This document shows positions 1 through 64,000 of a stretch of 64,000 nt of DNA, one piece after another; within the stretch, counting starts at the first letter, position 1; every line of letters starts with the position of its first letter. The notes under the pieces were generated by a model, which saw nothing but the letters and a program-made list of their open reading frames with translations, searched no databases and was not told where the DNA came from. The DNA lies in contig NZ_CZQA01000001.1 of NCBI RefSeq assembly GCF_001458735.1, positions 1,612,001 to 1,676,000 of the forward strand, in the 5' to 3' direction. This DNA is from Candidatus Nitrospira nitrosa. Its GTDB lineage: Bacteria > Nitrospirota > Nitrospiria > Nitrospirales > Nitrospiraceae. A program made the translations under genes and the position numbers.

Positions 1-1485
1 AAAGCGGGCCGGTTCCGGGAATGCGTCGAGGTAGGGTTCCCCGACTGAGCCGAGCGTGGCCGTAATCCCGTGTTCCAGCGCATTCTTGCACCAGCCTCGC
101 TCGCCACGGTCATGCACCGTCAGGGATTCGGCAGAGGCCATGTGATAGCCGATGGCTCCCGGGCTGAACGAAAATACATCTTCGTACGCCCGTAGCTTGT
201 ACCAACCGATGTAGAGCGCCACGTTCGGGACGGCGGTCATCGTTGCTTCGGAAACGTCCAGCACGACGTTGTACGAAGATTTCTCCTTGACCAGCGCTGC
301 AGCCTCTCGCAAGCTGTGATCGTAGTGGCCGTAGGTGTCGATCGCACCATCCGGTTGCAATCCCCGGGCATCAAAGTACACGCTGCCGTTCAATCCCGTG
401 CGCTCTGCTTGTAGGGCTCGGTCGACGAGACCCTTCGCCAGTTCAGGGGTCGGAGCGTCCAGCCGACTGGCCATGAGAATAGGGAGTTGATCGCTGGAGG
501 CGGCATGATCTTGAAAAAGAGGGTTGTCCCAGCGCCAGGCGACGGGATAAAGATTCCGGTCCCACCACAATAGACTTAATTCGCTGTCGAGACTAGCATC
601 GGCATAGGTATAGGTGAGTCGATCGACCTCCGCGCTCGCGAGTTCCAGCACACCACGTACGCCGAAGAGCCGTTCCGCCCAGCGGTAGAGCAACGGACGG
701 TGTGAGGTGATCGGGTAAAGCCCGAGTCCTGTCCACAGGGAGCTTGACCGATCCAGTAGTGCACGCCAAGCGGCTGCTTGAGGCGTTTCCGGAGGCGCTT
801 CATGCGCTTCAGATCCCGTTCGTTTCGGGAGCATGATACCCCAGCCACCATATTGCTGAGTCAGCTGAATCAATTCCTGCGTAGGGCGCTCGGTCGATGG
901 GATCCGCTGTTGCTGGAGCTGCGTAAGCGCGGTACGCCAGCTCCGGTCGACTTGTGAGACAAGCGCGGCTGTCCTGGCCGCTTCGAGAATATCTTGCGCC
1001 GGGAAAGGCGGTGTGCCCTGTGGTCTCGATGCTTCCGGCACAAGCTGTTCGAACTGCTGTTTCAACTGCTCCAATCTTGTCCGGCTGGTTTTGACCAGTT
1101 GTTGGGCGTCTGTGAGCCGGCGGTGTTCTTCTTCCGAGAGATGAGGCGCTTCCACCCGCAACGGGATTCCATAGGTGGTGACGAGGATGCGAACGGACGA
1201 ATGGAGCGCGCGGTCTTCCAGTATACGTCGAAGCGGCATGACGACGAGATCCTCGTATTCTTGACGGGAAATCGTGTCGCGAAACGGGAGCGTGAGCGGA
1301 ATGATGTGGTCTGATGGAATGTTACGCTGAGCGGCATAGTGCCGAGCCACAGCGAGGCTGTCGGGGTTCGTGGCGTTGGCTACGATGGCGACATGCTGCG
1401 GCCGAAGCTCGGCCTGTGCGAGCGAGAGCGGCGCGATCGTCGCCAGAAGAGAAGCACAAATGAGGGGACGAAAAGAGTGGATCAT
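1..1485 (-). CDS. TIGR03790 family exosortase-associated protein, 3' truncated by window edge
   Basis: Reading the minus strand from ATG at 1485 gives an uninterrupted frame of 495 codons running off the left edge, so the C-terminus is missing. The N-terminus (MIHSFRPLICASLLATIAPL) is a signal peptide ending near SLAQA. The mature part starts with PQHVAIVANATNPDSLAVAR followed by HYAAQRNIP, and near the edge has TLGSVGEPYLDAF. Both are hallmarks I associate with family TIGR03790. That family has no known function and is reported only in genomes that carry an exosortase, which fits this window. No convincing Shine-Dalgarno precedes the ATG, so the start rests on the signal peptide. No motif 1 promoter was found upstream. 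Confidence 0.75.
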   Translation of the reverse strand, partial: MIHSFRPLICASLLATIAPLSLAQAELRPQHVAIVANATNPDSLAVARHYAAQRNIPSDHIIPLTLPFRDTISRQEYEDLVVMPLRRILEDRALHSSVRILVTTYGIPLRVEAPHLSEEEHRRLTDAQQLVKTSRTRLEQLKQQFEQLVPEASRPQGTPPFPAQDILEAARTAALVSQVDRSWRTALTQLQQQRIPSTERPTQELIQLTQQYGGWGIMLPKRTGSEAHEAPPETPQAAAWRALLDRSSSLWTGLGLYPITSHRPLLYRWAERLFGVRGVLELASAEVDRLTYTYADASLDSELSLLWWDRNLYPVAWRWDNPLFQDHAASSDQLPILMASRLDAPTPELAKGLVDRALQAERTGLNGSVYFDARGLQPDGAIDTYGHYDHSLREAAALVKEKSSYNVVLDVSEATMTAVPNVALYIGWYKLRAYEDVFSFSPGAIGYHMASAESLTVHDRGERGWCKNALEHGITATLGSVGEPYLDAFPEPARF

Positions 1486-1610
1486 CGGGTATCACACTGT
1501 ATCGTAGGTGCGATCAGGAAGAAAGACGGTCAATCAGGACAGTTGGAATGGAGGGTATGACCGACTGACAGAAGCTGTCTGGCTGAGAAGGCGGCTATCA
1601 CTGCGGCGCA

Positions 1611-1841
1611 TCATTGTTCCGATCGCGCACCGTGTGACGAGAGGGAAGAGGGGAGGGTTCTGAACAGACGATGAGCCGGCTTCTGGTTCTTGGTGCGACT
1701 GCGATTCCGGACGATTACCGGATCGATGATCTCGCCGCAGCTGATGCAGCGCCATCCACAGAGGTAATCGTCTTGAGCGTTGCTGGCCGTAACGAGGAGA
1801 TCAACCGCGCACATGAGGCCACGGCACCGACGGCAATTCAT
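1611..1841 (-). CDS. small zinc-ribbon protein
   Basis: A 76-residue protein starting MNCRRCRGLM with a second pair WRCISCGEIIDPVIV; the two CxxC knuckles about 30 residues apart look like a zinc ribbon. The same signature (CRRCxGLM, then WRCxxCGExIDPVIVxNR) recurs in the protein at 16227-16481, so this is a paralogous pair and supports a real gene. A longer frame exists upstream, but the Met directly before the first CxxC matches the paralogue's start. Only a weak GGAG about 12 bases upstream supports initiation. The basic tail after the ribbon is not conserved between the two. Function unknown; a nucleic-acid or protein-binding adaptor is a guess. Confidence 0.6.
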   Translation of the reverse strand: MNCRRCRGLMCAVDLLVTASNAQDDYLCGWRCISCGEIIDPVIVRNRSRTKNQKPAHRLFRTLPSSLSSHGARSEQ

Positions 1842-2062
1842 GGAATGCGGGCTCCGGCTCTGATAGGGATATCGCAACGGCGTGACAAGTTCCCTTCTCC
1901 CGTTCAACCTCGATAGTCAGACGTGATGTTTACGGCACTCGTTCTTCTGTTCGTGTACCCTCGCAGGTCTTTCGGTACGTCATGGTCGACGGATGAGTTC
2001 TCCTTACCCAACGCGCTCACCGCATCGGCAATCCATGGGAGAAATGAGGAGACAATGGTTCT

Positions 2063-2275
2063 TTACCGACGAGCGAAGCCGAGTGGTTTCACGCCGCGAC
2101 CGAACGGCCAGGCCACGGCGGCGAGGGAAACAGAAGACGCCGTGATGGTGTTGCCGCTGACCAGGAACGTCACGGCGCTGCGGCTTAGTGCCATGCGGGT
2201 ATCCGTACCACGAGAGGCTGCCGATGGGCCGTTCTGCCGGCGAAGCAGCCGTGAAAATAGGACGCGGGTCGTCAT
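2063..2275 (-). pseudogene. decayed VPLPA-CTERM protein remnant
   Basis: A 70-codon frame with an excellent Shine-Dalgarno (AAGGAG, then ACAATCG, then ATG) and a motif 1 promoter at 2352-2391. Its last 31 residues, SGNTITASSVSLAAVAWPFG then RGVKPLGFARR, align column by column with the end of the intact gene at 11839-12612 (DGNTITVSPVPVPAAVYLFG, then SGLVGLIGLARR). The sorting motif has degraded: VPVPAA became VSLAAV and the hydrophobic helix is broken by Arg and Lys. No signal peptide or mature domain remains. The likely history is an internal deletion plus point decay of a VPLPA-CTERM gene whose promoter and ribosome site survived. A functional short peptide cannot be excluded. Confidence 0.6.
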
Positions 2276-2597
2276 CGATTGTCTCCTTGATGATACGTGG
2301 CGACCACGAAGTCCATGATAGGTCCCATTTCTAGCAAGACAATAACCAGGCGATCTACTCACCGATACCTACCGCTGCACTGGTTGACACAGAATCGGGT
2401 GTGCAGATGCTTGACCAATCGCTATCTGTGCGTGAAGAGAAGAGTCGCCGCCGGCACCAGTCGATGCGGTGTTGCGAAAACAGGAAACCACCCCGTTCGG
2501 TACGGCTGGAGTAAGCGAAAGAGCCGCGCACTTCAGGCCACGGCGTCACCGGCAATTCATCGGATGGCTCACCCCGTTCATTGCCCAGTGAGACAAT
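2276..2597. other. intergenic region
   Basis: Apart from the motif 1 promoter at 2352-2391 and the leader of the remnant gene, I see no coding sequence or strong hairpin here. Open frames on either strand lack ribosome sites and resemble nothing. Confidence 0.5.
2352..2391 (-). promoter_or_regulatory. motif 1 promoter of the VPLPA remnant
   Basis: On the minus strand the box reads TGTGTCAACCAGTGCA (2376-2391), followed after 16 bp by AGTAGATC (2352-2359). Box, spacing and -10 block match the intact VPLPA promoters. The ATG at 2275 lies about 100 bp downstream of the box. Confidence 0.55.
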
Positions 2598-3656
2598 TCA
2601 AGAGGCAATAGTCTTGTGCCGCCGCGCTACGCCCATCAATCCAATGACGGCACTCCCAAAGAGCCAGGCCGCTGCGGGAAGCGGCACGACGTTGATCGGG
2701 CCCAGGCTGGATAGTCGAAACCCGAGGCTGCTGCCTCCGATCAGAGGATTGTACTCGCTTGTGTAGGTCGACCTCAGCGTCGACTCATCGAGCCAGAGCG
2801 ACCCGCCGCGCATGATGCGTCTCGACCCGCTCACCGCATCAATCCATTCCATCACGTTGCCGCCCTGATCGAACGTCCCGTAAGGACTCGCGCTCTCGAT
2901 CCCGGCGCTGCCGACGGAGGTGACATGGCCGAGATTGATGGTGCCGTCCCAGTTGGCGCCGAAGTTGTAATTGGCCACATTAGGGCCGGGATTGGCAATC
3001 ACGCCGGTCGCGGTCGCGGCGGCGACCACCGGGATGTCGTCGCTGCTTGTCGGATAGAGATAATAGTCGGCTGTCGCGCCGTCATTCTTGTGAAACGCCG
3101 CCTTATACCATTCATCCTGACTCGGAATGGCGACCCAGTTCATAGCGTTGTGTTGTGCCGATCCATGCGTTCCCTGGGTTGCTAGTGTGTTGGTATCGCT
3201 GAAGGTGTAAAAGCCATTCTCCGTATCTCCGGTCATCACCCAGTTGGCGAATCGCGCGGCATCGTAGAAACTCACGTAGTTGACCGGCTTGTCATCATAG
3301 TTGAGCTTGGGGCTATACATCGTGCCTGCTGTGGCCTGCGGGTCAAAATTAATCCCACCTTTGACGACGGCAAACCCGGTGGCATTGGTCATATCGGGGT
3401 TGTAGAGATCGTGCGGGTTGCTGCCGGTGGGGTCGACTGTATTTAGAAATGCGGCATACTGCGCATTGGTTACCTCGGTGTTGGTGATGTGGTAGCTGTA
3501 CGCGACTGAGCCGAGTCCGGTCAGGGGGTCCGGGAGATTCCCGGCATTGCCGACAACCACGGTGTCGAGGGGCAACACTGCGGCGTGGACCAGTGAAATG
3601 GGATACGTGGCTGCGGCAAAGGCCGCAGCCACAAGGGTTCGGCAACGAAAACTCAT
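2598..3656 (-). CDS. SUMF1/FGE-like VPLPA-CTERM protein
   Basis: A 352-residue secreted protein. After a signal peptide (MSFRCRTLVAAAFAAATYPI...) comes a formylglycine-generating-enzyme-like (SUMF1) fold: ITNTEVTNAQYAAFLNTV, VNYVSFYDAARFANWV, WVAIPSQDEWYKAAFH, FDQGGNVMEWIDA, RIMRGGSLW and a final LGFRLSS. It ends VPLPAAAWLFGSAVIGLMGV and an Arg/His/Lys tail, the exosortase D sorting signal. True FGE catalysis needs a paired cysteine that I do not see, so a C-type-lectin-like structural or binding role is more likely. A GTG at 3668 is possible, but ATG 3656 sits just after the upstream gene's stop (TAG at 3661) and begins the signal peptide. Second gene of an operon with 3661-4434. Confidence 0.85.
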   Translation of the reverse strand: MSFRCRTLVAAAFAAATYPISLVHAAVLPLDTVVVGNAGNLPDPLTGLGSVAYSYHITNTEVTNAQYAAFLNTVDPTGSNPHDLYNPDMTNATGFAVVKGGINFDPQATAGTMYSPKLNYDDKPVNYVSFYDAARFANWVMTGDTENGFYTFSDTNTLATQGTHGSAQHNAMNWVAIPSQDEWYKAAFHKNDGATADYYLYPTSSDDIPVVAAATATGVIANPGPNVANYNFGANWDGTINLGHVTSVGSAGIESASPYGTFDQGGNVMEWIDAVSGSRRIMRGGSLWLDESTLRSTYTSEYNPLIGGSSLGFRLSSLGPINVVPLPAAAWLFGSAVIGLMGVARRHKTIAS

Positions 3657-3660
3657 CTGG

Positions 3661-4434
3661 CTACCCACAATGTGCCATCCGACGACGCGCGACTCCGGCC
3701 AATCCGATCACCCCGCTGCCGAACAGCCAGGCGGCGGCGGGCAGCGGGACGGGTGAGGCAAAGGTGAAGGTGCCGACGGTCTTGCCGAGATCGCTGGAGT
3801 GGAAGAAGGCATTGGTGACCTCCGGACTCCATTTGAGATTCCCGGACAGGTTCAACGAGAAGGGATTGCTGTCGACGGCGACATCGGTCAACTCTAGGCC
3901 AGGAACGGGAAATCCATAGTTGTTCAGCAGGTACCAACCTGAACCTCCGGCCGAGTTGCCGATTCGCGTGGCATCGTATTTCAAAGCGTAGTCGCCGGTC
4001 GCAAAGATCCCAGGAAAATTCCCCATGAATCGGAGTACGCCGCCCAGGCCGATCTGTCCGGCAGCCGTGCCGGTCACGTTGTTCGGATCGTAGGTGAAAT
4101 TCGTCGCCTGAATGGCCCGACCTGCTGGATTGGAAACTGTGGACCCGGTGACGCCATAGACCAAGCCAGTGGCAGGAATCTCGCCGTTGCCTGGTACGAG
4201 ATTCGTATTGACGACGTCATTGATTTGCGCGCCTGTCAGCGAAGGCGAGGTGAAGAATTCCTCAAGAAAAATCGTCGGCGGGGTGCCGCTTGGATTCAGA
4301 ACGAGTTGGGCTAACGCATCACGGTCAAGACTCATCGTGAACTCGCCGCCGGTGACGGTGGCAGCCGGCGCCACAGCCGGCAAAATGAACAGCACGGTGG
4401 AAAGCACGAGGGAGGTGAGAGTCGAGGACTTCAT
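3661..4434 (-). CDS. VPLPA-CTERM sorting domain protein, unknown function
   Basis: A 257-residue secreted protein: signal peptide (MKSSTLTSLVLSTVLFILPA), a Gly/Asn/Thr-rich mature region with no domain I recognise, then VPLPAAAWLFGSGVIGLAGV and an RRR tail. The start is fixed by AAGGAG placed 7 bases before ATG 4434; the longer upstream frame has no ribosome site. The stop overlaps the start region of the downstream SUMF1-like gene, so the two are probably translationally coupled. A motif 1 promoter lies about 175-215 bp upstream. Expected to be exported by Sec, trapped by its C-terminal helix and processed by XrtD. Confidence 0.85.
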   Translation of the reverse strand: MKSSTLTSLVLSTVLFILPAVAPAATVTGGEFTMSLDRDALAQLVLNPSGTPPTIFLEEFFTSPSLTGAQINDVVNTNLVPGNGEIPATGLVYGVTGSTVSNPAGRAIQATNFTYDPNNVTGTAAGQIGLGGVLRFMGNFPGIFATGDYALKYDATRIGNSAGGSGWYLLNNYGFPVPGLELTDVAVDSNPFSLNLSGNLKWSPEVTNAFFHSSDLGKTVGTFTFASPVPLPAAAWLFGSGVIGLAGVARRRMAHCG

Positions 4435-4608
4435 GATGGTTCTCCTTGGTTGTGATAATTGAGGGATGTGATGTCTGGTATTCAATCTGGCATTCTTTGC
4501 AGGCGCCTGTGGGCTGCTCGACCAATCCAAGCAGTCCTCCCGCCGTGAGTTGGGATAAGGAAACGAGAATTACCCTTAAGAACACTATTATCAAGGGCGA
4601 TTCGAGAT

Positions 4609-4648
4609 TATCTACCGATCAGTGCCTGCAGCTGCACTGGATGCAACA
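4609..4648 (-). promoter_or_regulatory. motif 1 promoter of the SUMF1-like operon
   Basis: The minus strand carries TGTTGCA, TC, CAGTGCA (4633-4648), then 16 bp, then GGTAGATA (4609-4616). The second heptamer is degenerate but the -10 block is perfect. The leader to ATG 4434 is longer (about 170 nt) than in the tandem paralogues. Confidence 0.65.
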
Positions 4649-4698
4649 GGAAATGAGGTTGGGTTGATAGAAGGAGGGAAAACGTTTGTGTGGAAGGC

Positions 4699-4732
4699 CC
4701 GGGCCGTCGTTTTCTGACCAACGACGGCCCGG
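4699..4732. terminator. 13-bp stem-loop after the di-haem gene
   Basis: CCGGGCCGTCGTT (4699-4711) is perfectly complementary to AACGACGGCCCGG (4720-4732) with an 8-nt loop. It lies downstream of the minus-strand gene ending at 4770 and before the next promoter. There is no long T-run, so it may be a transcript-end stabiliser as much as an intrinsic terminator. Confidence 0.7.
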
Positions 4733-4769
4733 ATTGCTTAGTCTTGATACATCATCCTCACGTGCCTGG

Positions 4770-6644
4770 TTATGGCTCCAAGAATTTCTTTTGCGGTTGC
4801 CCGCCGAAGCGGCCGACTGCGGGAATTTCGAACAACGGATCGCCGGGCATGATCATCCGGGGTGCGCCCGGTCCGTTCGGGATGAACAGTTGCGGATGAT
4901 CGAACGGAGCTTGCTGAAAACGCACCCGCTCGTCCGTGAGCGAGACCAGGAAGGCCAACATCGCAGCCTTTTCCTCAGGCGTGAGTCCCAGGATCGACAT
5001 CAGCTCGACGTGTGTGCCGTCGAGTGTCACCATGCCGACGTGGGCATCACCGGCTCGATCGTAGAAGTCGATGACAGCCGGCAGATCGACATGCCCCCCG
5101 GTATGAAAGTAGGGAGCCGTCAGCTCGACATTGCGCAGGCCCGGCACCTTGAAGGCCCCGTCCGAGACGATCGGTTCCGGAGGCGGAGGGCTGAGCCGTT
5201 TGACCGTGGAGAGCCAATTCCCAAGGTTGTCCTTCGCCCCAAGACCCAAGTCCTCGATCGTGCCGAGCACGCCGGTGTTGTTGAAGCCACGGTCCGCAGC
5301 CTGCCCGTCTCGGATGCGCGTCGGGTCGGCACGAACTTGGCGGACTGAGGCGTTGGTGAGCTCCGCCCCCTCATGACAGGTGATGCATTGGCCGCGAGCC
5401 TGGCTGCGGAAGAGATCCACGCCCAAGACGGCCTGCTCGCTGATGGCGTTGGGGTTGCCGTCCATGAATTGATCGTAGGGAGAATTGTCGGCCACGAGGG
5501 TCGCTTCGTACAGCTGGATGGCCAGGCCGAAGAAGAGCGAGAAGTTGTACTGCATCACGGTGTATTCATTGACCGCAAGTGCCACAGAGGGCGGGTCGAT
5601 CACGGTCGGCGTGCCGTCCGTCCCGACACGGATGAGCTTTGGTGAATCCCACCAGTGACGGTGAAACGCCGCCTGGATGAGTTCCGGGTAGTTGCTCACA
5701 TTCAGGCCCTTTTGTGGCCAACGGCTTAGTGACCCGAGCACGCTGTCTTCAGGGTGCACCAGCTGAAGCGCCAGCGGCCGAAGGTTGGAGGCTGGCTGGC
5801 CGGGAATCTGGTAACGGGCGAATTTCTTTCCGACGTCCCGCATCGTCCGGCCACGGGCGGACATTTCGCTTTCATTCACCGGAGGACCGACCGCTTGCGA
5901 GGCGAGGCTGGAGTCTTCAAGCCTCACCTGGACGGCGACCGGACTCGTGGGGCTATCTGCACGGAACAGCCGGGCGTTCGGATCCCGGTCCCCCATTTCG
6001 TTCACACCATTAAAGACGTTGTCCGCACGACCGTCCCAAAACTGACGGTGATTGAACACAGCATTGATGACAGTCGGCGTATTGCGGGGTTCCACACGGC
6101 GCGTGTTCGTTGAGCCGACTCGAAATCCATCAGGATCTGGTTCGGAGCGAACCAGATCAGCAGGGCCGTTTCCAATGCCGAGGAAGACGGAGTTGCGAAC
6201 GCCCTGGGAGGAGAGCACATCGTTACTCGCGGGGAAGAATGGAAAATCGGATCCAGTCACTTGTCCGACAGGTCCAAGATTTCTGTGGAAGGTCCGGTCC
6301 GGATTCGGCGCACCGGTTGAGGTGATACGCTTTAATCCCGGCGAGAGCTGATTCTTTGATCGGCTATCGGCCATGCCGGAATTAAAATGACAGCTTCCGC
6401 AGGCCTGTACCCCGTCGCTGCCGACCTGCATGTCCCAAAAGAGGGCCTTGCCGAGACGAATGGCGGCCTGGCGGTCGCTGACAAACTCGGCGAGATTTGT
6501 TGGTTCCGGCACAGGGATGGTCTTGAGCGACGGCGGACGAGGTGGATCGGTCGGGCTGTTGACCTGAGAGAAAGCGTCTGTGGCGACGGTGATGCCGAGC
6601 CCTAGCGCGGCAACGGCGAGAACATGAGTGATCCTGGTGCGCAT
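4770..6644 (-). CDS. di-haem cytochrome c peroxidase/MauG family protein
   Basis: A 624-residue periplasmic protein with a signal peptide and two c-type haem sites: CGSCH at about residues 82-86 in the context GKALFWDMQVGSDGVQACGS, and CITCH at about 419-423. Late motifs GAFKVPGLRNVELTAPYFHT and FHTGGH are typical of the cytochrome c peroxidase/MauG superfamily. Members reduce H2O2 or oxidise protein side chains (as MauG does to Trp). It is longer than classical CcpA (about 330 residues), as in the large MauG-like group. It is a paralogue of 13306-15327. No sorting tail and no motif 1 promoter. Target unknown; modification of the neighbouring exported proteins is only a hypothesis. Confidence 0.88.
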   Translation of the reverse strand: MRTRITHVLAVAALGLGITVATDAFSQVNSPTDPPRPPSLKTIPVPEPTNLAEFVSDRQAAIRLGKALFWDMQVGSDGVQACGSCHFNSGMADSRSKNQLSPGLKRITSTGAPNPDRTFHRNLGPVGQVTGSDFPFFPASNDVLSSQGVRNSVFLGIGNGPADLVRSEPDPDGFRVGSTNTRRVEPRNTPTVINAVFNHRQFWDGRADNVFNGVNEMGDRDPNARLFRADSPTSPVAVQVRLEDSSLASQAVGPPVNESEMSARGRTMRDVGKKFARYQIPGQPASNLRPLALQLVHPEDSVLGSLSRWPQKGLNVSNYPELIQAAFHRHWWDSPKLIRVGTDGTPTVIDPPSVALAVNEYTVMQYNFSLFFGLAIQLYEATLVADNSPYDQFMDGNPNAISEQAVLGVDLFRSQARGQCITCHEGAELTNASVRQVRADPTRIRDGQAADRGFNNTGVLGTIEDLGLGAKDNLGNWLSTVKRLSPPPPEPIVSDGAFKVPGLRNVELTAPYFHTGGHVDLPAVIDFYDRAGDAHVGMVTLDGTHVELMSILGLTPEEKAAMLAFLVSLTDERVRFQQAPFDHPQLFIPNGPGAPRMIMPGDPLFEIPAVGRFGGQPQKKFLEP

Positions 6645-6920
6645 AACGACTCCTTTCGATGTTCAGCCCGCATTGTTCATGACAGTTCGTCGCGAAATCG
6701 GCACGCCGCGTCGTGAGATCGGCGCACGAAGCTCAGAGGACCTGAGTCGTACTCGTGCAGTACGTCGAGGGTTCGAGGGGCGAGTCCGCCGACCGCAGGC
6801 TTGTCGGAACAGCGGATCGGCGATTGCAGCAGAAGTGTTCATGAATAATACGGGTTAGGGAAGGACCGGCTCACGGATCAGCCGATCCGCGAGTTCGTGC
6901 TTCCCGTTGAGTAACAGGTA
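6645..6920. other. intergenic region with a short imperfect tandem repeat
   Basis: Between the di-haem gene's start and the stop at 6921. Near 6688-6730 an imperfect direct repeat is visible (CGTCGCGAAATCGGCACGC, then CGTCGTGAGATCGGCGCACG). No gene and no motif 1 box were found. Confidence 0.4.
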
Positions 6921-7658
6921 CTACTTGTGGGCAACCGCCTGTCCCTTCCGAAGTCTGGTTCTTGTCAGGGGTCCTAGACCGACGAGCCCGCTCCCGAAGA
7001 GCCACATGGCGGCTGGGACGGGGACAGGAGACACGTTGCCTGGTGCCACGGCCATCACGTTGCTGTAGGCCGGGCGTCCAGCCGCAGCATCGAACAGAGT
7101 TCGGTTGGCGATGGTTCCGGTAAGCATGTTGGCAAAGTTCACATTCGTGTCGCTGGTCAAGGTCGCGGTCCAGAAGAAGGGCGGCACGAAGGCAAACGGA
7201 GGAGCGGCCCCCACTCGACCGGTACCGAGTTGATTCAGTTGCGTGATGAGGTTTTGAGCTTCCGAGGTGGTCGGTAATCGCCAATCGGAGACAGACTGGT
7301 TTCCGTGTTGAGAAGTGAAGCCATCGGCCCAGGCGGATGCCGCCCACCAACTGCCCACCCAGCGACCCAGTGACGCCTCATAACTCAGATCATCGGCGGC
7401 AATGGTGTGGGATGGTCCCAATGAAGGCGTAACGACCGTTCCTAAGAGCGGTCCTGTGTAGGGGTTTGCGCTTGGGGTGGAGGTGGTACTTGCAACGTCA
7501 TTGGTAAAGGTCAGTCCATTGGAAATCCAGGTCACATCGGAGACGCTGTCATAAATCGTTCCGTTTCCGTTATCGATCAAACTGGCGTGAGCACTGCCTG
7601 CCATGATGCCGGTGATAACCAGCAATGCGAGTATGGATGATACTGGTCTGTTGCGCAT
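6921..7658 (-). CDS. DUF1566 (Lcl-like) VPLPA-CTERM protein
   Basis: A 245-residue secreted protein: signal peptide (MRNRPVSSILALLVITGIMA), then LIDNGNGTIYDSVSDVTWIS and DWRLPTTSEAQNLITQLNQL, the paired signature of DUF1566/Lcl C-terminal-type domains found in surface and adhesin-like proteins. The tail is VPVPAAMWLFGSGLVGLGPL followed by basic residues. AAAGGAG 7 bases before ATG 7658 fixes the start; an in-frame TTG further upstream has no such site. It follows 7704-8366 by 45 bp and is probably co-transcribed with it. Binding rather than catalysis is expected. Confidence 0.85.
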   Translation of the reverse strand: MRNRPVSSILALLVITGIMAGSAHASLIDNGNGTIYDSVSDVTWISNGLTFTNDVASTTSTPSANPYTGPLLGTVVTPSLGPSHTIAADDLSYEASLGRWVGSWWAASAWADGFTSQHGNQSVSDWRLPTTSEAQNLITQLNQLGTGRVGAAPPFAFVPPFFWTATLTSDTNVNFANMLTGTIANRTLFDAAAGRPAYSNVMAVAPGNVSPVPVPAAMWLFGSGLVGLGPLTRTRLRKGQAVAHK

Positions 7659-7703
7659 AGTGGCTCCTTTCAACCTGCTCGTGGATGAGAATGGTGGTGC
7701 TGA

Positions 7704-8366
7704 TTATTCGTGAGATTGATTCATGGTTTTCCGTGACTCTTGGAATTGTCTGCGCGCGAGGCCCAGCATCCCGATCACCCCGCTCCCGAACAGCCAGGCA
7801 GCGGCGGGGAGGGGGACGGCGGTGAGTTGAAAGTTTCCGCCTAAGAACGCGGCGCCCTCCGTACCGGGATCTGTCTGGTCTGGAAAGGCGAAGCCGGTGC
7901 CTAGAGTGGAATAGCGAGCATCGATCACGGAGACGCGAGGATCGACGATCCCATTTCCGCCGAAGAGGGACGTAGCGTCGCTGTCCAGATGCGCCCCGAC
8001 AATATATTCGATCCCAGGTGTGAGCGCGGTGCTGCTCACCGGCGCAAATCGGAAATATCCGTCTAGTGCAGCATCAGTTCCGGCTGCGATCGTGGTCTGG
8101 ACGAGCGGCGCCCCGCCGGAGGCAAGCCATAGCCCGACCTGAGCAGGCCCAGCCAGACCGTCTTGGCCGGAATCGTAGACGCCCAACGCCTCAACAGAAG
8201 TTGGAGCGGTCACGGAGAATTTCCAGCCCAATGTCCACGTTGAGCCGTCGTATTCAAAGATGATCTCGGTGAGATCAATCGCGGCCGCTTGGGCCAAGGA
8301 GGACCAGACCGTGCAGACACACAACAGAATAAGTCCTGGGAAACCGATGAATCGATGGGAGCGCAT
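7704..8366 (-). CDS. VPLPA-CTERM sorting domain protein, unknown function
   Basis: A 220-residue secreted protein with a signal peptide (MRSHRFIGFPGLILLCVCTV...AQA), a beta-rich mature part (FEYDGSTWTLGWKFSVTAPT, LGVYDSGQDGLAGPAQVGLW) and the tail VPLPAAAWLFGSGVIGMLGL plus ARR. The YDSGQDGL/VGLW pattern resembles small PEP-CTERM proteins with a jelly-roll-like domain, but I cannot name a family. ATG 8366 is chosen because AAAGGAG lies 6 bases upstream; a TTG 6 bases earlier overlaps that spacing. No motif 1 box is found upstream, unusually for this family here; an 11-bp inverted repeat lies there instead. Confidence 0.83.
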   Translation of the reverse strand: MRSHRFIGFPGLILLCVCTVWSSLAQAAAIDLTEIIFEYDGSTWTLGWKFSVTAPTSVEALGVYDSGQDGLAGPAQVGLWLASGGAPLVQTTIAAGTDAALDGYFRFAPVSSTALTPGIEYIVGAHLDSDATSLFGGNGIVDPRVSVIDARYSTLGTGFAFPDQTDPGTEGAAFLGGNFQLTAVPLPAAAWLFGSGVIGMLGLARRQFQESRKTMNQSHE

Positions 8367-8413
8367 ACACAACTCCTTTGGTTCGTGGATAAGAAGACGT
8401 CAATGTAATCGAG

Positions 8414-8455
8414 AATCGGGTCGAACTGGTTTCTACGGAACTGCTCGACCCGATT
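8414..8455. repeat. 11-bp inverted repeat upstream of 7704-8366
   Basis: AATCGGGTCGA (8414-8424) and TCGACCCGATT (8445-8455) are perfect inverted copies with centres 31 bp apart (about three helical turns). They lie 48-89 bp upstream of ATG 8366. The arrangement could be an operator for a dimeric regulator or an mRNA leader hairpin; this gene is one of the few here without motif 1. Confidence 0.5.
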
Positions 8456-8477
8456 CCTGTTCACACTGGGGAAGGAG

Positions 8478-8511
8478 GCCGGCCCCAGTATCACTGAAGC
8501 CGGCCGGTGGT
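8478..8511 (-). terminator. GC-rich stem-loop after 8540-9265
   Basis: On the minus strand GGCCGGC and GCCGGCC pair around an inner CAGT/ACTG stem just downstream of the stop at 8540. No T-run follows. Confidence 0.5.
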
Positions 8512-8539
8512 CTTACCCTAAGAAGACCATTACTGGAAC

Positions 8540-9265
8540 CTAGGCTGAGAACTTGCGCCGGGCGAGTCCTGCGAGGCCGATCAGGCCGCTACCGAACAGA
8601 TATACGGCAGCCGGTACAGGGACAGGCTGGGTAGCCAAGGTGGCCGCAAATCCGTGGAGTCCCGTCTGCCCGAGGGCAGATGACGGATTGCCTCCATAGT
8701 TGAGCGTATAAAGGCCGGGTGCCAGCACCCAAGATCTGGACACGGCATCTTGTCCGGTCCCGCTGTCTGTGCCGTTCGGCCCTCCGGCATTGGCCAGATG
8801 ATCGATGTAGGTCAGATTCGTGGCCCAACTGATGTTGCCCGTATTATTCCACGTGTGATTCGCCCCATCGGAGTTCACATCTTCGACTCCACTGTAGAGG
8901 CTAAAAGCGGGAAACAATTGACTGGGGCTGGGCGGATCGGCCCGGCCTAATTCCAAGGTCAAGAGTGTGGGTCCGCTCATGCCCGTGAGATCTAAAAGAG
9001 TCCAGTTAGACGTATGGGTCCAGCCTTTTGCGCCGACTGGATTGCCCGGTTCTGCCCAACTCTTGGCTCCAACGTCTCCGTGGTAATGGGCAAGGTCGAA
9101 TTCTCCTCCCATGACGACTTCCCATTCGTAGGTCAGTCCGGATTGGTGACCGGCTGGATTTTGCGTGACGGTCGAAGCGAGAGCCGGAACAATTCCGGCC
9201 AACCACAGGCCCACCGCAGCGGCGATCATAAGTAGGGAGCGCTTTCGTTTAGCAACTGGTTTCAT
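8540..9265 (-). CDS. VPLPA-CTERM protein, tandem paralogue 1
   Basis: A 241-residue secreted protein. The signal peptide (IAAAVGLWLAGIVPALAS) is nearly the same as in the next two genes, and the mature part shares YEWEVVMGG, VGAKSWAEPGNP, GWTHTSNWTLLDLTG, FSLYSGVEDVNSDGANHTWN, HLANAGGPNGT and LAPGLYTLNYGGNPS. The tail is VPVPAAVYLFGSGLIGLAGL plus ARRKFSA. The NWTLLDL, LxLxRA and PGLYTLxxGGNP blocks suggest a small beta-sandwich (pre-peptidase C-terminal-like) domain, but I cannot confirm a family. First of three adjacent duplicates with the same promoter spacing. ATG 9265 follows AAGGAGTGTCTAT. Confidence 0.87.
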   Translation of the reverse strand: MKPVAKRKRSLLMIAAAVGLWLAGIVPALASTVTQNPAGHQSGLTYEWEVVMGGEFDLAHYHGDVGAKSWAEPGNPVGAKGWTHTSNWTLLDLTGMSGPTLLTLELGRADPPSPSQLFPAFSLYSGVEDVNSDGANHTWNNTGNISWATNLTYIDHLANAGGPNGTDSGTGQDAVSRSWVLAPGLYTLNYGGNPSSALGQTGLHGFAATLATQPVPVPAAVYLFGSGLIGLAGLARRKFSA

Positions 9266-9357
9266 ATAGACACTCCTTGGTTAGAAAAAAAGTAGACTTC
9301 ATAAACAAATGAAACCACCACTCACTAGCGAGAACTTGTACCAGACCAACATTGCCG

Positions 9358-9397
9358 GATCTACCAATGGACCCTAGTCCGTGCTACAGATGTGACG
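9358..9397 (-). promoter_or_regulatory. motif 1 promoter of paralogue 1
   Basis: Minus-strand CGTCACA, TC, TGTAGCA (9382-9397), then 16 bp, then GGTAGATC (9358-9365). TAGCAC and TAGATC sit 17 bp apart, like -35 and -10 hexamers. The box edge is 117 bp from the start codon, within 4 bp of three neighbours. Confidence 0.75.
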
Positions 9398-9626
9398 GAA
9401 AATTGTGTGAGAGGACGGAAAAGAAGTTTGGAGCGGAGATTCCATTGTGGATTGGGATCTGATCGGATTCGGTTCGATCTGTCAGAACCGCTCTATTTCA
9501 AATCGAAGCCAGTTCGGATTACACGAGTTCTAACAACCGTACGCACAATTGGGGAATAGCATGAGACGGTAACGCATCGAGCTGGAGGCGAGTCAGAAAT
9601 CCTGGGTCGAACAATCTGAAAACACG

Positions 9627-9667
9627 AAGGGGAGAGTGTTTAGGATGGGCCCGAACACTCTCCCCTT
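9627..9667. terminator. 14-bp stem-loop after paralogue 2
   Basis: AAGGGGAGAGTGTT (9627-9640) is the exact inverse complement of AACACTCTCCCCTT (9654-9667), with a 13-nt loop. It lies downstream of the minus-strand stop at 9726. Confidence 0.75.
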
Positions 9668-9725
9668 GCCTGGCGGGTGTAGTCAGTCGTCGGTAAAAAA
9701 GTACGACTACCCTTCTGTACCAGGC

Positions 9726-10439
9726 TTAAGCCGAGAACTTGCGTCTTGCGAGTCCGACAAGTCCGATCAACCCACTGCCGAACAAGTAGGCGGCGGCCGG
9801 AACTGGCACAGGAGCGGTCGTCAACGTCGCAGTAAAGGCATGTGTCCCTGTTTGGCCAAGGGAAAGGGCGGGATTACCCCCGAAGTTAATGGTGTACAGA
9901 CCTGGCGCCAGCACCCAGTTATCAGAGACTGATGTGAGACCTGTGCCGTTGCCTGTCCCGATGGGTCCGCCGGCATTGGCAAGGTGGTAGGTATAGGCAA
10001 GATTCGGGGCCCAGCTGATGGCGCCGGTATTGTTGAACGTATGATTGGATGCATCGGAGTTTACATCCTCTACCCCGGCGTAGACGCTGAAGGCTGGAAA
10101 CAGGGACCCGGTGGCCCCTCGGCCCAGCGTGACCGTCACAAGCTGGGTACCGCTTGCACCCGTGAGGTCCAGCACGGTCCAGTTCGAGGTATGGGTCCAA
10201 CCTGGCGTAGGATCGGGGTTTCCAGGTTCCGCCCAGCTCTTGGCGCCGACCGCTCCGGAATAGGTGGCAGAATCATTGTCGCCCATGACCACTTCCCACT
10301 CGTAACTGATTCCGGATTGGTGACCAGCCGGATTTGCCGTGACTGTCGAGGCGTGAGACGGTGCGACCCCGGCCAGCCACAGTCCCACCGCAGCGGCGAT
10401 CAAGCCAAGAGACCTCGTTCTTGTCGTAATAGGGTTCAT
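9726..10439 (-). CDS. VPLPA-CTERM protein, tandem paralogue 2
   Basis: A 237-residue secreted protein, the closest relative of 8540-9265: the same AAAVGLWLAGVAPSHAST signal peptide end, NPAGHQSGISYEWEVVMGDN, VGAKSWAEPGNP, TPGWTHTSNWTVLDLTGASG, VYAGVEDVNSDASNHTFNNT, YHLANAGGPIGTGNGTG and LAPGLYTINFGGNPA. It ends VPVPAAAYLFGSGLIGLVGL with ARRKFSA. The high identity and shared leader end (TAACCAAGGAGTGTC before ATG) indicate recent tandem duplication. Function unknown; expected to be a surface or EPS-matrix protein processed by XrtD. Confidence 0.87.
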   Translation of the reverse strand: MNPITTRTRSLGLIAAAVGLWLAGVAPSHASTVTANPAGHQSGISYEWEVVMGDNDSATYSGAVGAKSWAEPGNPDPTPGWTHTSNWTVLDLTGASGTQLVTVTLGRGATGSLFPAFSVYAGVEDVNSDASNHTFNNTGAISWAPNLAYTYHLANAGGPIGTGNGTGLTSVSDNWVLAPGLYTINFGGNPALSLGQTGTHAFTATLTTAPVPVPAAAYLFGSGLIGLVGLARRKFSA

Positions 10440-10470
10440 ACAGACACTCCTTGGTTAAAGATTGAGTGAT

Positions 10471-10518
10471 ACAACAGATGCTGAGGAACTGACCCTCATA
10501 CTTACATCTGTAGTTGAT
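10471..10518 (-). repeat. inverted half-boxes in the paralogue 2 leader
   Basis: Within the leader, ACAACAGATGC and ACATCTGTAG form a 7-bp stem (ACAGATG/CATCTGT). Both arms resemble the heptamer core of motif 1. They may be an extra regulator site or an mRNA hairpin. Confidence 0.35.
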
Positions 10519-10529
10519 CGCGTGGGTCA

Positions 10530-10569
10530 GATCTACCGATTGAATCTCACCCGTGCTACAGATGTGACG
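10530..10569 (-). promoter_or_regulatory. motif 1 promoter of paralogue 2
   Basis: Minus-strand CGTCACA, TC, TGTAGCA (10554-10569), 16 bp, then GGTAGATC (10530-10537). Identical in both boxes and spacing to the promoter at 9358-9397, although the spacer sequence differs. Confidence 0.75.
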
Positions 10570-10689
10570 GAAAGTACTTGAATCCTACTGGATCGTAACG
10601 GGTCTGGTCTGGTTCAATGGGGGACGGGTACAAGGTTCGTCAAGAAGGGGAAGGGACAAGCTGTGGAATCGATCGGCAGCCGATGCAGA

Positions 10690-10731
10690 GAGCGGAGAGC
10701 CATCCAGACTGATCTGAACGACTCTCCGCTC
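10690..10731. terminator. 10-bp stem-loop after paralogue 3
   Basis: GAGCGGAGAG (10690-10699) pairs with CTCTCCGCTC (10722-10731). It lies 8 bp after the minus-strand stop. The stem and part of the loop (CAGACTGA) recur at 11782-11823. Confidence 0.7.
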
Positions 10732-10738
10732 CGTAAAT

Positions 10739-11452
10739 TTAGGCTGAGAACTTGCGTCTGGCGAGTCCCGCGAGACCGATGAGGCCGCTACCGAACAGCC
10801 ACACAGCTGCGGGAACCGGCACCGTTGAAAGCGTGGCCTGATAGGCAACTGCACTACCGGGAGTCCCGGCAGGAGGATTACCGCCGAAGACCAGGCTGTA
10901 CAGCCCCGGTCCAAGTGAAAAGGTCCTGGTAATTGAGGAATCGGTGCCAGAAGCCGTAGCGTTGCCGATATAGTTCAGCGAGGAGGAGTCATATCCTGCG
11001 CCTTGTGTGCTCCAATCAAAATTTCCGGCATTATTGTACGTGTGGTACCCACCAGGAGTGCCATTGTCGGTTTGTTGGTGGCCACTCCAAAGCGTGAAGG
11101 CGGGCACCAAGGTGCTGCCGTTCGCCGCGAGGGTGATGGTGAGGTCGGCCGCTTCCGTCAATGTCAACGCGGTCCAGTTCGACGTGTGAGTCCAGCCCGT
11201 GCCGATGGGATCGCCCGCATTGATCGGATCGCTCCAACTCAGCGAGCCAACAGTGCCGGCATAGTTGGGGGTCGAGCCGGCGGTAGTGTCGTAGCCGCTC
11301 ATATTGACGGTCCACTGATAACCGATACCGCCGGTGACGGAGTCCCCTGCGGTCACCGTTGCGGCGTAAGACGGAGCGACCCCGCCCAGCCACAGTCCCA
11401 CTGCGGCAGCGATCAAGCCGAGCGACTGCTTGCTCGATACAAAGTGTTTCAT
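10739..11452 (-). CDS. VPLPA-CTERM protein, tandem paralogue 3
   Basis: A 237-residue secreted protein, a more diverged third copy: IAAAVGLWLGGVAPSYAATV signal region, YQWTVNMSGYDTTAG, GTGWTHTSNWTALTLTEAAD, NAGNFDWST, NYIGNATASGTDSSITRTFS and LGPGLYSLVFGGNPPAG. The tail is VPVPAAVWLFGSGLIGLAGL plus ARRKFSA. It carries the same promoter geometry and the same AACCAAGGAGTGTCC ribosome site as copies 1 and 2. The lower identity in the middle and conserved ends suggest an older duplication with sequence homogenisation at the tail. Confidence 0.86.
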   Translation of the reverse strand: MKHFVSSKQSLGLIAAAVGLWLGGVAPSYAATVTAGDSVTGGIGYQWTVNMSGYDTTAGSTPNYAGTVGSLSWSDPINAGDPIGTGWTHTSNWTALTLTEAADLTITLAANGSTLVPAFTLWSGHQQTDNGTPGGYHTYNNAGNFDWSTQGAGYDSSSLNYIGNATASGTDSSITRTFSLGPGLYSLVFGGNPPAGTPGSAVAYQATLSTVPVPAAVWLFGSGLIGLAGLARRKFSA

Positions 11453-11540
11453 ACGGACACTCCTTGGTTAGGGAAGATTGAAGCAAATCGTGTGAGAGCC
11501 AGCCCTCACGCGGGCTAAAAATATCAAAGCAAGACTCGTT

Positions 11541-11580
11541 GAGCTACCAGTCGAAACCAACACCTGCTACAAATGTGACG
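11541..11580 (-). promoter_or_regulatory. motif 1 promoter of paralogue 3
   Basis: Minus-strand CGTCACA, TT, TGTAGCA (11565-11580), 16 bp, then GGTAGCTC (11541-11548). The box edge is 113 bp from ATG 11452. Confidence 0.72.
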
Positions 11581-11781
11581 AAAAAGTTGTCCAGAAACCA
11601 CAAGTCCGACTCGCGAAGCAGGAGATAGATTGGTGCCGGGTTCATGACAAGGGATTGAGTCGTCCTGAATTCTTGTCGCATTCATCGGGGGTTCAGTGGA
11701 GATAGATCGTAGGTTTTGCCAAGAAGCGAGAAGAAACAAGTTCTGGGAGTGCTGCTTCCCGGGATGACTGTCAAGGCACGG

Positions 11782-11823
11782 AGCGGAGAGCCACTCAGAC
11801 TGAAGCCCGAATGACTCTCCGCT
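11782..11823. terminator. 9-bp stem-loop after 11839-12612
   Basis: AGCGGAGAG (11782-11790) pairs with CTCTCCGCT (11815-11823), extended by CCA/TGA contacts. It is a relative of the stem-loop at 10690-10731, so the terminator was duplicated or homogenised with the genes. Confidence 0.65.
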
Positions 11824-11838
11824 GCGCGTTGCAAAAAA

Positions 11839-12612
11839 CTAGTGCGAGAACTTGCGCCTCGCCAGCCCGATGAGTCCGACTAGTCCGCTGCCGAACAGAT
11901 AGACTGCGGCCGGGACCGGCACTGGAGAGACCGTGATGGTGTTTCCGTCAAGCGCAAAATTCAGCGTGTCGGAGCGGAACGTGATGCGGTAGTCCGCATG
12001 GTCGGTAATCCCTCCGACGAATCCGGTGGGTGGGCTGAAGTTGTCGTTGGTGTTGATGCCGCCCGCTGCCTCAGCCGGATCCAATCGAAAGTCCGCCATC
12101 AGCAGGCGATAGTTGCCTGGCGCGGCGGTCACGCTGTAGGCCGGATCGCGTCGGAAGTGGATGGACCCGTCCGTCTCGCCTTCGGCTTGTGTCAGACTTG
12201 TCACCGTCACCGGGCTCGTCAACGCCGTGAGCCCGTTCTGGTAGACGGGTGTATTGTTGTTGATATCGTCCGCGCGCACCAAGGCGTCAGCCGCCACCAG
12301 GGGTGAACCGGTGTTCTGGTAGAAATAGGTGTCGGTATCCAGCCAAGTGAGCTCGCCGTCGCCGTTCAGATCTGACGAGAAATAGCCGGCTGTCGCGACG
12401 TTGCTCTGGGAGGCTTCGTAGGCGAGGACGTCGACCGTAAAATTTCCACCCGTTGGGATATCGATATTCCAGGTATCAAATGTGGTACCGAGCAGCGGTC
12501 CTGTCGTGAGCCGATTGAGGGTGCCCGTCACCTCAAGTGTATTCGCAGCACCAAGAGACGGGACGGAAAGGATCAGCGCCGTAAGCGCCAAGAAACACGA
12601 ATGTGTTCGCAT
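11839..12612 (-). CDS. VPLPA-CTERM sorting domain protein, unknown function
   Basis: A 257-residue secreted protein: signal peptide (MRTHSCFLALTALILSVPSL), mature part with DTWNIDIPTGGNFTVDVLAY, DLNGDGELTWLDTDTYFYQN (possibly an EF-hand-like Asp-rich calcium loop) and PGNYRLLMADFRLDPAEAAG, then VPVPAAVYLFGSGLVGLIGL and ARRKFSH. The DVLAYE and YRLLMADF blocks resemble secreted pre-peptidase-like domains. A GTG at 12618 opens the frame, but AGGAGG is 7 bases before ATG 12612 and would be too close to the GTG. The C-terminal 31 residues are the template recognised in the pseudogene at 2063-2275. Confidence 0.85.
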   Translation of the reverse strand: MRTHSCFLALTALILSVPSLGAANTLEVTGTLNRLTTGPLLGTTFDTWNIDIPTGGNFTVDVLAYEASQSNVATAGYFSSDLNGDGELTWLDTDTYFYQNTGSPLVAADALVRADDINNNTPVYQNGLTALTSPVTVTSLTQAEGETDGSIHFRRDPAYSVTAAPGNYRLLMADFRLDPAEAAGGINTNDNFSPPTGFVGGITDHADYRITFRSDTLNFALDGNTITVSPVPVPAAVYLFGSGLVGLIGLARRKFSH

Positions 12613-12700
12613 GAACACACCTCCTAGTTAGAGCTGACTATGGAAATACCTATGAAGACCAGAGTGCATGCCAGGGGGTTGTACCAGGGAGACCTTAGAG

Positions 12701-12740
12701 TATCTACTGATCCAATCCCATGCGTGCAACAGTTATGACA
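12701..12740 (-). promoter_or_regulatory. motif 1 promoter of 11839-12612
   Basis: Minus-strand TGTCATA, AC, TGTTGCA (12725-12740), 16 bp, then AGTAGATA (12701-12708). TTGCAC and TAGATA are 17 bp apart. The box edge is 113 bp from ATG 12612, which supports the choice of that start. Confidence 0.72.
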
Positions 12741-12890
12741 AAAAGATTTTCCCCGCGCCGTTGAGGCCAGTTCGTAGCCGTGGAGCGACTCCGCTCGCGC
12801 GATGACTCCTCCAATGTGGCCTAAGGTCGACCTTGATGAACCGCTGCCAGCGGCGGATCACCTCCTCTATGGTCGTAATCTCTCGATGTA

Positions 12891-12919
12891 TTGACTGTGT
12901 AAACAGTCATAACCATGAT
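12891..12919 (+). promoter_or_regulatory. promoter and palindromic operator of the antitoxin gene
   Basis: TGACTGT and ACAGTCA (12892-12898 and 12903-12909) form a perfect palindrome around GTAA. It overlaps a -35-like TTGACT (12891-12896) followed after 17 bp by a -10-like CATGAT. Antitoxins of the Phd/YefM class usually repress their own promoter at such sites, so autoregulation is likely. Confidence 0.55.
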
Positions 12920-12959
12920 ACTTGTGAAAGATACATGGTTTCGAAAGGTAGGGCGCAAC

Positions 12960-13232
12960 ATGATAGAAACGGTATCAACGTTGGAGATCCGTCAACGGCT
13001 TGGAGATCTGCCGAATCGGATAGCACTATGGCACGATAAATTCGTGATCGAGTGCAAGGGAAAGCCGTTGGCGGCGAGGATTCCCCTCGAACAGCTCGAG
13101 CAAATGCAGGAAGCGGCGCGATTGTACTTGCTGTCGGTTCTTGATCGGAAACCGAAAACGATCGCTCAGGGGCTGGCCGATGAGCTGGCGAATGAAGCCA
13201 AACATCGAACTCGTAAGGCGCGCCGGAAGTGA
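12960..13232 (+). CDS. Phd/YefM-type antitoxin, orphan
   Basis: A 90-residue protein starting MIETVSTLEIRQRLGDLPNR, then WHDKFVIECKGKPLAARIP and a helical, Lys/Arg-rich C-terminus. The start pattern (T-S-x-E-x-R-x-x-G-x-L-x-N-R) is typical of Phd/YefM antitoxins, which bind their own promoter through the N-terminal fold and neutralise a toxin through the C-terminus. The frame opens at 12915, but ATG 12960 matches the family start and has a GGTAGGG-type site. No toxin gene follows within 70 bp; the next gene is convergent. It is therefore an orphan, or a domesticated repressor. Confidence 0.65.
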   Translation: MIETVSTLEIRQRLGDLPNRIALWHDKFVIECKGKPLAARIPLEQLEQMQEAARLYLLSVLDRKPKTIAQGLADELANEAKHRTRKARRK

Positions 13233-13305
13233 AATGTGACACGATTCACTTCCGGCAGTGATCTGGATTAACCTTGTTTCAGCCAGCCATCTCGGTCAGT
13301 GTTCT

Positions 13306-15327
13306 TCAATGCGGCCCGAACACACCCTCAAGGAATCCCGGCAGCGGTGGCCCACCGGCTGCGCCGGTCATTGGGATTTCCAACAGGTCGTCCTTCGCAA
13401 ATCCTGGCTTGCCTCGTTCGACCTGGCGGTGATCACCTGGATGTCCGTTTGGTACGAATAGTTGCGGGTGGTCGAACGGTGCCGCGGCAATGCGCACCCG
13501 CTCATCCGTGAGCGCTTCAAGCCAAGCCACGACGGCATCAGCCTCGTCGGACGTCATGTTGGCAACCCCCAACGGCTCGATCGGCGTGCCATCCCGTTGC
13601 GTGATCGGCGAGACATTCCCTCCACGGCTGTAGAGCAGCACGGCCTCGCGCAGCGATGGAGTGTCGCCGTTATGAAAATAGGGAGCAGTCAGCGCGACAT
13701 TGCGTAGCGAGGGCACCTTGAACGCCCCTTCGAGACCGAATCCCTTTGTCACGACCGCGCCGTCGAAGCTGGCGGGAAGCGAGCCAGGGAACAGGCGCTT
13801 GCTGTGAGAGAGCGGGCCGAAGGCATCGTTCGCTCCCACCCCCAAATCGTCATCGGTAGGTCGAAGGCCGATGTTGTTGAAGCCTTTATCTATAACGTTG
13901 CCGTCGCGGTTGCGCACCGGGCCGTTGGCGGCTAAGCCGATGCGGCGAACCGAGGCATCCGTGAGTTCGGCGCTCTCATGACAATTGCTGCAGCGCAGAT
14001 TATTGGCACCTCTGGTCCGGTCGTTGAACAGGTGAGCGCCAAAGAGGGCAAAGCGACTGATGTAAACCGGATTGGTATTTGTCCAGGGATTGAGTGCCGC
14101 ATCGGAGGCACTCGGATGCTCTCGGCGGAAGCGGTCCCAGGGGGTATCATCGGAGACGAGTGTGGCTTCATAGAGCTGGACGGACAAACCGAAGAAAAGC
14201 GCAAAATTATATTCGAGGAGGGAAAACTCGTCGGTGTTCCGATTCCGATCGCGTTGATCGACGATCGATACCGTCCCGTCCTCGGCTACCTGGACGAATT
14301 TCTCACTCTGCCAGTACTTCTCCTGGAACGCTGTCCGGATCATTTGGTTGTAGGAGTTCATCCGAAGGCCACGTTGCGGATACCGGCTGAGCGGTCCCAA
14401 GACGCTGTCCGATGGGTCGACCAGTTGTTGCTGAAGTGGGCGAGAGCCGTGGATGCGTCTGCCGAGGTGTCGACTGCGCTTGCCTTTGCGCAGATCACGC
14501 GCGATATCCTGCGCGGTCCGCCCAGGCTCAGCCATTTCGATCTCGCTGACGATCGGACCGACCGCCTGCGACGCGAGACTTGAGTTCACCAGGGCCACCG
14601 GGACTTCAACGAGGGTGCCGCCTACCGACGCCATCACGCGAGCCTCCGGGTCCCGGGCACCCAGTGGATTTACACCGTTGAAGAGGTTCTCCGCGCGACC
14701 GTCCCAGAATTGGCGATGATAGAAGACGGCGTTGATGATCGAAGGCGTGTTTCTCGGTTCGACGCGACGAGTCTTGAGTCGGCCGACTTGGTATCCCAAC
14801 GGATCCTGGCCTTGATTCAGAAACGGGATGCCTTGGGAACTGACGACATCATTACTATCGGAGCCTTGATCGAGCGCGCCGCGCTGTCCGGCTATCGCAA
14901 GGCGAGTGAGGGGAAACTCCGAACCGGTCAGTTGGTAGTTCGGTCCGCCCGTCTTGAACGTCAGGTCCTGCTGCGGCACATGCTTAAGGCCAGGCGAGAG
15001 TTGATTTTTCGAGCGCGGGTCCGCGCCTGCGCGAAAGTGGCAGCTGGCGCAGGCCTGCACCCCATCGCTGCCGATTTGCATGTCCCAGAAGAACGCCTTG
15101 CCCAAGGCGATCGCGGCCTGCTTATCCTTCACGTACTCCGCCAGGTCCTGATCGCTGGGGCCAGGCACCGGCACGCCTCGGAGGTCACCAGGCAGATTGG
15201 TTGAGTCACTGGTCGCTGGTGGATTGAGTACACGCGGAATCGTACCGTCACCGGTCAATGCGTAAAGAGTGGATGAACACAGAATTGACACGATGCCAAG
15301 ACCGATTGATAGCCGTCTGCTTGTCAT
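13306..15327 (-). CDS. di-haem cytochrome c peroxidase/MauG family protein
   Basis: A 673-residue periplasmic protein, paralogue of 4770-6644. It has a signal peptide (MTSRRLSIGLGIVSILCSST), haem site 1 CASCH (residues 93-97, context GKAFFWDMQIGSDGVQACAS) and haem site 2 CSNCH near residue 447 (context GANNLRCSNCHESAELTDAS). Late motifs GAFKVPSLRNVALTAPYFHN and a conserved C-terminal FDHPQLFVPNG are shared with its paralogue. GGAGGATTT precedes ATG 15327. The copies flank the VPLPA gene cluster on either side. A peroxidase or protein-oxidising activity is expected; the physiological substrate is not visible from sequence. Confidence 0.88.
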   Translation of the reverse strand: MTSRRLSIGLGIVSILCSSTLYALTGDGTIPRVLNPPATSDSTNLPGDLRGVPVPGPSDQDLAEYVKDKQAAIALGKAFFWDMQIGSDGVQACASCHFRAGADPRSKNQLSPGLKHVPQQDLTFKTGGPNYQLTGSEFPLTRLAIAGQRGALDQGSDSNDVVSSQGIPFLNQGQDPLGYQVGRLKTRRVEPRNTPSIINAVFYHRQFWDGRAENLFNGVNPLGARDPEARVMASVGGTLVEVPVALVNSSLASQAVGPIVSEIEMAEPGRTAQDIARDLRKGKRSRHLGRRIHGSRPLQQQLVDPSDSVLGPLSRYPQRGLRMNSYNQMIRTAFQEKYWQSEKFVQVAEDGTVSIVDQRDRNRNTDEFSLLEYNFALFFGLSVQLYEATLVSDDTPWDRFRREHPSASDAALNPWTNTNPVYISRFALFGAHLFNDRTRGANNLRCSNCHESAELTDASVRRIGLAANGPVRNRDGNVIDKGFNNIGLRPTDDDLGVGANDAFGPLSHSKRLFPGSLPASFDGAVVTKGFGLEGAFKVPSLRNVALTAPYFHNGDTPSLREAVLLYSRGGNVSPITQRDGTPIEPLGVANMTSDEADAVVAWLEALTDERVRIAAAPFDHPQLFVPNGHPGDHRQVERGKPGFAKDDLLEIPMTGAAGGPPLPGFLEGVFGPH

Positions 15328-15415
15328 AAATCCTCCAGCGTTCTCGGCCTCCTAAAACCTGTTCCAAAGCGGTTGTCCTCATCGGGTTTTCTGTCTGACG
15401 AACACCGAATGAAGA

Positions 15416-15841
15416 TTACTGTTTTACCCCGCTGGCCGTTCCCAAGGCGCCGAACGTATTCTCCCAACGGCCGACAAAAGATTTCTTGTCCCGGTGCAAT
15501 TGGAGCTCGAACGTGGACTTGAACGGAAGCGGCGTGAAGTCCATGGTCAGTTCCGCCGAACAATCTTCCTTCACGGTCGCCTCTCCGGTAAATTTAAGGC
15601 CGGTCAAGGGATTCCCTTGATCGTTTTTCAAGGAAAAGTCGCAGGTGCCTTCGGTTCGTCCATTCTCGATTGAAAACTTGCACACCCCGGTGTGCGGATT
15701 CTTCAGAACTTCGTTTTGATAAGAGACCCAGTTTCCTCGCAGGTCACGTTTCTGGCATCGGCCTTCCTCTTCAAAGAACGCCTGGGCCTGGCTGCAGAGG
15801 ATGAGCGACACGATGGTGGTAGAGAACAAGAGACGCTTCAT
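15416..15841 (-). CDS. small secreted protein in the motif 1 regulon
   Basis: A 141-residue exported protein: signal peptide (MKRLLFSTTIVSLILCSQAQ) then FFEEEGRCQKRDLRGNWVSY, CKFSIENGRTEGTCDFSL, TGEATVKEDCSAELTMDF and KSFVGRWENTFGALGTASGV. Four to five cysteines and a repeated beta pattern (GNW..., GRW...) suggest a small disulphide-stabilised beta-barrel, perhaps lipocalin-like, but no family is recognised. There is no VPLPA tail. AAAGGAG 7 bases before ATG 15841 sets the start; the longer frame has none. A triple heptamer array lies 92 bp upstream. Confidence 0.75.
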   Translation of the reverse strand: MKRLLFSTTIVSLILCSQAQAFFEEEGRCQKRDLRGNWVSYQNEVLKNPHTGVCKFSIENGRTEGTCDFSLKNDQGNPLTGLKFTGEATVKEDCSAELTMDFTPLPFKSTFELQLHRDKKSFVGRWENTFGALGTASGVKQ

Positions 15842-15932
15842 ACCAACACTCCTTTGACAATGTGCTTCAAGGATGATTCTTGAAAGGCGAGCAAATGGTA
15901 GCAGGGTCAAGAAATGGGACACCATACGCGAC

Positions 15933-15957
15933 TGCTACAGATGCAACAGATGTGAAG
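15933..15957 (-). promoter_or_regulatory. triple motif 1 heptamer array
   Basis: The minus strand reads CTTCACA, TC, TGTTGCA, TC, TGTAGCA: three heptamers at strict 9-bp spacing rather than two. It sits 92 bp before ATG 15841. A matching -10 block at the usual distance is not clear. Confidence 0.55.
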
Positions 15958-16226
15958 GAAAATGACGCGCGTTGTTTGGTGTCGCCTATTAATAATACGT
16001 ACAAAACAAGTTGGCAGAGGCTTTAAGGAGTAGAAGTAAAGGTATCCGCATGGATACTGCTTGGACAGGCTGGTGTTGCGGCGGGCTCATGGTCCATGGA
16101 TGTCGTGAAACGTCGCACGTGAAGGGTGCTGCTGCCAAAGCCTGTGAAGCGTATCCTGTTCCAGACTGCAGATGTTCCAGCTTTCATCAGTTACGCTTCA
16201 CGATTCACGAACGACGAGTGACGCAA
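15958..16226. other. intergenic region
   Basis: Between the motif 1 array and the zinc-ribbon gene's stop. It is AT-richer near 15985-16005. I see no gene with a ribosome site and family support. Confidence 0.4.
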
Positions 16227-16481
16227 CTATCTCCATACCGGCCATTCCACATCGGGATCCTTGAACACGGGTTGGCGCGGCGTCGAATCTCGCCGACGGA
16301 CTCGGTGGTGCCTCGGGCGAGCCCTGTTTTGCACAATTACCGGGTCGATCAGCTCGCCGCAGGTCACGCAACGCCAGGCGCGAATATCATCGAGTGATGC
16401 ACCTTGGATGAGATCCAGCGGATCGAGTGGATCGATTGGATGCATGAGCCCATGACAGCGTCGACAGATTACGCGATCCAT
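16227..16481 (-). CDS. small zinc-ribbon protein
   Basis: An 84-residue protein, MDRVICRRCHGLMHPIDPLD, with a second knuckle WRCVTCGELIDPVIVQNR. Spacing and flanking residues match the protein at 1611-1841, defining a two-member family in this window. The strong AGGAGGTCTCAAC before ATG 16481 supports translation. Its start overlaps the last codons of the receiver-like gene 16469-16987 by 13 bp, so the two are likely co-translated, and a functional link between receiver fold and zinc ribbon is plausible. The C-terminus is Arg/His-rich and poorly structured. Function unknown. Confidence 0.7.
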   Translation of the reverse strand: MDRVICRRCHGLMHPIDPLDPLDLIQGASLDDIRAWRCVTCGELIDPVIVQNRARPRHHRVRRRDSTPRQPVFKDPDVEWPVWR

Positions 16482-16987
16482 GTTGAGACCTCCTGATGGG
16501 CCGTGCGAGGCTGCAAACGGTTCTCGATGGCTCGACCGGTAGTAGGGCTCGGCTCCGTGCCTGGTGAAAATGGTGAACCTACCGCGGCATTAAGCTCCGA
16601 CCGGAGCAATCGACCGATGTATGCGAACTCGAGTGGTTTGAGGGGAAGATGGAGATGACGAAGGAGACCGCTGTTTGGGATGTCCGTCTGATCTCCGTTG
16701 GTTTGGGGCCCCATCGTAATGACCGGCACATGAGGCGAAGCGGTCTTGATCGTGCGGAATAATCTCCGCAGGCTGAGTGTGGCAACCGGCTCCGAGAAAC
16801 TGAGTCCGATGCAGACGACTTGGGGACGGAGCTCACGGCATTCATTGATCGCCGTCTCCAACGACCGGACGAGTATCGCCTGGTAGGCGTGCGCCGCAAG
16901 CCAATCGGCGAGTTTGATGCCATACTCCAAATCGTGGTCTACGATTAGGACACAGGCTCGTTTCTTGTTCGGCAGAGTCTCCATCAT
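16469..16987 (-). CDS. receiver-like protein lacking the phospho-acceptor Asp
   Basis: A 172-residue single-domain protein with response-regulator receiver architecture: VLIVDHDLEYGIKLADWLAA (acidic pocket), a beta-3 strand VVCIGLSFSEP, VPVITMGPQ, and LPLKP carrying the conserved Lys. At the end of beta-3, where the phospho-accepting Asp belongs, the sequence is IGLSF, so Asp is missing. This makes it a pseudo-receiver that probably signals by binding, not phosphorylation. There is no output domain. AAGGAGAACCG precedes ATG 16987. It overlaps the zinc-ribbon gene downstream. No partner kinase is present nearby. Confidence 0.7.
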   Translation of the reverse strand: MMETLPNKKRACVLIVDHDLEYGIKLADWLAAHAYQAILVRSLETAINECRELRPQVVCIGLSFSEPVATLSLRRLFRTIKTASPHVPVITMGPQTNGDQTDIPNSGLLRHLHLPLKPLEFAYIGRLLRSELNAAVGSPFSPGTEPSPTTGRAIENRLQPRTAHQEVSTWIA

Positions 16988-17261
16988 CGGTTCTCCTTAT
17001 GATGCTCGCTGGCCGTATCAAGCCGATTTGCGGGTGATGCGGCATGGTAAGAGAAGTTGAGTCTATGACAGGACGTATCAAGCCACAGAGGGGGGATGTC
17101 GGACTACCGGCCGGCGCTGATCAGTGCACCAGATTTGGTGAAAAACTTCTCATGTCTGCCGGATGAAATCAGGCGGATTCCCTGTATGCCCAGATAGGAA
17201 CTCGACTCTCGCGTCAGCCGAACCCACATCCTTCACGAAGTATGACTTCATGGGAGGTCAA

Positions 17262-18848
17262 TTACGCGGTGCCTCGCCGCCGAGCCAAGCCGATCAATGT
17301 GACTACTCCACTCCCGAACAACCACACAGCGCCAGGGATCGGTACGGCAGCGACCTCCATGCGCCAGGCCAGCGTGTAGTCCTGCGAGAAGTTGCCGGTC
17401 TCGCCCGCTGTCACTCGCAATTCATACCGGCGTCCCGCCAAGAGTCTCGTGTAGAGATTCTGGCTGTTGTCCAGGTCACTGGTGGATTCGGTGAGCAAGC
17501 TGTTGGCCGTGAGATCGAACAGCGAAAGGTTCAACCGATGTCGCGAGGTGGTGAGGGCGCTGTTGTTTGAGACGCCCACGTTCCAGGCCAGTGAGGAAAA
17601 TAATGTGACGTCGCTGCTCGTTGAGAATAGATACGAAGCTGTTCGAGCACTCCCGTTCAGCCCTCCGAAGGTCTCACCATAATCGAATCCGAAGCGGCCG
17701 ATGTCGCCGCCGTCCTGCTGTAAGCTTGGTTGCTCGCCGCCGGCGAGGATATGGTAACTGTTCAAGATGTTCACCTGCCCGGCTCCGTAGCGATCGTCCA
17801 ATCCGTTCGCCGTCTCATGCCCGGCGCTGCGATAGTCGGTGATATCGGCGGTGGTACCTTGGTTGGCGGTTTCTCGATCTGCACCCGCCATCAACAGTGC
17901 CTTGATGGTTTCGGACCGTTCGGCGTTGTAAATGGTTCCGACTCCGGAGATGGCCGTAGAGCCGTTGGAGAGGGATAGACCGGCTTCATGTCCGGTCTGC
18001 ACTAAGAGGGCGGCCGCGGACGAGACCACGGGTGTTGCGTTGCTTGTTATCGATTCCGGCGCCACGAGGAGTGGAGCGGTGCGGACGGCTCCATAGAGAC
18101 TGTCGCCGGAGACCGAGACGGTATTCCGTTGATGCCCGCCATCGGTGCGACCGACGGAGATCGCGTTGTAGGCGCTCCCTAGTAACGGGCTGTCGGCGGA
18201 ACTGTTGGCTAGGCCGACCACTTGAATGGATTCGTTTACGTGGACCTGACGATCGACTAAGCGCAGAATCTGCCCGGTGGCCGTCGGCGTATCTCCTGTG
18301 CCGACCCAGCTGTGGTTGGTGATGCGGGTTGGACCGGTCGTGGCCGTGCCGGACGGATTTGATAGGCCAGTGAACCAGCTATTGGCGTCATATCCGGCAA
18401 TCTGGCTGATGCCCGACGCGATGGAACTCGTAGTTCCATAGAACAATCGACCGACGACAGTCGCATGGCCTGAAAAACTGCCTGACGGATTACCGTTGAT
18501 CGCGGTAATGGTTTTCCCTGAAAATTCAGCATCGCTCGGGTTCGGCATGAAGATAGGAGCCGCGCCGCCGCTCGTGTCATTGATGGGGGCCTCAACCTGC
18601 GAAGCGCTTACGCCGGCTCCGGTCGGTGTCCCGGCGCCCAGTTCGGCTTGGAGGGCGCTGTACCCCACGTCAGTGAAATCGGCGGCCAGGGTGATAGAGG
18701 CCGCATAAAGGCAGAACCCTGAGACAATGGCGAAGAGCGTCGCGCCTGTGAGCGAGTGCGTCTGCTCAACCTGAAATCTCGTTCCATGGGACCGCATGCC
18801 TCGACTCCATGAGCAGGGCACGAATGAACTCCGGTGCTTCACAAGCAC
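17262..18848 (-). CDS. S8 (subtilisin)-like VPLPA-CTERM protein
   Basis: A 528-residue secreted protein. The subtilase landmarks are visible but eroded: SGHATVVGRLFYG (catalytic His region), ITNHSWVGTG (oxyanion Asn region) and ITSNATPVVSSAAALLVQTG, which aligns with GTSxAxPxVSGxAALL and keeps the nucleophile Ser but has Ile for Gly. The Asp region is not obvious, so activity is uncertain. The C-terminus carries a domain with ending YTLAWRMEVAAVPIPGAVWL, then FGSGVVTLIGLARRR, a VPxPx variant with Gly for Ala. GTG 18848 is chosen for the GAGGAGG six bases upstream; MRSHGTRF downstream is an alternative. A motif 1 box lies about 205 bp upstream. Confidence 0.8.
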   Translation of the reverse strand: MLVKHRSSFVPCSWSRGMRSHGTRFQVEQTHSLTGATLFAIVSGFCLYAASITLAADFTDVGYSALQAELGAGTPTGAGVSASQVEAPINDTSGGAAPIFMPNPSDAEFSGKTITAINGNPSGSFSGHATVVGRLFYGTTSSIASGISQIAGYDANSWFTGLSNPSGTATTGPTRITNHSWVGTGDTPTATGQILRLVDRQVHVNESIQVVGLANSSADSPLLGSAYNAISVGRTDGGHQRNTVSVSGDSLYGAVRTAPLLVAPESITSNATPVVSSAAALLVQTGHEAGLSLSNGSTAISGVGTIYNAERSETIKALLMAGADRETANQGTTADITDYRSAGHETANGLDDRYGAGQVNILNSYHILAGGEQPSLQQDGGDIGRFGFDYGETFGGLNGSARTASYLFSTSSDVTLFSSLAWNVGVSNNSALTTSRHRLNLSLFDLTANSLLTESTSDLDNSQNLYTRLLAGRRYELRVTAGETGNFSQDYTLAWRMEVAAVPIPGAVWLFGSGVVTLIGLARRRGTA

Positions 18849-19028
18849 GGCAACCTCCTCTGTGATGGCTGATGTCGGACAAGACCCGTCGATTCACGCC
18901 TGGAGACGAGTACTTATGCTGTCGGTCGACAAGAGACGTCCGTACTCTGTGGAGACGAACAGCTCAGGGGTGATGACCTGCACATGAGGTCAATCACGTA
19001 GCGTCAACGTAGTGGTTGATTGAGGCAC

Positions 19029-19068
19029 TGTCCAGCAATGGATACCGATCTCTGCAACAGTTGTGACA
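19029..19068 (-). promoter_or_regulatory. motif 1 promoter of the S8-like gene
   Basis: Minus-strand TGTCACA, AC, TGTTGCA (19053-19068), 16 bp, then GCTGGACA (19029-19036), a weaker -10 block. It is divergent from the copy at 19201, 130 bp away. Confidence 0.55.
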
Positions 19069-19200
19069 GATATATATTACTATCAACAGGGTAGATACCT
19101 TTTAGGAACAGGGCCCGGCAACGGTTTCGGTCGATGCGGTGGAGCACTCAGACGGCTCACCTCCGAATGCGGCGTTGAAACCCGCAGCCGGAATAAGTTT

Positions 19201-19239
19201 CGTCGCATCTGTAGCATCTGGAGCGGACTGCTATAGCAA
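19201..19239 (+). promoter_or_regulatory. motif 1 promoter of the 42-codon gene
   Basis: Plus-strand CGTCGCA, TC, TGTAGCA (19201-19216) followed by another TC-TG, then a CTATAGCAA block close to the expected -10 position. The box edge is 111 bp before ATG 19327, the same distance seen for the minus-strand paralogues (113-117 bp). Confidence 0.55.
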
Positions 19240-19326
19240 GCCGGAGAGATACAGGCGTAAGTTACAGCCATAGAAGAAGGTCCTCGTCGGTCGTGATGTT
19301 TCGTGTGGGAGACGATTTGGTCGTAC

Positions 19327-19455
19327 ATGCAGATCATTGAAGCGATTCGGTCCATCCTGTTGGCCCTTCTCTTCCTCAGTCTCGCGCCGATCGTCGGCAT
19401 CGTGGCGGCGTTTACCCATGATGAGTGTTACGACGAGCTGCGCGACGATTGGTAG
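19327..19455 (+). CDS. 42-residue single-pass membrane protein
   Basis: ATG 19327 opens a 42-codon frame to TAG 19455: MQIIEAIRSILLALLFLSLA, then PIVGIVAAFTHDECYDELRD and DW. It has one strong transmembrane helix (residues about 8-29) and an acidic C-terminal tail with one Cys. The Shine-Dalgarno is weak. Support comes from the motif 1 promoter at exactly the regulon's usual distance and from the well-formed helix-plus-tail composition. It has no VPLPA motif. It could be a small regulator or accessory of the sorting system. The call is an inference that needs expression data. Confidence 0.5.
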   Translation: MQIIEAIRSILLALLFLSLAPIVGIVAAFTHDECYDELRDDW

Positions 19456-19742
19456 TCCGTGGCCATCGCGTTTACCAGACCCGGAGAGTGAACGGTCCTT
19501 GAACGTACTGTTTCAGGGCAAGCTCATAGCCTGATTGCCGGGAATCTCAAACCTGTTCCTCCAGCTCGGCTGAGTTTCTTCAGCCTTTCCACGCACATCG
19601 TCGACCGCGCAGTAAGGAGGGACAAGGCTCTTCGTGATGACGCTGTTTATGTGAGACGGCGGCTGTGACGAATTGCTCTATATTTGAGAGTTGGAATTTG
19701 GTTGTAAGCTAGCGTGGTTTGATCAGGTGACTGTCCACACGC

Positions 19743-19785
19743 ACGAAACCCACTGGAACGGGTCTGGAGATCCAGTGGGTTTCGT
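19743..19785. terminator. 15-bp perfect stem-loop
   Basis: ACGAAACCCACTGGA (19743-19757) is the exact inverse complement of TCCAGTGGGTTTCGT (19771-19785) around a 13-nt loop. It sits downstream of the minus-strand gene ending at 19871 and could also end transcripts from the plus-strand small gene. The rest of 19456-19870 shows no gene. Confidence 0.75.
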
Positions 19786-19870
19786 TGGGGGAGCCGACTG
19801 AGTCGATCCTTCTCGCGGGGGACCGAATCAGGGCGCCACGATTTGTAGGATTTGGGAAACTGCTGGCCTG

Positions 19871-20512
19871 CTACGATACGACCTTGTGCGCCCGCCGAAG
19901 AAGCAACCCGGCTAGCCCTGAACCAAACAGGAGGGCTGCTCCCGGCAAGGGGACTGCTGCCAGTTGCGCCGTACCGTTGAGCGTGAACTGTACGGTCAGA
20001 TTGCTCGGCAACCCTGGCACCCCACTCAGACCATGCGACCAGGTCAACCCGGTAAAGGCGTTCGTCAGGCTATTGAACGAGCCGACGGCATTGCCGCCGA
20101 TATTCGTCGTTACCCCACCGACAGGAATAAGTCCTCCGGTCAGTTTAGCAAGCAGCGAAGTGAGATCGGCCGTGATGGTCGAGCCGCTCGTATTGCCGCT
20201 CGGGAAGGGGTTCGGGCCGCTGGTAAACAGAGAAAAAGTATGGGTTCCGAGTAGGGGCACATTGATCGAAATGGGAGCAATGATGTCCGGTAAAGGCTGG
20301 TATTGTTCCATGACGATTTGTCCGCTCGTCGTAAAATTCCTGGCAGCAATCGTCGCGCTCCCGTTTTTCAGTGCGATCGATCCACTTGTAAAATCGAGTT
20401 CGCTGACTGTGAGCGCATCCGCCGACGTGGGGCAGATCCACAGAGCCGACAGCAATGCGACCGTGGCGGTCATCATCCCCGAACATACTTGACGCAGGGC
20501 TTGGTGCTTCAT
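19871..20512 (-). CDS. VPLPA-CTERM sorting domain protein, unknown function
   Basis: A 213-residue secreted protein: signal peptide from MKHQALRQVCSGMMTATVAL, a mature region starting LTVSELDFTSGSIALKNGSA, with TFSLFTSGPNPFPSG and LTWSHGLSGVPGLP, and tail VPLPGAALLFGSGLAGLLLR plus RAHK. VPLPG replaces VPLPA and the tail is short. The mature region is related to the protein at 29467-30066 (VTHLEITRGAVNYDG..., HALFTSGFSGAP..., a similar LSLDL repeat), so they may share a domain. ATG 20512 is preferred for its signal peptide; an in-frame ATG at 20596 with AGGA nine bases upstream would shorten the leader and cannot be excluded. Confidence 0.8.
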   Translation of the reverse strand: MKHQALRQVCSGMMTATVALLSALWICPTSADALTVSELDFTSGSIALKNGSATIAARNFTTSGQIVMEQYQPLPDIIAPISINVPLLGTHTFSLFTSGPNPFPSGNTSGSTITADLTSLLAKLTGGLIPVGGVTTNIGGNAVGSFNSLTNAFTGLTWSHGLSGVPGLPSNLTVQFTLNGTAQLAAVPLPGAALLFGSGLAGLLLRRAHKVVS

Positions 20513-20706
20513 ATTTATAGCGACCTTTCCGGCCAAGAGACGCTCTGGTTCCGTCTCGACCTTCGTGAGGGTTGAGATGTCGTGCTGTATGATCATCGAC
20601 AGTTATCCTGTGTTCGTACAATCTTTGTGAGAACGTGCCTCTCTGCAGAATTGTGTCACAAGGCACGCGTATCATGGTGGGTGAAGGTATCAGGATCATA
20701 TGGACG

Positions 20707-20746
20707 GGGCTACCGGTGGATACCTACGGCTGCAACACATGTGATA
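20707..20746 (-). promoter_or_regulatory. motif 1 promoter of 19871-20512
   Basis: Minus-strand TATCACA, TG, TGTTGCA (20731-20746), 16 bp, then GGTAGCCC (20707-20714). Spacing is exact. Confidence 0.65.
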
Positions 20747-21001
20747 GAAACTGCAGCGATAAGTTTGTTCTATTTGGCGTGTGCCCTATCGGCGTGGTGC
20801 GGTAAGCGCCGCACGCCCTACATCTTCATATAGACAACAAACCCAAATCACTTCTCCGAATCGAGTGCCCTCTGAATCATCACGACGACACCAGAAATTA
20901 GGGTGGGCAGTGAGGTTCTAGATCGCCCATCTTCCCCATGGTATTCACCTCGTTCACACCTGGGGGGCGCCTCAAGGATAGTTCGCTCCCGTCGACGATT
21001 C

Positions 21002-21040
21002 TGTCTCATCTGTTGCACTCGGTGCATAGGAAGGTAGAAG
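21002..21040 (+). promoter_or_regulatory. motif 1 promoter of the 21192-24562 operon
   Basis: Plus-strand TGTCTCA, TC, TGTTGCA (21002-21017), then 15 bp, then GGTAGAAG (21033-21040). The interval 20747-21001 between this and the previous promoter holds no recognisable gene. Confidence 0.62.
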
Positions 21041-21191
21041 ACCATCATAGCCTTTGATACACAAACGTATGGTGGAAACTAAAAACGTTCCTGTTCCAGT
21101 GAGGAAAATGGTTCAGGGTGATATCACTTCCAGAAATAATGTTGAGCGATCAAACGGACTCGTTCCGAGCAAGAGAAACAGAGGAGACATG

Positions 21192-21980
21192 ATGAATACG
21201 ACAATGAGAAAGCGCTCAGTTAAAACGTTGTTCGTTGTAGCCATGGCCGTCGGACTGTTGATGGGGGCCGGCACCGCTGGTGCCCACGTCGAATACCTTG
21301 ATCTTGGGGGGGGTGGCTCAGCGACCGACTCCATGAAGCGGTATGGTTGGATCGATGGCACGGATACGGATCTGGGCGATAGTCATCAGGTCTCGTTCTT
21401 CAAGTTCAGCGTGAGTCAGGCGTCATTGGTCAATATCACGATGACCGGCGCAAATGAACTCGGATTGAACCCAGCCTTTACTCTCTATGCGGGGCTCATG
21501 GGCGACTTGGCGCATGACGACACGGCGTTTGATCCGAATAATCCGGTAGACGGAAGTTTTAATAAAATCGCATCGCCGGTGGATAACGGCGTGACGACGG
21601 ATGCGCTTGGGCGCGTGTCTCCGTTCCGGGATACCGCCAACATTGATTTCGAAGGTCAGTTCAACGCTCTCGGGACCTGGAGTATGGCCAGCGACCCGTC
21701 TGACGGTGACGTCTGGCGCGTCATTGAATATCTCACGCACAAGAACGATACCGCCGGGAATGAGTCCTTGCTCGGCTATTTTCTCCCTGCAGGCGATTAC
21801 ACCATCGTCGCGTCAGGCGCTGCCTGTACCGATGCGGGTGCCGGTTGCACCGGTCCCTTTATCAATGGAACCGTGAATGTAAGTACCTCGCCTGTGCCGG
21901 TCCCGGCCGCGCTGTACTTGTTTGGGACGGGCTTGGCGGGGTTAGCCGGACTGGCTCGCCGGACGAAGACCGCCGTCTAA
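21192..21980 (+). CDS. VPLPA-CTERM protein of a three-gene family
   Basis: A 262-residue secreted protein. Signal peptide MNTTMRKRSVKTLFVVAMAV... ends near AGAHVEY. The mature part has GWIDGTDTDLGDSHQVSFFK, an NITMTGANELGLNPAFTLYA block, GDLAHDDTAFDPNNPVDGSF and LLGYFLPAGDYTIVASGA, then VPVPAALYLFGTGLAGLAGL plus ARR. The order (helical signal, calcium-rich-looking DxDxGD loop, FTLYxG, LPAGxYT) is shared with 22119-23036 and partly with 27909-28934. GAGGAG precedes two ATGs; the second (21192) has the better 5-base spacing. Head of a likely operon with the next two genes. Confidence 0.86.
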   Translation: MNTTMRKRSVKTLFVVAMAVGLLMGAGTAGAHVEYLDLGGGGSATDSMKRYGWIDGTDTDLGDSHQVSFFKFSVSQASLVNITMTGANELGLNPAFTLYAGLMGDLAHDDTAFDPNNPVDGSFNKIASPVDNGVTTDALGRVSPFRDTANIDFEGQFNALGTWSMASDPSDGDVWRVIEYLTHKNDTAGNESLLGYFLPAGDYTIVASGAACTDAGAGCTGPFINGTVNVSTSPVPVPAALYLFGTGLAGLAGLARRTKTAV

Positions 21981-22118
21981 GGACAAGATTTGTCGGTCGT
22001 GAAGCGTGAAACGTATCTCGACTCATAATGCGGACGCTTCACGCATGACGCGAGCGGACTATGTCGATATTCTCGCGAACGCGAGCAGCCCTGAGGCTGA
22101 TGAAGGAGTATAGAAGTC

Positions 22119-23036
22119 ATGACACTCTCAATCTTTAGCAGCAGAAAGCTGAGCGAAGCCATGAACACCCATACTCGGAAGGTTCTTACGAGTTGGGTCT
22201 TGGGCGTGGGCGCCTTGTTGTCGGCCAATCTGCAGCCGGCCGTTGCCCATGTCTCGTTCGACAATGCCGGTACCTTCGACGGAACGGATGTTCTGACGTA
22301 CTCCAACACCCGTACTGCGTACAAAGCTCATGGATGGGTGGACGGGACCGACGCTGACTTGGGTGACAGCCACCAGATTGGTGGGACATCGGCTCGCTGG
22401 TACCGCTTCACACTGAACCAGCCCGGACTGGTCGATCTCTCCGTAATCCAGAACACGGCTGGGCTTGATCCGGCCTTCACCCTATACAACGGGGCGTTTA
22501 ATCTCAGCGCCCATGATGACACGGTGATCGATCCATTGAATCCGGTGGATCCGATTACGTTCCTCTCCATACAGAGCACCACCGATGCAGACCCGAGTGG
22601 GTTGTACCTGAAACATTCCGGCTATCGGGATACGGTTACCAATACGTACGAAGGCCAGTTCGATGCCTTCGGTAGTTGGAGTCTGGCGAACGATGCCACG
22701 CAACATGCAACGGTTCAGTATGTGACCGCCGTGTCCGGGACATCGGATTCCGATCCTAGCCGTGGATTAACGTGGGGCGGTAACGGCAATCACGACACCG
22801 CCGTGGGAACCGGCGAATCGCTGTTGCAGTACTATCTGCAGGCCGGGACCTATTCCGTCGCCATAGGGGGCGAGCGATGTAATGACGGCACCGCCGCCTG
22901 TCAAAGCCCTGGCTACTCCGCGACCTTCTCATTGAACGTACAGCCCATACCGCTGCCCGCCGCCTTCTGGTTGATGGGGAGTGCCCTGGGCAGCTTGGGA
23001 CTGATGGCTCGGCGTTGGAAACGGGCGGACTGCTGA
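22119..23036 (+). CDS. VPLPA-CTERM protein, paralogue of 21192-21980
   Basis: A 305-residue secreted protein with signal peptide (MNTHTRKVLTSWVLGVGALL region, LQPAVAHVSF) and the family blocks HGWVDGTDADLGDSHQIGGT, WYRFTLNQPGLVDLSVIQN, FTLYNGAFNLSAHDDTVIDP, YEGQFDAFGSWSLANDA and LLQYYLQAGTYSVAIGG. The tail is IPLPAAFWLMGSALGSLGLM plus ARRWKR, with Ile for Val and Met-Gly for Phe-Gly, the most deviant sorting motif here. AAGGAG lies 10 bases before ATG 22119. Gaps of 138 and 71 bp to its neighbours suggest co-transcription. Probably an EPS- or envelope-associated structural protein. Confidence 0.84.
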   Translation: MTLSIFSSRKLSEAMNTHTRKVLTSWVLGVGALLSANLQPAVAHVSFDNAGTFDGTDVLTYSNTRTAYKAHGWVDGTDADLGDSHQIGGTSARWYRFTLNQPGLVDLSVIQNTAGLDPAFTLYNGAFNLSAHDDTVIDPLNPVDPITFLSIQSTTDADPSGLYLKHSGYRDTVTNTYEGQFDAFGSWSLANDATQHATVQYVTAVSGTSDSDPSRGLTWGGNGNHDTAVGTGESLLQYYLQAGTYSVAIGGERCNDGTAACQSPGYSATFSLNVQPIPLPAAFWLMGSALGSLGLMARRWKRADC

Positions 23037-23107
23037 TGAACAGACTCAGTTCGAGCTGACGTCTTAATGGCACTCGTCTCTGGTATCGGCAACAAGCGGA
23101 GAGCATC

Positions 23108-24562
23108 ATGATAGACAGATATACTTCTCATGTTCGATTTTGGATCCTGTTCGCCTGTTTTCTCCTGGCTGCGGAAGCCCAGGCGATCAACGTCTCCAAC
23201 CCCTTTGACCCGTTCAACCCTTTCCCCGATCCGATCGTGAAGGGCTCGCTGCATGTCGGGCTGACATCGATGGTGTCGTCCGGTAGTGGTTTGACCGCTC
23301 CGAATCTCCTGATCAGCGCTGGTGACGGGACCAATCGGCAATTCGTCACCGACCAGATCGGGAAAGTTCAACTGATTAAGAATGGAGTGTTGCAGAGCAC
23401 ACCCTTTCTCGATGTCAGTGCGCGGCTATCCACACTGAATTCTGCCTATGATGAGCGAGGCCTGCTGGGCCTCGCCTTTAGCCCCACCTTTTCCACGGCA
23501 GGCACGCCGGGCTTCGGCAAACTGTATACCTACACCAGTGAACCGGTCACCAGGCCGGCGGATTTCACCGTGTCGATGCCGTCAGGATCCGTCTTTAATC
23601 ACCAGAACGTGGTGACCGAATGGTCTGTCGATCCCTCCAATCCTGATATCGTCAATCCGGCGTCCCGTCGTGAGATCATGCGGGTCGATTGGCCGCAGAT
23701 GAACCACAACGGCGGCATGCTCGCGTTTGGTCTGGACAATCTGCTTTACATCGCCATGGGTGACGGCGGCCAGGGCAACGATGTGGGGCCGGGACATGGT
23801 ACGACCGGAAATGCACGGGACCTGAGCAATCCGCTTGGCGATGTCCTGCGCGTCGATCCGCATGGGACCAACAGCGCCAACGGCCAGTACGGCATCCCGA
23901 ACGACAATCCGTTCGTCGGCACCGCCGGTGCTCTCGGGGAGATTTATGCTTCCGGGCTGCGCAATCCCTGGCGTTTCAGTTTCGATAACCAGAACGGTAC
24001 CCTGGTGCTCGGCGATGTCGGTCAGGGCTCGGTGGAGGAGATCAATATTATCACCAAGGGCGGCAACTATGGCTGGAACTTCAAGGAAGGCCAGTTCAAG
24101 TTCGACCCGATCACCGGGGAGATTTCCAATGACCTCACCGGCCTTCCATCGGGGCTGATCGATCCCGTCTTGCAGTATGATCATGATCAAGGCACCACGA
24201 TAATCGGCGGCTTCGTCTATCGTGGCAACGGCATACCGGAGCTACAGGGAAAATATATTTTCGGCGATTGGGGAGCTTTTGCCGCTCCGGCCGCACGATT
24301 GTTCGCGGGCAATCTTGCAACGGGCGCCATCGAAGAGCTGAATATCGACAACATGACCCTGAATCGTTGGGTGCTCGGCTTCGGCCAAGACGCGCAGGGC
24401 GAGCTCTACGTGCTTGCCACGAGCCGCCTTGGACCAGGTGGCGTGACCGGTGAAGTCTTCAAGATCACAGCAGTGCCGCTACCCGCCGGGGTGTTGTTGT
24501 TTGGCACGGGTCTCGTCGGCCTTGCAGGACTGGCTCGCCGCAGAATGAAGACGGACGCGTAG
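23108..24562 (+). CDS. PQQ-type sugar dehydrogenase-like VPLPA-CTERM protein
   Basis: A 484-residue secreted protein with a glucose/sorbosone dehydrogenase (six-bladed propeller) domain: APNLLISAGDGTNRQFVTDQ, ERGLLGLAFSPTF, MNHNGGMLAFGLDNLLYIAM then GDGGQGND, GEIYASGLRNPWRFSFD, GDVGQGSVEEINIITKGGNY then GW, and IIGGFVYRGNGIPELQGKYI. These soluble quinoproteins oxidise aldoses at the surface. It ends VPLPAGVLLFGTGLVGLAGL plus ARRRMK, so it should be XrtD-processed. Last gene of the 21192 operon. No electron acceptor is encoded beside it; the di-haem proteins in the window are conceivable partners but that is speculative. Confidence 0.88.
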   Translation: MIDRYTSHVRFWILFACFLLAAEAQAINVSNPFDPFNPFPDPIVKGSLHVGLTSMVSSGSGLTAPNLLISAGDGTNRQFVTDQIGKVQLIKNGVLQSTPFLDVSARLSTLNSAYDERGLLGLAFSPTFSTAGTPGFGKLYTYTSEPVTRPADFTVSMPSGSVFNHQNVVTEWSVDPSNPDIVNPASRREIMRVDWPQMNHNGGMLAFGLDNLLYIAMGDGGQGNDVGPGHGTTGNARDLSNPLGDVLRVDPHGTNSANGQYGIPNDNPFVGTAGALGEIYASGLRNPWRFSFDNQNGTLVLGDVGQGSVEEINIITKGGNYGWNFKEGQFKFDPITGEISNDLTGLPSGLIDPVLQYDHDQGTTIIGGFVYRGNGIPELQGKYIFGDWGAFAAPAARLFAGNLATGAIEELNIDNMTLNRWVLGFGQDAQGELYVLATSRLGPGGVTGEVFKITAVPLPAGVLLFGTGLVGLAGLARRRMKTDA

Positions 24563-24799
24563 GCGGCCTCAATCGTAAGAGAGCCCTCGGGAACCGTTCG
24601 TGTCGCGTACCGCTTCGCGTGATGTTGGCCTCGGGCAGTCGCTGATGATCTCTTCCGAGATGCAGCTCGGCGTTCAGCGGTCTATACGCTTCTATTGAGT
24701 GCGGAAGATCCTTTGCCGTAAATAGGTCCGTTATTGGAGTGTCATCACAGCGGGAGGCCTAAGAGAGACCCGCGTTCCCTGTTCGGTGGAAAATCACGA

Positions 24800-25717
24800 T
24801 CAGCGTTTCAATCTCAGTTGCCCTTCAGTCAGCCAACCCTCGTGGCCGGTGTCACTGCGAACGAAGTAGACCCAGTTGCGTCCCTGTAGGTCTCCATCCA
24901 GAATGGTGAGGACGGTTCCGGGGGGAATGGTCAGTCCTGGTTTTGTGCCTTCAGCGTCTTGGCGAAGCAGGACGGCCCAACCAGGTGCGTTGAGATCTGG
25001 TCGTAGACTGACCCGTTGACCCTCACTAAACAGTGGGACGGGAGCCCCCCTCGCCCCTGGCGTTATATTCCGCGCATCCCTGATGGATTGAATTCTAGCG
25101 AGGAACGCCGCGTCCTGTTCAACCTTTTTCACGGGAACGGAAGCTGCGGCCTGTGGGGCTCTGGTCGGAGACGAGGGCGCTTCTATGTCATCTTGTGCGA
25201 GGAACGACCAGTCCTGTGCAGGCTGTTCCGACGGTGTGGCTGGTGGGGGTGTTTTGGCCGGAGCAGAGGCTGTTGCGGTTGAAGGAGCCTTTATGGGATC
25301 GGAGGTCGTCGGTATAGGTGCGGTAGCCGGTGACGATGGAGTTGTTGTTTGACCTGGCGCGAGAAACGACCAGTCCTGTTCAGGTTGTTTCGATGGTGCT
25401 GCCACTGGAGGCGTTGGATTTCGAGCCACAGGCGGTTGCGGTGCCGGGGTTTTATCGAGGCGCGGCTCAAGATACCTCGTAACCATCTCAGGCTCCGTCG
25501 CAACATACGCGCCGCCACTGATCAGCAAGAAGAACAGGACCCACAGAAGAGGACGATGGTGCGATTGGTTCGGTGGCTTTTGGGGCGACGGCGATCCAAT
25601 CGTGGACGGCGGGTCAAGCCACGCTTCCGTAAATTCCAGATCGGGTTCTGGTTGACGTGTAAAAAGCAGGCTCCAGGCAAACGGATGGATGCTGAGCGAC
25701 GAGGCGATAGCAAACAT
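24800..25717 (-). CDS. membrane-anchored Pro-rich protein with C-terminal SH3 domain
   Basis: A 305-residue protein. The N-terminus is cytoplasmic, then one transmembrane helix (LLWVLFFLLISGGAYVA, about residues 62-78), a Pro/Ala/Thr-rich linker carrying three copies of a QDWSFLA-like motif (EQDWSFLAPG, AQDWSFLAQD, EQDAAFLAR), and a C-terminal bacterial SH3 domain (GQRVSLRPDLNAPGWAVLLR ... TVLTILDGDLQGRNWVYFVR ... GHEGWLTEGQLRLK). SH3 domains of this type bind cell-wall or EPS components. AAAGGAAG before ATG 25717 sets the start. Convergent with the upstream operon, not obviously in any regulon here. Precise role unknown. Confidence 0.78.
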   Translation of the reverse strand: MFAIASSLSIHPFAWSLLFTRQPEPDLEFTEAWLDPPSTIGSPSPQKPPNQSHHRPLLWVLFFLLISGGAYVATEPEMVTRYLEPRLDKTPAPQPPVARNPTPPVAAPSKQPEQDWSFLAPGQTTTPSSPATAPIPTTSDPIKAPSTATASAPAKTPPPATPSEQPAQDWSFLAQDDIEAPSSPTRAPQAAASVPVKKVEQDAAFLARIQSIRDARNITPGARGAPVPLFSEGQRVSLRPDLNAPGWAVLLRQDAEGTKPGLTIPPGTVLTILDGDLQGRNWVYFVRSDTGHEGWLTEGQLRLKR

Positions 25718-26033
25718 CGAGGCTCTTCCTTTACCGGGCATGATTCATCAGTCTTTTGCTGCAACCAGATTCGTCGCTCGCCCCTGGATCGCACTCAGGT
25801 CGTGGGGCTGTCGAACAGTGGAACATGAGACGTATCCCGTTCAAAGATATCAAGTTGGTCAAAGTACTTCCACTGTAACCGCCTGTCGGAGGACGGCACG
25901 TACGGGTAGGCTGAGACGCGGCAGCGACAACACTCGTTATCTGGGAACGTGACGCATCCGAATCCGAAATGAACTAGGCTGCATGAGAGACGCCGTCGGT
26001 GAGCTCTCGAGGAAGTTTTATGAATGATGCGGC
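25718..26033. other. intergenic region
   Basis: No gene, motif 1 or motif 2 copy or strong hairpin is apparent between the SH3 gene and the spermidine-synthase-like gene. Confidence 0.4.
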
Positions 26034-27569
26034 TCAGCGCAGCAGGAGATCGAAGGCGATGCGTTCGAGAAACAGCTTCCGGTAGGCCTCGGACTTGCGG
26101 ACCTGGCGGCTTTCCATCGGATTGTAGTCGTCCGTGATGAGAAAGCCGTCGCTGTCGGAGATTTGGTGTTCATGGTCGATGAGCCAGCGGACACGCCGGT
26201 CTTGGCTGGAGGCATCGAGGACGATCGGTTGGTCGGATGCTAGAAATACGAAATCTGTAAAGTCAGCTTTCTCCGTGATGAAGATCCGGAGGTGGGGGAA
26301 AAGACTTTTGAGCGTGCGATACACGGCTGCAACCGCATCGGAACCTTCGCCTGTCTGAAACCCGACATAGTTGAGTGCGAGGATTCCGTCTTCATGGAGG
26401 AGTCCGCGCAGTTCATTCAGCATTTCGCGTGTCAGCAGGTGGGTCGGTTCGGTTCCGCCGGTGAAGCAATCGTGGATAATGAGGTCATATCGACGGGTGA
26501 GGTGCTTGATCTCGTACCGTGCATCGCCGACGAGAAAACGGCCGGTCGGCTCAAAATGGAATAAGGTTTGCGCTGCATCGGCGACCGCCGGATCGATTTC
26601 GATCGTATCGGTCACGATCCCCTTCGATCTGAGATCGCGTGCGACGTGTCCTCCTCCAAGACCGATGAGCAGGGCCTGCTCGGTGTGCGGGCGAAACAGA
26701 GGCACCAGCCCCAACACCTGTTGGTAACCAAGGACGCTCCGATCCAGCTTCAGATCTACAGCGCTGATGACGGAGGCGTCGGAAAGCATCAATCGGTAGC
26801 CTCGCCGCTCGTCATCCACCACACGCACCCACCCATAGAGACTCTCCGCTTCAGATCGGACCGTAAATCCTTCCACCGGTTTTGGGGCAGCAGCTAGGCT
26901 TGACATGGTCAGCATGCCGAGCACTATCGCGGTCGTCACCACTATTTGGGTTTTTACCCGCGCAGCCTGTTCATGCCAGGCAACCAGCAGAGCAAGGGCG
27001 CCTAACAGCAGGCTGAGAGCGATGAGAATCGTTTTGGTCCCGAACAGCGGCAACAGATAAAACCCCAGGAGCAGCGTGCCGGCCACGCTCCCGACCGTGC
27101 TGACGGCATAGACCGAACCGGCCACCCTTCCTACACCACGAAGATCGTTTGTTGCGCGCTTAATCACATAGGGGCCTACCATCGCGAGGGCAGTCAGCGG
27201 AAAAGTAAACAGCACCAGTGCGCTGGCGAAGGCGCCGCCGCGGAGACCGAACGAATCCGTCAATCGCAAAACCGGGCTGGTGAGAAACGGGATGATTGCC
27301 GTTCCCACAGCGGCGGCCACAATGACATGGCTCAACCGTATGGCCGGCACCCGGTCTGCCAGATAACCGCCGACAAAATATCCGAGTGCCAGCGCGATCA
27401 AGGTGACGGCGATGAGCGAGGCCCATACGTAGAGGCTGACTCCATAAAACGGCCCGATGATGCGGGTGCCCAGCAATTCGAGGATCATCACCGCTGCGCC
27501 GGTCATGGTGACGGTCACATAGAGCGCCGACATGTGTGGTGTGCGTTCACTATCGGGGTTGGTCTGCAT
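26034..27569 (-). CDS. fused membrane/spermidine synthase-like protein
   Basis: A 511-residue protein. The first ~200 residues form six to seven transmembrane helices (ALYVTVTMTGAAVMILELLG, YVWASLIAVTLIALALGYFV ...) with the conserved LELLGTRIIGPFYGVSLYVW entry typical of fused MFS/spermidine synthases. The C-terminal half is a Rossmann methyltransferase/aminopropyltransferase fold: LLIGLGGGHVARDLRSKGIV, TIEIDPAVAD, VGDARYEIKHLTRRYDLIIH, DCFTGG. Real polyamine synthesis is doubtful in such fusions; the substrate is unknown. A ribosome site (AAAGGAG) lies about 15 bases before ATG 27569, which is long. Confidence 0.85.
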   Translation of the reverse strand: MQTNPDSERTPHMSALYVTVTMTGAAVMILELLGTRIIGPFYGVSLYVWASLIAVTLIALALGYFVGGYLADRVPAIRLSHVIVAAAVGTAIIPFLTSPVLRLTDSFGLRGGAFASALVLFTFPLTALAMVGPYVIKRATNDLRGVGRVAGSVYAVSTVGSVAGTLLLGFYLLPLFGTKTILIALSLLLGALALLVAWHEQAARVKTQIVVTTAIVLGMLTMSSLAAAPKPVEGFTVRSEAESLYGWVRVVDDERRGYRLMLSDASVISAVDLKLDRSVLGYQQVLGLVPLFRPHTEQALLIGLGGGHVARDLRSKGIVTDTIEIDPAVADAAQTLFHFEPTGRFLVGDARYEIKHLTRRYDLIIHDCFTGGTEPTHLLTREMLNELRGLLHEDGILALNYVGFQTGEGSDAVAAVYRTLKSLFPHLRIFITEKADFTDFVFLASDQPIVLDASSQDRRVRWLIDHEHQISDSDGFLITDDYNPMESRQVRKSEAYRKLFLERIAFDLLLR

Positions 27570-27668
27570 GATACAACTGCACGCTCCTTTCTATATCCAC
27601 ATCTACCATGAATCAGATCTGAAAAGATGTCGCATTTTGGGGAACGGATGTGAGCTGCAAGTAGTTTG

Positions 27669-27708
27669 TGTCGCATCTGTTGCACGTGTCGGTACGCGTC
27701 TGTAGAGA
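27669..27708 (+). promoter_or_regulatory. motif 1 promoter of 27909-28934
   Basis: Plus-strand TGTCGCA, TC, TGTTGCA (27669-27684), 16 bp, then TGTAGAGA (27701-27708). This is the best copy of the tandem heptamer. The leader to ATG 27909 is about 200 nt; the rest of 27570-27908 shows no gene. Confidence 0.72.
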
Positions 27709-27908
27709 GCCAGGATACGATTTGATACATCGGTTGCGACAATCTGCTGGAGGAAGACGGGTGCAAGCCGGTTCAAGGAAGAGGAGGAATACGCAGGTCG
27801 TGGGGCCGATAATGGTTCGCGGCCGGAGGAGGATGGTCCGTCTCGTCGGCTTTTACTTCAAGAGCAATCCAGCAACGCTCTCAACCATAAACAGTAAGGA
27901 GATTGTGC

Positions 27909-28934
27909 ATGCGTAATAAATCGCTCATAGTCGGGTCGCTCTCCGCCATGGCCCTCACATTGGCGGCCGGTGTCGCGTCCGCGCACGTCGGGTACGGTCT
28001 GTCGCTCTATGATCAGGCGACCAACACGGTCGGTGTTGCAGGATCCAATGGGTTCAATCCTACGGCCAGCAGCAATGTGGGCTGGATTTCTGGGATGAGC
28101 AACAACGGCGTTAATCGCACTGGAGCCATCGATACGTTGGCGGATACCCATAATAACCGGTTCCGCTTCTTTACCCTCGACCAAAACTCTACGGTCAGCA
28201 TCACCGTGACCGGAACGGCGAATACCAACGGGGCCTCGGTCCTGAATCCCGGATTTTCCATTTTCAGCGGCCTGGTACCGGCAGCCTCCCACGACGGCGC
28301 GGGGGATACCAACGGACTAACTCCTGCCCAGATCGCCACAATGCAAACGCCCGCACATAACGGCTATTTGTCGACCCAACCGGCTTTCGCAACGTGGTCA
28401 CCCTTCTTTGACGCCACGGATGAAATCACGGCTCAGGGTGGCGGAGCGGTCGATGGTGGTGGAGCCAATTGGGGCGTGTACCGTTCGGATAGCAACTTCA
28501 CCATGGGCAACAACAATGGTGAGGTGAGTACGGCAACTTTCACGGGCAATGCCGTCGGCGATGGTCATAATGGCGACACTCAGGACAATTCTGTCACGTG
28601 GACCGGCAGCCTCGGACCAGGCACCTACTCACTGGTCATCGGTGGAGCCAACACAACTGACCTGCAATCACTCTTCAACCTCGTGACTCAAGGGACGGGA
28701 ACTCCGGCCGCGGGTTTCACCGCCTGCGATCCCAACAATCCGGTGTCCTGCAGCGGGACGGCATATCCCACGGCCTATACCACGGAACGTGCTGCTCGGA
28801 ACATGCAAATCAGCATGAACGTGAATGGGGTGGACTTGCAGCCAGTGCCTGTACCGGCGGCGGTCTATCTGTTCGGCAGCGGCCTCATCGGCTTGGCCGG
28901 CATGGCTCGTCGGAAGATGACGGCAAAGGGTTAG
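27909..28934 (+). CDS. VPLPA-CTERM sorting domain protein
   Basis: A 341-residue secreted protein with signal peptide (MRNKSLIVGSLSAMALTLAA then GVASAHVGYG), blocks VGWISGMSNNGVNRTGAIDT, NRFRFFTLDQNSTVSITVTG, LNPGFSIFSGLVPAASHDGA and LGPGTYSLVIGGANTTD. These correspond to the GW-G-D, FTLxG and PGxY blocks of 21192-21980 and 22119-23036, so it is a more distant member of that family. Tail VPVPAAVYLFGSGLIGLAGM plus ARRKM. AAGGAG seven bases before ATG 27909 fixes the start; the in-frame TTG at 27903 is too close. Confidence 0.86.
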   Translation: MRNKSLIVGSLSAMALTLAAGVASAHVGYGLSLYDQATNTVGVAGSNGFNPTASSNVGWISGMSNNGVNRTGAIDTLADTHNNRFRFFTLDQNSTVSITVTGTANTNGASVLNPGFSIFSGLVPAASHDGAGDTNGLTPAQIATMQTPAHNGYLSTQPAFATWSPFFDATDEITAQGGGAVDGGGANWGVYRSDSNFTMGNNNGEVSTATFTGNAVGDGHNGDTQDNSVTWTGSLGPGTYSLVIGGANTTDLQSLFNLVTQGTGTPAAGFTACDPNNPVSCSGTAYPTAYTTERAARNMQISMNVNGVDLQPVPVPAAVYLFGSGLIGLAGMARRKMTAKG

Positions 28935-28947
28935 GTTTCGCTGTATC

Positions 28948-28980
28948 TGCTCGGCGGGATCGTCATGATCCCGCCGAGCA
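28948..28980 (+). terminator. 14-bp stem-loop after 27909-28934
   Basis: TGCTCGGCGGGATC and GATCCCGCCGAGCA pair perfectly around GTCAT, 14 bp after the stop codon. A short GC-rich tract and no T-run follow. Confidence 0.75.
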
Positions 28981-29434
28981 TGATCCTGCCGGGGGGGGAG
29001 TCAGTGGGGCTCCTTATTCTCTCAGTGACGCACTACTTCTTCTCACCCATTCTAGCCTCGTCTCCGAGTTTGTGTTTCTTGCGCCCCGCTTCTTGAAAAT
29101 CGTGGCTTCATGGTCAGCTTGTGGGGGCTCTCGCGTTTCCCACGTTCCCAGAGTAATGCAAGCCAACGGTTGGGCGTGGTGGGGTCCTGCGGCAACCTTC
29201 CGTCACCTATATTTCGTGAAGCGGCTCTCTCGAGAATGCTGAGACGAGCGGGAAACGGGCGACAGATCCGGGAAGTTGTCAAGACGAATCCCGTTTTTCG
29301 GGCAAGTCGTGTCGCTCGTGCATGGGCAAGATACTTTGCATGCAAATAGGCGGTTAGGGGATTTCAATGCTCGACGGGGTCTAACGCTCCGAGCAACATG
29401 AACAAGGAGCGCCGGTGAGTCATTCTCGTCGGCG
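28981..29434. other. intergenic region
   Basis: Open frames of 79 and 97 codons overlap here on opposite strands, but neither has a ribosome site, a recognisable domain or a promoter of either regulon. I see no supported gene. Confidence 0.4.
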
Positions 29435-29451
29435 CACCCTCACTGAGGGTG
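29435..29451. terminator. short stem-loop after 29467-30066
   Basis: CACCCT and AGGGTG pair around CACTG, with a second GCGCCG/CGGCGC stem nearby at about 29409-29435. It lies just beyond the minus-strand stop. Confidence 0.5.
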
Positions 29452-29466
29452 ATAGGCGGCTGATCG

Positions 29467-30066
29467 TTAGTAGGCGTTACGACGGCGCATCAGAGCGGCG
29501 ATACCGGCCAATCCGCTTCCGAACAGCCAGGCGGCGGCAGGAACGGGAACTGGTTGTACGTTGAAATCGAAACGGACCACACCACTCAAGAAGAAAGAGG
29601 CTTGCCCTTGTTGGCCGCTCTGGTCGAAGACGCGATCCCATGAAAGGGTGAACTCTTTGGACGTCGGATTGAAGAGCCCCGTCGCGACCGTGCCGATGTT
29701 CCACAGCTGATAGGCATTACCCTGATTCACGCTGAAGAACAGGGAGGAGAGGTCGACCTTGATGATGGAGTCGGTGATCACGGCGGACGGAGTCGGGGCT
29801 CCGCTGAAGCCGGAGGTGAACAGCGCATGGGTCTCGTTGGATCGGTTGATCGTCGGGACAAGTTCGCCGACTCCTTGAAACCGTCCCATCTGCATGACGC
29901 CGTCCTGCGCGAGCAGCCGATCGAGGGAGTCCTGATGCGGCCCATCGTAATTTACGGCGCCTCTGGTGATCTCCAGATGTGTCACGGTTGTCGCGTGGGC
30001 GGGCGAGTGAAGCAAGAGCCCAACACTGAGGAGTCCCCATGCCAGAATCGACCTGTTCCATTTCAT
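29467..30066 (-). CDS. VPLPA-CTERM sorting domain protein, unknown function
   Basis: A 199-residue secreted protein: signal peptide (MKWNRSILAWGLLSVGLLLH), then TTVTHLEITRGAVNYDG, a LDRLLAQDGVMQMGRFQG segment, HALFTSGFSGAPTPSAVITD, SIIKVDLSSLFFSVNQG and FTLSWDRVFDQSGQQG, and tail VPVPAAAWLFGSGLAGIAAL plus MRRRN. The order of blocks resembles 19871-20512. ATG 30066 is chosen because GAAAGGG lies eight bases upstream; a GTG at 30075 is possible. A tandem heptamer lies 105 bp upstream. Last VPLPA gene before the EPS locus. Confidence 0.82.
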   Translation of the reverse strand: MKWNRSILAWGLLSVGLLLHSPAHATTVTHLEITRGAVNYDGPHQDSLDRLLAQDGVMQMGRFQGVGELVPTINRSNETHALFTSGFSGAPTPSAVITDSIIKVDLSSLFFSVNQGNAYQLWNIGTVATGLFNPTSKEFTLSWDRVFDQSGQQGQASFFLSGVVRFDFNVQPVPVPAAAWLFGSGLAGIAALMRRRNAY

Positions 30067-30170
30067 GTTCCACACCCTTTCGTCACCGAACTCAATCTCT
30101 GTTCGAGACTGAGGTTGTTACAATCAGGACATGAGCATAATGGACACGAAGACAACCCGTCTAGGCGGAG

Positions 30171-30186
30171 TGCACCAGATGCAACA
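30171..30186 (-). promoter_or_regulatory. motif 1 heptamer pair of 29467-30066
   Basis: Minus-strand TGTTGCA, TC, TGGTGCA. The expected -10 block is not at the usual distance (TAGACG is found 15 bp from the first heptamer), so only the box is annotated. The box edge is 105 bp from ATG 30066. Confidence 0.5.
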
Positions 30187-30403
30187 AATTAATGCACTAA
30201 GAGAATTTGGAGGTCTTGTCGCCTCTCTCAGGAATACACAACCGTGGATACGAAGATCTCACCGCAATTCAGCTCGTGCCGGTGCTACTGCGGTGAGAAT
30301 TGGAAACGTGCTTCATTCAATTTCCGAATTGGAATCCTCCTGCCCAAGGGTGCCTTGGCCGTCGTAGCGGGTACCGTGTAGGTCAACAGCAGTTGCTTGC
30401 GGC

Positions 30404-30472
30404 TTTTTGACAATTTGTTAACAGAGATTTGAACCCCTCGTGGCCCATCGATGTCGTCTCCGGCAGTAGACT
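30404..30472 (+). promoter_or_regulatory. motif 2 promoter of EPS unit 1
   Basis: TTGAC then, 11 bp on, GTTAACAGAGATTTGAA (30417-30433); 33 bp later TAGACT (30467-30472) as a -10. No conserved -35 exists between them, suggesting activator dependence. A start site near 30479 gives a leader of about 37 nt to ATG 30516. Confidence 0.65.
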
Positions 30473-30515
30473 GCGTTCTCTGGTTGCTGTGGCGATCTTG
30501 ATAAAGGACGTTGGA

Positions 30516-31727
30516 ATGAAAACGACGATCTGTTGCCTGGAGCCGGTTCTTGCTCCCTACAGTATTCCGCGGTTCAAGGCGTTTCAATCACTCAGACCTG
30601 ACTATTCGGTGAAGGTGATGGCGCTGAGTGCCAGGGAACGGCTTCGGGAGTGGGGAATTTACAAGCAAGATCTAGGGTTTGACTATGTGGAAGCGTTTTC
30701 TGACGAGAGTTTGGAGAATCTCAATTCGCAAGCGCAGGCAGCACGAGTGGTTGAATGGCTGACGAATGAAGATCCGGCCGTGGTTGTGATCACCGGCTAC
30801 TTTCTTGCCGGTATGCGCGCAGCGGCCAGATGGACCAGACAACATAAGCGGCTCAGTATCTATATCGGCGACTCGCAGTGGGGAGACCGCCGACGAAATC
30901 CGGTCAAGGAGTGGATCAAGGGGTGGTGGGCGCGTCGTCATTACGATGCCGCGTTTGCCGCCGGAGAGCGTGCAGCGGCCTATCTCCAGATGATGGGGTT
31001 CCCACGAGAGAAGATTTGGACGGGGTATGACGTCGTCGACAACCAGGCCTTCTCAGCGGGGGCGGAGTTAGCCAAGCAGGATGCCACTGCGCTGCGCATT
31101 CGGCTCAACCTTCCCGAGAAGTTTTTCCTCTTTGTCGGGCGATTCGCCCCGGAAAAAAATCTGCTTCGATTGGTGGAGGCCTATGCCTCATACCGCCGAG
31201 CTGCTGGAACCGAGGCATGGGGTCTTGTTCTTGTGGGAGGAGGACCGCAGGAAGAACAGTTGCACCGGCAAACTCAGGGGATTCCGGGCGTCGTCTTTGC
31301 GGGCTCTCACCGATCTGATGAACTCGGGCTCTACTATGGATTGGCCTCCTGCTTGATCCTACCGAGCGTGAGCGAAACATGGGGACTCGTCGTGAATGAA
31401 GCGATGGCAGCAGGTCTTCCCGTCATCGTGTCGCATCGATGCGGCTGTGTGGCGGAGCTCGTGCGGCCTGGCTTCAACGGATACATGGTCGACCCGCTCG
31501 ATGTCGACGGCATGGCTCGAACGATGGGGGTCATGTCCTCGACTCTTGTCGATTGTGTCTCCATGGGAGCAGCGTCTCGGCGGATTGTGGCTCTCTATAC
31601 TCCGGAAACCTGGGCAAACAGTCTCGCTGACTGCATTGAACGAACGGCTTCAGGTTGCCGCGAGCCGGCATTGACTCATGCGAGCGGTATGACGAAATCC
31701 CTTCAGCCGGAAAACCAGCCAAGTTGA
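30516..31727 (+). CDS. GT4-type glycosyltransferase
   Basis: A 403-residue cytoplasmic glycosyltransferase with a GT-B fold. The N-terminal domain begins MKTTICCLEPVLAPYSIPRF; the C-terminal donor domain has FLFVGRFAPEKNLLRLVEAY, VVFAGSHRSDELGLYYGLAS and PSVSETWGLVVNEAMAAGLP, the E-x7-E nucleotide-sugar motif of family GT4. It should add a sugar to the lipid-linked EPS repeat unit. AAGGAC before ATG 30516 and the motif 2 start site exclude the longer frame from 30429. First gene of EPS unit 1, followed by flippase and polymerase genes. Confidence 0.85.
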   Translation: MKTTICCLEPVLAPYSIPRFKAFQSLRPDYSVKVMALSARERLREWGIYKQDLGFDYVEAFSDESLENLNSQAQAARVVEWLTNEDPAVVVITGYFLAGMRAAARWTRQHKRLSIYIGDSQWGDRRRNPVKEWIKGWWARRHYDAAFAAGERAAAYLQMMGFPREKIWTGYDVVDNQAFSAGAELAKQDATALRIRLNLPEKFFLFVGRFAPEKNLLRLVEAYASYRRAAGTEAWGLVLVGGGPQEEQLHRQTQGIPGVVFAGSHRSDELGLYYGLASCLILPSVSETWGLVVNEAMAAGLPVIVSHRCGCVAELVRPGFNGYMVDPLDVDGMARTMGVMSSTLVDCVSMGAASRRIVALYTPETWANSLADCIERTASGCREPALTHASGMTKSLQPENQPS

Positions 31728-31738
31728 GCGGAGACCCA

Positions 31739-33115
31739 ATGGCACTCTTCATGCGATCAGTAGTCCGGCCCGCGCGCCTACGCGGCGATATGGTGCGGAA
31801 AGCCATGCGGGAACTTGCCGGCTCCGCTCGCACACTGTCGGGGTATTCACTCCTCACCGGATTTGGGTTGCTCCTGGGACTTGCACGTGAGCTGGCGGTT
31901 GCTTCGGCATTCGGACTCAGCCCTCAATTGGATGTCTTTGTCGCGGTCCTGACCATCCAACTGTTTTTCGGTGCCCAGGTCGGTAACGCATTGGAGACCG
32001 CGTTCATCAGCCGTGTGGCCTCGGAGGGAAAGACGCTCATTGTCTATCGATCCTTGTGGCCGGCGATCTATGGATTGTTGTTGGTTCATATCGGCATTAT
32101 CGGCTGCCTCGCGGTCACGGGATCGTTCCTGCTCGACACCATCTTTCCGAGTTTTGACCGTGATCAGCTCACGCTGGCGTCTCATACGCTACACGCTCTG
32201 TTTCTCCCGATCATCTTCGCCAGTACCGCCGGTCTGCTGCGGGGGGCACTTGCCGTGCTGGGCTCGTTCGCGCCCGGGTTCTTAGCCGGGTCGATTGTGT
32301 CGTGCTGTACGATCGTATCGGTTATGCTTTTTTCTTCCAGCCTCGGGATCGATGCGCTGACATTGGGCGTGTCGGTCGGAAATCTCGGCGTGCTCACTGT
32401 TTTCGCTGGACGGCTGGTTGTTCTTAAACGTGAGGTGGGGTCCGTCACTCCGCCGGCATTGGCGCCGTCGGCGAATGGTGGCTGGTTCGTGCTGTGGGGA
32501 GCCGCGACAACGGTGCTGATCGGTGAGCTCATCTATGCCGGGATGGCGCTCACTGAACGTAGCTTGGCGTCCCGGTTGCCTTCCGGTTCAATCGCGGCCT
32601 TCTTCTATGCCAGCACGATCGTGTCTGTTCCGCTCTCTTTGATTGTCCGTCCGGTCACGACCATGCTCTTTCCTCGCATGGTCCAAATATTCAAGAAAGA
32701 TGTCCGAGCCGGTCTCAGCACCTTGGGTATGCCGATCGCGGCGCTCGTGACGGCGAGTGCCGGGGTGGTCCTGCTCGTATCGCTCTTGGCCGAGCCGATC
32801 GTCGAAACGGTATTTGTGCGAGGGCGGTTCTCGCTTGATCATGCCAAGCTGACTGCGGCTATTCTCTCGGTGACGATTTTTGCGTTGCCCTTCATGAGTG
32901 TGGGGCAGCTGATTCGGAATGCGTGTTATTCGCTTTCGGACTATCGATCTCCCATCGTGGGGCTGGCCGTCCAGTGGATGATGGTGATCGGTCTCGGAAC
33001 TCTTCTGGTGCCGCGTTACGGTGCACGGGGATTAGCGGCTGCGCTCGTGAGCGGTGAAGCAGCGGTCCTGGGTGTGACGGGATTCCTCCTGATGCGACAG
33101 GTGTCACGATCATGA
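31739..33115 (+). CDS. MurJ/Wzx-type polysaccharide flippase
   Basis: A 458-residue polytopic membrane protein with about 13-14 predicted helices and the MOP-superfamily MviN/MurJ pattern: LLTGFGLLLGLARELAVASA then FGLSPQLDVFVAV, RGALAVLGSFAPGF, FFYASTIVSVPLSLIVRPVT, MLFPRM, VETVFVRGRFSLDHAKLTAA. Within an EPS operon it most likely flips the undecaprenyl-linked repeat unit across the inner membrane instead of peptidoglycan lipid II. GGAG five bases before ATG 31739. It starts 11 bp after the glycosyltransferase and overlaps the next gene as ATGA. Confidence 0.85.
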   Translation: MALFMRSVVRPARLRGDMVRKAMRELAGSARTLSGYSLLTGFGLLLGLARELAVASAFGLSPQLDVFVAVLTIQLFFGAQVGNALETAFISRVASEGKTLIVYRSLWPAIYGLLLVHIGIIGCLAVTGSFLLDTIFPSFDRDQLTLASHTLHALFLPIIFASTAGLLRGALAVLGSFAPGFLAGSIVSCCTIVSVMLFSSSLGIDALTLGVSVGNLGVLTVFAGRLVVLKREVGSVTPPALAPSANGGWFVLWGAATTVLIGELIYAGMALTERSLASRLPSGSIAAFFYASTIVSVPLSLIVRPVTTMLFPRMVQIFKKDVRAGLSTLGMPIAALVTASAGVVLLVSLLAEPIVETVFVRGRFSLDHAKLTAAILSVTIFALPFMSVGQLIRNACYSLSDYRSPIVGLAVQWMMVIGLGTLLVPRYGARGLAAALVSGEAAVLGVTGFLLMRQVSRS

Positions 33116-34362
33116 CAGAGATGGACGACACGTTTTTCGACGAGACTCACCCTCGTTCTTGGGTCGGCCTTGTCCTGGGTGTGTGGCTGACGGGAGTATT
33201 CGCGGCCTCTCTGTTCGGGAGATTGGACGCAGGTCGAGAAGCCATCATGTCGATCGTATGGATCGGCACCGCCGTCATGTGGCCGCTTGTCTATTTCATG
33301 GTCTCACGTTGCCGATTCGTTCCTGACTCCCTGTCCTTCATTGGGACGGTCGCCGCGCTGCTGTTCGGCGCGTTTTCGGTTTTGTCGAGTTTCTTCAGTC
33401 CGGTGGCTCTTCTCTCAGCCGGGTATGTGGTGCTGACGTTATTGGGTCTCTGGCTGGCTCTTCAATTCAATACTAATCTCGATGCGGAACAGTATGAGCA
33501 GGGACTGAAGATCTTTGCCGTCATGACGACCGGACTTTTAGTCGGATTTGCCTGGTATGACTATGTGCCTGGAACCCGATTGGGGACGGGGAAGAACATC
33601 TTGAACCCCAACACCATCGCGTTGGTATCGACGTCGGTCTTCGTGGCTGCGATGGCTATTCGCACACTGGCACTTCGATTGGTGGTCATGGGGGTGGTCG
33701 CGACGGTGATGGTGTTGACCAGCTCGCGAGCCGCGGCCATTGCTGTCTTGATAGCATTGACGGTGACCGGATGGCTCCGTCTCCGAAGTCACGGGAGGCC
33801 GGTATTGTTATTCGTTGGAATCGGCTTACTGGTGGTTGCCGGTACGGTCGTGATGTACGGCGGGCAGGTGTATGAGACCTTGGATCGTCTGTATTCCCTC
33901 AGCACGGTGGATCGAGGCATCGGATCGGGAGCATCAGGGCGTCTGGAGGCTTGGAAGTGGACATGGGAGTTATTTCTCCATAATCCCTTCATTGGGGTAG
34001 GATTTCGCGCACATGAATTTCTGCTGCGTGTCGACTCCTCCTCCCACAACGGGTACCTCGCGACACTCGCCGAGCTTGGACTCATCGGGTTTCTGGCGAT
34101 TGCCTGCCTGATCGCACGCGGCCTGCAGATCCTTTGGGTGAGAGCACAAGAGCCGGAAGGGGGATTCATTCCCAGTCTCCTCTTGGGGTTGAGTGTGGGC
34201 TATCTTTTTCTCGCCGTCTTCGAGCGATATCTGATCAATGTCGGGAATCCGACGTCCCTCCTGTTTCTGCTCGCGGTGATGCAACCACAATGGGACGCCG
34301 ATCCGCTGCCGGAGGAAGATGAATTAGCCTTTCCTGTGATCGAGGATTCGACCGTTGGATGA
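33112..34362 (+). CDS. O-antigen ligase/Wzy-type polymerase
   Basis: A 416-residue protein of about 11-12 transmembrane helices with the Wzy_C/O-antigen ligase segment [20 protein letters not shown], then [40 protein letters not shown] and [19 protein letters not shown]. The periplasmic loop with R...SSSHNGYL is the family's hallmark. In this setting it should polymerise EPS repeat units in the periplasm. It is translationally coupled to the flippase (ATGA overlap) and overlaps the next start by 8 bp. Confidence 0.85.
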
Positions 34363-34972
34363 TCCACGTTCCATTCCGTGGCGCAAGAACGTGGAGAGAC
34401 AAGACATCTCCCCCCGTGATTCGCCGGCGCTATGGCGGCTTGTCAAAGCGAAACTCAAGGGGCTTCGTACCTGGTTCCTGAGGATGATGTGGTATCCGGA
34501 TGCTCGAACCGGCAAGGGATTTCATGTCGGTAGAGGCGTGTATATTGAGGCAGGGTTCGTTGCGGGAGACTACGTCTACATCGGTCCGTATAGTGTGCTG
34601 TCGCCGCAGGTTCACATCGGACATTACTCGTCCTTATCGGCTTATGTCGCGATCGTTGGACGCGATCACCACTGTGAAGAGCCGGGTATTCCGATCGTGT
34701 TTTCCGGTCGCCCTCCGTCTTGTGTGACCCGAATTGGTGCGGATGTCCTTGTGGGGCATGGGGCCATCCTCATACGAGGCGTGACGATCGGCAACGGGGC
34801 GATCGTCGGTGCCGGCGCCGTTGTGACCACGGATGTCCCTCCGTACGCGATCGTCGGCGGTGTTCCGGCCAGAGTTCTGCGCTATCGGTTCGATGAGCGG
34901 CAACAAGCGATTCATGAAGCCATGTTGGCGGAACCGACGAAGCAAGGGGCGTATCCAGGCCCGCCCAGATAA
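34355..34972 (+). CDS. left-handed beta-helix acyltransferase
   Basis: A 205-residue hexapeptide-repeat protein (CatB/WcaF type): [56 protein letters not shown] (catalytic His region), then [20 protein letters not shown] and [20 protein letters not shown] then PARVLRYRF. Such enzymes transfer acetyl groups from acetyl-CoA to a sugar hydroxyl. The start TTG 34355 overlaps the previous stop with GAGG nine bases upstream; a later GTG at about 34391 is possible. Probably decorates the EPS repeat made by unit 1. Confidence 0.8.
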
Positions 34973-35155
34973 TGGCTGTAGGCGCATGTACAAGAAGCGG
35001 TCCCATAATAATCTCATGTGCACGTGGTCTGGCGAAGCGGGAATCGAACCGAGTCCATTGTTCTTGGATCTCGAGACAGTGCTGCATACCGTAAATGCGC
35101 GGAGCGCTCTTAAGTCCCAGTGGGTTGTGTCGGGTGGCTTGCCCGCCTCCTGTCA
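34973..35155. other. intergenic region after EPS unit 1
   Basis: No gene is seen. A stretch near 35040-35065 resembles a tRNA T-arm on the minus strand but does not fold as a tRNA. Confidence 0.4.
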
Positions 35156-35225
35156 CAATTTAACGTTCTGATAACACAGATTTGAGACTGCCGTTTCGAT
35201 AATCCGGCGCTCGACAGGGTACATT
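35156..35225 (+). promoter_or_regulatory. motif 2 promoter of EPS unit 2
   Basis: TTTAAC then, 11 bp on, GATAACACAGATTTGAG (35170-35186); 33 bp later TACATT (35220-35225). The implied start near 35232 leaves about 20 nt to ATG 35253. Confidence 0.65.
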
Positions 35226-35252
35226 CCTCGAAAAGGTAATGGGGACGCTGGC

Positions 35253-35825
35253 ATGTCACAACCATGCGCTATGGAAGGCGCGGATCTTTCGGAGTGTTCG
35301 ATCCCGCACTCCCGCGCAAATCAAGCGCTGCGAATTCTGTGGCAAGCTGTGTGGCTACTGGCCTATCGGCCAAGCCCGACGATCTTTCATGCATGGAGAC
35401 GATTTCTGCTCCGTCTGTTCGGCGCGAAGATTTCACGACGCGCCTATCCCTATCCCTCGGTGAGGGTGTGGGGGCCCTGGAATTTGGTCATGGATGACAT
35501 GAGTTGCTTGGGGCCGGATGTGAATTGCTATTGCGTGGACAAAGTCGTGCTCTGTGCCGGAGCAACGGTGAGCCAGTACAGCTTTTTGTGTACGGCCAGT
35601 CATGACTACCGACTGCCCAACAGGCCGATGACGACGGCACCCATTACCATTGGGCATCGTGCCTGGGTGGCGGCGGATGCCTTTATCGGCCCCGGCGTGA
35701 GCATTGGGGAGGGAGCTATTGTGGGTGCGCGTGCCAGTGTGTTTCGTGATGTAGATCCCTGGACCGTTGTGGGTGGGAACCCAGCTCGAGTGATTCGAAC
35801 ATATCAGCCTGAGCCTGGGAAATAG
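35253..35825 (+). CDS. WcaF-like acetyltransferase
   Basis: A 190-residue hexapeptide-repeat acyltransferase. The N-terminal half is Arg/aromatic-rich and helical (LRILWQAVWLLAYRPSPTIF), as in WcaF-type enzymes of EPS loci; then VRVWGPWNLVMDDMSCLGPD, VVLCAGATVSQYSFLCTASH (likely catalytic His in CTASHDY), ITIGHRAWVAADAFIGPGVS, IGEGAIVGARASVFRDVDPW and VVGGNPARVIR. Acetyl-CoA donor, sugar acceptor expected. An ATG at 35239 in another frame is nearer AAAAGG but gives no family protein. First gene of unit 2. Confidence 0.83.
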   Translation: MSQPCAMEGADLSECSIPHSRANQALRILWQAVWLLAYRPSPTIFHAWRRFLLRLFGAKISRRAYPYPSVRVWGPWNLVMDDMSCLGPDVNCYCVDKVVLCAGATVSQYSFLCTASHDYRLPNRPMTTAPITIGHRAWVAADAFIGPGVSIGEGAIVGARASVFRDVDPWTVVGGNPARVIRTYQPEPGK

Positions 35826-35885
35826 GGTCGTGCAATTTGTACATCATGTGCGACTAGGGTGCATAGCAGCTAGGGAGAGCGTTCG

Positions 35886-36944
35886 GTGTCGAATCGGTTG
35901 ACGAATGGAACGAACAAGGCCACTGCGGCTCTCGATCCGGATCGGAAATCGGTCGAAATCAGGCTCGTCAGTGAGCCAGTGGCTGGAATGGAACGTGTGG
36001 GCTTTGGTCTGTCGAAGCTGATGCGTCTCCCTTCTGGTGCGGAGCGGCAGCGACTCTTGGATACCGTCTATGATCAAGGAATCCGCCATTTCGACGTGGC
36101 TCGAATGTATGGGCTCGGTGCGAGTGAGAAAGAGCTTGGCAAGCTTCTACGATCAAAACGAACGCAGGTGACTGTCGCCACTAAATTCGGGATTGAACCC
36201 ACGCTGGCGACTCGTTATCTGTCGTCTCTTCAGGCACCCGTCCGTTGGCTCTTCACAAAGCTCCCTGGTTTGAAAGCTTCCGCAACCGGGACGCATCAGC
36301 CGTTGTATCGTCCCAAGCGGTTCACCCCGGACTCCCTTCGAGCGAGTCTGGACATGAGCCTTCGACAACTTGGCACGGACTATGTCGATATCCTGTTTTT
36401 ACATGAGCCGATGCCGGGTGACTACATTGCCGATGAACTGAGCGACAGTCTCAAAGATCTTCAGACGCAGGGAAAAATCCGCAGATTCGGGATGTCGTCG
36501 ACGGCGAACAGCCTCATGTCTCTGATCCGACAACATCCTGCTCTGACTGCTGTGCTGCAATTTGATAACGATGCGACCGGTCGCCAAATCAATCGACTTC
36601 CTCTTCCGCCGCATTCACGTCTCTTCACCTTCGCGCCGTTTGCGACGGCCCTTCCTGTGGTCCAATCGAGATGTGAACAGGTACCTTCCGTGGTCGACAA
36701 CGTCGCTGAGAGCACTGGTGTTGATCTTCGGTCGCATCAAGAGCAGGTTCGACTCCTGCTTAGCTACGCTTTCCATGCCAATCCACGAGGGACGGTGGTC
36801 TTTGCGTCCACGAATATTCATCACATCGCCGCAGTAGCGAAGCATGTTCGGAGTGAATTGATCGGAGAGGATAGGGTCCGGCTCATTCTTGAGGAACTCG
36901 GACTGCTGCACATCGACGCCGGCGTTCGGGTAGGCGGCTCATGA
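35886..36944 (+). CDS. aldo/keto reductase
   Basis: A 352-residue NAD(P)H-dependent oxidoreductase of the AKR fold: VGFGLSKLMRLPSGAERQRL then LDTVYDQGIRHFDVARMYGL, GASEKELGKLL (catalytic Asp and Tyr in FDVARMYG), VTVATKFGIEP (Lys), and SLDMSLRQLGTDYVDILFLH (His in LHEP). Start is GTG 35886 with AGGGAG upstream; a short polar N-terminal extension precedes the barrel. Overlaps the GMC oxidoreductase as ATGA, so the two are coupled. They may oxidise or reduce a nucleotide sugar or EPS side group, which would be an unusual step for EPS loci. Confidence 0.82.
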   Translation: MSNRLTNGTNKATAALDPDRKSVEIRLVSEPVAGMERVGFGLSKLMRLPSGAERQRLLDTVYDQGIRHFDVARMYGLGASEKELGKLLRSKRTQVTVATKFGIEPTLATRYLSSLQAPVRWLFTKLPGLKASATGTHQPLYRPKRFTPDSLRASLDMSLRQLGTDYVDILFLHEPMPGDYIADELSDSLKDLQTQGKIRRFGMSSTANSLMSLIRQHPALTAVLQFDNDATGRQINRLPLPPHSRLFTFAPFATALPVVQSRCEQVPSVVDNVAESTGVDLRSHQEQVRLLLSYAFHANPRGTVVFASTNIHHIAAVAKHVRSELIGEDRVRLILEELGLLHIDAGVRVGGS

Positions 36945-38584
36945 TTACGGATCTTCTTCACGGAGGCGGTCGCCAGACACGCATGGCGGACGTCTGTGTG
37001 ATCGGCGCTGGGACGGCCGGCCTGGCGCTTGTTCGTGAGTTGCTCAGCAGCGGTCATACGGTCGTGGTATTGGAATCCGGAGGGATCACCGTCGAAGAGG
37101 ATACGCAGCAGCTCTATGACTGTACGGTTGTCGGCTTACCGCATCGCGGATACCTTCACGGCCGCTTTAGAACGCTTGGAGGGACTTCTACGCGCTGGGG
37201 GGGGCAACTGTTGCCGTTAACGGCACTCGATATCGACCATCGGGAATGGATTGGTGCGGTCGCATGGCCTGTCACGTATGCCGAGCTACAAGATTATTAC
37301 CAGCGGGTTGAACAGTTGTTCGGCGTCGATGGGGATCCGTACGAGCCTGAAGCGCTGAATCGATGGCCGATCCATGGAACGGATTTTGATGCGAATCAAT
37401 TCACCGCCCGTTATGCCAAATGGCCTCCATTTGTCAGGCGAAACCTGGCTCGTGTTGTCGGGAAGGACTGTGCGGAATCAACCTTGGTGGAGGTGGTCCT
37501 TCACGCGAACGTGACGGAGATTTCTCTCAGTGATGATGGTACCAAGGTGGTCCAAGTCCGAGCCCGTACGCTGGATGGGGCTGCGATCGACGTCAAGGCG
37601 AAACACTTTGTCGTGGCGACAGGGACCTTGGAGACGATACGACTCTTGTTGGCATCCAGAGGCGTGGTTCCAGGCGGCATTGGAAACCATTCCGGCCATC
37701 TTGGGAAGAACTTTCAGGATCATCTCTCTCTTCGTGGGGCGGAGCTCTTTCCTCGATCGATACGCAGCCTTGAGAACAAATTTGCTCCGTTCTTCATCGA
37801 CGGGACGATGCGCACGGCACGGCTTGAACTGAGTGCGAACATGCAGCGGGATCGGAAGCTTCTGAGTTGTTTCGGCCAGGTGTTGTTCGAGACCCCTGAT
37901 GATTCAGGGTTTGCCGAGCTTCGTGATGGATTGCGCCGTTTGCAGGCTCGGCGCAATCCTTGGCCGAGCGTCAAAGGATGGACCAATATCCTGAGGGATA
38001 TCCCCAATATGTGCCGACTCGGGGCGGTCAGAGTGCTGAAACAACGAGTCGCCTACCCAGACAATGCACGGTTTCACCTTCAAGTGGATGTGGAGCAATG
38101 TCCCAACTCTGAGAGTACGGTGAGCTTGGGTCACGAATGCGATGCATTGGGGATGCCGATGCTGAGGCTTGATTGGCGAATCAAGCGTCTTGAGAAGCGG
38201 ACCATGCAGGAATATGTCCGCCGGTTTCGCCTTGAATGGGAGCGACTGGATCTTGGCGATGCACGATGGAATGAGAAGCTGTTCGAAGAAGGCGATCGGT
38301 GGCTGGAAGATGTGATCGATGTCTACCATCAAACCGGCGGAACTTCGATGAGCGAACATCCGAGCGGCGGTGTGGCCGATCCGCAACTACGTGTTCACGG
38401 CATTGCCAACTTGTTTCTCGCGAGTTGCTCCGTTTTTCCCTCTGCCGGAAGTGCCAACCCCACGTTCACGCTGTTGGCATTAACGGTTCGCTTGGCTGAT
38501 CATCTTCGGGCGGTACTGGCTGCCGACGCAAGCCCGTTGCATGTGAATACGTCACAGGATATCGAATGTCCGACTACTGCGTAA
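36941..38584 (+). CDS. GMC-family FAD oxidoreductase
   Basis: A 547-residue flavoprotein: FAD-binding VCVIGAGTAGLALVRELLSS and VVVLESGG near residues 17-48, LGGTSTRWGGQLLPL (flavin contact), VVATGTLETIRLLLAS, and C-terminal DVYHQTGGTSMSEHPSGGVA then DPQLRVHGIANLFLASCSVF then PSAGSANPTFTLLAL, the GMC active-site His and the final FAD motif. Typically oxidises alcohol groups of sugars or polyols. Overlaps the AKR gene by 4 bp. No signal peptide, so it acts in the cytosol or on the inner face of the membrane. Confidence 0.85.
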   Translation: MITDLLHGGGRQTRMADVCVIGAGTAGLALVRELLSSGHTVVVLESGGITVEEDTQQLYDCTVVGLPHRGYLHGRFRTLGGTSTRWGGQLLPLTALDIDHREWIGAVAWPVTYAELQDYYQRVEQLFGVDGDPYEPEALNRWPIHGTDFDANQFTARYAKWPPFVRRNLARVVGKDCAESTLVEVVLHANVTEISLSDDGTKVVQVRARTLDGAAIDVKAKHFVVATGTLETIRLLLASRGVVPGGIGNHSGHLGKNFQDHLSLRGAELFPRSIRSLENKFAPFFIDGTMRTARLELSANMQRDRKLLSCFGQVLFETPDDSGFAELRDGLRRLQARRNPWPSVKGWTNILRDIPNMCRLGAVRVLKQRVAYPDNARFHLQVDVEQCPNSESTVSLGHECDALGMPMLRLDWRIKRLEKRTMQEYVRRFRLEWERLDLGDARWNEKLFEEGDRWLEDVIDVYHQTGGTSMSEHPSGGVADPQLRVHGIANLFLASCSVFPSAGSANPTFTLLALTVRLADHLRAVLAADASPLHVNTSQDIECPTTA

Positions 38585-38627
38585 GCAAACTGTTGGGCAT
38601 ATTGTTACACCTTCAAGAGGTCATCTC

Positions 38628-39326
38628 ATGAACACTCTGCTTATCCGTGCGCGATCGGTTGCTAGGAAGCTGGGCATCTTATCTCAGCTGAAGGCCGTCC
38701 ATTCCGTGTTTCATCGTGGGTACGAAGAGTATTTCGATACCGCGCTTCTTACTCATATTCAGCCAGGTGATGTCGTGTGGGATATTGGGGCAAATCTTGG
38801 TCTGTACACCGAAAAGTTCTTGGAGAAGGTGGGAAGCGGAGGGGCCGTTGTCGCGTTTGAGCCAGTGTCGGATTGTTTCGATGTGCTCCGCTCCAAGTTC
38901 ACTGGGAAGACCAACGTGACGCTGGAGCCTCTTGCGCTATCTTCAAGCAATGGGATAGGGACGATGAAGCTTGCCGCAGATCCGCTCGGTGCCACACACC
39001 AATTGGTCGACCAGGCGCATCCAAGTTCCGAGGAGGCCGCTCAGGTCACGATTGTGACGGCTGACAGCTATGCGGCGCGTAGCCGGACTGTCCCGGATGT
39101 CATCAAAATTGATGTCGAAGGCTTTGAGTACGAGGTGTTCAAAGGCATGAAGGCGTTGCTCACGGAGCCAAAATTGAGAGGGCTGTTCTGTGAGATGCAT
39201 TTTGCATTACTCGAAAGCCGGGGCCAGATGTTCGCTCCTGTTGAGATTGAACGGCTGCTCACTCGTGCGGGGTTTGAGGTGACATATACGGATAGCTCCC
39301 ATATTCAGGCGATTCGATCGACCTAG
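38628..39326 (+). CDS. FkbM-family methyltransferase
   Basis: A 232-residue SAM-dependent methyltransferase: HIQPGDVVWDIGANLGLYTE (motif I, about residues 44-63), VVAFEPVSDCFDVLRSKFTG (acidic residue of motif II), VTIVTADSYAAR and PDVIKIDVEGFEYEVFKGMK then ALL, the FkbM signature. These methylate sugar hydroxyls in many polysaccharide clusters. AGAGGTCATCTC precedes ATG 38628. Last gene of EPS unit 2. The 190 bp after it contain only weak hairpins before the next motif 2 promoter. Confidence 0.85.
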   Translation: MNTLLIRARSVARKLGILSQLKAVHSVFHRGYEEYFDTALLTHIQPGDVVWDIGANLGLYTEKFLEKVGSGGAVVAFEPVSDCFDVLRSKFTGKTNVTLEPLALSSSNGIGTMKLAADPLGATHQLVDQAHPSSEEAAQVTIVTADSYAARSRTVPDVIKIDVEGFEYEVFKGMKALLTEPKLRGLFCEMHFALLESRGQMFAPVEIERLLTRAGFEVTYTDSSHIQAIRST

Positions 39327-39503
39327 CCTGCTCTCATTACTCTCCCTCCAGTAAACTGGATAGCAGGATCCCTCGGTAGGCTTATCGGTACGCCGAGCGG
39401 ACCATCAAGTGCTCATGAGGGACCTATCGGCCTTGCCCGATGGTTTCATCAGGTTGCGTGAACCGGATTTCCTGAGCGTTGTTCGACTACCGGGCCCGTT
39501 CTT

Positions 39504-39572
39504 CTTTTAATATTCCCGTAACAAGAACTTAAATCTGGCGTTGCTACAGCGCTTGACCTTCAGGCGTAGACT
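39504..39572 (+). promoter_or_regulatory. motif 2 promoter of EPS unit 3
   Basis: TTTTAAT then, 11 bp on, CGTAACAAGAACTTAAA (39517-39533); 33 bp later TAGACT (39567-39572). The predicted start is only about 5 nt before ATG 39584, so this mRNA may be nearly leaderless. Confidence 0.6.
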
Positions 39573-39583
39573 CTTCCGAGAGT

Positions 39584-40495
39584 ATGAACCTGTCTATTCT
39601 CATCCTGACGCTGAACGAAGAATGCAACCTTGCCGATTGTATCCGGTCGGTGAGCGAGGCAGACGACATCGTCGTTCTGGATTCTTTCAGCAGCGACCGG
39701 ACGGTCGCGATCGCAACGGAAATGGGCGTACGCGTGATTCAGCGACGGTTCGACAATTACGCGGCCCAAAGAAATGCCGGGTTGAATGAGACCTCGTACA
39801 AGCATCCGTGGGTTCTCATGGTCGATGCCGACGAACGGGTCACCCCCGAGCTCTGGGCGGAGATGCGAAGGGCTATAGCGACCGCTGAACCGACGGTCAG
39901 TATGTTCCATATGAGGCGAAAGGACTATTGGTTTAGGCAGTGGATTCGACGGAGCAGCGGCTATCCGACCTGGTTCGGTAGATTGGTTCGTGTCGGGCAT
40001 GTGACGGTCGAGCGGGAGATCAATGAGCAGTACGTCGCGCATGGGGAGTCAAGATTTTTGAGCGAGCATCTAGTGCATTACCCGTTCAACAAGAAAGTCG
40101 CCTATTGGTTTGAACGTCATAACCGATACTCGTCGATGGAGGCCAACGCGCTTGCCGGAGAGCGACGGGAGAAGATTGCGATTCGGGGACTGTGGTCGAC
40201 CACTCCGATCGTGCGCCGGAAAACCATGAAGCAGATTGCCTACCGACTGCCAGGGCGTCCGCTCTTGGTATTCCTGTACCTCTGCGTGGTGCGGGGAGGC
40301 TTTTTGGATGGTCTTGCGGGATTGCGGTATTGCATCCTCCGGGCGATCTACGAATACATGATCGATCTCAAGGTGAAGGAACAAGTGGAGGAGCGGAATG
40401 TCCAGGAATCTCGCGAGCAAAATCATCTTCATCAATCGATACTTCTACCCCGATCATTCCGCGACGAGTCAGCTCCTAAGCGACCTCGCGTTTGA
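39584..40495 (+). CDS. GT2-type glycosyltransferase
   Basis: A 303-residue glycosyltransferase with a GT-A fold of the WaaE/KdtX-like group: MNLSILILTLNEECNLADCI, VVLDSFSSDRTVAIATEMGV, RRFDNYAAQRNAGLNETSYK and LMVDADERV (metal-binding DxD in DADE). The second half has HYPFNKKVAYWFERHNRYSS and a hydrophobic helix VFLYLCVVRGGFLDGLAGLR. Probably transfers one sugar of the repeat unit. Its last 32 codons overlap the start of the next gene by 98 bp, longer than normal, so the C-terminal tail may be non-native or the stop may have shifted. Confidence 0.83.
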   Translation: MNLSILILTLNEECNLADCIRSVSEADDIVVLDSFSSDRTVAIATEMGVRVIQRRFDNYAAQRNAGLNETSYKHPWVLMVDADERVTPELWAEMRRAIATAEPTVSMFHMRRKDYWFRQWIRRSSGYPTWFGRLVRVGHVTVEREINEQYVAHGESRFLSEHLVHYPFNKKVAYWFERHNRYSSMEANALAGERREKIAIRGLWSTTPIVRRKTMKQIAYRLPGRPLLVFLYLCVVRGGFLDGLAGLRYCILRAIYEYMIDLKVKEQVEERNVQESREQNHLHQSILLPRSFRDESAPKRPRV

Positions 40496-41687
40496 TCTTG
40501 CCTCTCGTGGTCAGGAAATTCATGTCATCACCGGCTGTCAGTTGTACGGCGACCCTCACGCGGCGCTTTGCGCTGAGGAGTTGATCCGTGGCGTGCATGT
40601 GCATCGCGTGCCCACGTCGCGGTTTGGGCGGGACAATCTCTGGGGGCGAGCAGCCGATTATCTGACGTTTTATCTTGGCGCGACCTGGCGGCTTCTTCGA
40701 CTGATAGGCCAAGGAGACACCGTGGTGGCCAAGACCGATCCACCGATGATGTCGGTTCCCGCTTCGTGGGCGGTCAAGCTCAAGGGAGGGGTGCTGGTCA
40801 ATTGGGTGCAAGATTTGTTTCCGGAAGTCGCCACCTCTCTGGATGTGCATGGGCTACGATTCGCGGCTCCGATGCTCAAGCGGCTGCGCAATCACTCCTT
40901 GCGATCGGGCCGAACCAATGTGGTCTTGGGTGAGGTGATGGCTGAGCGTCTCCGTGAAGAGGGTATTCCCTCCGATCAGATCACGATCATCGAAAATTGG
41001 GCGGATGGTGATGCCATCCAGCCTATCCGGCGACAGGACAATCCCCTTCTCCATGAGTGGGGTCTCGATGATAAGTTCGTACTCGGGTATTCCGGAAACA
41101 TGGGCCGCGTTCATGAATTCAAGACCATGATCGACGCGGCGGAGCGGCTGAAGGTCGTGGATGAAATAGCCTTTGTGTTTATCGGCGACGGCATGGCCAG
41201 ACGATGGCTCGAGTCGGAGGCGGCGGGGCGGGGTTTGACGAATGTGCAGTTTTATCCATACCAATCTGCCGATCGATTGCAGTGGAGTTTGAGCGTTCCT
41301 GACGTACATTTCGTGTCGCTGCGGCCGACCCTCGAGGGACTCATCGTGCCGAGCAAGTTCTACGGAATCGCGGCGGCGGGACGACCGATCATCCACATCG
41401 GCGATCCCGATGGAGAGATCGCCCGCATCCTTGACCGTGAACGCTGTGGGTGGAGTTTCTGTATCGGTGAGGTCGAGGCACTGGCTGCCTGCATTCTCAG
41501 GCTGTACCGCCACAAGATGGAGGTCATTGACGCAGGGCTCTGTGCGCGGCGGGCATTCGACCGGAAGTATTCACGTGGGCATGCGCTCGATAGTTGGCGT
41601 GTGCTGTTGAACTCGGCTCCGGGCCATCTTGCTTCCGTGAATGTCGAAGCGGTCATAGAGCAGCCGGTTGGTGGAAAAAGATCGTGA
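40398..41687 (+). CDS. WcaI-like GT4 glycosyltransferase
   Basis: A 429-residue GT-B enzyme resembling WcaI: IIFINRYFYPDHSATSQLLS then DLAFDLASRGQEIHVIT, VVAKTDPPMMSVPASWAVKL, NWVQDLFPEVATSLDV, ITIIENWADGD, VLGYSGNMGRVHEFKTMIDA and VPDVHFVSLRPTLEGLIVPS then KFYGIAAAGRPIIHI. WcaI-type enzymes add a hexose during colanic-acid-like EPS assembly. GGAGGAGCGGA precedes ATG 40398 and the FINRYFYPD start is conserved in the family, so this start stands despite the 98-bp overlap with the previous gene. It overlaps the next gene as GTGA. Confidence 0.85.
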   Translation: MSRNLASKIIFINRYFYPDHSATSQLLSDLAFDLASRGQEIHVITGCQLYGDPHAALCAEELIRGVHVHRVPTSRFGRDNLWGRAADYLTFYLGATWRLLRLIGQGDTVVAKTDPPMMSVPASWAVKLKGGVLVNWVQDLFPEVATSLDVHGLRFAAPMLKRLRNHSLRSGRTNVVLGEVMAERLREEGIPSDQITIIENWADGDAIQPIRRQDNPLLHEWGLDDKFVLGYSGNMGRVHEFKTMIDAAERLKVVDEIAFVFIGDGMARRWLESEAAGRGLTNVQFYPYQSADRLQWSLSVPDVHFVSLRPTLEGLIVPSKFYGIAAAGRPIIHIGDPDGEIARILDRERCGWSFCIGEVEALAACILRLYRHKMEVIDAGLCARRAFDRKYSRGHALDSWRVLLNSAPGHLASVNVEAVIEQPVGGKRS

Positions 41688-42598
41688 CGCGGTCTCGACC
41701 ATTCAGCTGGCCCCGATTGTTTCTGATCAGCCTCATTGTGGTCGGAGCGACGGGACATGATATGTCGGGAGCTGCGGAGGGCGAGACGCCTTCCACGATG
41801 CAACGACCGTTCATCGTGTTTGACGCGACGTTGTATAAAAACAAACCCTCCTTCTCGGATTATCCGGTCCTTCGTCCGATCACGGTGCTCTACGAATGGC
41901 CGTTGTTTCTTACCGGTCAGTCGTCAGCCGCATTGCCGTCGGAGCAAAGGGTGCGATCCGCCGTCAAGGACTTGAGTGAGGCGTCTGATCCGGTGGTTCT
42001 CGATATCGAGCGCTGGCCGCTCAAGGGTGATGCGCAGGCCGTGAAGACGAGCGTCGGGAAGTTGCTGATGGTTTTGTCGTGGATCAAGCAGGAAATGCCC
42101 AGTGCCAAGATCGGCACCTATGGAACCGTCCCGTTGCCGGACTATTGGCGGGCCATTCGTGGGCGGACGAACGCGGAGTTTCAAGCCTGGCAGCGGGATA
42201 ACGACCGATTGGATGAGTTGCTGCCTAGTATGGATGCCTTGTATCCCTCCATTTATACGTTCTACTCCGATCGCCAAGGCTGGGTAACCTATGCGATTGC
42301 ACAGATCGAGGAGGCTCGCCGAAAAGCCAATGGAAAGCCGGTCTATGCATTTCTGTGGCCACAGTATCATGAGTCGAATTATCTCATCGGTCTCAAACCA
42401 ATCGAGCCGGATTATTGGGAGCTGCAATTAAACACCGTTTCTCAATATGCGGATGGAGTGGTGATCTGGGGGGGATGGGGCAAGCATGAGCCGGAGCCAT
42501 GGAACGAAGATGCCCCTTGGTGGCAAGTGACCAAGCGATTTATGAGCCGAATCGACGGGGTTGTTCCTAGTGTCCCATCGGGATTGAAAGCGCACTAG
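41684..42598 (+). CDS. secreted TIM-barrel-like protein, putative glycosidase
   Basis: A 304-residue exported protein starting at GTG 41684 (GTGA overlap with the previous stop) with signal peptide VTRSRPFSWPRLFLISLIVV... The mature part has PFIVFDATLYKNKPSFSDYP, DPVVLDIERWPLKGD (an acidic DIE motif after a beta-strand), KIGTYGTVPLPDYWRAIRGR, MDALYPSIYTFYSDRQGWVT, KPVYAFLWPQYHESNYLIGL and WELQLNTVSQYADGVVIWGG then WGK. The alternating strands ending in acidic residues and the WGGWGK end recall hyaluronidase-like (GH56-type) barrels; I cannot confirm the family. A role in trimming or editing the EPS is plausible. Confidence 0.65.
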   Translation: MTRSRPFSWPRLFLISLIVVGATGHDMSGAAEGETPSTMQRPFIVFDATLYKNKPSFSDYPVLRPITVLYEWPLFLTGQSSAALPSEQRVRSAVKDLSEASDPVVLDIERWPLKGDAQAVKTSVGKLLMVLSWIKQEMPSAKIGTYGTVPLPDYWRAIRGRTNAEFQAWQRDNDRLDELLPSMDALYPSIYTFYSDRQGWVTYAIAQIEEARRKANGKPVYAFLWPQYHESNYLIGLKPIEPDYWELQLNTVSQYADGVVIWGGWGKHEPEPWNEDAPWWQVTKRFMSRIDGVVPSVPSGLKAH

Positions 42599-42670
42599 TG
42601 TCGAGCTGATCGATGGGTGGTTTTCAATCATGGCTGATCGGTCTCTCAGCTATTGGTTTCCAATAAAAGA

Positions 42671-42703
42671 ATCGACGACTGCCATCGGCATCGCGTCGTC
42701 GAT
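42671..42703 (+). terminator. 9-bp stem-loop after EPS unit 3
   Basis: ATCGACGAC (42671-42679) and GTCGTCGAT (42695-42703) pair with an inner GCCATCGGCATCGC loop. It lies 72 bp after the stop of the putative glycosidase gene and before the next promoter. Confidence 0.55.
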
Positions 42704-42811
42704 GGCTCCTATGGAGGGGCAGTCGGGCGCTGTTTATTTGGCCTCCCTGGGGTTGCTGTAAAGGTGCTTCTCGCCGTCAGCCGACCACTACCGTATCCAC
42801 AGTCCCGCCCG

Positions 42812-42878
42812 TTTTAACGATCAGTTAACACAAACTTGAGATTGACGTGGCCCACGGCCGATCGGCGAACGGTACACT
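42812..42878 (+). promoter_or_regulatory. motif 2 promoter of the exosortase unit
   Basis: TTTTAAC then, 11 bp on, GTTAACACAAACTTGAG (42824-42840); 32 bp later TACACT (42873-42878). The spacer shares CGTGGCCCA with the unit 1 promoter. A start near 42885 excludes the long frame from 42847 and supports ATG 42907. Confidence 0.7.
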
Positions 42879-42906
42879 TCAACGTCGTCATCACTGTGGA
42901 GCTGTC

Positions 42907-44544
42907 ATGAATACTCAACCTACGGTTCTCGGGCAATCGCTGCCGTCCCCCTCCGAACCGCCTTTGATTCACTCGTCCATGCGGAACAACGCATCTTTGC
43001 CCTGGATGATTCTTGCCGTGATCGTGACGGTCCTCGGCTATCTCTATGCCGATAGTCTGCGATTCTTGGGAGAGTCATGGTTGGAAGACAACAACAGCCA
43101 TGGGCCGTTCATTCCGTTGATCGTGCTGTACATGATTTGGCTGCGCTGGCCGACACTCCATGTCATTGAGCATCGGGGTTCGTGGTGGGGCCTCTCCATT
43201 GTAGGTATCGGGCTGTGCATATATGCGGTCGGTCAGTTTGCCGCCATGCACGCAGTCGTGCATCTCTCGCTCTGGCTGGTGATCGTCGGATTGCTGGGCT
43301 CTGCGATCGGTCTGGCCGGCCTTCGTCGGCTCACGTTTCCGTTGTTGTACTTGCTTGCAGCCGTTCCGCTTCCGGTCTTTCTGCAATATGAGCTATCGAG
43401 CAAACTTCAACTGTGGTCGTCGACCCTGGGCGTCGGGTTTCTTCATGCGATCGGGGTGACAGCCTATCGGGAAGGGAACGTGATCGATCTTGGGCCGACG
43501 CAACTTCAAGTCGTCGAGGCTTGCAGCGGTCTGCGGTATCTCTTTCCGCTCATGGCGCTGACGTTACTCATGGCCTATCTCTACCGCGAATCATTTTGGA
43601 AGCGGGCCGTGCTCGTCTTGTCCAGCATACCGATCTCGATTCTGCTGAACGGCTTTCGAATCGGTGTCATCGGTATCCTGGTGGGATTCTACGGGCAAGC
43701 GGCAGCCGAAGGGTTTACCCATTTTTTTGAAGGGTGGATTTTCTTTGTGGCGAGTCTCGTCTTGCTGTGTGGTGAAATGTGGATCTTTGCGAGAGTCGGT
43801 TCGGCCGGACCTCGCCGTTCGTTCGCCGATTTGATCGGTCTGCCGGCTGCCGGCGGTGCCATGCCACCCGCTCTCACTCAACCGGCTGCGGCCATTTCTT
43901 TTCCACCCCTGTTCGTCGCGAGCGGGTTGCTTGCTGTGGCGATCGTCGCCGCTCCCACCATCAATCCCGAGGAGTTTCCTCCTCCACCAAGTCGCCACCA
44001 GTTGGTCGATTTTCCATTGCGGCTTGGAGGGTGGACGGGAGTCAATGCTCCGATGGAGCGACAATATCTCGATGCGTTGGCGTTGGACGATTATGTGATG
44101 GCGGATTACACGGCCGCCGATCGCCGCCCGGTCAATGTGTACGTAGCGTACTATCTCTCTCCGAAGAAAGGTCGTTCTTCGCATTCACCGAAACAATGCA
44201 TTCCGGGGGGCGGATGGGAAATCACGTCCTTCGAACCGACACGGATGGAGCATGTGTCGGAGATCAAACCGGGCCAAGAGATCAATCGCGTCGTCGTGCA
44301 GAAAGATGGGTATAAGCAGATCGTCTACTACTGGTTCAAGCAGCGCGATCGATGGATTACGAGCGAATATCTCGTGAAGTTTTTCCTCTTTTGGGATTCC
44401 TTGACCAGGCATCGCGCCGATGGAGCACTCGTGCGGTTGTCCTCGTCGGTACATCCCGGAGAAAACGAAGCCATCGTCGATGAACGGCTCCAGACGATGG
44501 TCGGTTTGGTCACACCGTTGTTGGGTCGATACGTTCCCGATTGA
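42907..44544 (+). CDS. xrtD: exosortase D, VPLPA-CTERM-specific, with C-terminal EpsI domain
   Basis: A 545-residue inner-membrane protein. The exosortase part has about eight helices and the transpeptidase-like triad: Cys206 in VVEACSGLRYLF, Arg251 in LLNGFRIGVIG and His272 in GFTHFFEGW. The C-terminal half is an EpsI domain (LRLGGWTGVNAPMERQYLDA, YYLSPKKGRSSHSPKQCIPG, KPGQEINRVVVQKDGYKQIV, YYWFKQRDRW). Fusion of the two defines exosortase D, the enzyme family matched with VPLPA tails, and 15 such tails are in this window. It should cut the sorting helix and pass the substrate to the outer surface or an acceptor. GGAG five bases before ATG 42907. First gene of a unit running to 54562. Confidence 0.92.
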   Translation: MNTQPTVLGQSLPSPSEPPLIHSSMRNNASLPWMILAVIVTVLGYLYADSLRFLGESWLEDNNSHGPFIPLIVLYMIWLRWPTLHVIEHRGSWWGLSIVGIGLCIYAVGQFAAMHAVVHLSLWLVIVGLLGSAIGLAGLRRLTFPLLYLLAAVPLPVFLQYELSSKLQLWSSTLGVGFLHAIGVTAYREGNVIDLGPTQLQVVEACSGLRYLFPLMALTLLMAYLYRESFWKRAVLVLSSIPISILLNGFRIGVIGILVGFYGQAAAEGFTHFFEGWIFFVASLVLLCGEMWIFARVGSAGPRRSFADLIGLPAAGGAMPPALTQPAAAISFPPLFVASGLLAVAIVAAPTINPEEFPPPPSRHQLVDFPLRLGGWTGVNAPMERQYLDALALDDYVMADYTAADRRPVNVYVAYYLSPKKGRSSHSPKQCIPGGGWEITSFEPTRMEHVSEIKPGQEINRVVVQKDGYKQIVYYWFKQRDRWITSEYLVKFFLFWDSLTRHRADGALVRLSSSVHPGENEAIVDERLQTMVGLVTPLLGRYVPD

Positions 44545-44556
44545 GGTGATTGAGGC

Positions 44557-46188
44557 ATGGGTTCGGCATTGTTCCTAAGCTTTATCGGGTCTCTCGTCAT
44601 CTGCATGGCGCTCATCCCGGTCTTATCCACGTCGGCAAGCCGTTTGAGCTTCATCGATTCGCCGCGAGAGCGGCATGTGCATGCTGAGCCCATGGCCAAG
44701 GTAGGAGGAATTGCTTTTGCTTTTGCGACGTTCATCGCGGTTCTGGTCTGGGCTCCGAAAGATTCGTTTCTCCTTTCCAGTCTCCTGGGCGGTGCCGTCA
44801 TCCTGTTCTTCGGGATATGGGACGATCGGGCCGATCTGCATTATCGAATCAAGTTCGCGGGACAAGTACTGGCTGCCCTGGCCGCCATAGGCATCGCCGG
44901 TGTCCACTTGTCTTCGGTCCCATTCTTCGATGAGGTAATGCTTCCCGCCTGGGTGGCTCTCCCGCTGACCTTGCTCGTCATCGTTGCAGTGACGAATGCC
45001 GTCAATCTCTCCGATGGCCTGGATGGGTTGGCCGGAGGGTTGTCGCTTATCAGTTTCATCGGGTTGGCCTACCTCGCTTATCAGGTCAACGAGCCGCTGC
45101 TCATTCTCTTGATCGTGTCCATTCTCGGAGGCCTGCTGGGTTTTCTTCGATTCAACACGTACCCCGCGCGCGTCTTTATGGGCGACGCAGGCAGTCAATT
45201 TCTCGGCTACTACCTGGCCGTCGCCGCGCTCATGCTGATCGATGCCCACCGCGCGGCCTATAGTCCCTTGCTGGTTCTGTTCATTTGGGGAGTTCCGTTG
45301 CTCGATATGGTCGGTGTCATGGGGCAGCGGGTGCTGGAAGGGCGGTCCCCGTTTGTCGGCGATCGAAACCATATCCATCATCGACTTCTGTCTTTTGGCT
45401 TGAATCATGGTCAAGCTGTCACGACCATTTATCTCGTGCATGGTCTCATGGTGAGCTGCGCCTATTTCCTACGATGGCAGTCCGATGTGTTGCTCCTGAC
45501 GATGTATCTTGCGTTTGCGGGTGCCGTCCTGTTCGTCTTTGCCCAGCCGCCTGGAGGGATAAGAGCGCACGGTGCATCGCCGGTGACCCAAGCGCCTCGA
45601 GTGATCATGAGCAACATGTCGAGGACTCGGATGAAACGCGAGTGGCCGCTCAATCTCCTCTACGTGACCGTACCATGTTATCTGGCCTGGGCGGTGACGG
45701 TCCCAAAGGAAATTCCGTCTGACGGAGGAGCGATTGCGGTTGGGTTAGCGGTCATCGTGATTGGCGCACTGCTGAGTCGTTCCGCGATTGCATGGGTGGT
45801 GCGTGCGGCGCTCTACATTGGGTCCATGTGCCTTCTGTATTACGGAGAGGCATTCCCACGTACGAGCGTCACGACGTGGCTGACACCTACGAATATGGTG
45901 ATGGTGATCTTGGCCGTGCTGGTCTTCCTCGCGATTCGATGGGCGGGGGACGGCCAATTTCAAACCACTCCACTCGATCACTTGATCGGGTTCTTGGCCG
46001 TTGCGATGCCGTTTCTACCGGAGATGACCATCGGCGATGTGTCCGTCGGTCCGCTCATGGCAAAAGCCGTCGTGTTGTTTTTTGCGTTTGAGTTACTGCT
46101 GTATCTGCGGTCGTCTGCGGCCATACGACTGGGACTAGTTTCCCTGGTGATATTGACCGGAATCATGTGGCGAGCCTGGTGGTCATGA
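44557..46188 (+). CDS. WecA/MraY-type undecaprenyl-phosphate sugar-1-phosphate transferase
   Basis: A 543-residue polytopic membrane protein. The first ~330 residues are a polyprenyl-phosphate N-acetylhexosamine-1-phosphate transferase: FGIWDDRADLHYRIKFAGQV, AVTNAVNLSDGLDGLAGGLS (Asp-rich Mg site), RFNTYPARVFMGDAGSQFLG and VGDRNHIHHRLLSFGLNHGQ (HxHH loop). It initiates EPS repeat synthesis on the lipid carrier. About 200 extra residues follow, with six or so helices and a MAKAVVLFFAFELLLYLRSS end, beyond the usual WecA length of about 360; their role is unknown. It starts 12 bp after xrtD. Confidence 0.87.
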   Translation: MGSALFLSFIGSLVICMALIPVLSTSASRLSFIDSPRERHVHAEPMAKVGGIAFAFATFIAVLVWAPKDSFLLSSLLGGAVILFFGIWDDRADLHYRIKFAGQVLAALAAIGIAGVHLSSVPFFDEVMLPAWVALPLTLLVIVAVTNAVNLSDGLDGLAGGLSLISFIGLAYLAYQVNEPLLILLIVSILGGLLGFLRFNTYPARVFMGDAGSQFLGYYLAVAALMLIDAHRAAYSPLLVLFIWGVPLLDMVGVMGQRVLEGRSPFVGDRNHIHHRLLSFGLNHGQAVTTIYLVHGLMVSCAYFLRWQSDVLLLTMYLAFAGAVLFVFAQPPGGIRAHGASPVTQAPRVIMSNMSRTRMKREWPLNLLYVTVPCYLAWAVTVPKEIPSDGGAIAVGLAVIVIGALLSRSAIAWVVRAALYIGSMCLLYYGEAFPRTSVTTWLTPTNMVMVILAVLVFLAIRWAGDGQFQTTPLDHLIGFLAVAMPFLPEMTIGDVSVGPLMAKAVVLFFAFELLLYLRSSAAIRLGLVSLVILTGIMWRAWWS

Positions 46189-46208
46189 CGGGAGAAGGGG
46201 GTAAGGTG

Positions 46209-48593
46209 ATGAAGCGATATGCGGTGCTGTGGATGGTGGCACTTCTGGTGGGTGGCCTCGTCGCCTGTGGCGGGCCGGAAGAGCGCAAGGAGAAATACCG
46301 CCTTCGCGCGCAGGACTATTTTCAGCAGGGAGATTATGCGAAAGCGCGAGTTGAACTCAGAAATGTGCTGCAAATCGATCCCAAGGATGTCGATGCCTAT
46401 TTGCTCTATGCCCAAGTGGAAGAGAAAGAGCGTAACTATCGAAATGCCGCGGGAGCCTATCAACAGGTGATCGAATTGAGTCCGGGGCATGACCGGGCGA
46501 TGGTCAAGCTCGCGAAGTACTATCTTGAGTTTCGTGCGCTTGAACAGGCGGGAAAACTTGCAGACCAACTGCTCACCGGCCGACCGGAGCATGCCCAGGC
46601 TCGGGCCATCAAGATCGCGATCGTCGCCCTAGGGGGAAACCTGAACGGGGCCGTGACGCAGGCCGAACAGCTCGTCACCGACGCTCCGACGGAAATTGAT
46701 GCGGTCCTCCTCATGGCTTCGCTCTACACCTCGACTCAACGTCCGGCGGAAGCGATGCCCCATCTACGCCGTGCGCTCGGGGCGAATCCGAGCAACCTCG
46801 AACTGCTGGATGCCGTGGCGACCACATCGATGAAGCTGGGGAAGCTCGCGGATGCCGAGTCGACGTTTGAGCAGATCGCCAAACTGGAACCGACGATCCT
46901 CAGTCACCGACTGCGACAAGTGGCGTTTTATGACCAACAGCAGCAGTACGACAAGGCCGAAGCGATTCTGCAGGAAGCCATTCGACTGAACCCGGAGGAT
47001 GAACAGCGACGGATGGCACAGGTGGACTACATCGCCCGTCGTCGTGGCGTCGAACAGGCTGAAGCCGTGCTCCAACAAGCGAAGAAAGAGCTGCCACATG
47101 CCGGGAAGCTATGGTTCGCACTCGGACGTCTCTACGAATCGACCAAGCGGGGTGACAAGGCGCGTGAGGTGTATCGCGACATTCAGAAAGAGTTCGCCGG
47201 CAAACCGGAAGCATCGGAAGCTCAGGTGAAGTTGGCGGGGATGGATTGGGGGGCCGGAAAGACTGAAGACGCCGAGCGGCAGATCGAGGCGGTCTTGAAA
47301 GACAATCCTCGCTCCACGGATGCCCTGATGCTGCGTGGACAGATAGCCCTCAAGCGCGGCAAGGGCCAAGACGCCGTGCTCGACTTTCGCTCCATCCTGA
47401 AGGATCAGCCGGAATTAGTGGAGGGCCATGTGCTGCTGGCAAGAGCCTATCTGCTCACCGGTGAGCAATCGCTGGCCCGCGAGAGCCTGGATCGGGCGGT
47501 GGCCTTGAAGCCTTCGATGACAGAGGCGCACACCTTGTTGGTGGGGTTGGATGCCGCAGCGGGCCAGCTCAAAGAAGCCAAGCAGCGACTGGATCTGTTG
47601 ATCACCCAGGACCCCAACAATGTGGCGTTGCTCGGGATGCAGTTTCAACTGCAGTTGCAAGAAAAGGATTGGGGTAAGAGTCATGATACGTTGAAGCAGT
47701 TGCGTCGGGCCGGAGCGAACGAAGCGCTTGCCAGCCTGGCCGAGGGACACGTTGCCCTCGGCCAGCAGCAGTGGGATGCCGCGGAGAGTGCCTATAACAA
47801 GGCGGCGCAGCAACATCCGACGGCACCGGAACCGCTGTTGGCGCTGGTGCAGTTGGATATGCGACGTGGGCGGCCGGTGCATGCACAGAAACGCTTGGAG
47901 GGCGTGTTGGCCAAATTCCCGGACCATCCGTACGCCGATGGCTTCCTCGGCGAACTGTTGCTGACAAAGGGAGATCCGGCGTCAGCGGTGGCGCATTTTG
48001 AGGCCGCGACCCGTCTCAATCCCAAGTGGACGACTCCGTGGGTCCACCTGGCGCGGGCTCGATTCGGTCAAAAGCAGGTGGGTGAAGGCGATGCGGCGCT
48101 GTTAAAAGGACTGGAAGCTAATCCCAAACATGAGCAGCTACGATTGATGTTGGCCTTAAGCCTCACGGCACAGCGTCGTCATGATGAAGCCATTACTCAA
48201 TACGAGACCGTGCTGAAGCATGCTCCCGGATCACTCTTGGCGGCGAACAATCTTGCCGTCGCCCTGGTCGATCACAAGGGGGATGCGCAGAGCTTGGAAC
48301 GTGCGTTGGCGTTGAGTCGTGGATTCGAGTCACAGAAGCCGAATCCTTACCTCCTCGACACGCTGGGATGGGCCTACTATAAGTCCGGAAACGGCGTGGA
48401 TGCGGTTCGTATTCTCCAGAAGGCTACGACGCTGGTTCCTGAACATCCAATTCTGAATTATCACCTCGGTTCCGCCTATGCCAAAGCCGGCCAGCGTGCC
48501 GAAGCCGTCGCGCATCTCAAGAAAGCGCTGGCATCCAGCACGGTGTTTGATTGGACTGATACGGCGAAGACGTTGCTCGGAGAGGTCTCTTGA
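46209..48593 (+). CDS. prsT: PEP-CTERM system TPR-repeat lipoprotein (PrsT-like)
   Basis: A 794-residue lipoprotein: signal with lipobox LVACGG after MKRYAVLWMVALLVGGLV, then about 20 consecutive TPR units (for example YFQQGDYAKARVELRNVLQI and NLAVALVDHKGDAQSLERAL). Length, lipobox and repeat number match TIGR02917, the TPR lipoprotein of exosortase loci. It probably scaffolds EPS secretion and sorting in the periplasm. AAGGGGGTAAGGTG precedes ATG 46209. It overlaps the preceding transferase frame only in the untranslated extension. TGATG couples it to the exporter gene. Confidence 0.88.
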   Translation: MKRYAVLWMVALLVGGLVACGGPEERKEKYRLRAQDYFQQGDYAKARVELRNVLQIDPKDVDAYLLYAQVEEKERNYRNAAGAYQQVIELSPGHDRAMVKLAKYYLEFRALEQAGKLADQLLTGRPEHAQARAIKIAIVALGGNLNGAVTQAEQLVTDAPTEIDAVLLMASLYTSTQRPAEAMPHLRRALGANPSNLELLDAVATTSMKLGKLADAESTFEQIAKLEPTILSHRLRQVAFYDQQQQYDKAEAILQEAIRLNPEDEQRRMAQVDYIARRRGVEQAEAVLQQAKKELPHAGKLWFALGRLYESTKRGDKAREVYRDIQKEFAGKPEASEAQVKLAGMDWGAGKTEDAERQIEAVLKDNPRSTDALMLRGQIALKRGKGQDAVLDFRSILKDQPELVEGHVLLARAYLLTGEQSLARESLDRAVALKPSMTEAHTLLVGLDAAAGQLKEAKQRLDLLITQDPNNVALLGMQFQLQLQEKDWGKSHDTLKQLRRAGANEALASLAEGHVALGQQQWDAAESAYNKAAQQHPTAPEPLLALVQLDMRRGRPVHAQKRLEGVLAKFPDHPYADGFLGELLLTKGDPASAVAHFEAATRLNPKWTTPWVHLARARFGQKQVGEGDAALLKGLEANPKHEQLRLMLALSLTAQRRHDEAITQYETVLKHAPGSLLAANNLAVALVDHKGDAQSLERALALSRGFESQKPNPYLLDTLGWAYYKSGNGVDAVRILQKATTLVPEHPILNYHLGSAYAKAGQRAEAVAHLKKALASSTVFDWTDTAKTLLGEVS

Positions 48594-49219
48594 TGAACAC
48601 ACCACGAGAAGAACAGTCCAACATTCGATGGAAGGGGCTGGCGGTGTTCATCGGATGTGTCTTTCTCTGGACCGTGAGTCCGATCACGGTCCGCGCAGCG
48701 GAGCCGATCAGTGGAGAGCCGATGAATGCAGAGCCGTCTTATCTCCTCGGCCCGGAAGATGTACTGAAGGTTGCAGTGTGGAAGGATGACCAATTGACGC
48801 AGGAGATGGTCGTGAGGCCGGATGGGATGATTTCCTTCCCGTTGATCGGGGAGGTCACGGCCGCAGGGCGAACAGCCGAAGACGTGCGTTTGGACGTTAC
48901 GAAGCGGCTGATGAAATATCTTCCGACGCCGAACGTGACAGTGACGGTGCTCAAGGTACAGAGCTATCGCATCTATGTGTTGGGACGGGTGCTTAAACCG
49001 GGAGAGTATCAGGCAGGCCATCATACCGATGTGCTGCAGGCCTTGAGTATGGCCGGGGGACTCACGCCCTATGCCGCGGAGAACGACATCAAGATCATTC
49101 GTCGGCAGCAAGGCGGTGAGGAACTGGTGTTTCCCTTCCGCTATGGTGATGCCCGAAAGGGCAGAGAGTTACATCAGAACATCGTCTTGCAGCGCGGCGA
49201 TGTGGTGATGGTGCCGTGA
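48593..49219 (+). CDS. Wza-type polysaccharide export protein
   Basis: A 208-residue exported protein: signal peptide (GLAVFIGCVFLWTVSPITVR), a poly_export domain (YLLGPEDVLKVAVWKDDQLT then QEMVVRPDGMISFPLIGEVT) and one SLBB domain (YRIYVLGRVLKPGEYQAGHH then TDVLQALSMAGGLTPYAAEN). It is shorter than E. coli Wza (about 380 residues), as in exosortase-associated EPS loci, and would make the outer-membrane/periplasmic channel. It lacks an obvious lipobox. The ATG overlaps the previous stop (TGATG). Confidence 0.87.
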   Translation: MNTPREEQSNIRWKGLAVFIGCVFLWTVSPITVRAAEPISGEPMNAEPSYLLGPEDVLKVAVWKDDQLTQEMVVRPDGMISFPLIGEVTAAGRTAEDVRLDVTKRLMKYLPTPNVTVTVLKVQSYRIYVLGRVLKPGEYQAGHHTDVLQALSMAGGLTPYAAENDIKIIRRQQGGEELVFPFRYGDARKGRELHQNIVLQRGDVVMVP

Positions 49220-49223
49220 CGGA

Positions 49224-50501
49224 ATGGAAGGTTCCCTTGTGGTTCACAGGCAAGGTGGTGCTCGAGCTCAAACATGGGTTTGGGCCCTTGCCGGAATGTG
49301 GGGGCTGGTGTTGTTCACGATAGGAGCCGGGAATGGAGTGAGCAGCGCCGCCGAATGGTCGGCGGCTCCATCGTTGAGCGTGAAGGGTGTCTACAACAGT
49401 AATTTGCTGTTGAGTGCCGGGAACAACGAAGTGATCGGTCATTGGATTACCCCGGATCTCAAGTTTAAAGGAGCGACGGAAACCTTCGAGATCGAAGGAG
49501 AAACTAAAGCCGATTTTATTCACTACTATGGGAGCAATGAGCGGGAGCTCACCAATCTGTACTTTCCCCTGAGGACTTCGTATCGCTTAGACCGGCACAG
49601 CTTCGAATTTGATGGCGGCTTTACGCGTGACAACACCTTGGTTGGGGAGCTGCAACGAACCGGGTTGGTCTTGGGCTTTACACAGCGAAGTCTGTGGACG
49701 GCCATGCCGACATGGAAGGTCGGAATCACTGAGCGGTTGTCCTGGAAGACCGGGTACCACTTCATGGATGCGCAGTATCAGGACGGCAGCCGACTTGGCT
49801 TTGCGAATTATCAAGTTCACGGAGTGAATGCCGGACCGACCTATCACCTAACTGAGTTGGATGAGGTCAGTCTCACGGGCGAATACAACCTGGTTCGAAT
49901 TCCTTCGGTCGGACTTGAATCGACCTATTACGGCGCCCAGGGTAGCTGGACGCATGATTTTGGCGATGGAGTAGTCGGTTCAATTTCAGGGGGAGGACGG
50001 TTGGTAGGCTCGACGCAGGATATTCCGAGAATCCCGGGCCTGCTTGGGTTTCTATTGGGAAGGACTCGGGACCGCTCGGTGACCAGCCATGAGGTCGTGT
50101 GGGTGTACCGAGGGTCGTTGCGGAAACAATTCGAGAGGACAGCGGTTCAGATCGACGGAAGCCGAGAGATTAACCCCAGTGGGTTCGGCCGACTATTGCA
50201 GACCGACCGCGTGGGCGGATCGCTTTCTCACAACCTCAGCGAGACGATCAATTTCTCGGTTTCCGGAGCGCTCTATTTTGTCTCAGGGATCAACACGACG
50301 GAAGGCAGTCGGCCGTTGCCCCGTACGACGTTTTTCTCCGTTACGCCCACGCTCTCCTGGCAGTTCGCCCAATGGTGGTCGGCCTCGGTGTCTTACACCT
50401 ACGGAGAACGAGCTGTGGATGATCTCGATCAACGGTACAATTCAAATTCGACTTTCATCATGTTGACGTACGGAGGCGATAAATGGTCAGTGTCGCGATG
50501 A
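49224..50501 (+). CDS. outer-membrane beta-barrel protein of the EPS/sorting locus
   Basis: A 425-residue protein with signal peptide (TWVWALAGMWGLVLFTIGAG) and long alternating amphipathic strands rich in Tyr/Trp/Gly (for example LYFPLRTSYRLDRHSFEFDG, TERLSWKTGYHFMDAQYQDG, WSASVSYTYGERAVDD), ending NSNSTFIMLTYGGDKWSVSR with terminal strand. This fits the outer-membrane barrels found beside PEP-CTERM TPR lipoproteins (TIGR03016-like). It might be the outer port for EPS or sorted proteins. Start ATG 49224 is 4 bases after the previous stop with a GACGGA site. The next gene begins within its last codons. Confidence 0.75.
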   Translation: MEGSLVVHRQGGARAQTWVWALAGMWGLVLFTIGAGNGVSSAAEWSAAPSLSVKGVYNSNLLLSAGNNEVIGHWITPDLKFKGATETFEIEGETKADFIHYYGSNERELTNLYFPLRTSYRLDRHSFEFDGGFTRDNTLVGELQRTGLVLGFTQRSLWTAMPTWKVGITERLSWKTGYHFMDAQYQDGSRLGFANYQVHGVNAGPTYHLTELDEVSLTGEYNLVRIPSVGLESTYYGAQGSWTHDFGDGVVGSISGGGRLVGSTQDIPRIPGLLGFLLGRTRDRSVTSHEVVWVYRGSLRKQFERTAVQIDGSREINPSGFGRLLQTDRVGGSLSHNLSETINFSVSGALYFVSGINTTEGSRPLPRTTFFSVTPTLSWQFAQWWSASVSYTYGERAVDDLDQRYNSNSTFIMLTYGGDKWSVSR

Positions 50502-52267
50502 GTCAAGATCGGAGATTGCAGGGACGGGCCGCCGCGCGTGCGCGGACACTGCCGGACTATCTGGTTCTCTTGCGCCGGCGCCGAACCTTGATTCTGGCGG
50601 TCTGTGTGGCACTCATGGCCGCGAGTGCGGCGCTGGCATTGCTGCTCCCGGCCGTGTATCGCTCGACCGCCACGATTCTCATCGAGGAGCAGGAAATTCC
50701 ACCCGATCTGGTTCGGTCGGCGATCGCGACCTATGCCGATCAGCGTATCGAGACGATCAAGCAACAAGTCCTCAGCCGGGCCACGCTCTGGCGCATCGTC
50801 GAACAGTATGGTCTCTATGAGAAGCTCCGGAAACGGAGCCCGACCGAGGAAGTGTTGGAGCGCTTTACCAAGGACATTCAGATCGATGTTCTGAACGTCA
50901 AGGTGGTTGATAAACGGACGCAGAACCCGACCCAAGCCACCATCGCGTTTACCTTGGCGTACGACGGCGAAACTCCGGCATCGGCACAAAAGGTCGCCAA
51001 TGAACTGACGAGTCTTTTTCTGGCGGAAAACTTGAAAAGCCGCGAACGGCATGCGCAGGAAACCACGGCTTTTCTGAAGCGAGAGGCGGAGAATCTGGAT
51101 AAGCATATCCAGGAACTGGAAGTCATGCTTGCCGCTGTGAAGCACAAAGCCGACGGGGCGTTGCCGGAGTTGATACAGCTCAATATGCAACTGTTGACTC
51201 AGGCGCAGCGCGAGCTGCTTGATGCTGACCGCGATATCCGAAGTCTACGCGAGAAGAAGACATATTTGGAAGGGGAGTTGGCGCAGCTGAAGCCCCAAAC
51301 ACCGATCATTACTGCTAGCGGCGACCGGCTCTTGGATACGGGGGAACGGCTGAAGGCGTTGCGCGCTCAGTATGCCAGTGTCTCCGCCTACATGCTGCCC
51401 GACCATCCTGATTTCATCAAACTCAAACAAGAGATCGATTCGCTTGAAAAAGAAACGGGGGGCATCGATGAACGCGATGAACTCTCGAAACAGATCCAGG
51501 CCGAGCGAGCGACACTGGCCGATCTTCGAGACCGGATGTATGACTCCCATCCCGATGTGATTCGTGCCCAAGAAGTTGTGGCGTCACTGGAGCGGGAACT
51601 GCAGGCCCGCTCGCTTCGCCCGACACTCCCTCCGCCCGTCAAGCCGGAAAACCCCGCCTACATCAACATTCAATCCCAGTTGGCATCGACTCAGGCCATG
51701 TTGGGATCGTTGGAGTCGGCTCGAGCCGATCTCAAACGTCGGATGACGGAGTACGCAAAGCGAGTCGAAATGACACCGACGATCGAACCCGACTATATGG
51801 ACCTGCTCAGAGATCGAGAGAATTCCATGCGCAAGCATCAAGAGATCACGTCCAGACTGATGGAAGCGCAAGTGTCGGCGGAGTTGGAGGTGCAGCGAAA
51901 GGGGGAGCGGTTTTCGCTGATCAATCCTCCGGAGCTGCCGGAAAAGCCGGAGCGGCCCAATCGCTTGGCGATTCTCCTACTGGGATCCTTTCTTGCCGTG
52001 GGGGGAGGCATCGGAACCGGTGTGGTCATGGACAACGTCGATCGGACGATTCATACCCCTGAACAGTTCGCTCGAGTGTTGCAGGGGGTTCCACTGGCCG
52101 TGATTCCCTACCTCCCGTCTGAACGCGAACTCTCGTCTCTTGGACGTCGGCGGACGGTCGTCGGTGTTGCCGGACTTGGTGTCTTGGTGGTGAGTGCGGT
52201 GATTGTACATCTGGCATGGATGCCTCTGGATGTCTTGTGGTATGCCATTTGGCGAAAACTCGGATAA
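50483..52267 (+). CDS. Wzz/GNVR-type chain-length determinant protein
   Basis: A 594-residue inner-membrane protein: N-terminal helix (LILAVCVALMAASAALALLL), Wzz domain (STATILIEEQEIPPDLVRSA then IATYADQRIETIKQQVLSRA), long coiled coil around residues 180-330, a GNVR-like LINPPELPEKPERPNRLAIL then LGSFLAVGGGIGTGV second helix, and a short cytoplasmic tail. It regulates EPS length with the kinase-like partner downstream. GGAGGCGATAA before ATG 50483 is better than ATG 50498, which overlaps the previous stop as ATGA. Longer than classical Wzz, in the CpsC/ExoP size range without a fused kinase. Confidence 0.86.
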   Translation: MVSVAMSQDRRLQGRAAARARTLPDYLVLLRRRRTLILAVCVALMAASAALALLLPAVYRSTATILIEEQEIPPDLVRSAIATYADQRIETIKQQVLSRATLWRIVEQYGLYEKLRKRSPTEEVLERFTKDIQIDVLNVKVVDKRTQNPTQATIAFTLAYDGETPASAQKVANELTSLFLAENLKSRERHAQETTAFLKREAENLDKHIQELEVMLAAVKHKADGALPELIQLNMQLLTQAQRELLDADRDIRSLREKKTYLEGELAQLKPQTPIITASGDRLLDTGERLKALRAQYASVSAYMLPDHPDFIKLKQEIDSLEKETGGIDERDELSKQIQAERATLADLRDRMYDSHPDVIRAQEVVASLERELQARSLRPTLPPPVKPENPAYINIQSQLASTQAMLGSLESARADLKRRMTEYAKRVEMTPTIEPDYMDLLRDRENSMRKHQEITSRLMEAQVSAELEVQRKGERFSLINPPELPEKPERPNRLAILLLGSFLAVGGGIGTGVVMDNVDRTIHTPEQFARVLQGVPLAVIPYLPSERELSSLGRRRTVVGVAGLGVLVVSAVIVHLAWMPLDVLWYAIWRKLG

Positions 52268-52295
52268 GACGAACGACTGAGAGGAGAGTCTCTCG

Positions 52296-53132
52296 ATGGA
52301 ATATCTCCAGCAAGCACAGGAACGACTCAAGCAACAATCCGACTCAGGAGGTTCCGGCGCACACCGCCCTGCCGACCAGTCGGTGACCCACGCGCCACCC
52401 CTGATTTATTCTTCGACCAGAGCGATTTCCCTTTCGGAACAGCTGATGCGGGACCAACGGTTGATTTCCGGACATGCTGAGGGGACCTTTGTCGATGCCT
52501 ACAAGCGGTTGCGTGCTCAGGTCATGCAGCAGTTTCGCCAAAAAGAGTGGAATGTGCTCGGGATATCCAGCCCTACCGCGCACGAAGGCAAAACCTTGAC
52601 GGCGGTGAATCTCTCCCTGGCTCTGGCCATGGACCTGGCGCATACGGTCCTGTTGGTTGATGCCGATATGCACCGACCGGCCGTGCACCGACTGTTTGGT
52701 ATGGAACAAGCCCAGGGATTGACGGAATATCTGTTCGATCAGGTGCCGCTTACGCAGCTCCTGGTTCATCCCGGAGTCGGGCGGCTGGTGTTTCTACCGG
52801 GGGGACGCTCGATCAAGAATTCTGCGGAGGCGCTGGCCTCTCCCAGAATGGCCGCTCTTGCCCAGGAGCTCAAGCATCGCTATCCCTCACGATTCATCGT
52901 GCTGGACTTGCCGCCGATCTTGTCTCGAGCCGATGTGTTGGGATTCAGTTCCCACATCGATGCCCTGTTGCTCGTGATCGAAGAAGGGCGCACCTCATCG
53001 ATTGAGGTCGAACAGGCCGTGTCGGCCATTGCGGGCACTGTGCCCATTCTTGGAGGTGTTCTCAATAAATCAGGGCGTACACAACTGACCAAGCGGCGAG
53101 CCATGGGTTTGCTGCACAGCCACTCTGCGTAG
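52296..53132 (+). CDS. CpsD/CapB-like polysaccharide co-polymerase ATPase
   Basis: A 278-residue P-loop ATPase of the BY-kinase type: Walker A GISSPTAHEGKTLTAVN (residues about 89-105, with His in place of the usual Gly before EGKT), A' VLLVDADMHRP, B FIVLDLPPILSRADVLG. A Tyr-rich C-terminal cluster, the normal autophosphorylation site, is absent; the end is GRTQLTKRRAMGLLHSHSA. So it may act without Tyr phosphorylation or pair with another kinase. Functional partner of the Wzz-like protein, 28 bp after it. GAGAGTCTCTCG precedes ATG 52296. Confidence 0.83.
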   Translation: MEYLQQAQERLKQQSDSGGSGAHRPADQSVTHAPPLIYSSTRAISLSEQLMRDQRLISGHAEGTFVDAYKRLRAQVMQQFRQKEWNVLGISSPTAHEGKTLTAVNLSLALAMDLAHTVLLVDADMHRPAVHRLFGMEQAQGLTEYLFDQVPLTQLLVHPGVGRLVFLPGGRSIKNSAEALASPRMAALAQELKHRYPSRFIVLDLPPILSRADVLGFSSHIDALLLVIEEGRTSSIEVEQAVSAIAGTVPILGGVLNKSGRTQLTKRRAMGLLHSHSA

Positions 53133-53137
53133 GAATC

Positions 53138-54562
53138 ATGTACGAAACACACTATCACTTGAAGACGAAGCCCTTCACGTTGTTGCCGGATCCGGAATTC
53201 CTCTATTTAGGGGCCAAGCACAAGATGGCGCTCAGCCTTTTAGAATATGGGTTGACGAACGGGTCGGCCTTGATCGTCATCGCCGGAGATCCCGGTACGG
53301 GAAAAACCACATTGTTGAACCGGTTGCTGGATGAGACCCGCCATCCCTGGACCGTCGGTGTGTTGTCGAACACGCATGTCGGCATCGGTGGGCTGCTGCC
53401 GTGGATTGCCGCCTCCTTCGATCTGTCGATCGCCGGGAAGAGTGACGTGGAGGCGTTTCATGAGTTCGCCAAATTTCTCGAACGTGAACGAACTGCCGGA
53501 CGGCGCGTGCTGTTGATGGTCGACGAAGCGCAAAACATCGGAACTACGATGTTGGAAGAGCTTCGGTTGCTCTCGAATCTCAATGACGGACGTCGTCGAT
53601 CGCTACAGATTCTCTTGTCGGGACAATTGGGTTTGCGGGATCTGTTGAAGGGGCCGGGCATGGTCCAATTCGCCCAACGGATCGGTGTCGAGTACACGCT
53701 GGAGGCACTCTCGGAAGAGGAAACGCGTGGGTATATGAGGCATCGGTTGGATGTCGCCGGTAGACGCACGCCGCTGTTTACGACGTTGGCAAGCCGTTCG
53801 GTGTTTCGCTTGACCGGGGGTACTCCGCGTCTGATCAATCAGCTCTGTGATCATGCCCTGGTGTATGGCTTTGCCGCCCAGGTGGAGGTCATTACGTCTG
53901 GCATTGTGCTGGAGACTGCGGCAGCTCGTGACCGTCATGGTGTATTCCCGTTCAAGGTCTCGCCGGAATCCGTCGAATGGTCTCAACAAGCGATTGGAGA
54001 AGAACGGGAAGAAGTGAAGTGCTTTGTCACAGGGAATAGCCCATCAAACACGCCGGTCCAGCCGTCTGATCAGGACGGCGAACAAGATCTGCCGGTTCTG
54101 TATCGAGAAGCCATGGCACTCCAGGAAGCAGGCAATTTCAAACAAGCCATCGTACTGTTCAATCGCGTGACCGGTGACGAGTCCTGGGGGACGAAGGCCC
54201 TGATGAAAAAAGGATTGTGCTTGCGCGCAATGGGACAATTCGATGAGGCCCTCAGCACATTCCACGCTGCCATCGATCGCAAGGCAGCCTCATCAAAAGA
54301 TCACCTCGCATTACAATACCTATTGGGACGCACATTCGAGGATGCCGGCAAATCGGCTGAGGCAGCCGAGCGTTATAGGCGAATCTATCAGGAAGTGGGA
54401 TCGTATCGTGACATCGAGGTACGGTTGGACCGACTCAGCGGACTTCCCCTAAACGATCAACTCACAAATTCTGTTTCATCGTCCTGGTGGGGAGGCCTGT
54501 TCCGGCCATCTGACCGAGTACCTCGCGACGAAAGAACGCACAAATTCCCCACGTTCAAATAA
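53138..54562 (+). CDS. ExeA-like AAA ATPase of exosortase systems with TPR-like tail
   Basis: A 474-residue protein: MYETHYHLKTKPFTLLPDPE then FLYLGAKHKMALSLLEYGL is the usual start of the PEP-CTERM locus ATPase (TIGR03015-like), Walker A GDPGTGKTT (residues 50-58), Walker B VLLMVDEAQ (124-132), then LLSNLNDGRRRSLQILLSGQ and VEYTLEALSEEETRGYMRHR. After about residue 300 two to three TPR-like helices follow (YREAMALQEAGNFKQAIVLF, KKGLCLRAMGQFDEALSTFH), an extension not in all members. Probably couples ATP hydrolysis to EPS assembly or export. It begins 5 bp after the CpsD-like gene and closes the unit. Confidence 0.85.
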   Translation: MYETHYHLKTKPFTLLPDPEFLYLGAKHKMALSLLEYGLTNGSALIVIAGDPGTGKTTLLNRLLDETRHPWTVGVLSNTHVGIGGLLPWIAASFDLSIAGKSDVEAFHEFAKFLERERTAGRRVLLMVDEAQNIGTTMLEELRLLSNLNDGRRRSLQILLSGQLGLRDLLKGPGMVQFAQRIGVEYTLEALSEEETRGYMRHRLDVAGRRTPLFTTLASRSVFRLTGGTPRLINQLCDHALVYGFAAQVEVITSGIVLETAAARDRHGVFPFKVSPESVEWSQQAIGEEREEVKCFVTGNSPSNTPVQPSDQDGEQDLPVLYREAMALQEAGNFKQAIVLFNRVTGDESWGTKALMKKGLCLRAMGQFDEALSTFHAAIDRKAASSKDHLALQYLLGRTFEDAGKSAEAAERYRRIYQEVGSYRDIEVRLDRLSGLPLNDQLTNSVSSSWWGGLFRPSDRVPRDERTHKFPTFK

Positions 54563-54707
54563 TTCGGCCTCGAGGTTTCTGTAAATTGATCAAACAAGAG
54601 TAAGTACCTGACCAGCACTCGTACAACTGGCTTCTCTGTCGAGAAGCTTCTCCCTAGCCACTTGGGCCAACTGTCTCGGTCATTTCAGTCCCTTGACCTG
54701 TATTTCT

Positions 54708-54746
54708 TGTCACATCTGTAGCATCTGTTGCCACAGTCGGTAGACC
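54708..54746 (+). promoter_or_regulatory. motif 1 promoter with triple heptamer
   Basis: TGTCACA, TC, TGTAGCA, TC, TGTTGCC (54708-54732), then GGTAGACC (54739-54746), 15 bp from the second heptamer. TAGCAT and TAGACC are 16 bp apart. ATG 54850 is 127 bp past the second heptamer. The rest of 54563-54849 shows no gene. Confidence 0.7.
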
Positions 54747-54849
54747 ACGTTTGTCCTGGGACGGTATTGTCTGCCCTATGGTCACGATGCTCTGGGTATC
54801 TAACCATACGGAGGGTCATTTTACTTCACCTCTATCAAAGGAGTGTTCC

Positions 54850-55407
54850 ATGAAACATACGTACAACCTCAAGACAGCGATGTCCGGCCTTTTTGTCGCC
54901 GGCGTCCTCTCGATGGCGGTGACGGCACAGGCCGTCACGCTTGATGCTGGTGTCTTTGCGGTGGGCAACGGCGATGCGGCGAATCCGGTCGTGATTAATG
55001 TCCCAGATCCAGGTTTGTCCGGAGGGAGCGGAATTTTCTTGGACACCATTAATTTTGATCTGGGTTCATTCACGCATTTCAATATGACGTCCGTAGCCAA
55101 TAGCATCACTGCTTTTGGCTCCACCATTTTTGAGAACAATGGTGATTCTGAGCTTCCCGTAGTGCCTGGCGGGTATCAAGGTGCAGCTGACACGTTCAAC
55201 GCACTAGCACTGGCCGACCTTGGGCTTTCGCGTGATTATCACCTGCATCCTGCAGGCCTTGCTCCTGCTGGAGCAGGCTACACGTTGACCTTGTGGGGCT
55301 CGAATGGTGGCCCGGCTGTTCCACTCCCTGCTGCAGCCTGGCTGTTCGGCAGCGGCGTGATCGGATTGGCGGGCTTGGCCCGTCGCAAGATGGCGGCGGC
55401 AGTCTGA
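54850..55407 (+). CDS. VPLPA-CTERM sorting domain protein, unknown function
   Basis: A 185-residue secreted protein: signal peptide (MKHTYNLKTAMSGLFVAGVL then SMAVTAQAVTL), a small beta-rich mature part (GVFAVGNGDAANPVVINVPD, FLDTINFDLGSFTHFNMTSV, ADLGLSRDYHLHPAGLAPAG, YTLTLWGSNGGP) and tail VPLPAAAWLFGSGVIGLAGL plus ARRKM. The FDLGSFTHFN and YTLTLWG strands suggest a jelly-roll-like small domain. AAAGGAG six bases before ATG 54850. It stands just after the EPS locus yet keeps the motif 1 promoter, so it belongs to the substrate regulon. Confidence 0.86.
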   Translation: MKHTYNLKTAMSGLFVAGVLSMAVTAQAVTLDAGVFAVGNGDAANPVVINVPDPGLSGGSGIFLDTINFDLGSFTHFNMTSVANSITAFGSTIFENNGDSELPVVPGGYQGAADTFNALALADLGLSRDYHLHPAGLAPAGAGYTLTLWGSNGGPAVPLPAAAWLFGSGVIGLAGLARRKMAAAV

Positions 55408-55539
55408 TCTCGAGACTGGTTCACGGAAGGACTCCACGCGGGTTCTTCTACGGCATCGGCGGCTACCTTGGCACATGCTGAGGTAGCCGTCAGATGGTGG
55501 GGCCGATCCGTTGAAATCGAATTGCTTGATGGAATTACC

Positions 55540-57048
55540 ATGAAACACAGAATGAACACTCGGTCGCGATTGGTCTCACGGTCGTTCGTGGAATGTTTCA
55601 GTTTACTGGCCCTGCTGGTGTTCTGGTCAGTAGGGATGAGCCAGGAAGTGAGCGCTGCGGTACTGTACCCCATCGGTGATCGACCGATCGCTGTCTCGGC
55701 GCCGGTCAATGCCGATAGGTGGGACATCGACGACCAGGTCGACGCGGAAATGGTCGATCGGCAACCCGTGCTCTCATTGACGACCTCGCCGGCTGATTTG
55801 GTGCGCGCTTTGGCGATTTCCTATCATGAACTCACGGCGGTCGGTTGGCGCTCGATATTCGAGGTCGATCACGAGGCTTGGGGATTTACCTTCGCCTTGA
55901 CGCTACAAGGACGACCGGGGCATGGGCCGCTTCTGCTGTCAATTGGTCCGGTCAAGCTGGCCAGCAGTTCGCCGATCATGCCTCTTGCATCTTCTCCCTC
56001 GTCTGTTCTGCTGTTTTTGCCCGGGTTAGTCGGCCTACTCGGAGTCCTGTTGCGTGAACAACATCGGCTGACAGCGTCCGGTTCCGAAACGGAATCGCTG
56101 AGAGAACCGCCGCCGTTTGGAAGTACTCCCGGCTTGCTCATCCTGTCGGCGGATCCCACATTCTCTCAGGGCATTCAAGCGCAGGTGAGCCAAGCGGGGT
56201 ATCCGTCTCGAATCGCCGCTGACATCAATGACACCCTCACGATCAGTGAACATGTCGTGCCGGCGCTTCTCCTCGTTGATCGCCGCGTTCCAGATTGGGA
56301 CATGCTTCGTACCAGTCCGGTGCTGAAGAGCGTCCCCATGATCAGCTTGGCACCGGCAGGAAGTTTGTGCACGGAGGAGCAATGGATGTCGGACTTGGAG
56401 CGTGGAGCAGACAGCATCTACGATTTTTGTGATGGAGGCCGCCTGTTTCTTGCCAAGCTGAGAGCCTCCCTTCGGCGAGCCGGGTGTGCGGTCACCAATC
56501 GCGCCGTGTACCAGGTGGGGGCTCTGCACTTGGATGCGGATCACCATGAGGTGACGATTGCCGGGCAGCAGCTTCCGCTTTCCTCAAAGCCGTTTGCCAT
56601 TCTCAAAACGCTGATGGAGGCGCCCTCCAGAGTATTCAGTCGAAGTGAATTGGTCGATCGCGTGTGGGGGCCGCAATTTGCCATTGGGCAACACACGCTG
56701 GATGTGCATGTCCATGCGCTTCGCCGGCAACTGGATCTAGTCCCACAACGGCGTTGTCAGCTCATCACGATCAAGGGAGTTGGGTTCAAGCTCAAGGCGG
56801 AGAATGCGATGCCGGTCTCCTGTGCCGTGGAAGTCGAGTGTTCGATTCACCCGGGTGATCGCAACACATCTGAAGAATTAGCGGCAGCCTCCGGCTTACG
56901 AGCGAAACAAGCCAGCGTCGATCCGCTCTGTCAGTTTCCCTCACCTCACGTTCCCGCCCTTAAGCGGGTCACACGCCGGCGTCCTAACCGGATGCCACGA
57001 AGGCCAACAGCAGTGGGTCATTTTGGCCATGCGGCACTCGCTAGTTAG
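55540..57048 (+). CDS. membrane-anchored OmpR-type regulator with periplasmic domain
   Basis: A 502-residue protein of unusual architecture: signal-anchor (SLLALLVFWSVGMS, about residues 21-36), a ~110-residue periplasmic domain (YPIGDRPIAVSAPVNADRWD ... WGFTFALTLQGRPGHGPLLL), a second helix SSVLLFLPGLVGLLGVLL (about 155-172) that resembles a sorting-tail helix, a receiver-like domain (LLILSADPTFSQGIQAQVSQ, Asp about 247 in LLLVDRRVP, but no conserved Lys-Pro) and an OmpR winged helix (VTIAGQQLPLSSKPFAILKT, RSELVDRVWG, HTLDVHVHALRRQLD, IKGVGFKLK). It would sense an envelope signal and bind DNA directly. Start ATG 55540 has only a weak site. It follows 54850-55407 by 132 bp. Confidence 0.75.
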   Translation: MKHRMNTRSRLVSRSFVECFSLLALLVFWSVGMSQEVSAAVLYPIGDRPIAVSAPVNADRWDIDDQVDAEMVDRQPVLSLTTSPADLVRALAISYHELTAVGWRSIFEVDHEAWGFTFALTLQGRPGHGPLLLSIGPVKLASSSPIMPLASSPSSVLLFLPGLVGLLGVLLREQHRLTASGSETESLREPPPFGSTPGLLILSADPTFSQGIQAQVSQAGYPSRIAADINDTLTISEHVVPALLLVDRRVPDWDMLRTSPVLKSVPMISLAPAGSLCTEEQWMSDLERGADSIYDFCDGGRLFLAKLRASLRRAGCAVTNRAVYQVGALHLDADHHEVTIAGQQLPLSSKPFAILKTLMEAPSRVFSRSELVDRVWGPQFAIGQHTLDVHVHALRRQLDLVPQRRCQLITIKGVGFKLKAENAMPVSCAVEVECSIHPGDRNTSEELAAASGLRAKQASVDPLCQFPSPHVPALKRVTRRRPNRMPRRPTAVGHFGHAALAS

Positions 57049-57225
57049 ATTGTGTCCTCATGTGCTCCTTCGTGATGACTAGAATTGGGTAGAAGAGAAA
57101 AGAATGACTCCTTTCCGGGGTGGGCCGAGGTGCGGAAGGTCAATCGAACGCTCCTCATGTCCAGCCTGGACTGGGGGGGGCGGTGTGCCGCTCGGGGGAT
57201 GGTGAGAAAAATAAGAGGGAATTCA

Positions 57226-57531
57226 ATGGATAAGCTACGAATTGGGTTGGTGTGTATGGGGATCGGTATCGGCTGTGGTAGTTGGGCTCAGGCTATGACG
57301 GATCGAACGGTCATGCTGATGCTTGGGGGACAGTATTGCGATCTCTATCTCGGAAATGTCGAATCTGCTCTGAAACAAATTGCCGGTGTCAAAGCAGTCG
57401 ATCTCAAGAGCATGAAAAGGCATGCGATTGTGACGCTGGAGGGTGATAAGTCGACGACGAAGCAGCTCGCCGACGCCGTGAATGGAGTGAAGGGAGAAGG
57501 CTGGCATTGTAGTGCTCAAGTCATGAAGTAA
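57226..57531 (+). CDS. secreted HMA-fold-like protein without CxxC
   Basis: A 101-residue protein with signal peptide (MDKLRIGLVCMGIGIGCGSW) and a domain VMLMLGGQYCDLYLGNVESA then LKQIAGVKAVDLKSMKRHAI then VTLEGDKSTTKQLADAVNGV. The beta-alpha-beta-beta-alpha-beta order and the GVKAVDLK...AIVTLEG pattern match heavy-metal-associated (HMA) domains, but the metal motif CxxC is replaced by YCDLYLG with one Cys; another Cys is near the end (GWHCSAQ). Probably binds a different ligand or needs both cysteines. AGAGGGAATTCA precedes ATG 57226. Function unknown. Confidence 0.62.
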   Translation: MDKLRIGLVCMGIGIGCGSWAQAMTDRTVMLMLGGQYCDLYLGNVESALKQIAGVKAVDLKSMKRHAIVTLEGDKSTTKQLADAVNGVKGEGWHCSAQVMK

Positions 57532-57593
57532 GCGAGCATTCTGAATTTGAACCATCTGCCCCGTGAACATTGCGTCCGACAGAGATCTAGACG

Positions 57594-57839
57594 ATGGAAC
57601 CGTTGTTGCTGCGTATCCAGGAAGCCGCCGAGGTGCTTCAAGTCAGTAAATGGACGATTTATCGGTGGATCGATGAAGGTCGTTTACGTGGTACTAAAAT
57701 CGGCCAAGGCAGCCTGCGGGTGTTTCGCGCATCGGTCAGTGAACTGATCGAGAAGGAAAAGATCGACGGGGAAAAGACTCAGGTCAATGGCCGGATCAAA
57801 TCCGTTGAGCCTCGCCCAGCGAAACGGAAAGGTCGATGA
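57594..57839 (+). CDS. excisionase/MerR-like helix-turn-helix protein
   Basis: An 81-residue DNA-binding protein: LLLRIQEAAEVLQVSKWTIY then RWIDEGRLRGTKIGQGSLRV then FRASVSELIE is a complete HTH_17 (excisionase/AlpA-like winged helix) motif; the tail is Lys/Arg-rich. Such proteins act as transcription regulators or, in mobile elements, as excisionases. No integrase or attachment-like repeat is nearby, so a plain regulator is favoured. Its start lies 62 bp after the HMA-like gene and the ribosome site is weak (AGAGATCTAGACG). Confidence 0.75.
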   Translation: MEPLLLRIQEAAEVLQVSKWTIYRWIDEGRLRGTKIGQGSLRVFRASVSELIEKEKIDGEKTQVNGRIKSVEPRPAKRKGR

Positions 57840-58080
57840 CGCTCATAGGGGGTAGTAAGGGCGAGGAAGAACGCAGAACGGCACTCTGACTTGGTGAGAC
57901 ATCTGAACTGAGTGATCCACCGAGTTTGGTCTTGGTCGGTTCAATATTGCGCTGCGTAATTCACCAATCAATAGTCCGCACCATTGAGCTCAATGGCTCA
58001 CTTCTAGTCTGTTGCTGCTTTAGCAGGTACAGGGCATTGAATTTCTGGTGCAAGCGGGGCATCGGTGGTGGACAGAGAGA

Positions 58081-58437
58081 ATGAACCGGTATAGATACGA
58101 CATCAGCATGGCTACCCTTCGATCAACCTGGTTCCCTCCCGCTGTCTCGTGCCTGATGCTTCTTGTGTATCTAGGGCTGGTTGTGCTCGCCGCCGGCTGC
58201 GCCGCGATGCCCATCGTGCCGTCGGAAGCCCATCATCATTCCCAAGATGCGACGCATTCTGCGCTTTGTGCCTGGTCTTGCCAGATGGTATCGCAAAGTG
58301 CGCTCGCCGCATCCGTGCCCACGGCAGTCGCCACTGTCGTCATGATTTCAGGGATGGTTCCTGTTCCTCAGTCCCGTCCTGAGTCTCCTTCTATTTCGCG
58401 CTCCTCTCGCGCTCCGCCTCTGTTCATCGTCGGATAA
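58081..58437 (+). CDS. small membrane protein with His/Cys segment
   Basis: A 118-residue protein: one N-terminal helix (CLMLLVYLGLVVLAAGCAAM) followed by EAHHHSQDATHSALCAWSCQ, a His3...His...Cys...Cys stretch, then SALAASVPTAVATVVMISGM (second hydrophobic stretch) and a Ser/Pro/Arg tail. The pattern helix, HHH...C-x3-C, helix recalls DUF2946-like small proteins linked to copper or metal handling; I cannot confirm it. The ribosome site before ATG 58081 is weak (AGAGAGA). The metal-related genes downstream fit this idea. The region before it (57840-58080) is empty. Confidence 0.55.
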   Translation: MNRYRYDISMATLRSTWFPPAVSCLMLLVYLGLVVLAAGCAAMPIVPSEAHHHSQDATHSALCAWSCQMVSQSALAASVPTAVATVVMISGMVPVPQSRPESPSISRSSRAPPLFIVG

Positions 58438-59089
58438 TTCAGGGAAGACGCGCTCTGCAATCTTTGCGTAGACGACGGATTTCCACATCTCATCCGTCGA
58501 GCTCGTTTCGAACGCGTCCTATCTGATCCATCGCAATCGTCCTATTGACATGTCGGAACATGTGCAACGTCCCGGGAGCGGTGGCCCGCCACTCTCGGAT
58601 AGATCGGAGCGGGGCTTCTCCTTCCATGGAGACCTCGCTCCAGTCACCTAATCTGACTTAGGAGGGTAGAGTTATTCAGAATTCCTGGTGGTTATGCTCA
58701 AACTCATGGAGCGATTCATGTCCGGGTCGAGCTGCCCCCTCACTCGGACCGACCCGGGGCGCGGGTGTCACCTCCGTCGACCTCCGCCCCGGCTCCTTTA
58801 TCTGGAAAATGACAGGGTGAAGTAGCAAGTAGCAGGAATAAATCAGATAGGCAGTGCGAACTGTAGTAGGCGAGAGCGGGCAGATGACATGGAGCGAGAG
58901 GCGATGAACGAAACAGGTCTCGCAGTTGTGCATAGGTTCGAGAGACAAGGTGTCCATCCTCTCTACTCCTTTATTTCACCACTCCATTGCCTATCGACCA
59001 GTCTCAATACAACTGACTGGGTCGGAGGTGTATACTCAACGTCGATAGTACGAGCTGATTTCAATCAACTAGCCCTATGAGGAGGTCGC
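58438..59089. other. intergenic region, about 650 bp
   Basis: Overlapping short frames are present, none with ribosome sites or recognisable sequence. A -10-like TATACT lies near 59031, about 55 bp before the SmbP-like gene, and may be its promoter. No other element was identified. Confidence 0.4.
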
Positions 59090-59383
59090 ATGAACAGGAT
59101 GAAAGCCGCCGTTGTCGCAGTTTCAGTATGTGGATTGCTCGCAGGGGGATTCGCAAGTGCAGCGCTGGCGGGCGAGGGCGGACATGTGAAGGAAGTGATC
59201 AAGCACGCCAAAGAGGGAATTGCGCACGAAAAGGAAGCGATCAAACATCTGGAAGAGGCCATTCAGGGAAGCGACAATCCCCACGCCAAGGAAGCGCTTG
59301 AGCATGCGAAGGAATCGATGAAACATGCCGAGGAATCTCTGGCACATGCCGAAGAGGCCCACCACCCGGCAAAAAAGAAGTAG
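59090..59383 (+). CDS. SmbP-like small metal-binding protein
   Basis: A 97-residue periplasmic protein. Signal peptide (VVAVSVCGLLAGGFASAALA) then an almost pure amphipathic helical repeat: HVKEVIKHAKEGIAHEKEAI, KHLEEAIQGSDNPHAKEALE and HAKESMKHAEESLAHAEEAH, with His and Glu every seven residues. This is the pattern of Nitrosomonas SmbP, which binds several metals, mainly copper. Strong GAGGAGGTCGC before ATG. A role in periplasmic copper binding would agree with the copper-type ATPase at 62346, but they are not in one operon. Confidence 0.82.
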   Translation: MNRMKAAVVAVSVCGLLAGGFASAALAGEGGHVKEVIKHAKEGIAHEKEAIKHLEEAIQGSDNPHAKEALEHAKESMKHAEESLAHAEEAHHPAKKK

Positions 59384-59405
59384 GCCGGCGAACACGTCGC
59401 CTCAC

Positions 59406-59443
59406 GGAGCATGAAGCCGTACTGAAAAGCGGTTTCATGCTCC
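59406..59443. terminator. bidirectional stem-loop between convergent genes
   Basis: GGAGCATGAA-GCCGT and AGCGG-TTTCATGCTCC pair around ACTGAAA, between the SmbP-like gene (plus) and the GntR gene (minus). Stem length about 15 bp with one mismatch region. Confidence 0.75.
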
Positions 59444-59490
59444 GCGCGTAGATCCGAATCCGTCCCTTCTGCCGTGAACGGCTGCATCGT

Positions 59491-60210
59491 TTATCTCTTC
59501 TTGAGATACGAGCGAGCCAGCGCATCCTTGATCGTGTTTCGGATGTGATTCCGCCCCGCTTCGATGTTCTCCCGCATCGCCTCGCGTGCACCTGCCGCGT
59601 CCTTCGTCAGAATCCGATTCAGAATCTCCAGATGTTGACGGCATGTTCTTTCGGCGCGTTCCGGGTTTTCAAAGTCCAGCAACCGAAACAGCGTCAAGCG
59701 CTCATTGATGGTTCGAAGACTCCGAAGCAGGAACGTGTTCCCGAGGACGCGGGCGAGGGTGTCGTGAAAGAGGGTATCGAGGATCGCAAATTCTTCTGGT
59801 TTCTTCGACGGTTCCTTCAGGAGGTCAGCCCACGTGTGCTGAAGGTCATCAAGATCAGCCTGGTGTTGTGAGAGCATATCTTGAGCGGCCAAACGCTCGA
59901 CGGTATAGAGTTCCAGTGCCTGGCGCACTTCGTAGAGTTCTTCAATTTCCTCGGTCGTGTACTGCTTAACGACATAGCTTCGGTTGGGCAGTTTTCTGAT
60001 GAAGCCATATGAGGTCAAGACGCGTAGCGCCTCCCGAATCGGACTGCGGCTCATCCCAAACCGCTTGCACAATCCATCTTCAGTCAACCGATGTTCCGGC
60101 GGGTAGTGCCAGTGGACGATCTCTTCCTTCAGTGTCGCCACGACTGCCGAGCTGAGGTTTGATGAGGCAGGTTTCTCCTGTGTGTCCTTCCGGCGGACCA
60201 TCTTCTTCAT
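59491..60210 (-). CDS. GntR-family (FadR/FCD) transcription regulator
   Basis: A 239-residue regulator: winged HTH (ATLKEEIVHWHYPPEHRLTE then DGLCKRFGMSRSPIREALRV then LTSYGFIRKLPNRSYVVKQY) and an FCD effector domain (EELYEVRQALELYTVERLAA, DTLFHDTLARVLGNTFL, CRQHLEILNRIL, NIEAGRNHI), whose spaced His residues normally bind a metal and a small carboxylate. Ligand and targets unknown. ATG 60210; an upstream GTATAC palindrome may be its own operator. It lies apart from any catabolic genes, so no target pathway is indicated by context. Confidence 0.85.
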   Translation of the reverse strand: MKKMVRRKDTQEKPASSNLSSAVVATLKEEIVHWHYPPEHRLTEDGLCKRFGMSRSPIREALRVLTSYGFIRKLPNRSYVVKQYTTEEIEELYEVRQALELYTVERLAAQDMLSQHQADLDDLQHTWADLLKEPSKKPEEFAILDTLFHDTLARVLGNTFLLRSLRTINERLTLFRLLDFENPERAERTCRQHLEILNRILTKDAAGAREAMRENIEAGRNHIRNTIKDALARSYLKKR

Positions 60211-60237
60211 GTGTGTGTCTCCATTAGTAGACTAGCG

Positions 60238-60246
60238 TTGTATACC
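60238..60246. promoter_or_regulatory. candidate GntR operator
   Basis: TTGTATACC, 28 bp upstream of the regulator's ATG, resembles FCD-type half-site palindromes (TNGTNNNACNA). Autoregulation is inferred only from position and form. Confidence 0.3.
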
Positions 60247-60317
60247 GTCATCTTTAGCCCGCTGAGTAGATGGCGTAAGGGGACTCCATCTCGACGATCC
60301 GATCGTCTTTTTCAGGT

Positions 60318-60860
60318 TTACCAATAATACGGCCAGGGGTGCCAATAAGGAGACCAGTAGGGGCCCCAAGAGGGGCCAGGGCCGAGAGGGCGACGGATGC
60401 GTGGAACCTCTTCCTCCTGTTCGCTCCACACACGCAAACTGGTCACATGCATGAGCGGATAGCTGTACTCCGTTTCATCGAGCGGTAGGGTGATGGAACC
60501 GGCCATTTCACCCGTTACGGTGATGAACGTACCAGCAGGGATGGTTGCAGGGTCAAGGAACTCCTTCCGCAATGCGACGAACCGGCCTTGGGAAGTGCTA
60601 AGGTCCGTGGTCGGTTGAAGGGAGCCAGCTAACGGCAACTGGAGGATTTCAATTCTGGTTCCTTCTTTAAGTCGGCGCGCTCCCAGCACTTTGCCGCCGA
60701 ACGTCACGGGTTGTCCGTTGTAAGACTCAGGTGCTGCTTTCACTTGCCCAAAGGTCAACGGAGGCGCGTCGGACGAGAGCGTCTCTGTGTGATCGCCGGT
60801 GAAGGCACAGCCGGAGATCATGATGGCAGAAGAGAGGCTTGCAGCAAGAATTCGGCCCAT
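60318..60860 (-). CDS. slp: Slp-family outer-membrane lipoprotein
   Basis: A 180-residue lipoprotein: signal and lipobox MISGCAF after MGRILAASLSSAI, then the Slp/YeaY pattern LTFGQVKAAPESYNGQPVTF then GGKVLGARRLKEGTRIEILQ, LPLAGSLQPTTDLSTSQGRF, and LHVTSLRVWSEQ. The Trp/Tyr/Pro-rich tail WGPYWSPYWHPWPYYW is common in Nitrospira-type Slp proteins. Start ATG 60860 is the nearest to the lipobox; a TATAAT only 8 bases upstream of it on this strand would make the mRNA leaderless. Divergent from the DsbA-like gene. Starvation- or stress-induced envelope role in relatives. Confidence 0.85.
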   Translation of the reverse strand: MGRILAASLSSAIMISGCAFTGDHTETLSSDAPPLTFGQVKAAPESYNGQPVTFGGKVLGARRLKEGTRIEILQLPLAGSLQPTTDLSTSQGRFVALRKEFLDPATIPAGTFITVTGEMAGSITLPLDETEYSYPLMHVTSLRVWSEQEEEVPRIRRPLGPGPSWGPYWSPYWHPWPYYW

Positions 60861-60901
60861 GGAAGCAATTATAACAAAGCACACAGGGGCTCTCCATCCG
60901 T

Positions 60902-60907
60902 TATAAT
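60902..60907 (+). promoter_or_regulatory. -10 element of the DsbA-like gene
   Basis: A consensus TATAAT, 36 bp before ATG 60943. No good -35 is seen 17 bp upstream. The divergent slp promoter has its own TATAAT at 60868-60873. Confidence 0.45.
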
Positions 60908-60942
60908 AGCCCTGCCCAGTTAATCTGAGAAAGGAGTCGGAC

Positions 60943-61599
60943 ATGAAGAATCAGTCGAGATCGAGGTGGACGGCAGTGGTTTGGACGATGGGGGTAGTGG
61001 GATTGCTGCTTGCTCCAGTCGTGGCACAGGCAACCAAGCCGGAGCTGAAGGGGAAATTCGAGATTCTCAAGGATGAGACGTCCACCCATCAACCGGGAAA
61101 AGTCAAAGTCATCGAGTTTGCGGATTTCTATTGTCCGCATTGCCACCACTTCGAAGAGACAGGGGTTCCTCTGCTGGTGAAAGAATTCGGGAATCGGGTT
61201 GAAATTACGATGGTCGGGTTTCCGGTCATCCATGGGAAGCTGCCGACTCCGTTTGATATGTACGAGCAAGCCAAGATGATGGGGAAAGGCGATCAGATGA
61301 AGGCCGTCTTGTTCCGTACCATTCACAAGGAAAAACTCGATGGGGTGTTGGATCGCTCGATTCGCTCATTGCTGATCAAGGAGGTCGGCTTAGATGTGGC
61401 GGCATTCGAGGCTGGGATGGAAAGTGGAAAACCGGCCAAGTTGTTCGAAGAGGGCCGTCGCTGGGGTGAACGGATCAAGGTGTCTTCCACTCCGTCGATT
61501 CTGATTGACGGGAACATTAAGGTCGATGGCGTCAACATGACGCCGGAGAACGTGCTCACCATCATCCGAAGTATTCTTGAAGCCGATACGAAAAAGTAA
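60943..61599 (+). CDS. DsbA-like thiol:disulphide oxidoreductase
   Basis: A 218-residue periplasmic protein with signal peptide (TMGVVGLLLAPVVAQA) and a thioredoxin-fold DsbA domain: VIEFADFYCPHCHHFEETGV (active site C64-P-H-C67), then a helical insertion and KVSSTPSILIDGNIKVDG (cis-Pro loop). It should oxidise or isomerise disulphides in exported proteins. AAAGGAGTCGGAC before ATG. The sigma-factor gene follows after 16 bp, so the two are likely co-transcribed and thiol status may be linked to that Cys-rich sigma factor. Confidence 0.87.
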   Translation: MKNQSRSRWTAVVWTMGVVGLLLAPVVAQATKPELKGKFEILKDETSTHQPGKVKVIEFADFYCPHCHHFEETGVPLLVKEFGNRVEITMVGFPVIHGKLPTPFDMYEQAKMMGKGDQMKAVLFRTIHKEKLDGVLDRSIRSLLIKEVGLDVAAFEAGMESGKPAKLFEEGRRWGERIKVSSTPSILIDGNIKVDGVNMTPENVLTIIRSILEADTKK

Positions 61600-61615
61600 T
61601 CGGTGACGATTGGTG

Positions 61616-62173
61616 ATGGCGGAGGCTAAGGCACAGGGCATTATTCAACGCCTTCTGGAGGATGAATCGGCTCTGAGAAAGTTTGTTCGTCGTCGGGTCG
61701 GCGAAGAAGCCCTCGTGGACGATATTCTTCAGCAAAGCTTCGCCCGAGCAGTCGCCTCCGCTCACTCCTTGCACAATGAGGAAAGTGTACTTGCCTGGTT
61801 CTACCGCATCCTTCGTCATGCGATAGCCGATTATTATCGTGCACAGGGAGCTGAGGCTCGCCGCAATCAAGCATTCCTGGAGGAATCGACCATTTCCGGC
61901 ATCCTCCAGGAACCATCTTTGGATGAGGTGCAGGCTACCGCATGTGCCTGCCTTCACGATCTCATTCCGAGCCTTCGAGGAAACTATGCGGACCTCATCA
62001 AGCGCATCGATCTTGGTGGCGAATCGCCGGAACAGGTTGCGAAAGAACTCAAGATATCTCGGAACAATCTCACGGTTCGCTTGCACCGAGCCCGTCAATC
62101 CTTGCGGGCTTCTCTCGAAGACGCCTGCGGGATCTGCAGTAAGCACGGATGCCTCAACTGTTCCTGTGGATAA
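61616..62173 (+). CDS. ECF-type sigma factor with Cys-rich C-terminal tail
   Basis: A 185-residue sigma-70 family protein: region 2 (LRKFVRRRVGEEALVDDILQ then QSFARAVASA, WFYRILRHAIADYYRAQ) and region 4 (LIPSLRGNYADLIKRIDLGG then ESPEQVAKELKISRNNLTVR then LHRARQSLRASL). The tail CGICSKHGCLNCSCG holds five Cys (residues about 171, 174, 179, 182, 184). A Cys-rich tail in place of an anti-sigma partner recalls the metal-sensing CorE (ECF44) group. No anti-sigma gene is adjacent. ATG 61616 is used; in-frame GTG and TTG lie just upstream. It precedes the metal ATPase by 170 bp. Confidence 0.8.
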   Translation: MAEAKAQGIIQRLLEDESALRKFVRRRVGEEALVDDILQQSFARAVASAHSLHNEESVLAWFYRILRHAIADYYRAQGAEARRNQAFLEESTISGILQEPSLDEVQATACACLHDLIPSLRGNYADLIKRIDLGGESPEQVAKELKISRNNLTVRLHRARQSLRASLEDACGICSKHGCLNCSCG

Positions 62174-62260
62174 CAGGTTGCCACGTCTCTCCAACTCGCA
62201 TCGGTCTCGGTGGTTGTCCCCGTATTTTTGCCCCCTAATCATGTGTGTCTCTTAGTCTTC

Positions 62261-62315
62261 TGTAATATTTGACGACCTGCTCCGTCTGTAATGCTGAAGG
62301 CGACAATAAGTCGCC
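62261..62315 (+). promoter_or_regulatory. candidate ECF-type promoter and leader hairpin of the ATPase gene
   Basis: TGTAAT (62261-62266), 16 bp, then CGTC (62283-62286) has ECF-promoter form. A perfect hairpin GGCGAC, AATAA, GTCGCC (62299-62315) follows in the leader. Assignment to the neighbouring sigma factor is a guess from position. Confidence 0.35.
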
Positions 62316-62345
62316 GTACGGGATACAATGAAAGGAGTTGGACGC

Positions 62346-64000
62346 ATGGTGAATGAATCATCGGGCGGATGTTGCGGGAGACTGCATGCAGGACATGATC
62401 ATATGAGCAAAGATATTCAAGACACCCATGACGCTTCGCGTGCTCACACGAAGACGGAGATCGATCCCATTTGCGGGATGAGTGTCGATCCAACCGGCGC
62501 AGCGGGTCAGTATGATTATAAAGGTGCAACCTACTATTTCTGTGCGGTGTCGTGTTTGGAACGATTTCGCGCGGATCCCGAGCGTGCATTGAGCAAGAAG
62601 CCGGTCAATCTCGTCACCATGCCTTCTTCGAGAAAGCCGCTTCCCATGATGCAGCCGACCGAGCACGCTGAGATCGATCCGGTGTGCGGGATGACGGTTG
62701 ATCCAGCCACGGCAGCGGGCCGATACGAGTATCAAGGGAAGACCTATTATTTCTGTGCGCTGTCCTGTCTGGCGCGATTCCGTGCACATCCAGAAGAGGT
62801 GCTCAGCAAAAAGAAGCCATTGCCGATGATGCAGCCGACCGAGCATGCCGAGATCGATCCGGTCTGTGGGATGACGGTGCAACCTACCACAGCTGCCGGG
62901 TCGTACGAATATCGAGGGGAACGGTATTATTTCTGTGCCACGCGGTGTCTCGAAAAATTTCGTGACGATCCCGAGTATTACCTGCTTCCGCCTGACCAGC
63001 GAGTCCCCAAACCTGTTGCGGTCCCTGCCGGTGGCGTCGTCGAGTATGTCTGTCCAATGGATCCGGAGGTGCTGGAGACGCAACCGGGTGCCTGCAGGAT
63101 TTGTGGGATGGCGCTTGAGCCCAAAGTAGTTTCGGCTGAGGACGTCGGCAATCCTGAACTGGAGGACATGAGCCGGAGATTCCGGATCTGCTTGGGACCG
63201 GCGGTGTTGGTGATGTTCATCGCCATGTCCGACATGATTCCCGGCATGCCGCTCCACCATCGGTTCGGAGGGGAGGTGCTGAACTGGGTGCAGCTGCTGT
63301 TGGCCACGCCGGTGGTACTTTGGGGCGGAGCCCCGTTCTTTCAACGGGGATGGGCCTCCATCGTGAACCACGCGCCGAACATGTTCACGCTGATCGCCAT
63401 CGGAACCGGGGCTGCCTTTGGGTACAGTATTCTGGCGACGCTGCTGCCGACGCTCCTGCCTGCATCCTTTCATCGACCCGATGGAACCGTGGCTGTCTAT
63501 TTCGAAGCAGCCGCCATGATTACGGTGCTGGTATTGCTCGGACAGGTGTTGGAACTGCGGGCGAGGAGTCAGACGAGTTCCGCGATCAAGAGTCTCTTGC
63601 GACTGGCTCCGGCGACAGCCCGACTCGTCCGTCCGGATGGGAGCGAGGAAGATGTTCCCCTGGATCAGGTGCATGTGGGAGACCGGTTGCGCGTACGACC
63701 AGGGGAACGTGTGCCGGTCGATGGGCTGGTGGTGGAAGGGAGTACCTCGGTCGATGAGTCAATGATCACGGGGGAATCGATTCCCATCGCGAAGGAGATC
63801 GGAGTGTCCGTGACTGGTGGGACGATGAACGGCACCGGGAGCATGCTCATGCGGGCGCAACGGGTTGGTCGCGAGACGTTGCTGGCAAGGATCGTCCAGA
63901 TGGTCAGCGATGCGCAGCGGAGCCGTGCTCCGATTCAACGCGTGGCCGATGTGGCAGCGGGATACTTTGTCCCGCTTGTCGTGTCGGTGGCAGTTCTGAC
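62346..64000 (+). CDS. heavy-metal (copper-type) P1B ATPase with three YHS domains, 3' truncated by window edge
   Basis: 551 codons are present; the gene runs off the right end. Order: a His/Cys-rich start ([13 protein letters not shown]), three YHS domains with Cys near residues 43, 114 and 174 (each DPxCGMxVxP ... YYFCAxxCLxRF), an HMBD segment ([20 protein letters not shown] then CGMALEP, about 232-260), helices, and the actuator TGES near residue 474 ([14 protein letters not shown]). The CPC and phosphorylation Asp lie beyond the window. Copper or a related soft metal is the likely export substrate. The second and third YHS units are near-identical at DNA level with a 180-bp period. AAAGGAG eight bases before ATG 62346. 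Confidence 0.88.

Follow-up and report, generated by a model that had tools for sequence, protein, structure and literature searches.

Transcription regulators that span the membrane are common, and response-regulator domains occur in 9.2% of the transmembrane transcription regulators (TTRs) that have been catalogued (PMC10269533). PEP-CTERM sorting signals have been described as lying near the C-terminus 'virtually without exception', and rare longer tails have been called possibly non-functional (PMC1569441). Dedicated regulation of sorted-protein genes via an upstream motif has been described for the PrsK/PrsR system of Proteobacteria (PMC1569441). In the literature that we searched, which was mostly free of subscription, there was no report of an exosortase (PEP or VPLPA) sorting signal inside a regulator. 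We also know of no regulator that is tied to sorting itself.

We analyzed a 64,000-nucleotide stretch of the Candidatus Nitrospira nitrosa genome (the window), which encodes a membrane-anchored regulator, here called REG, next to the gene of a sorted protein. The class to which REG belongs, the TTRs, is already known. A previous sequence-only reading of this DNA had regarded a receiver within a membrane regulator as unusual. This applies to the order of the domains but is, given the catalogued proportion cited above (PMC10269533), not new in itself.

Architecture and distribution of the regulator

The genes and protein segments under discussion are the following:

42847-44544, + strand: XrtD, the VPLPA-CTERM-specific exosortase (TIGR04152, 526.5 bits, cut-off 400)
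54850-55407, + strand: substrate A, a VPLPA-CTERM protein and the partner gene of REG (TIGR03370, 28.8 bits, cut-off 25.35)
55540-57048, + strand: REG, membrane-anchored OmpR/PhoB-type regulator, 502 aa, single open reading frame
55540-55659, + strand: predicted cleavable signal peptide, residues 1-40, ending EVSA/A with the slash marking the cut (conserved AxA-type site in the alignment; hydropathy)
55660-55971, + strand: variable periplasmic segment, about residues 41-144 (alignment; low confidence in AF2)
55972-56073, + strand: degenerate VPLPA-like tail PIMPLASSPSSVLLFLPGLVGLLGVLLREQ, about residues 145-178, with the transmembrane (TM) helix at 155-178 (conserved residues, pattern test)
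56134-56478, + strand: degenerate receiver, residues 199-313, D247 retained (TIGR02154, AF2, Foldseek, residue comparison)
56563-56793, + strand: winged helix-turn-helix (wHTH), Trans_reg_C, residues 342-418 (Pfam, E=2e-19)
56803-57045, + strand: C-terminal extension of about 80 residues with the basic cluster RRRPNRMPRR, predicted unordered (alignment, AF2)

From the N- to the C-terminus, REG consists of a signal peptide, a variable periplasmic part, a single TM helix, a degenerate receiver and an intact OmpR-type wHTH. The open reading frame and the domain searches bear out the odd order that had been proposed for a single polypeptide, with the membrane part first, then the receiver and finally the DNA-binding domain at the cytoplasmic C-terminus. 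Hydropathy reaches maxima only at residues 16 and 153. REG starts with basic residues followed by a hydrophobic stretch that closes with an AxA-type site, and this site is kept across the REG alignment (VSA/A, GNA/A, ADA/A, SHA/A and others). Because of this conserved site, the hydrophobic N-terminal helix, which had been read as a signal anchor, looks like a cleavable signal peptide. As positive charges precede the first helix and follow the second, the regulator part would face the cytoplasm.

Residues 199-418, comprising receiver and wHTH, match PhoB-type response regulators (TIGR02154, E=8e-30). AF2 models the receiver (about 199-313) and the wHTH (about 322-420) with confidence, places helices at 7-32 and 155-178 and leaves residues 30-163 and 422-502 unordered. 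The best Foldseek matches for the two domains are full-length OmpR/PhoB regulators, e.g. RpaA, VanR, MtrA and PrrA. A Pfam scan of 16 REG homologues detected Trans_reg_C and, weakly in 3 of the 16, Response_reg. Within the receiver the phospho-acceptor Asp (D247) is invariant, only one residue of the acidic pair is left and Thr/Ser as well as Lys are gone. In addition, there is a deletion of about 6 residues relative to five paralogues from the same genome. The TIGR02154 and Trans_reg_C matches and the residue losses confirm the earlier description as a degenerate receiver joined to an OmpR winged helix. Owing to the lost residues and the deletion, control of REG probably needs no phosphorylation.

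The first search for homologues used the N-terminal part as query, and later ones used alignments covering TM helix and receiver. We found the single-chain TM form in about 27 Nitrospira-family genomes, two of the relatives being Nitrospira MAGs. In a search of 396 genomes of the phylum, nothing beyond receiver-type matches scoring at most about 46 bits appeared outside the family. The distribution also bears on a trivial explanation, raised in the sequence-only reading itself, namely that a frameshift or a sequencing or assembly artefact joined a sorted-protein gene to a regulator gene. Soluble relatives do exist as separate proteins, but the same architecture in a single open reading frame recurs in independent assemblies at 29-62% identity. 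These homologues refute such an artefact, to which we assign next to no probability. XrtD is present in 105 of 175 family genomes and is far more widespread than the regulator, the latter accordingly being an addition to some XrtD systems only.

The sorting-tail helix and its origin

The second helix of REG had been suspected to resemble the helix of a VPLPA sorting tail, and both a residue-pattern scan and intact motifs in relatives substantiate this likeness. P145, P148, P153, F159 and G165 are invariant across 16 REG homologues, the remaining N-terminal half being variable. In the window's branch of regulators the helix reads SPIMPLASSPSSVLLFLPGLVGLLGVLLRE, and none of the VPLPA/PEP-CTERM models (TIGR03370, TIGR02595) matches the tail of the window REG. 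In about a dozen relatives (L106-L113 and L133-L136), the internal VPLPA-CTERM motif is intact (e.g. TEQVPLPGAVVLFGSGLCGIIGMVVRRQ). The internal tail is EQVPLPGAVVLFGSGLCGIIGMVVRRQ in L106, VPIPAAVVLFGSGLCGIIGIVVRRE in L107 and L108, VPLPAGIILFGSGLCGIVGIVIRRQ in L109, and VPVPAAVMLFGSG and VPAPAALILFGSG in L110/L111; those of L112, L113 and L133-L136 are similar to the tails of L106-L109. The relatives' internal tails fall below the threshold of TIGR03370, and the tail segment of L111 exceeds the TIGR02595 cut-off (17.8 vs 16 bits). The tail pattern P[SAG][SAG]xx[LF]Fx5Gxx[GSA]x2-4[RK], composed after both groups had been seen, gave 71 C-terminal and 31 internal matches over 708,000 translated residues, and 31 of the 31 internal ones belong to the REG family. 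Since this holds for every internal match, the likeness to VPLPA sorting tails, as judged by the pattern, is not a chance one.

The previous suggestion that a sorted protein became fused to a regulator is borne out in relatives by their identity to substrates. Residues 1-213 of L110/L111 (genomes G133/G139), from the signal peptide through the tail, are 78% identical to L038:4813-5487 (E=2e-116 and 1e-119), a free-standing VPLPA-CTERM protein that is located between substrate A and the regulator in its own genome. Residues 133-328 of L109 are 69% identical to the substrate L111:13988-14602 (E=8e-76). In a tree of receiver plus wHTH, L109 and L110/L111 fall into different groups, and the regulator cores of L110 and L038 diverge more than their substrate parts. 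Thus, fusion of a substrate to a regulator apparently happened at least twice, and the substrate part in G133/G139 points to a second, later event. An exosortase was not found in G133 (94% complete) despite its intact-motif fusion and several VPLPA-CTERM proteins, reflecting either a missing contig or a real loss.

The TM form is nested in a clade of regulators that are soluble and degenerate and mostly stand at the ends of xrtD/EPS loci in other Nitrospira. Four label changes on the tree fit one gain plus three losses, and the topology is consistent with a single gain from soluble regulators followed by few losses. We lean towards an explanation in which REG arose when an XrtD substrate was joined to an OmpR-type regulator that was soluble and degenerate. 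Among soluble proteins, REG is closest to a degenerate OmpR-type regulator of about 235 aa that closes xrtD/EPS loci (L098-L105, L124, L128); in L098 an OprO/P-like porin and a protein of phosphate-binding type are encoded beside it. One of the apparent losses, L121:9539-10492, still lies next to substrate A and encodes a soluble regulator beginning MKHRIGVVSPD, as though a single in-frame deletion had taken out the signal peptide, the periplasmic part and the helix.

The plainest rival to a sorting-coupled reading is an anchor without a sensing role. REG would then be a constitutive tethered regulator whose tail is a mere leftover of an old fusion, with sensing by the variable periplasmic part or none and with no role for XrtD. 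The cut site of the window REG is degenerate and unmatched by the VPLPA/PEP-CTERM models, the periplasmic part varies, and L121, L122 and L123 dropped the membrane part entirely and yet are retained, all of which a mere anchor would explain. It would explain less well why the five invariant residues are the best-conserved part of the N-terminal half, why the intact motif is retained in a whole clade and why a second, later fusion is indicated in G133/G139, where the substrate part is closer to the free-standing substrate of L038 (78% identity) than the cores are to each other on the tree. We regard a constitutive anchor as conceivable but doubtful.

The partner gene and a candidate upstream site

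A VPLPA-CTERM gene lies directly 5' of the regulator gene at almost every locus. Among the 175 family genomes, substrate A is found in 26, the regulator in 28 (including G089, which has the soluble form only) and both in 25 (table 25/3/1/146; p=6.6e-26, Fisher, for related genomes). Both genes adjoin in 24 of the 25 genomes having both. G069 has its regulator elsewhere, with a replaced N-terminus, and G125 has kept substrate A with no regulator found. G048, G054 and G089 possess a regulator of a different branch without substrate A; in G048 and G054 it adjoins a TonB-dependent receptor, in G054 also a CbiX-like gene. The regulator lies about 11 kb from xrtD in only a few genomes. An xrtD/EPS neighbourhood is not general, and the conserved place of the regulator is just downstream of the VPLPA-CTERM substrate gene. 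Of the location described earlier, the side facing the substrate gene is therefore conserved and the side facing the EPS locus is not. The homologue search, which had been proposed for the vicinity of xrtD, recovered the domain order in about 27 genomes of the family, with xrtD nearby in few.

Between substrate A and REG, no terminator was detected by a simple scan, and a 14-nt inverted repeat located there (55460-55489) is not matched by any repeat when the intergenic regions of relatives are aligned. Positions 54500-57300 gave no Rfam match to a known RNA element up to E 0.1. A second locus type occurs in L036, L037, L042, L114, L122, L123 and L137. It comprises a VPLPA-like protein, often with a YLMASGL/YLMGSGL tail, a TonB-dependent receptor, a branch of the regulator with or without the TM helix, a CbiX-like protein and a small membrane protein. 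The window also encodes an exosortase-locus ATPase (TIGR03015-like) with a C-terminal TPR region (53138-54562) and, within a cluster of VPLPA genes, a small stand-alone receiver-like protein of 171 aa (16469-16987, - strand). The latter had no NCBIfam match at E 1e-6, and L144 encodes a homologue in a cluster of this kind.

Footprinting of the regions upstream of substrate A across relatives yielded TTGTCACATCTGTAGCATC, which was generalised to the search pattern TTTYYGTCACATCTGTWGCA with at most 2 mismatches. This tandem-repeat-like site has 11 matches in the 4.4-Mb genome, and 11 of 11 lie inside the window (9382-54723), compared with an expectation of 0.003 per window from 300 shuffled patterns. 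Nine of the 11 copies are located 27-218 bp upstream of a VPLPA-CTERM gene and oriented toward it (12% for random positions), and the copies of relatives are mostly placed likewise. The repeats of OmpR-type sites are usually spaced by 10-11 bp; the 9-bp spacing of the motif is shorter.

9382-9401, - strand: exact copy, 116 bp upstream of VPLPA gene 8540-9265 (pattern scan)
10554-10573, - strand: exact copy, 114 bp upstream of VPLPA gene 9726-10439 (pattern scan)
11565-11584, - strand: copy with 1 mismatch, upstream of VPLPA gene 10739-11452 (pattern scan)
12725-12744, - strand: copy with 2 mismatches, upstream of VPLPA gene 11839-12618 (pattern scan)
19053-19072, - strand: copy with 2 mismatches, upstream of VPLPA gene 17262-18848 (pattern scan)
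20731-20750, - strand: copy with 2 mismatches, upstream of VPLPA gene 19871-20596 (pattern scan)
20998-21017, + strand: copy with 2 mismatches, upstream of VPLPA gene 21054-21980 (pattern scan)
27665-27684, + strand: copy with 2 mismatches, upstream of VPLPA gene 27903-28934 (pattern scan)
54704-54723, + strand: copy of TTTYYGTCACATCTGTWGCA with 1 mismatch, upstream of substrate A (footprinting)

A further copy (15942-15961, - strand) stands directly upstream of a non-VPLPA gene (15416-15925, - strand, 169 aa), as it does for the homologue in L040, and this gene may belong to the same regulon as the motif-bearing VPLPA genes. CGGTA follows the motif within 33 bp at 14 of 36 sites, compared with a background of 2.7%. 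The window genome (G000) has three XrtD genes, on contigs C1, C10 and C12, the C12 copy being divergent; regulator and motif matches occur only at the C1 locus.

Across the 175 genomes, regulator and motif occur together (p=2.5e-16), with 126 of 144 matches in genomes that have the regulator, and a reversed-pattern control gave about 7 matches in all 175. When the comparison was confined to the 36 genomes with at least 3 VPLPA proteins, the motif was present in 23 of the 24 that have the A-regulator pair and in 3 of the 12 that lack it (p=2e-5); as the genomes are related, these Fisher p-values overstate independence. It might be that a different regulator or a sigma factor reads the motif and that the regulator accompanies motif and substrate A only through joint inheritance of the cluster; the relatedness of the genomes would favour this. 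So would the motif without regulator in G118, G126 and G141 (the latter two on 8-kb contigs of incomplete genomes) and the regulator without a motif match in G095. Co-inheritance as one cluster fits less well with several genomes in which motif copies lie on contigs other than that of the pair, and with VPLPA-rich genomes that lack both the A-type pair and the motif (G089, as well as G048 and G054 with 17 and 10 VPLPA genes, no substrate A and zero matches). Moreover, in G125, where only the regulator is missing, the motif site before substrate A is eroded. The GntR regulator at 59491-60210 was rejected as reader of the motif because its distribution across genomes fits poorly. We therefore consider another reader rather unlikely and treat TTTYYGTCACATCTGTWGCA as a site that may define a regulon of surface proteins in Nitrospira. 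REG had been put forward before as a candidate regulator of a motif (motif 1 or motif 2) preceding sorted-protein genes. The co-occurrence speaks for such a role; the motif described here was found independently and may differ from both.

Proposed mechanism and comparison with known systems

With somewhat more confidence than doubt, we propose that REG is a membrane-tethered, probably phosphorylation-independent regulator of VPLPA-CTERM genes, built on the scaffold of a sorting substrate, whose helix would couple its activity to sorting. The domain order, the relatives' homology to substrates in their N-terminal half, the partner gene and the shared distribution with the motif were observed; how REG sits in the membrane, which DNA it binds, in which direction it regulates and whether XrtD takes part are inferred. 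After removal of the signal peptide, REG would be a single-pass type I membrane protein with a periplasmic N-terminal part, anchored by the helix derived from a VPLPA-CTERM sorting tail, with receiver and OmpR-type wHTH facing the cytoplasm. It would bind the candidate site GTCACATCTGTWGCA and control VPLPA-CTERM genes, including the substrate A-regulator pair itself. The helix may sense the sorting state via XrtD or via a crowd of unsorted substrates, and REG would in this way probably link protein sorting to the control of sorted-protein genes. Several observations weigh against this reading: no VPLPA/PEP-CTERM model matches the helix of the window REG, G133 has fusion and substrates with no exosortase found, motif and regulator occur apart in G118, G126, G141 and G095, and the 9-bp repeat spacing is short for an OmpR-type site.

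In relatives with an intact motif, XrtD might cut or hold the VPLPA site as in a substrate, thereby freeing or silencing the cytoplasmic part. What remained after a cut would be the helix with the regulator attached, which could then diffuse in the membrane or be attacked by a second protease. In the window's branch the VP..P spacing is broken up, suggesting a mimic that cannot be cleaved, and the helix with its degenerate cut site might serve as a decoy, staying uncut while competing with true substrates. More tentatively, the exosortase may serve as a signalling protease: XrtD would cut or occupy the internal VPLPA site, the outcome would set the level of its own substrates, and the uncleavable helix of the window would be a decoy sensing free XrtD. 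We rate this as possible at best; if true, a Gram-negative sorting system would be connected with gene expression by a feedback loop.

A natural substrate-regulator fusion, its partner gene and a candidate operator make feedback from sorting to expression directly testable, and the internal sorting signal could be used to assay XrtD, on which little biochemistry has been done. The motif is a first candidate regulon motif for the surface proteins of Nitrospira, which are relevant to nitrification and flocs. REG is also a candidate case of exosortase regulation outside the Proteobacterial PrsK/PrsR system.

How does REG compare with known systems? Like TTRs, including hybrid TTRs (PMC10269533), it combines a DNA-binding domain (Trans_reg_C, 342-418) and at least one TM region (helix 155-178) in one chain, and it shares the receiver with 9.2% of them. 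Unlike the HTCS-like hybrid TTRs, it contains no histidine-kinase domain according to the Pfam scan, and its membrane helix is an exosortase sorting tail, with the N-terminal half being a sorting substrate in some members. With ToxR/CadC, REG has an OmpR-type wHTH, one TM helix and a periplasmic part in common. However, those proteins carry an N-terminal cytoplasmic wHTH, whereas that of REG is C-terminal (342-418 of 502), behind a receiver, and a signal peptide occupies the N-terminus. The order and fold of receiver and C-terminal winged helix are those of OmpR/PhoB response regulators, but REG is membrane-anchored, and of the complete receiver set (acidic pair, Asp, Thr/Ser, Lys) only Asp247 and one acidic residue remain. 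VPLPA-CTERM/PEP-CTERM substrates (TIGR03370, TIGR02595) resemble REG in signal peptide, variable middle and tripartite tail, with full-length homology in L109-L111, and the genome encodes the cognate XrtD (42847-44544 in the window, three XrtD in the genome). Their tail lies at the extreme C-terminus, while that of REG is internal and followed by 330 residues, of which about 300 are predicted to be cytoplasmic. Finally, PrsR is a soluble sigma-54 NtrC-type regulator working with a membrane kinase (PMC1569441), whereas REG is one OmpR-type membrane protein.
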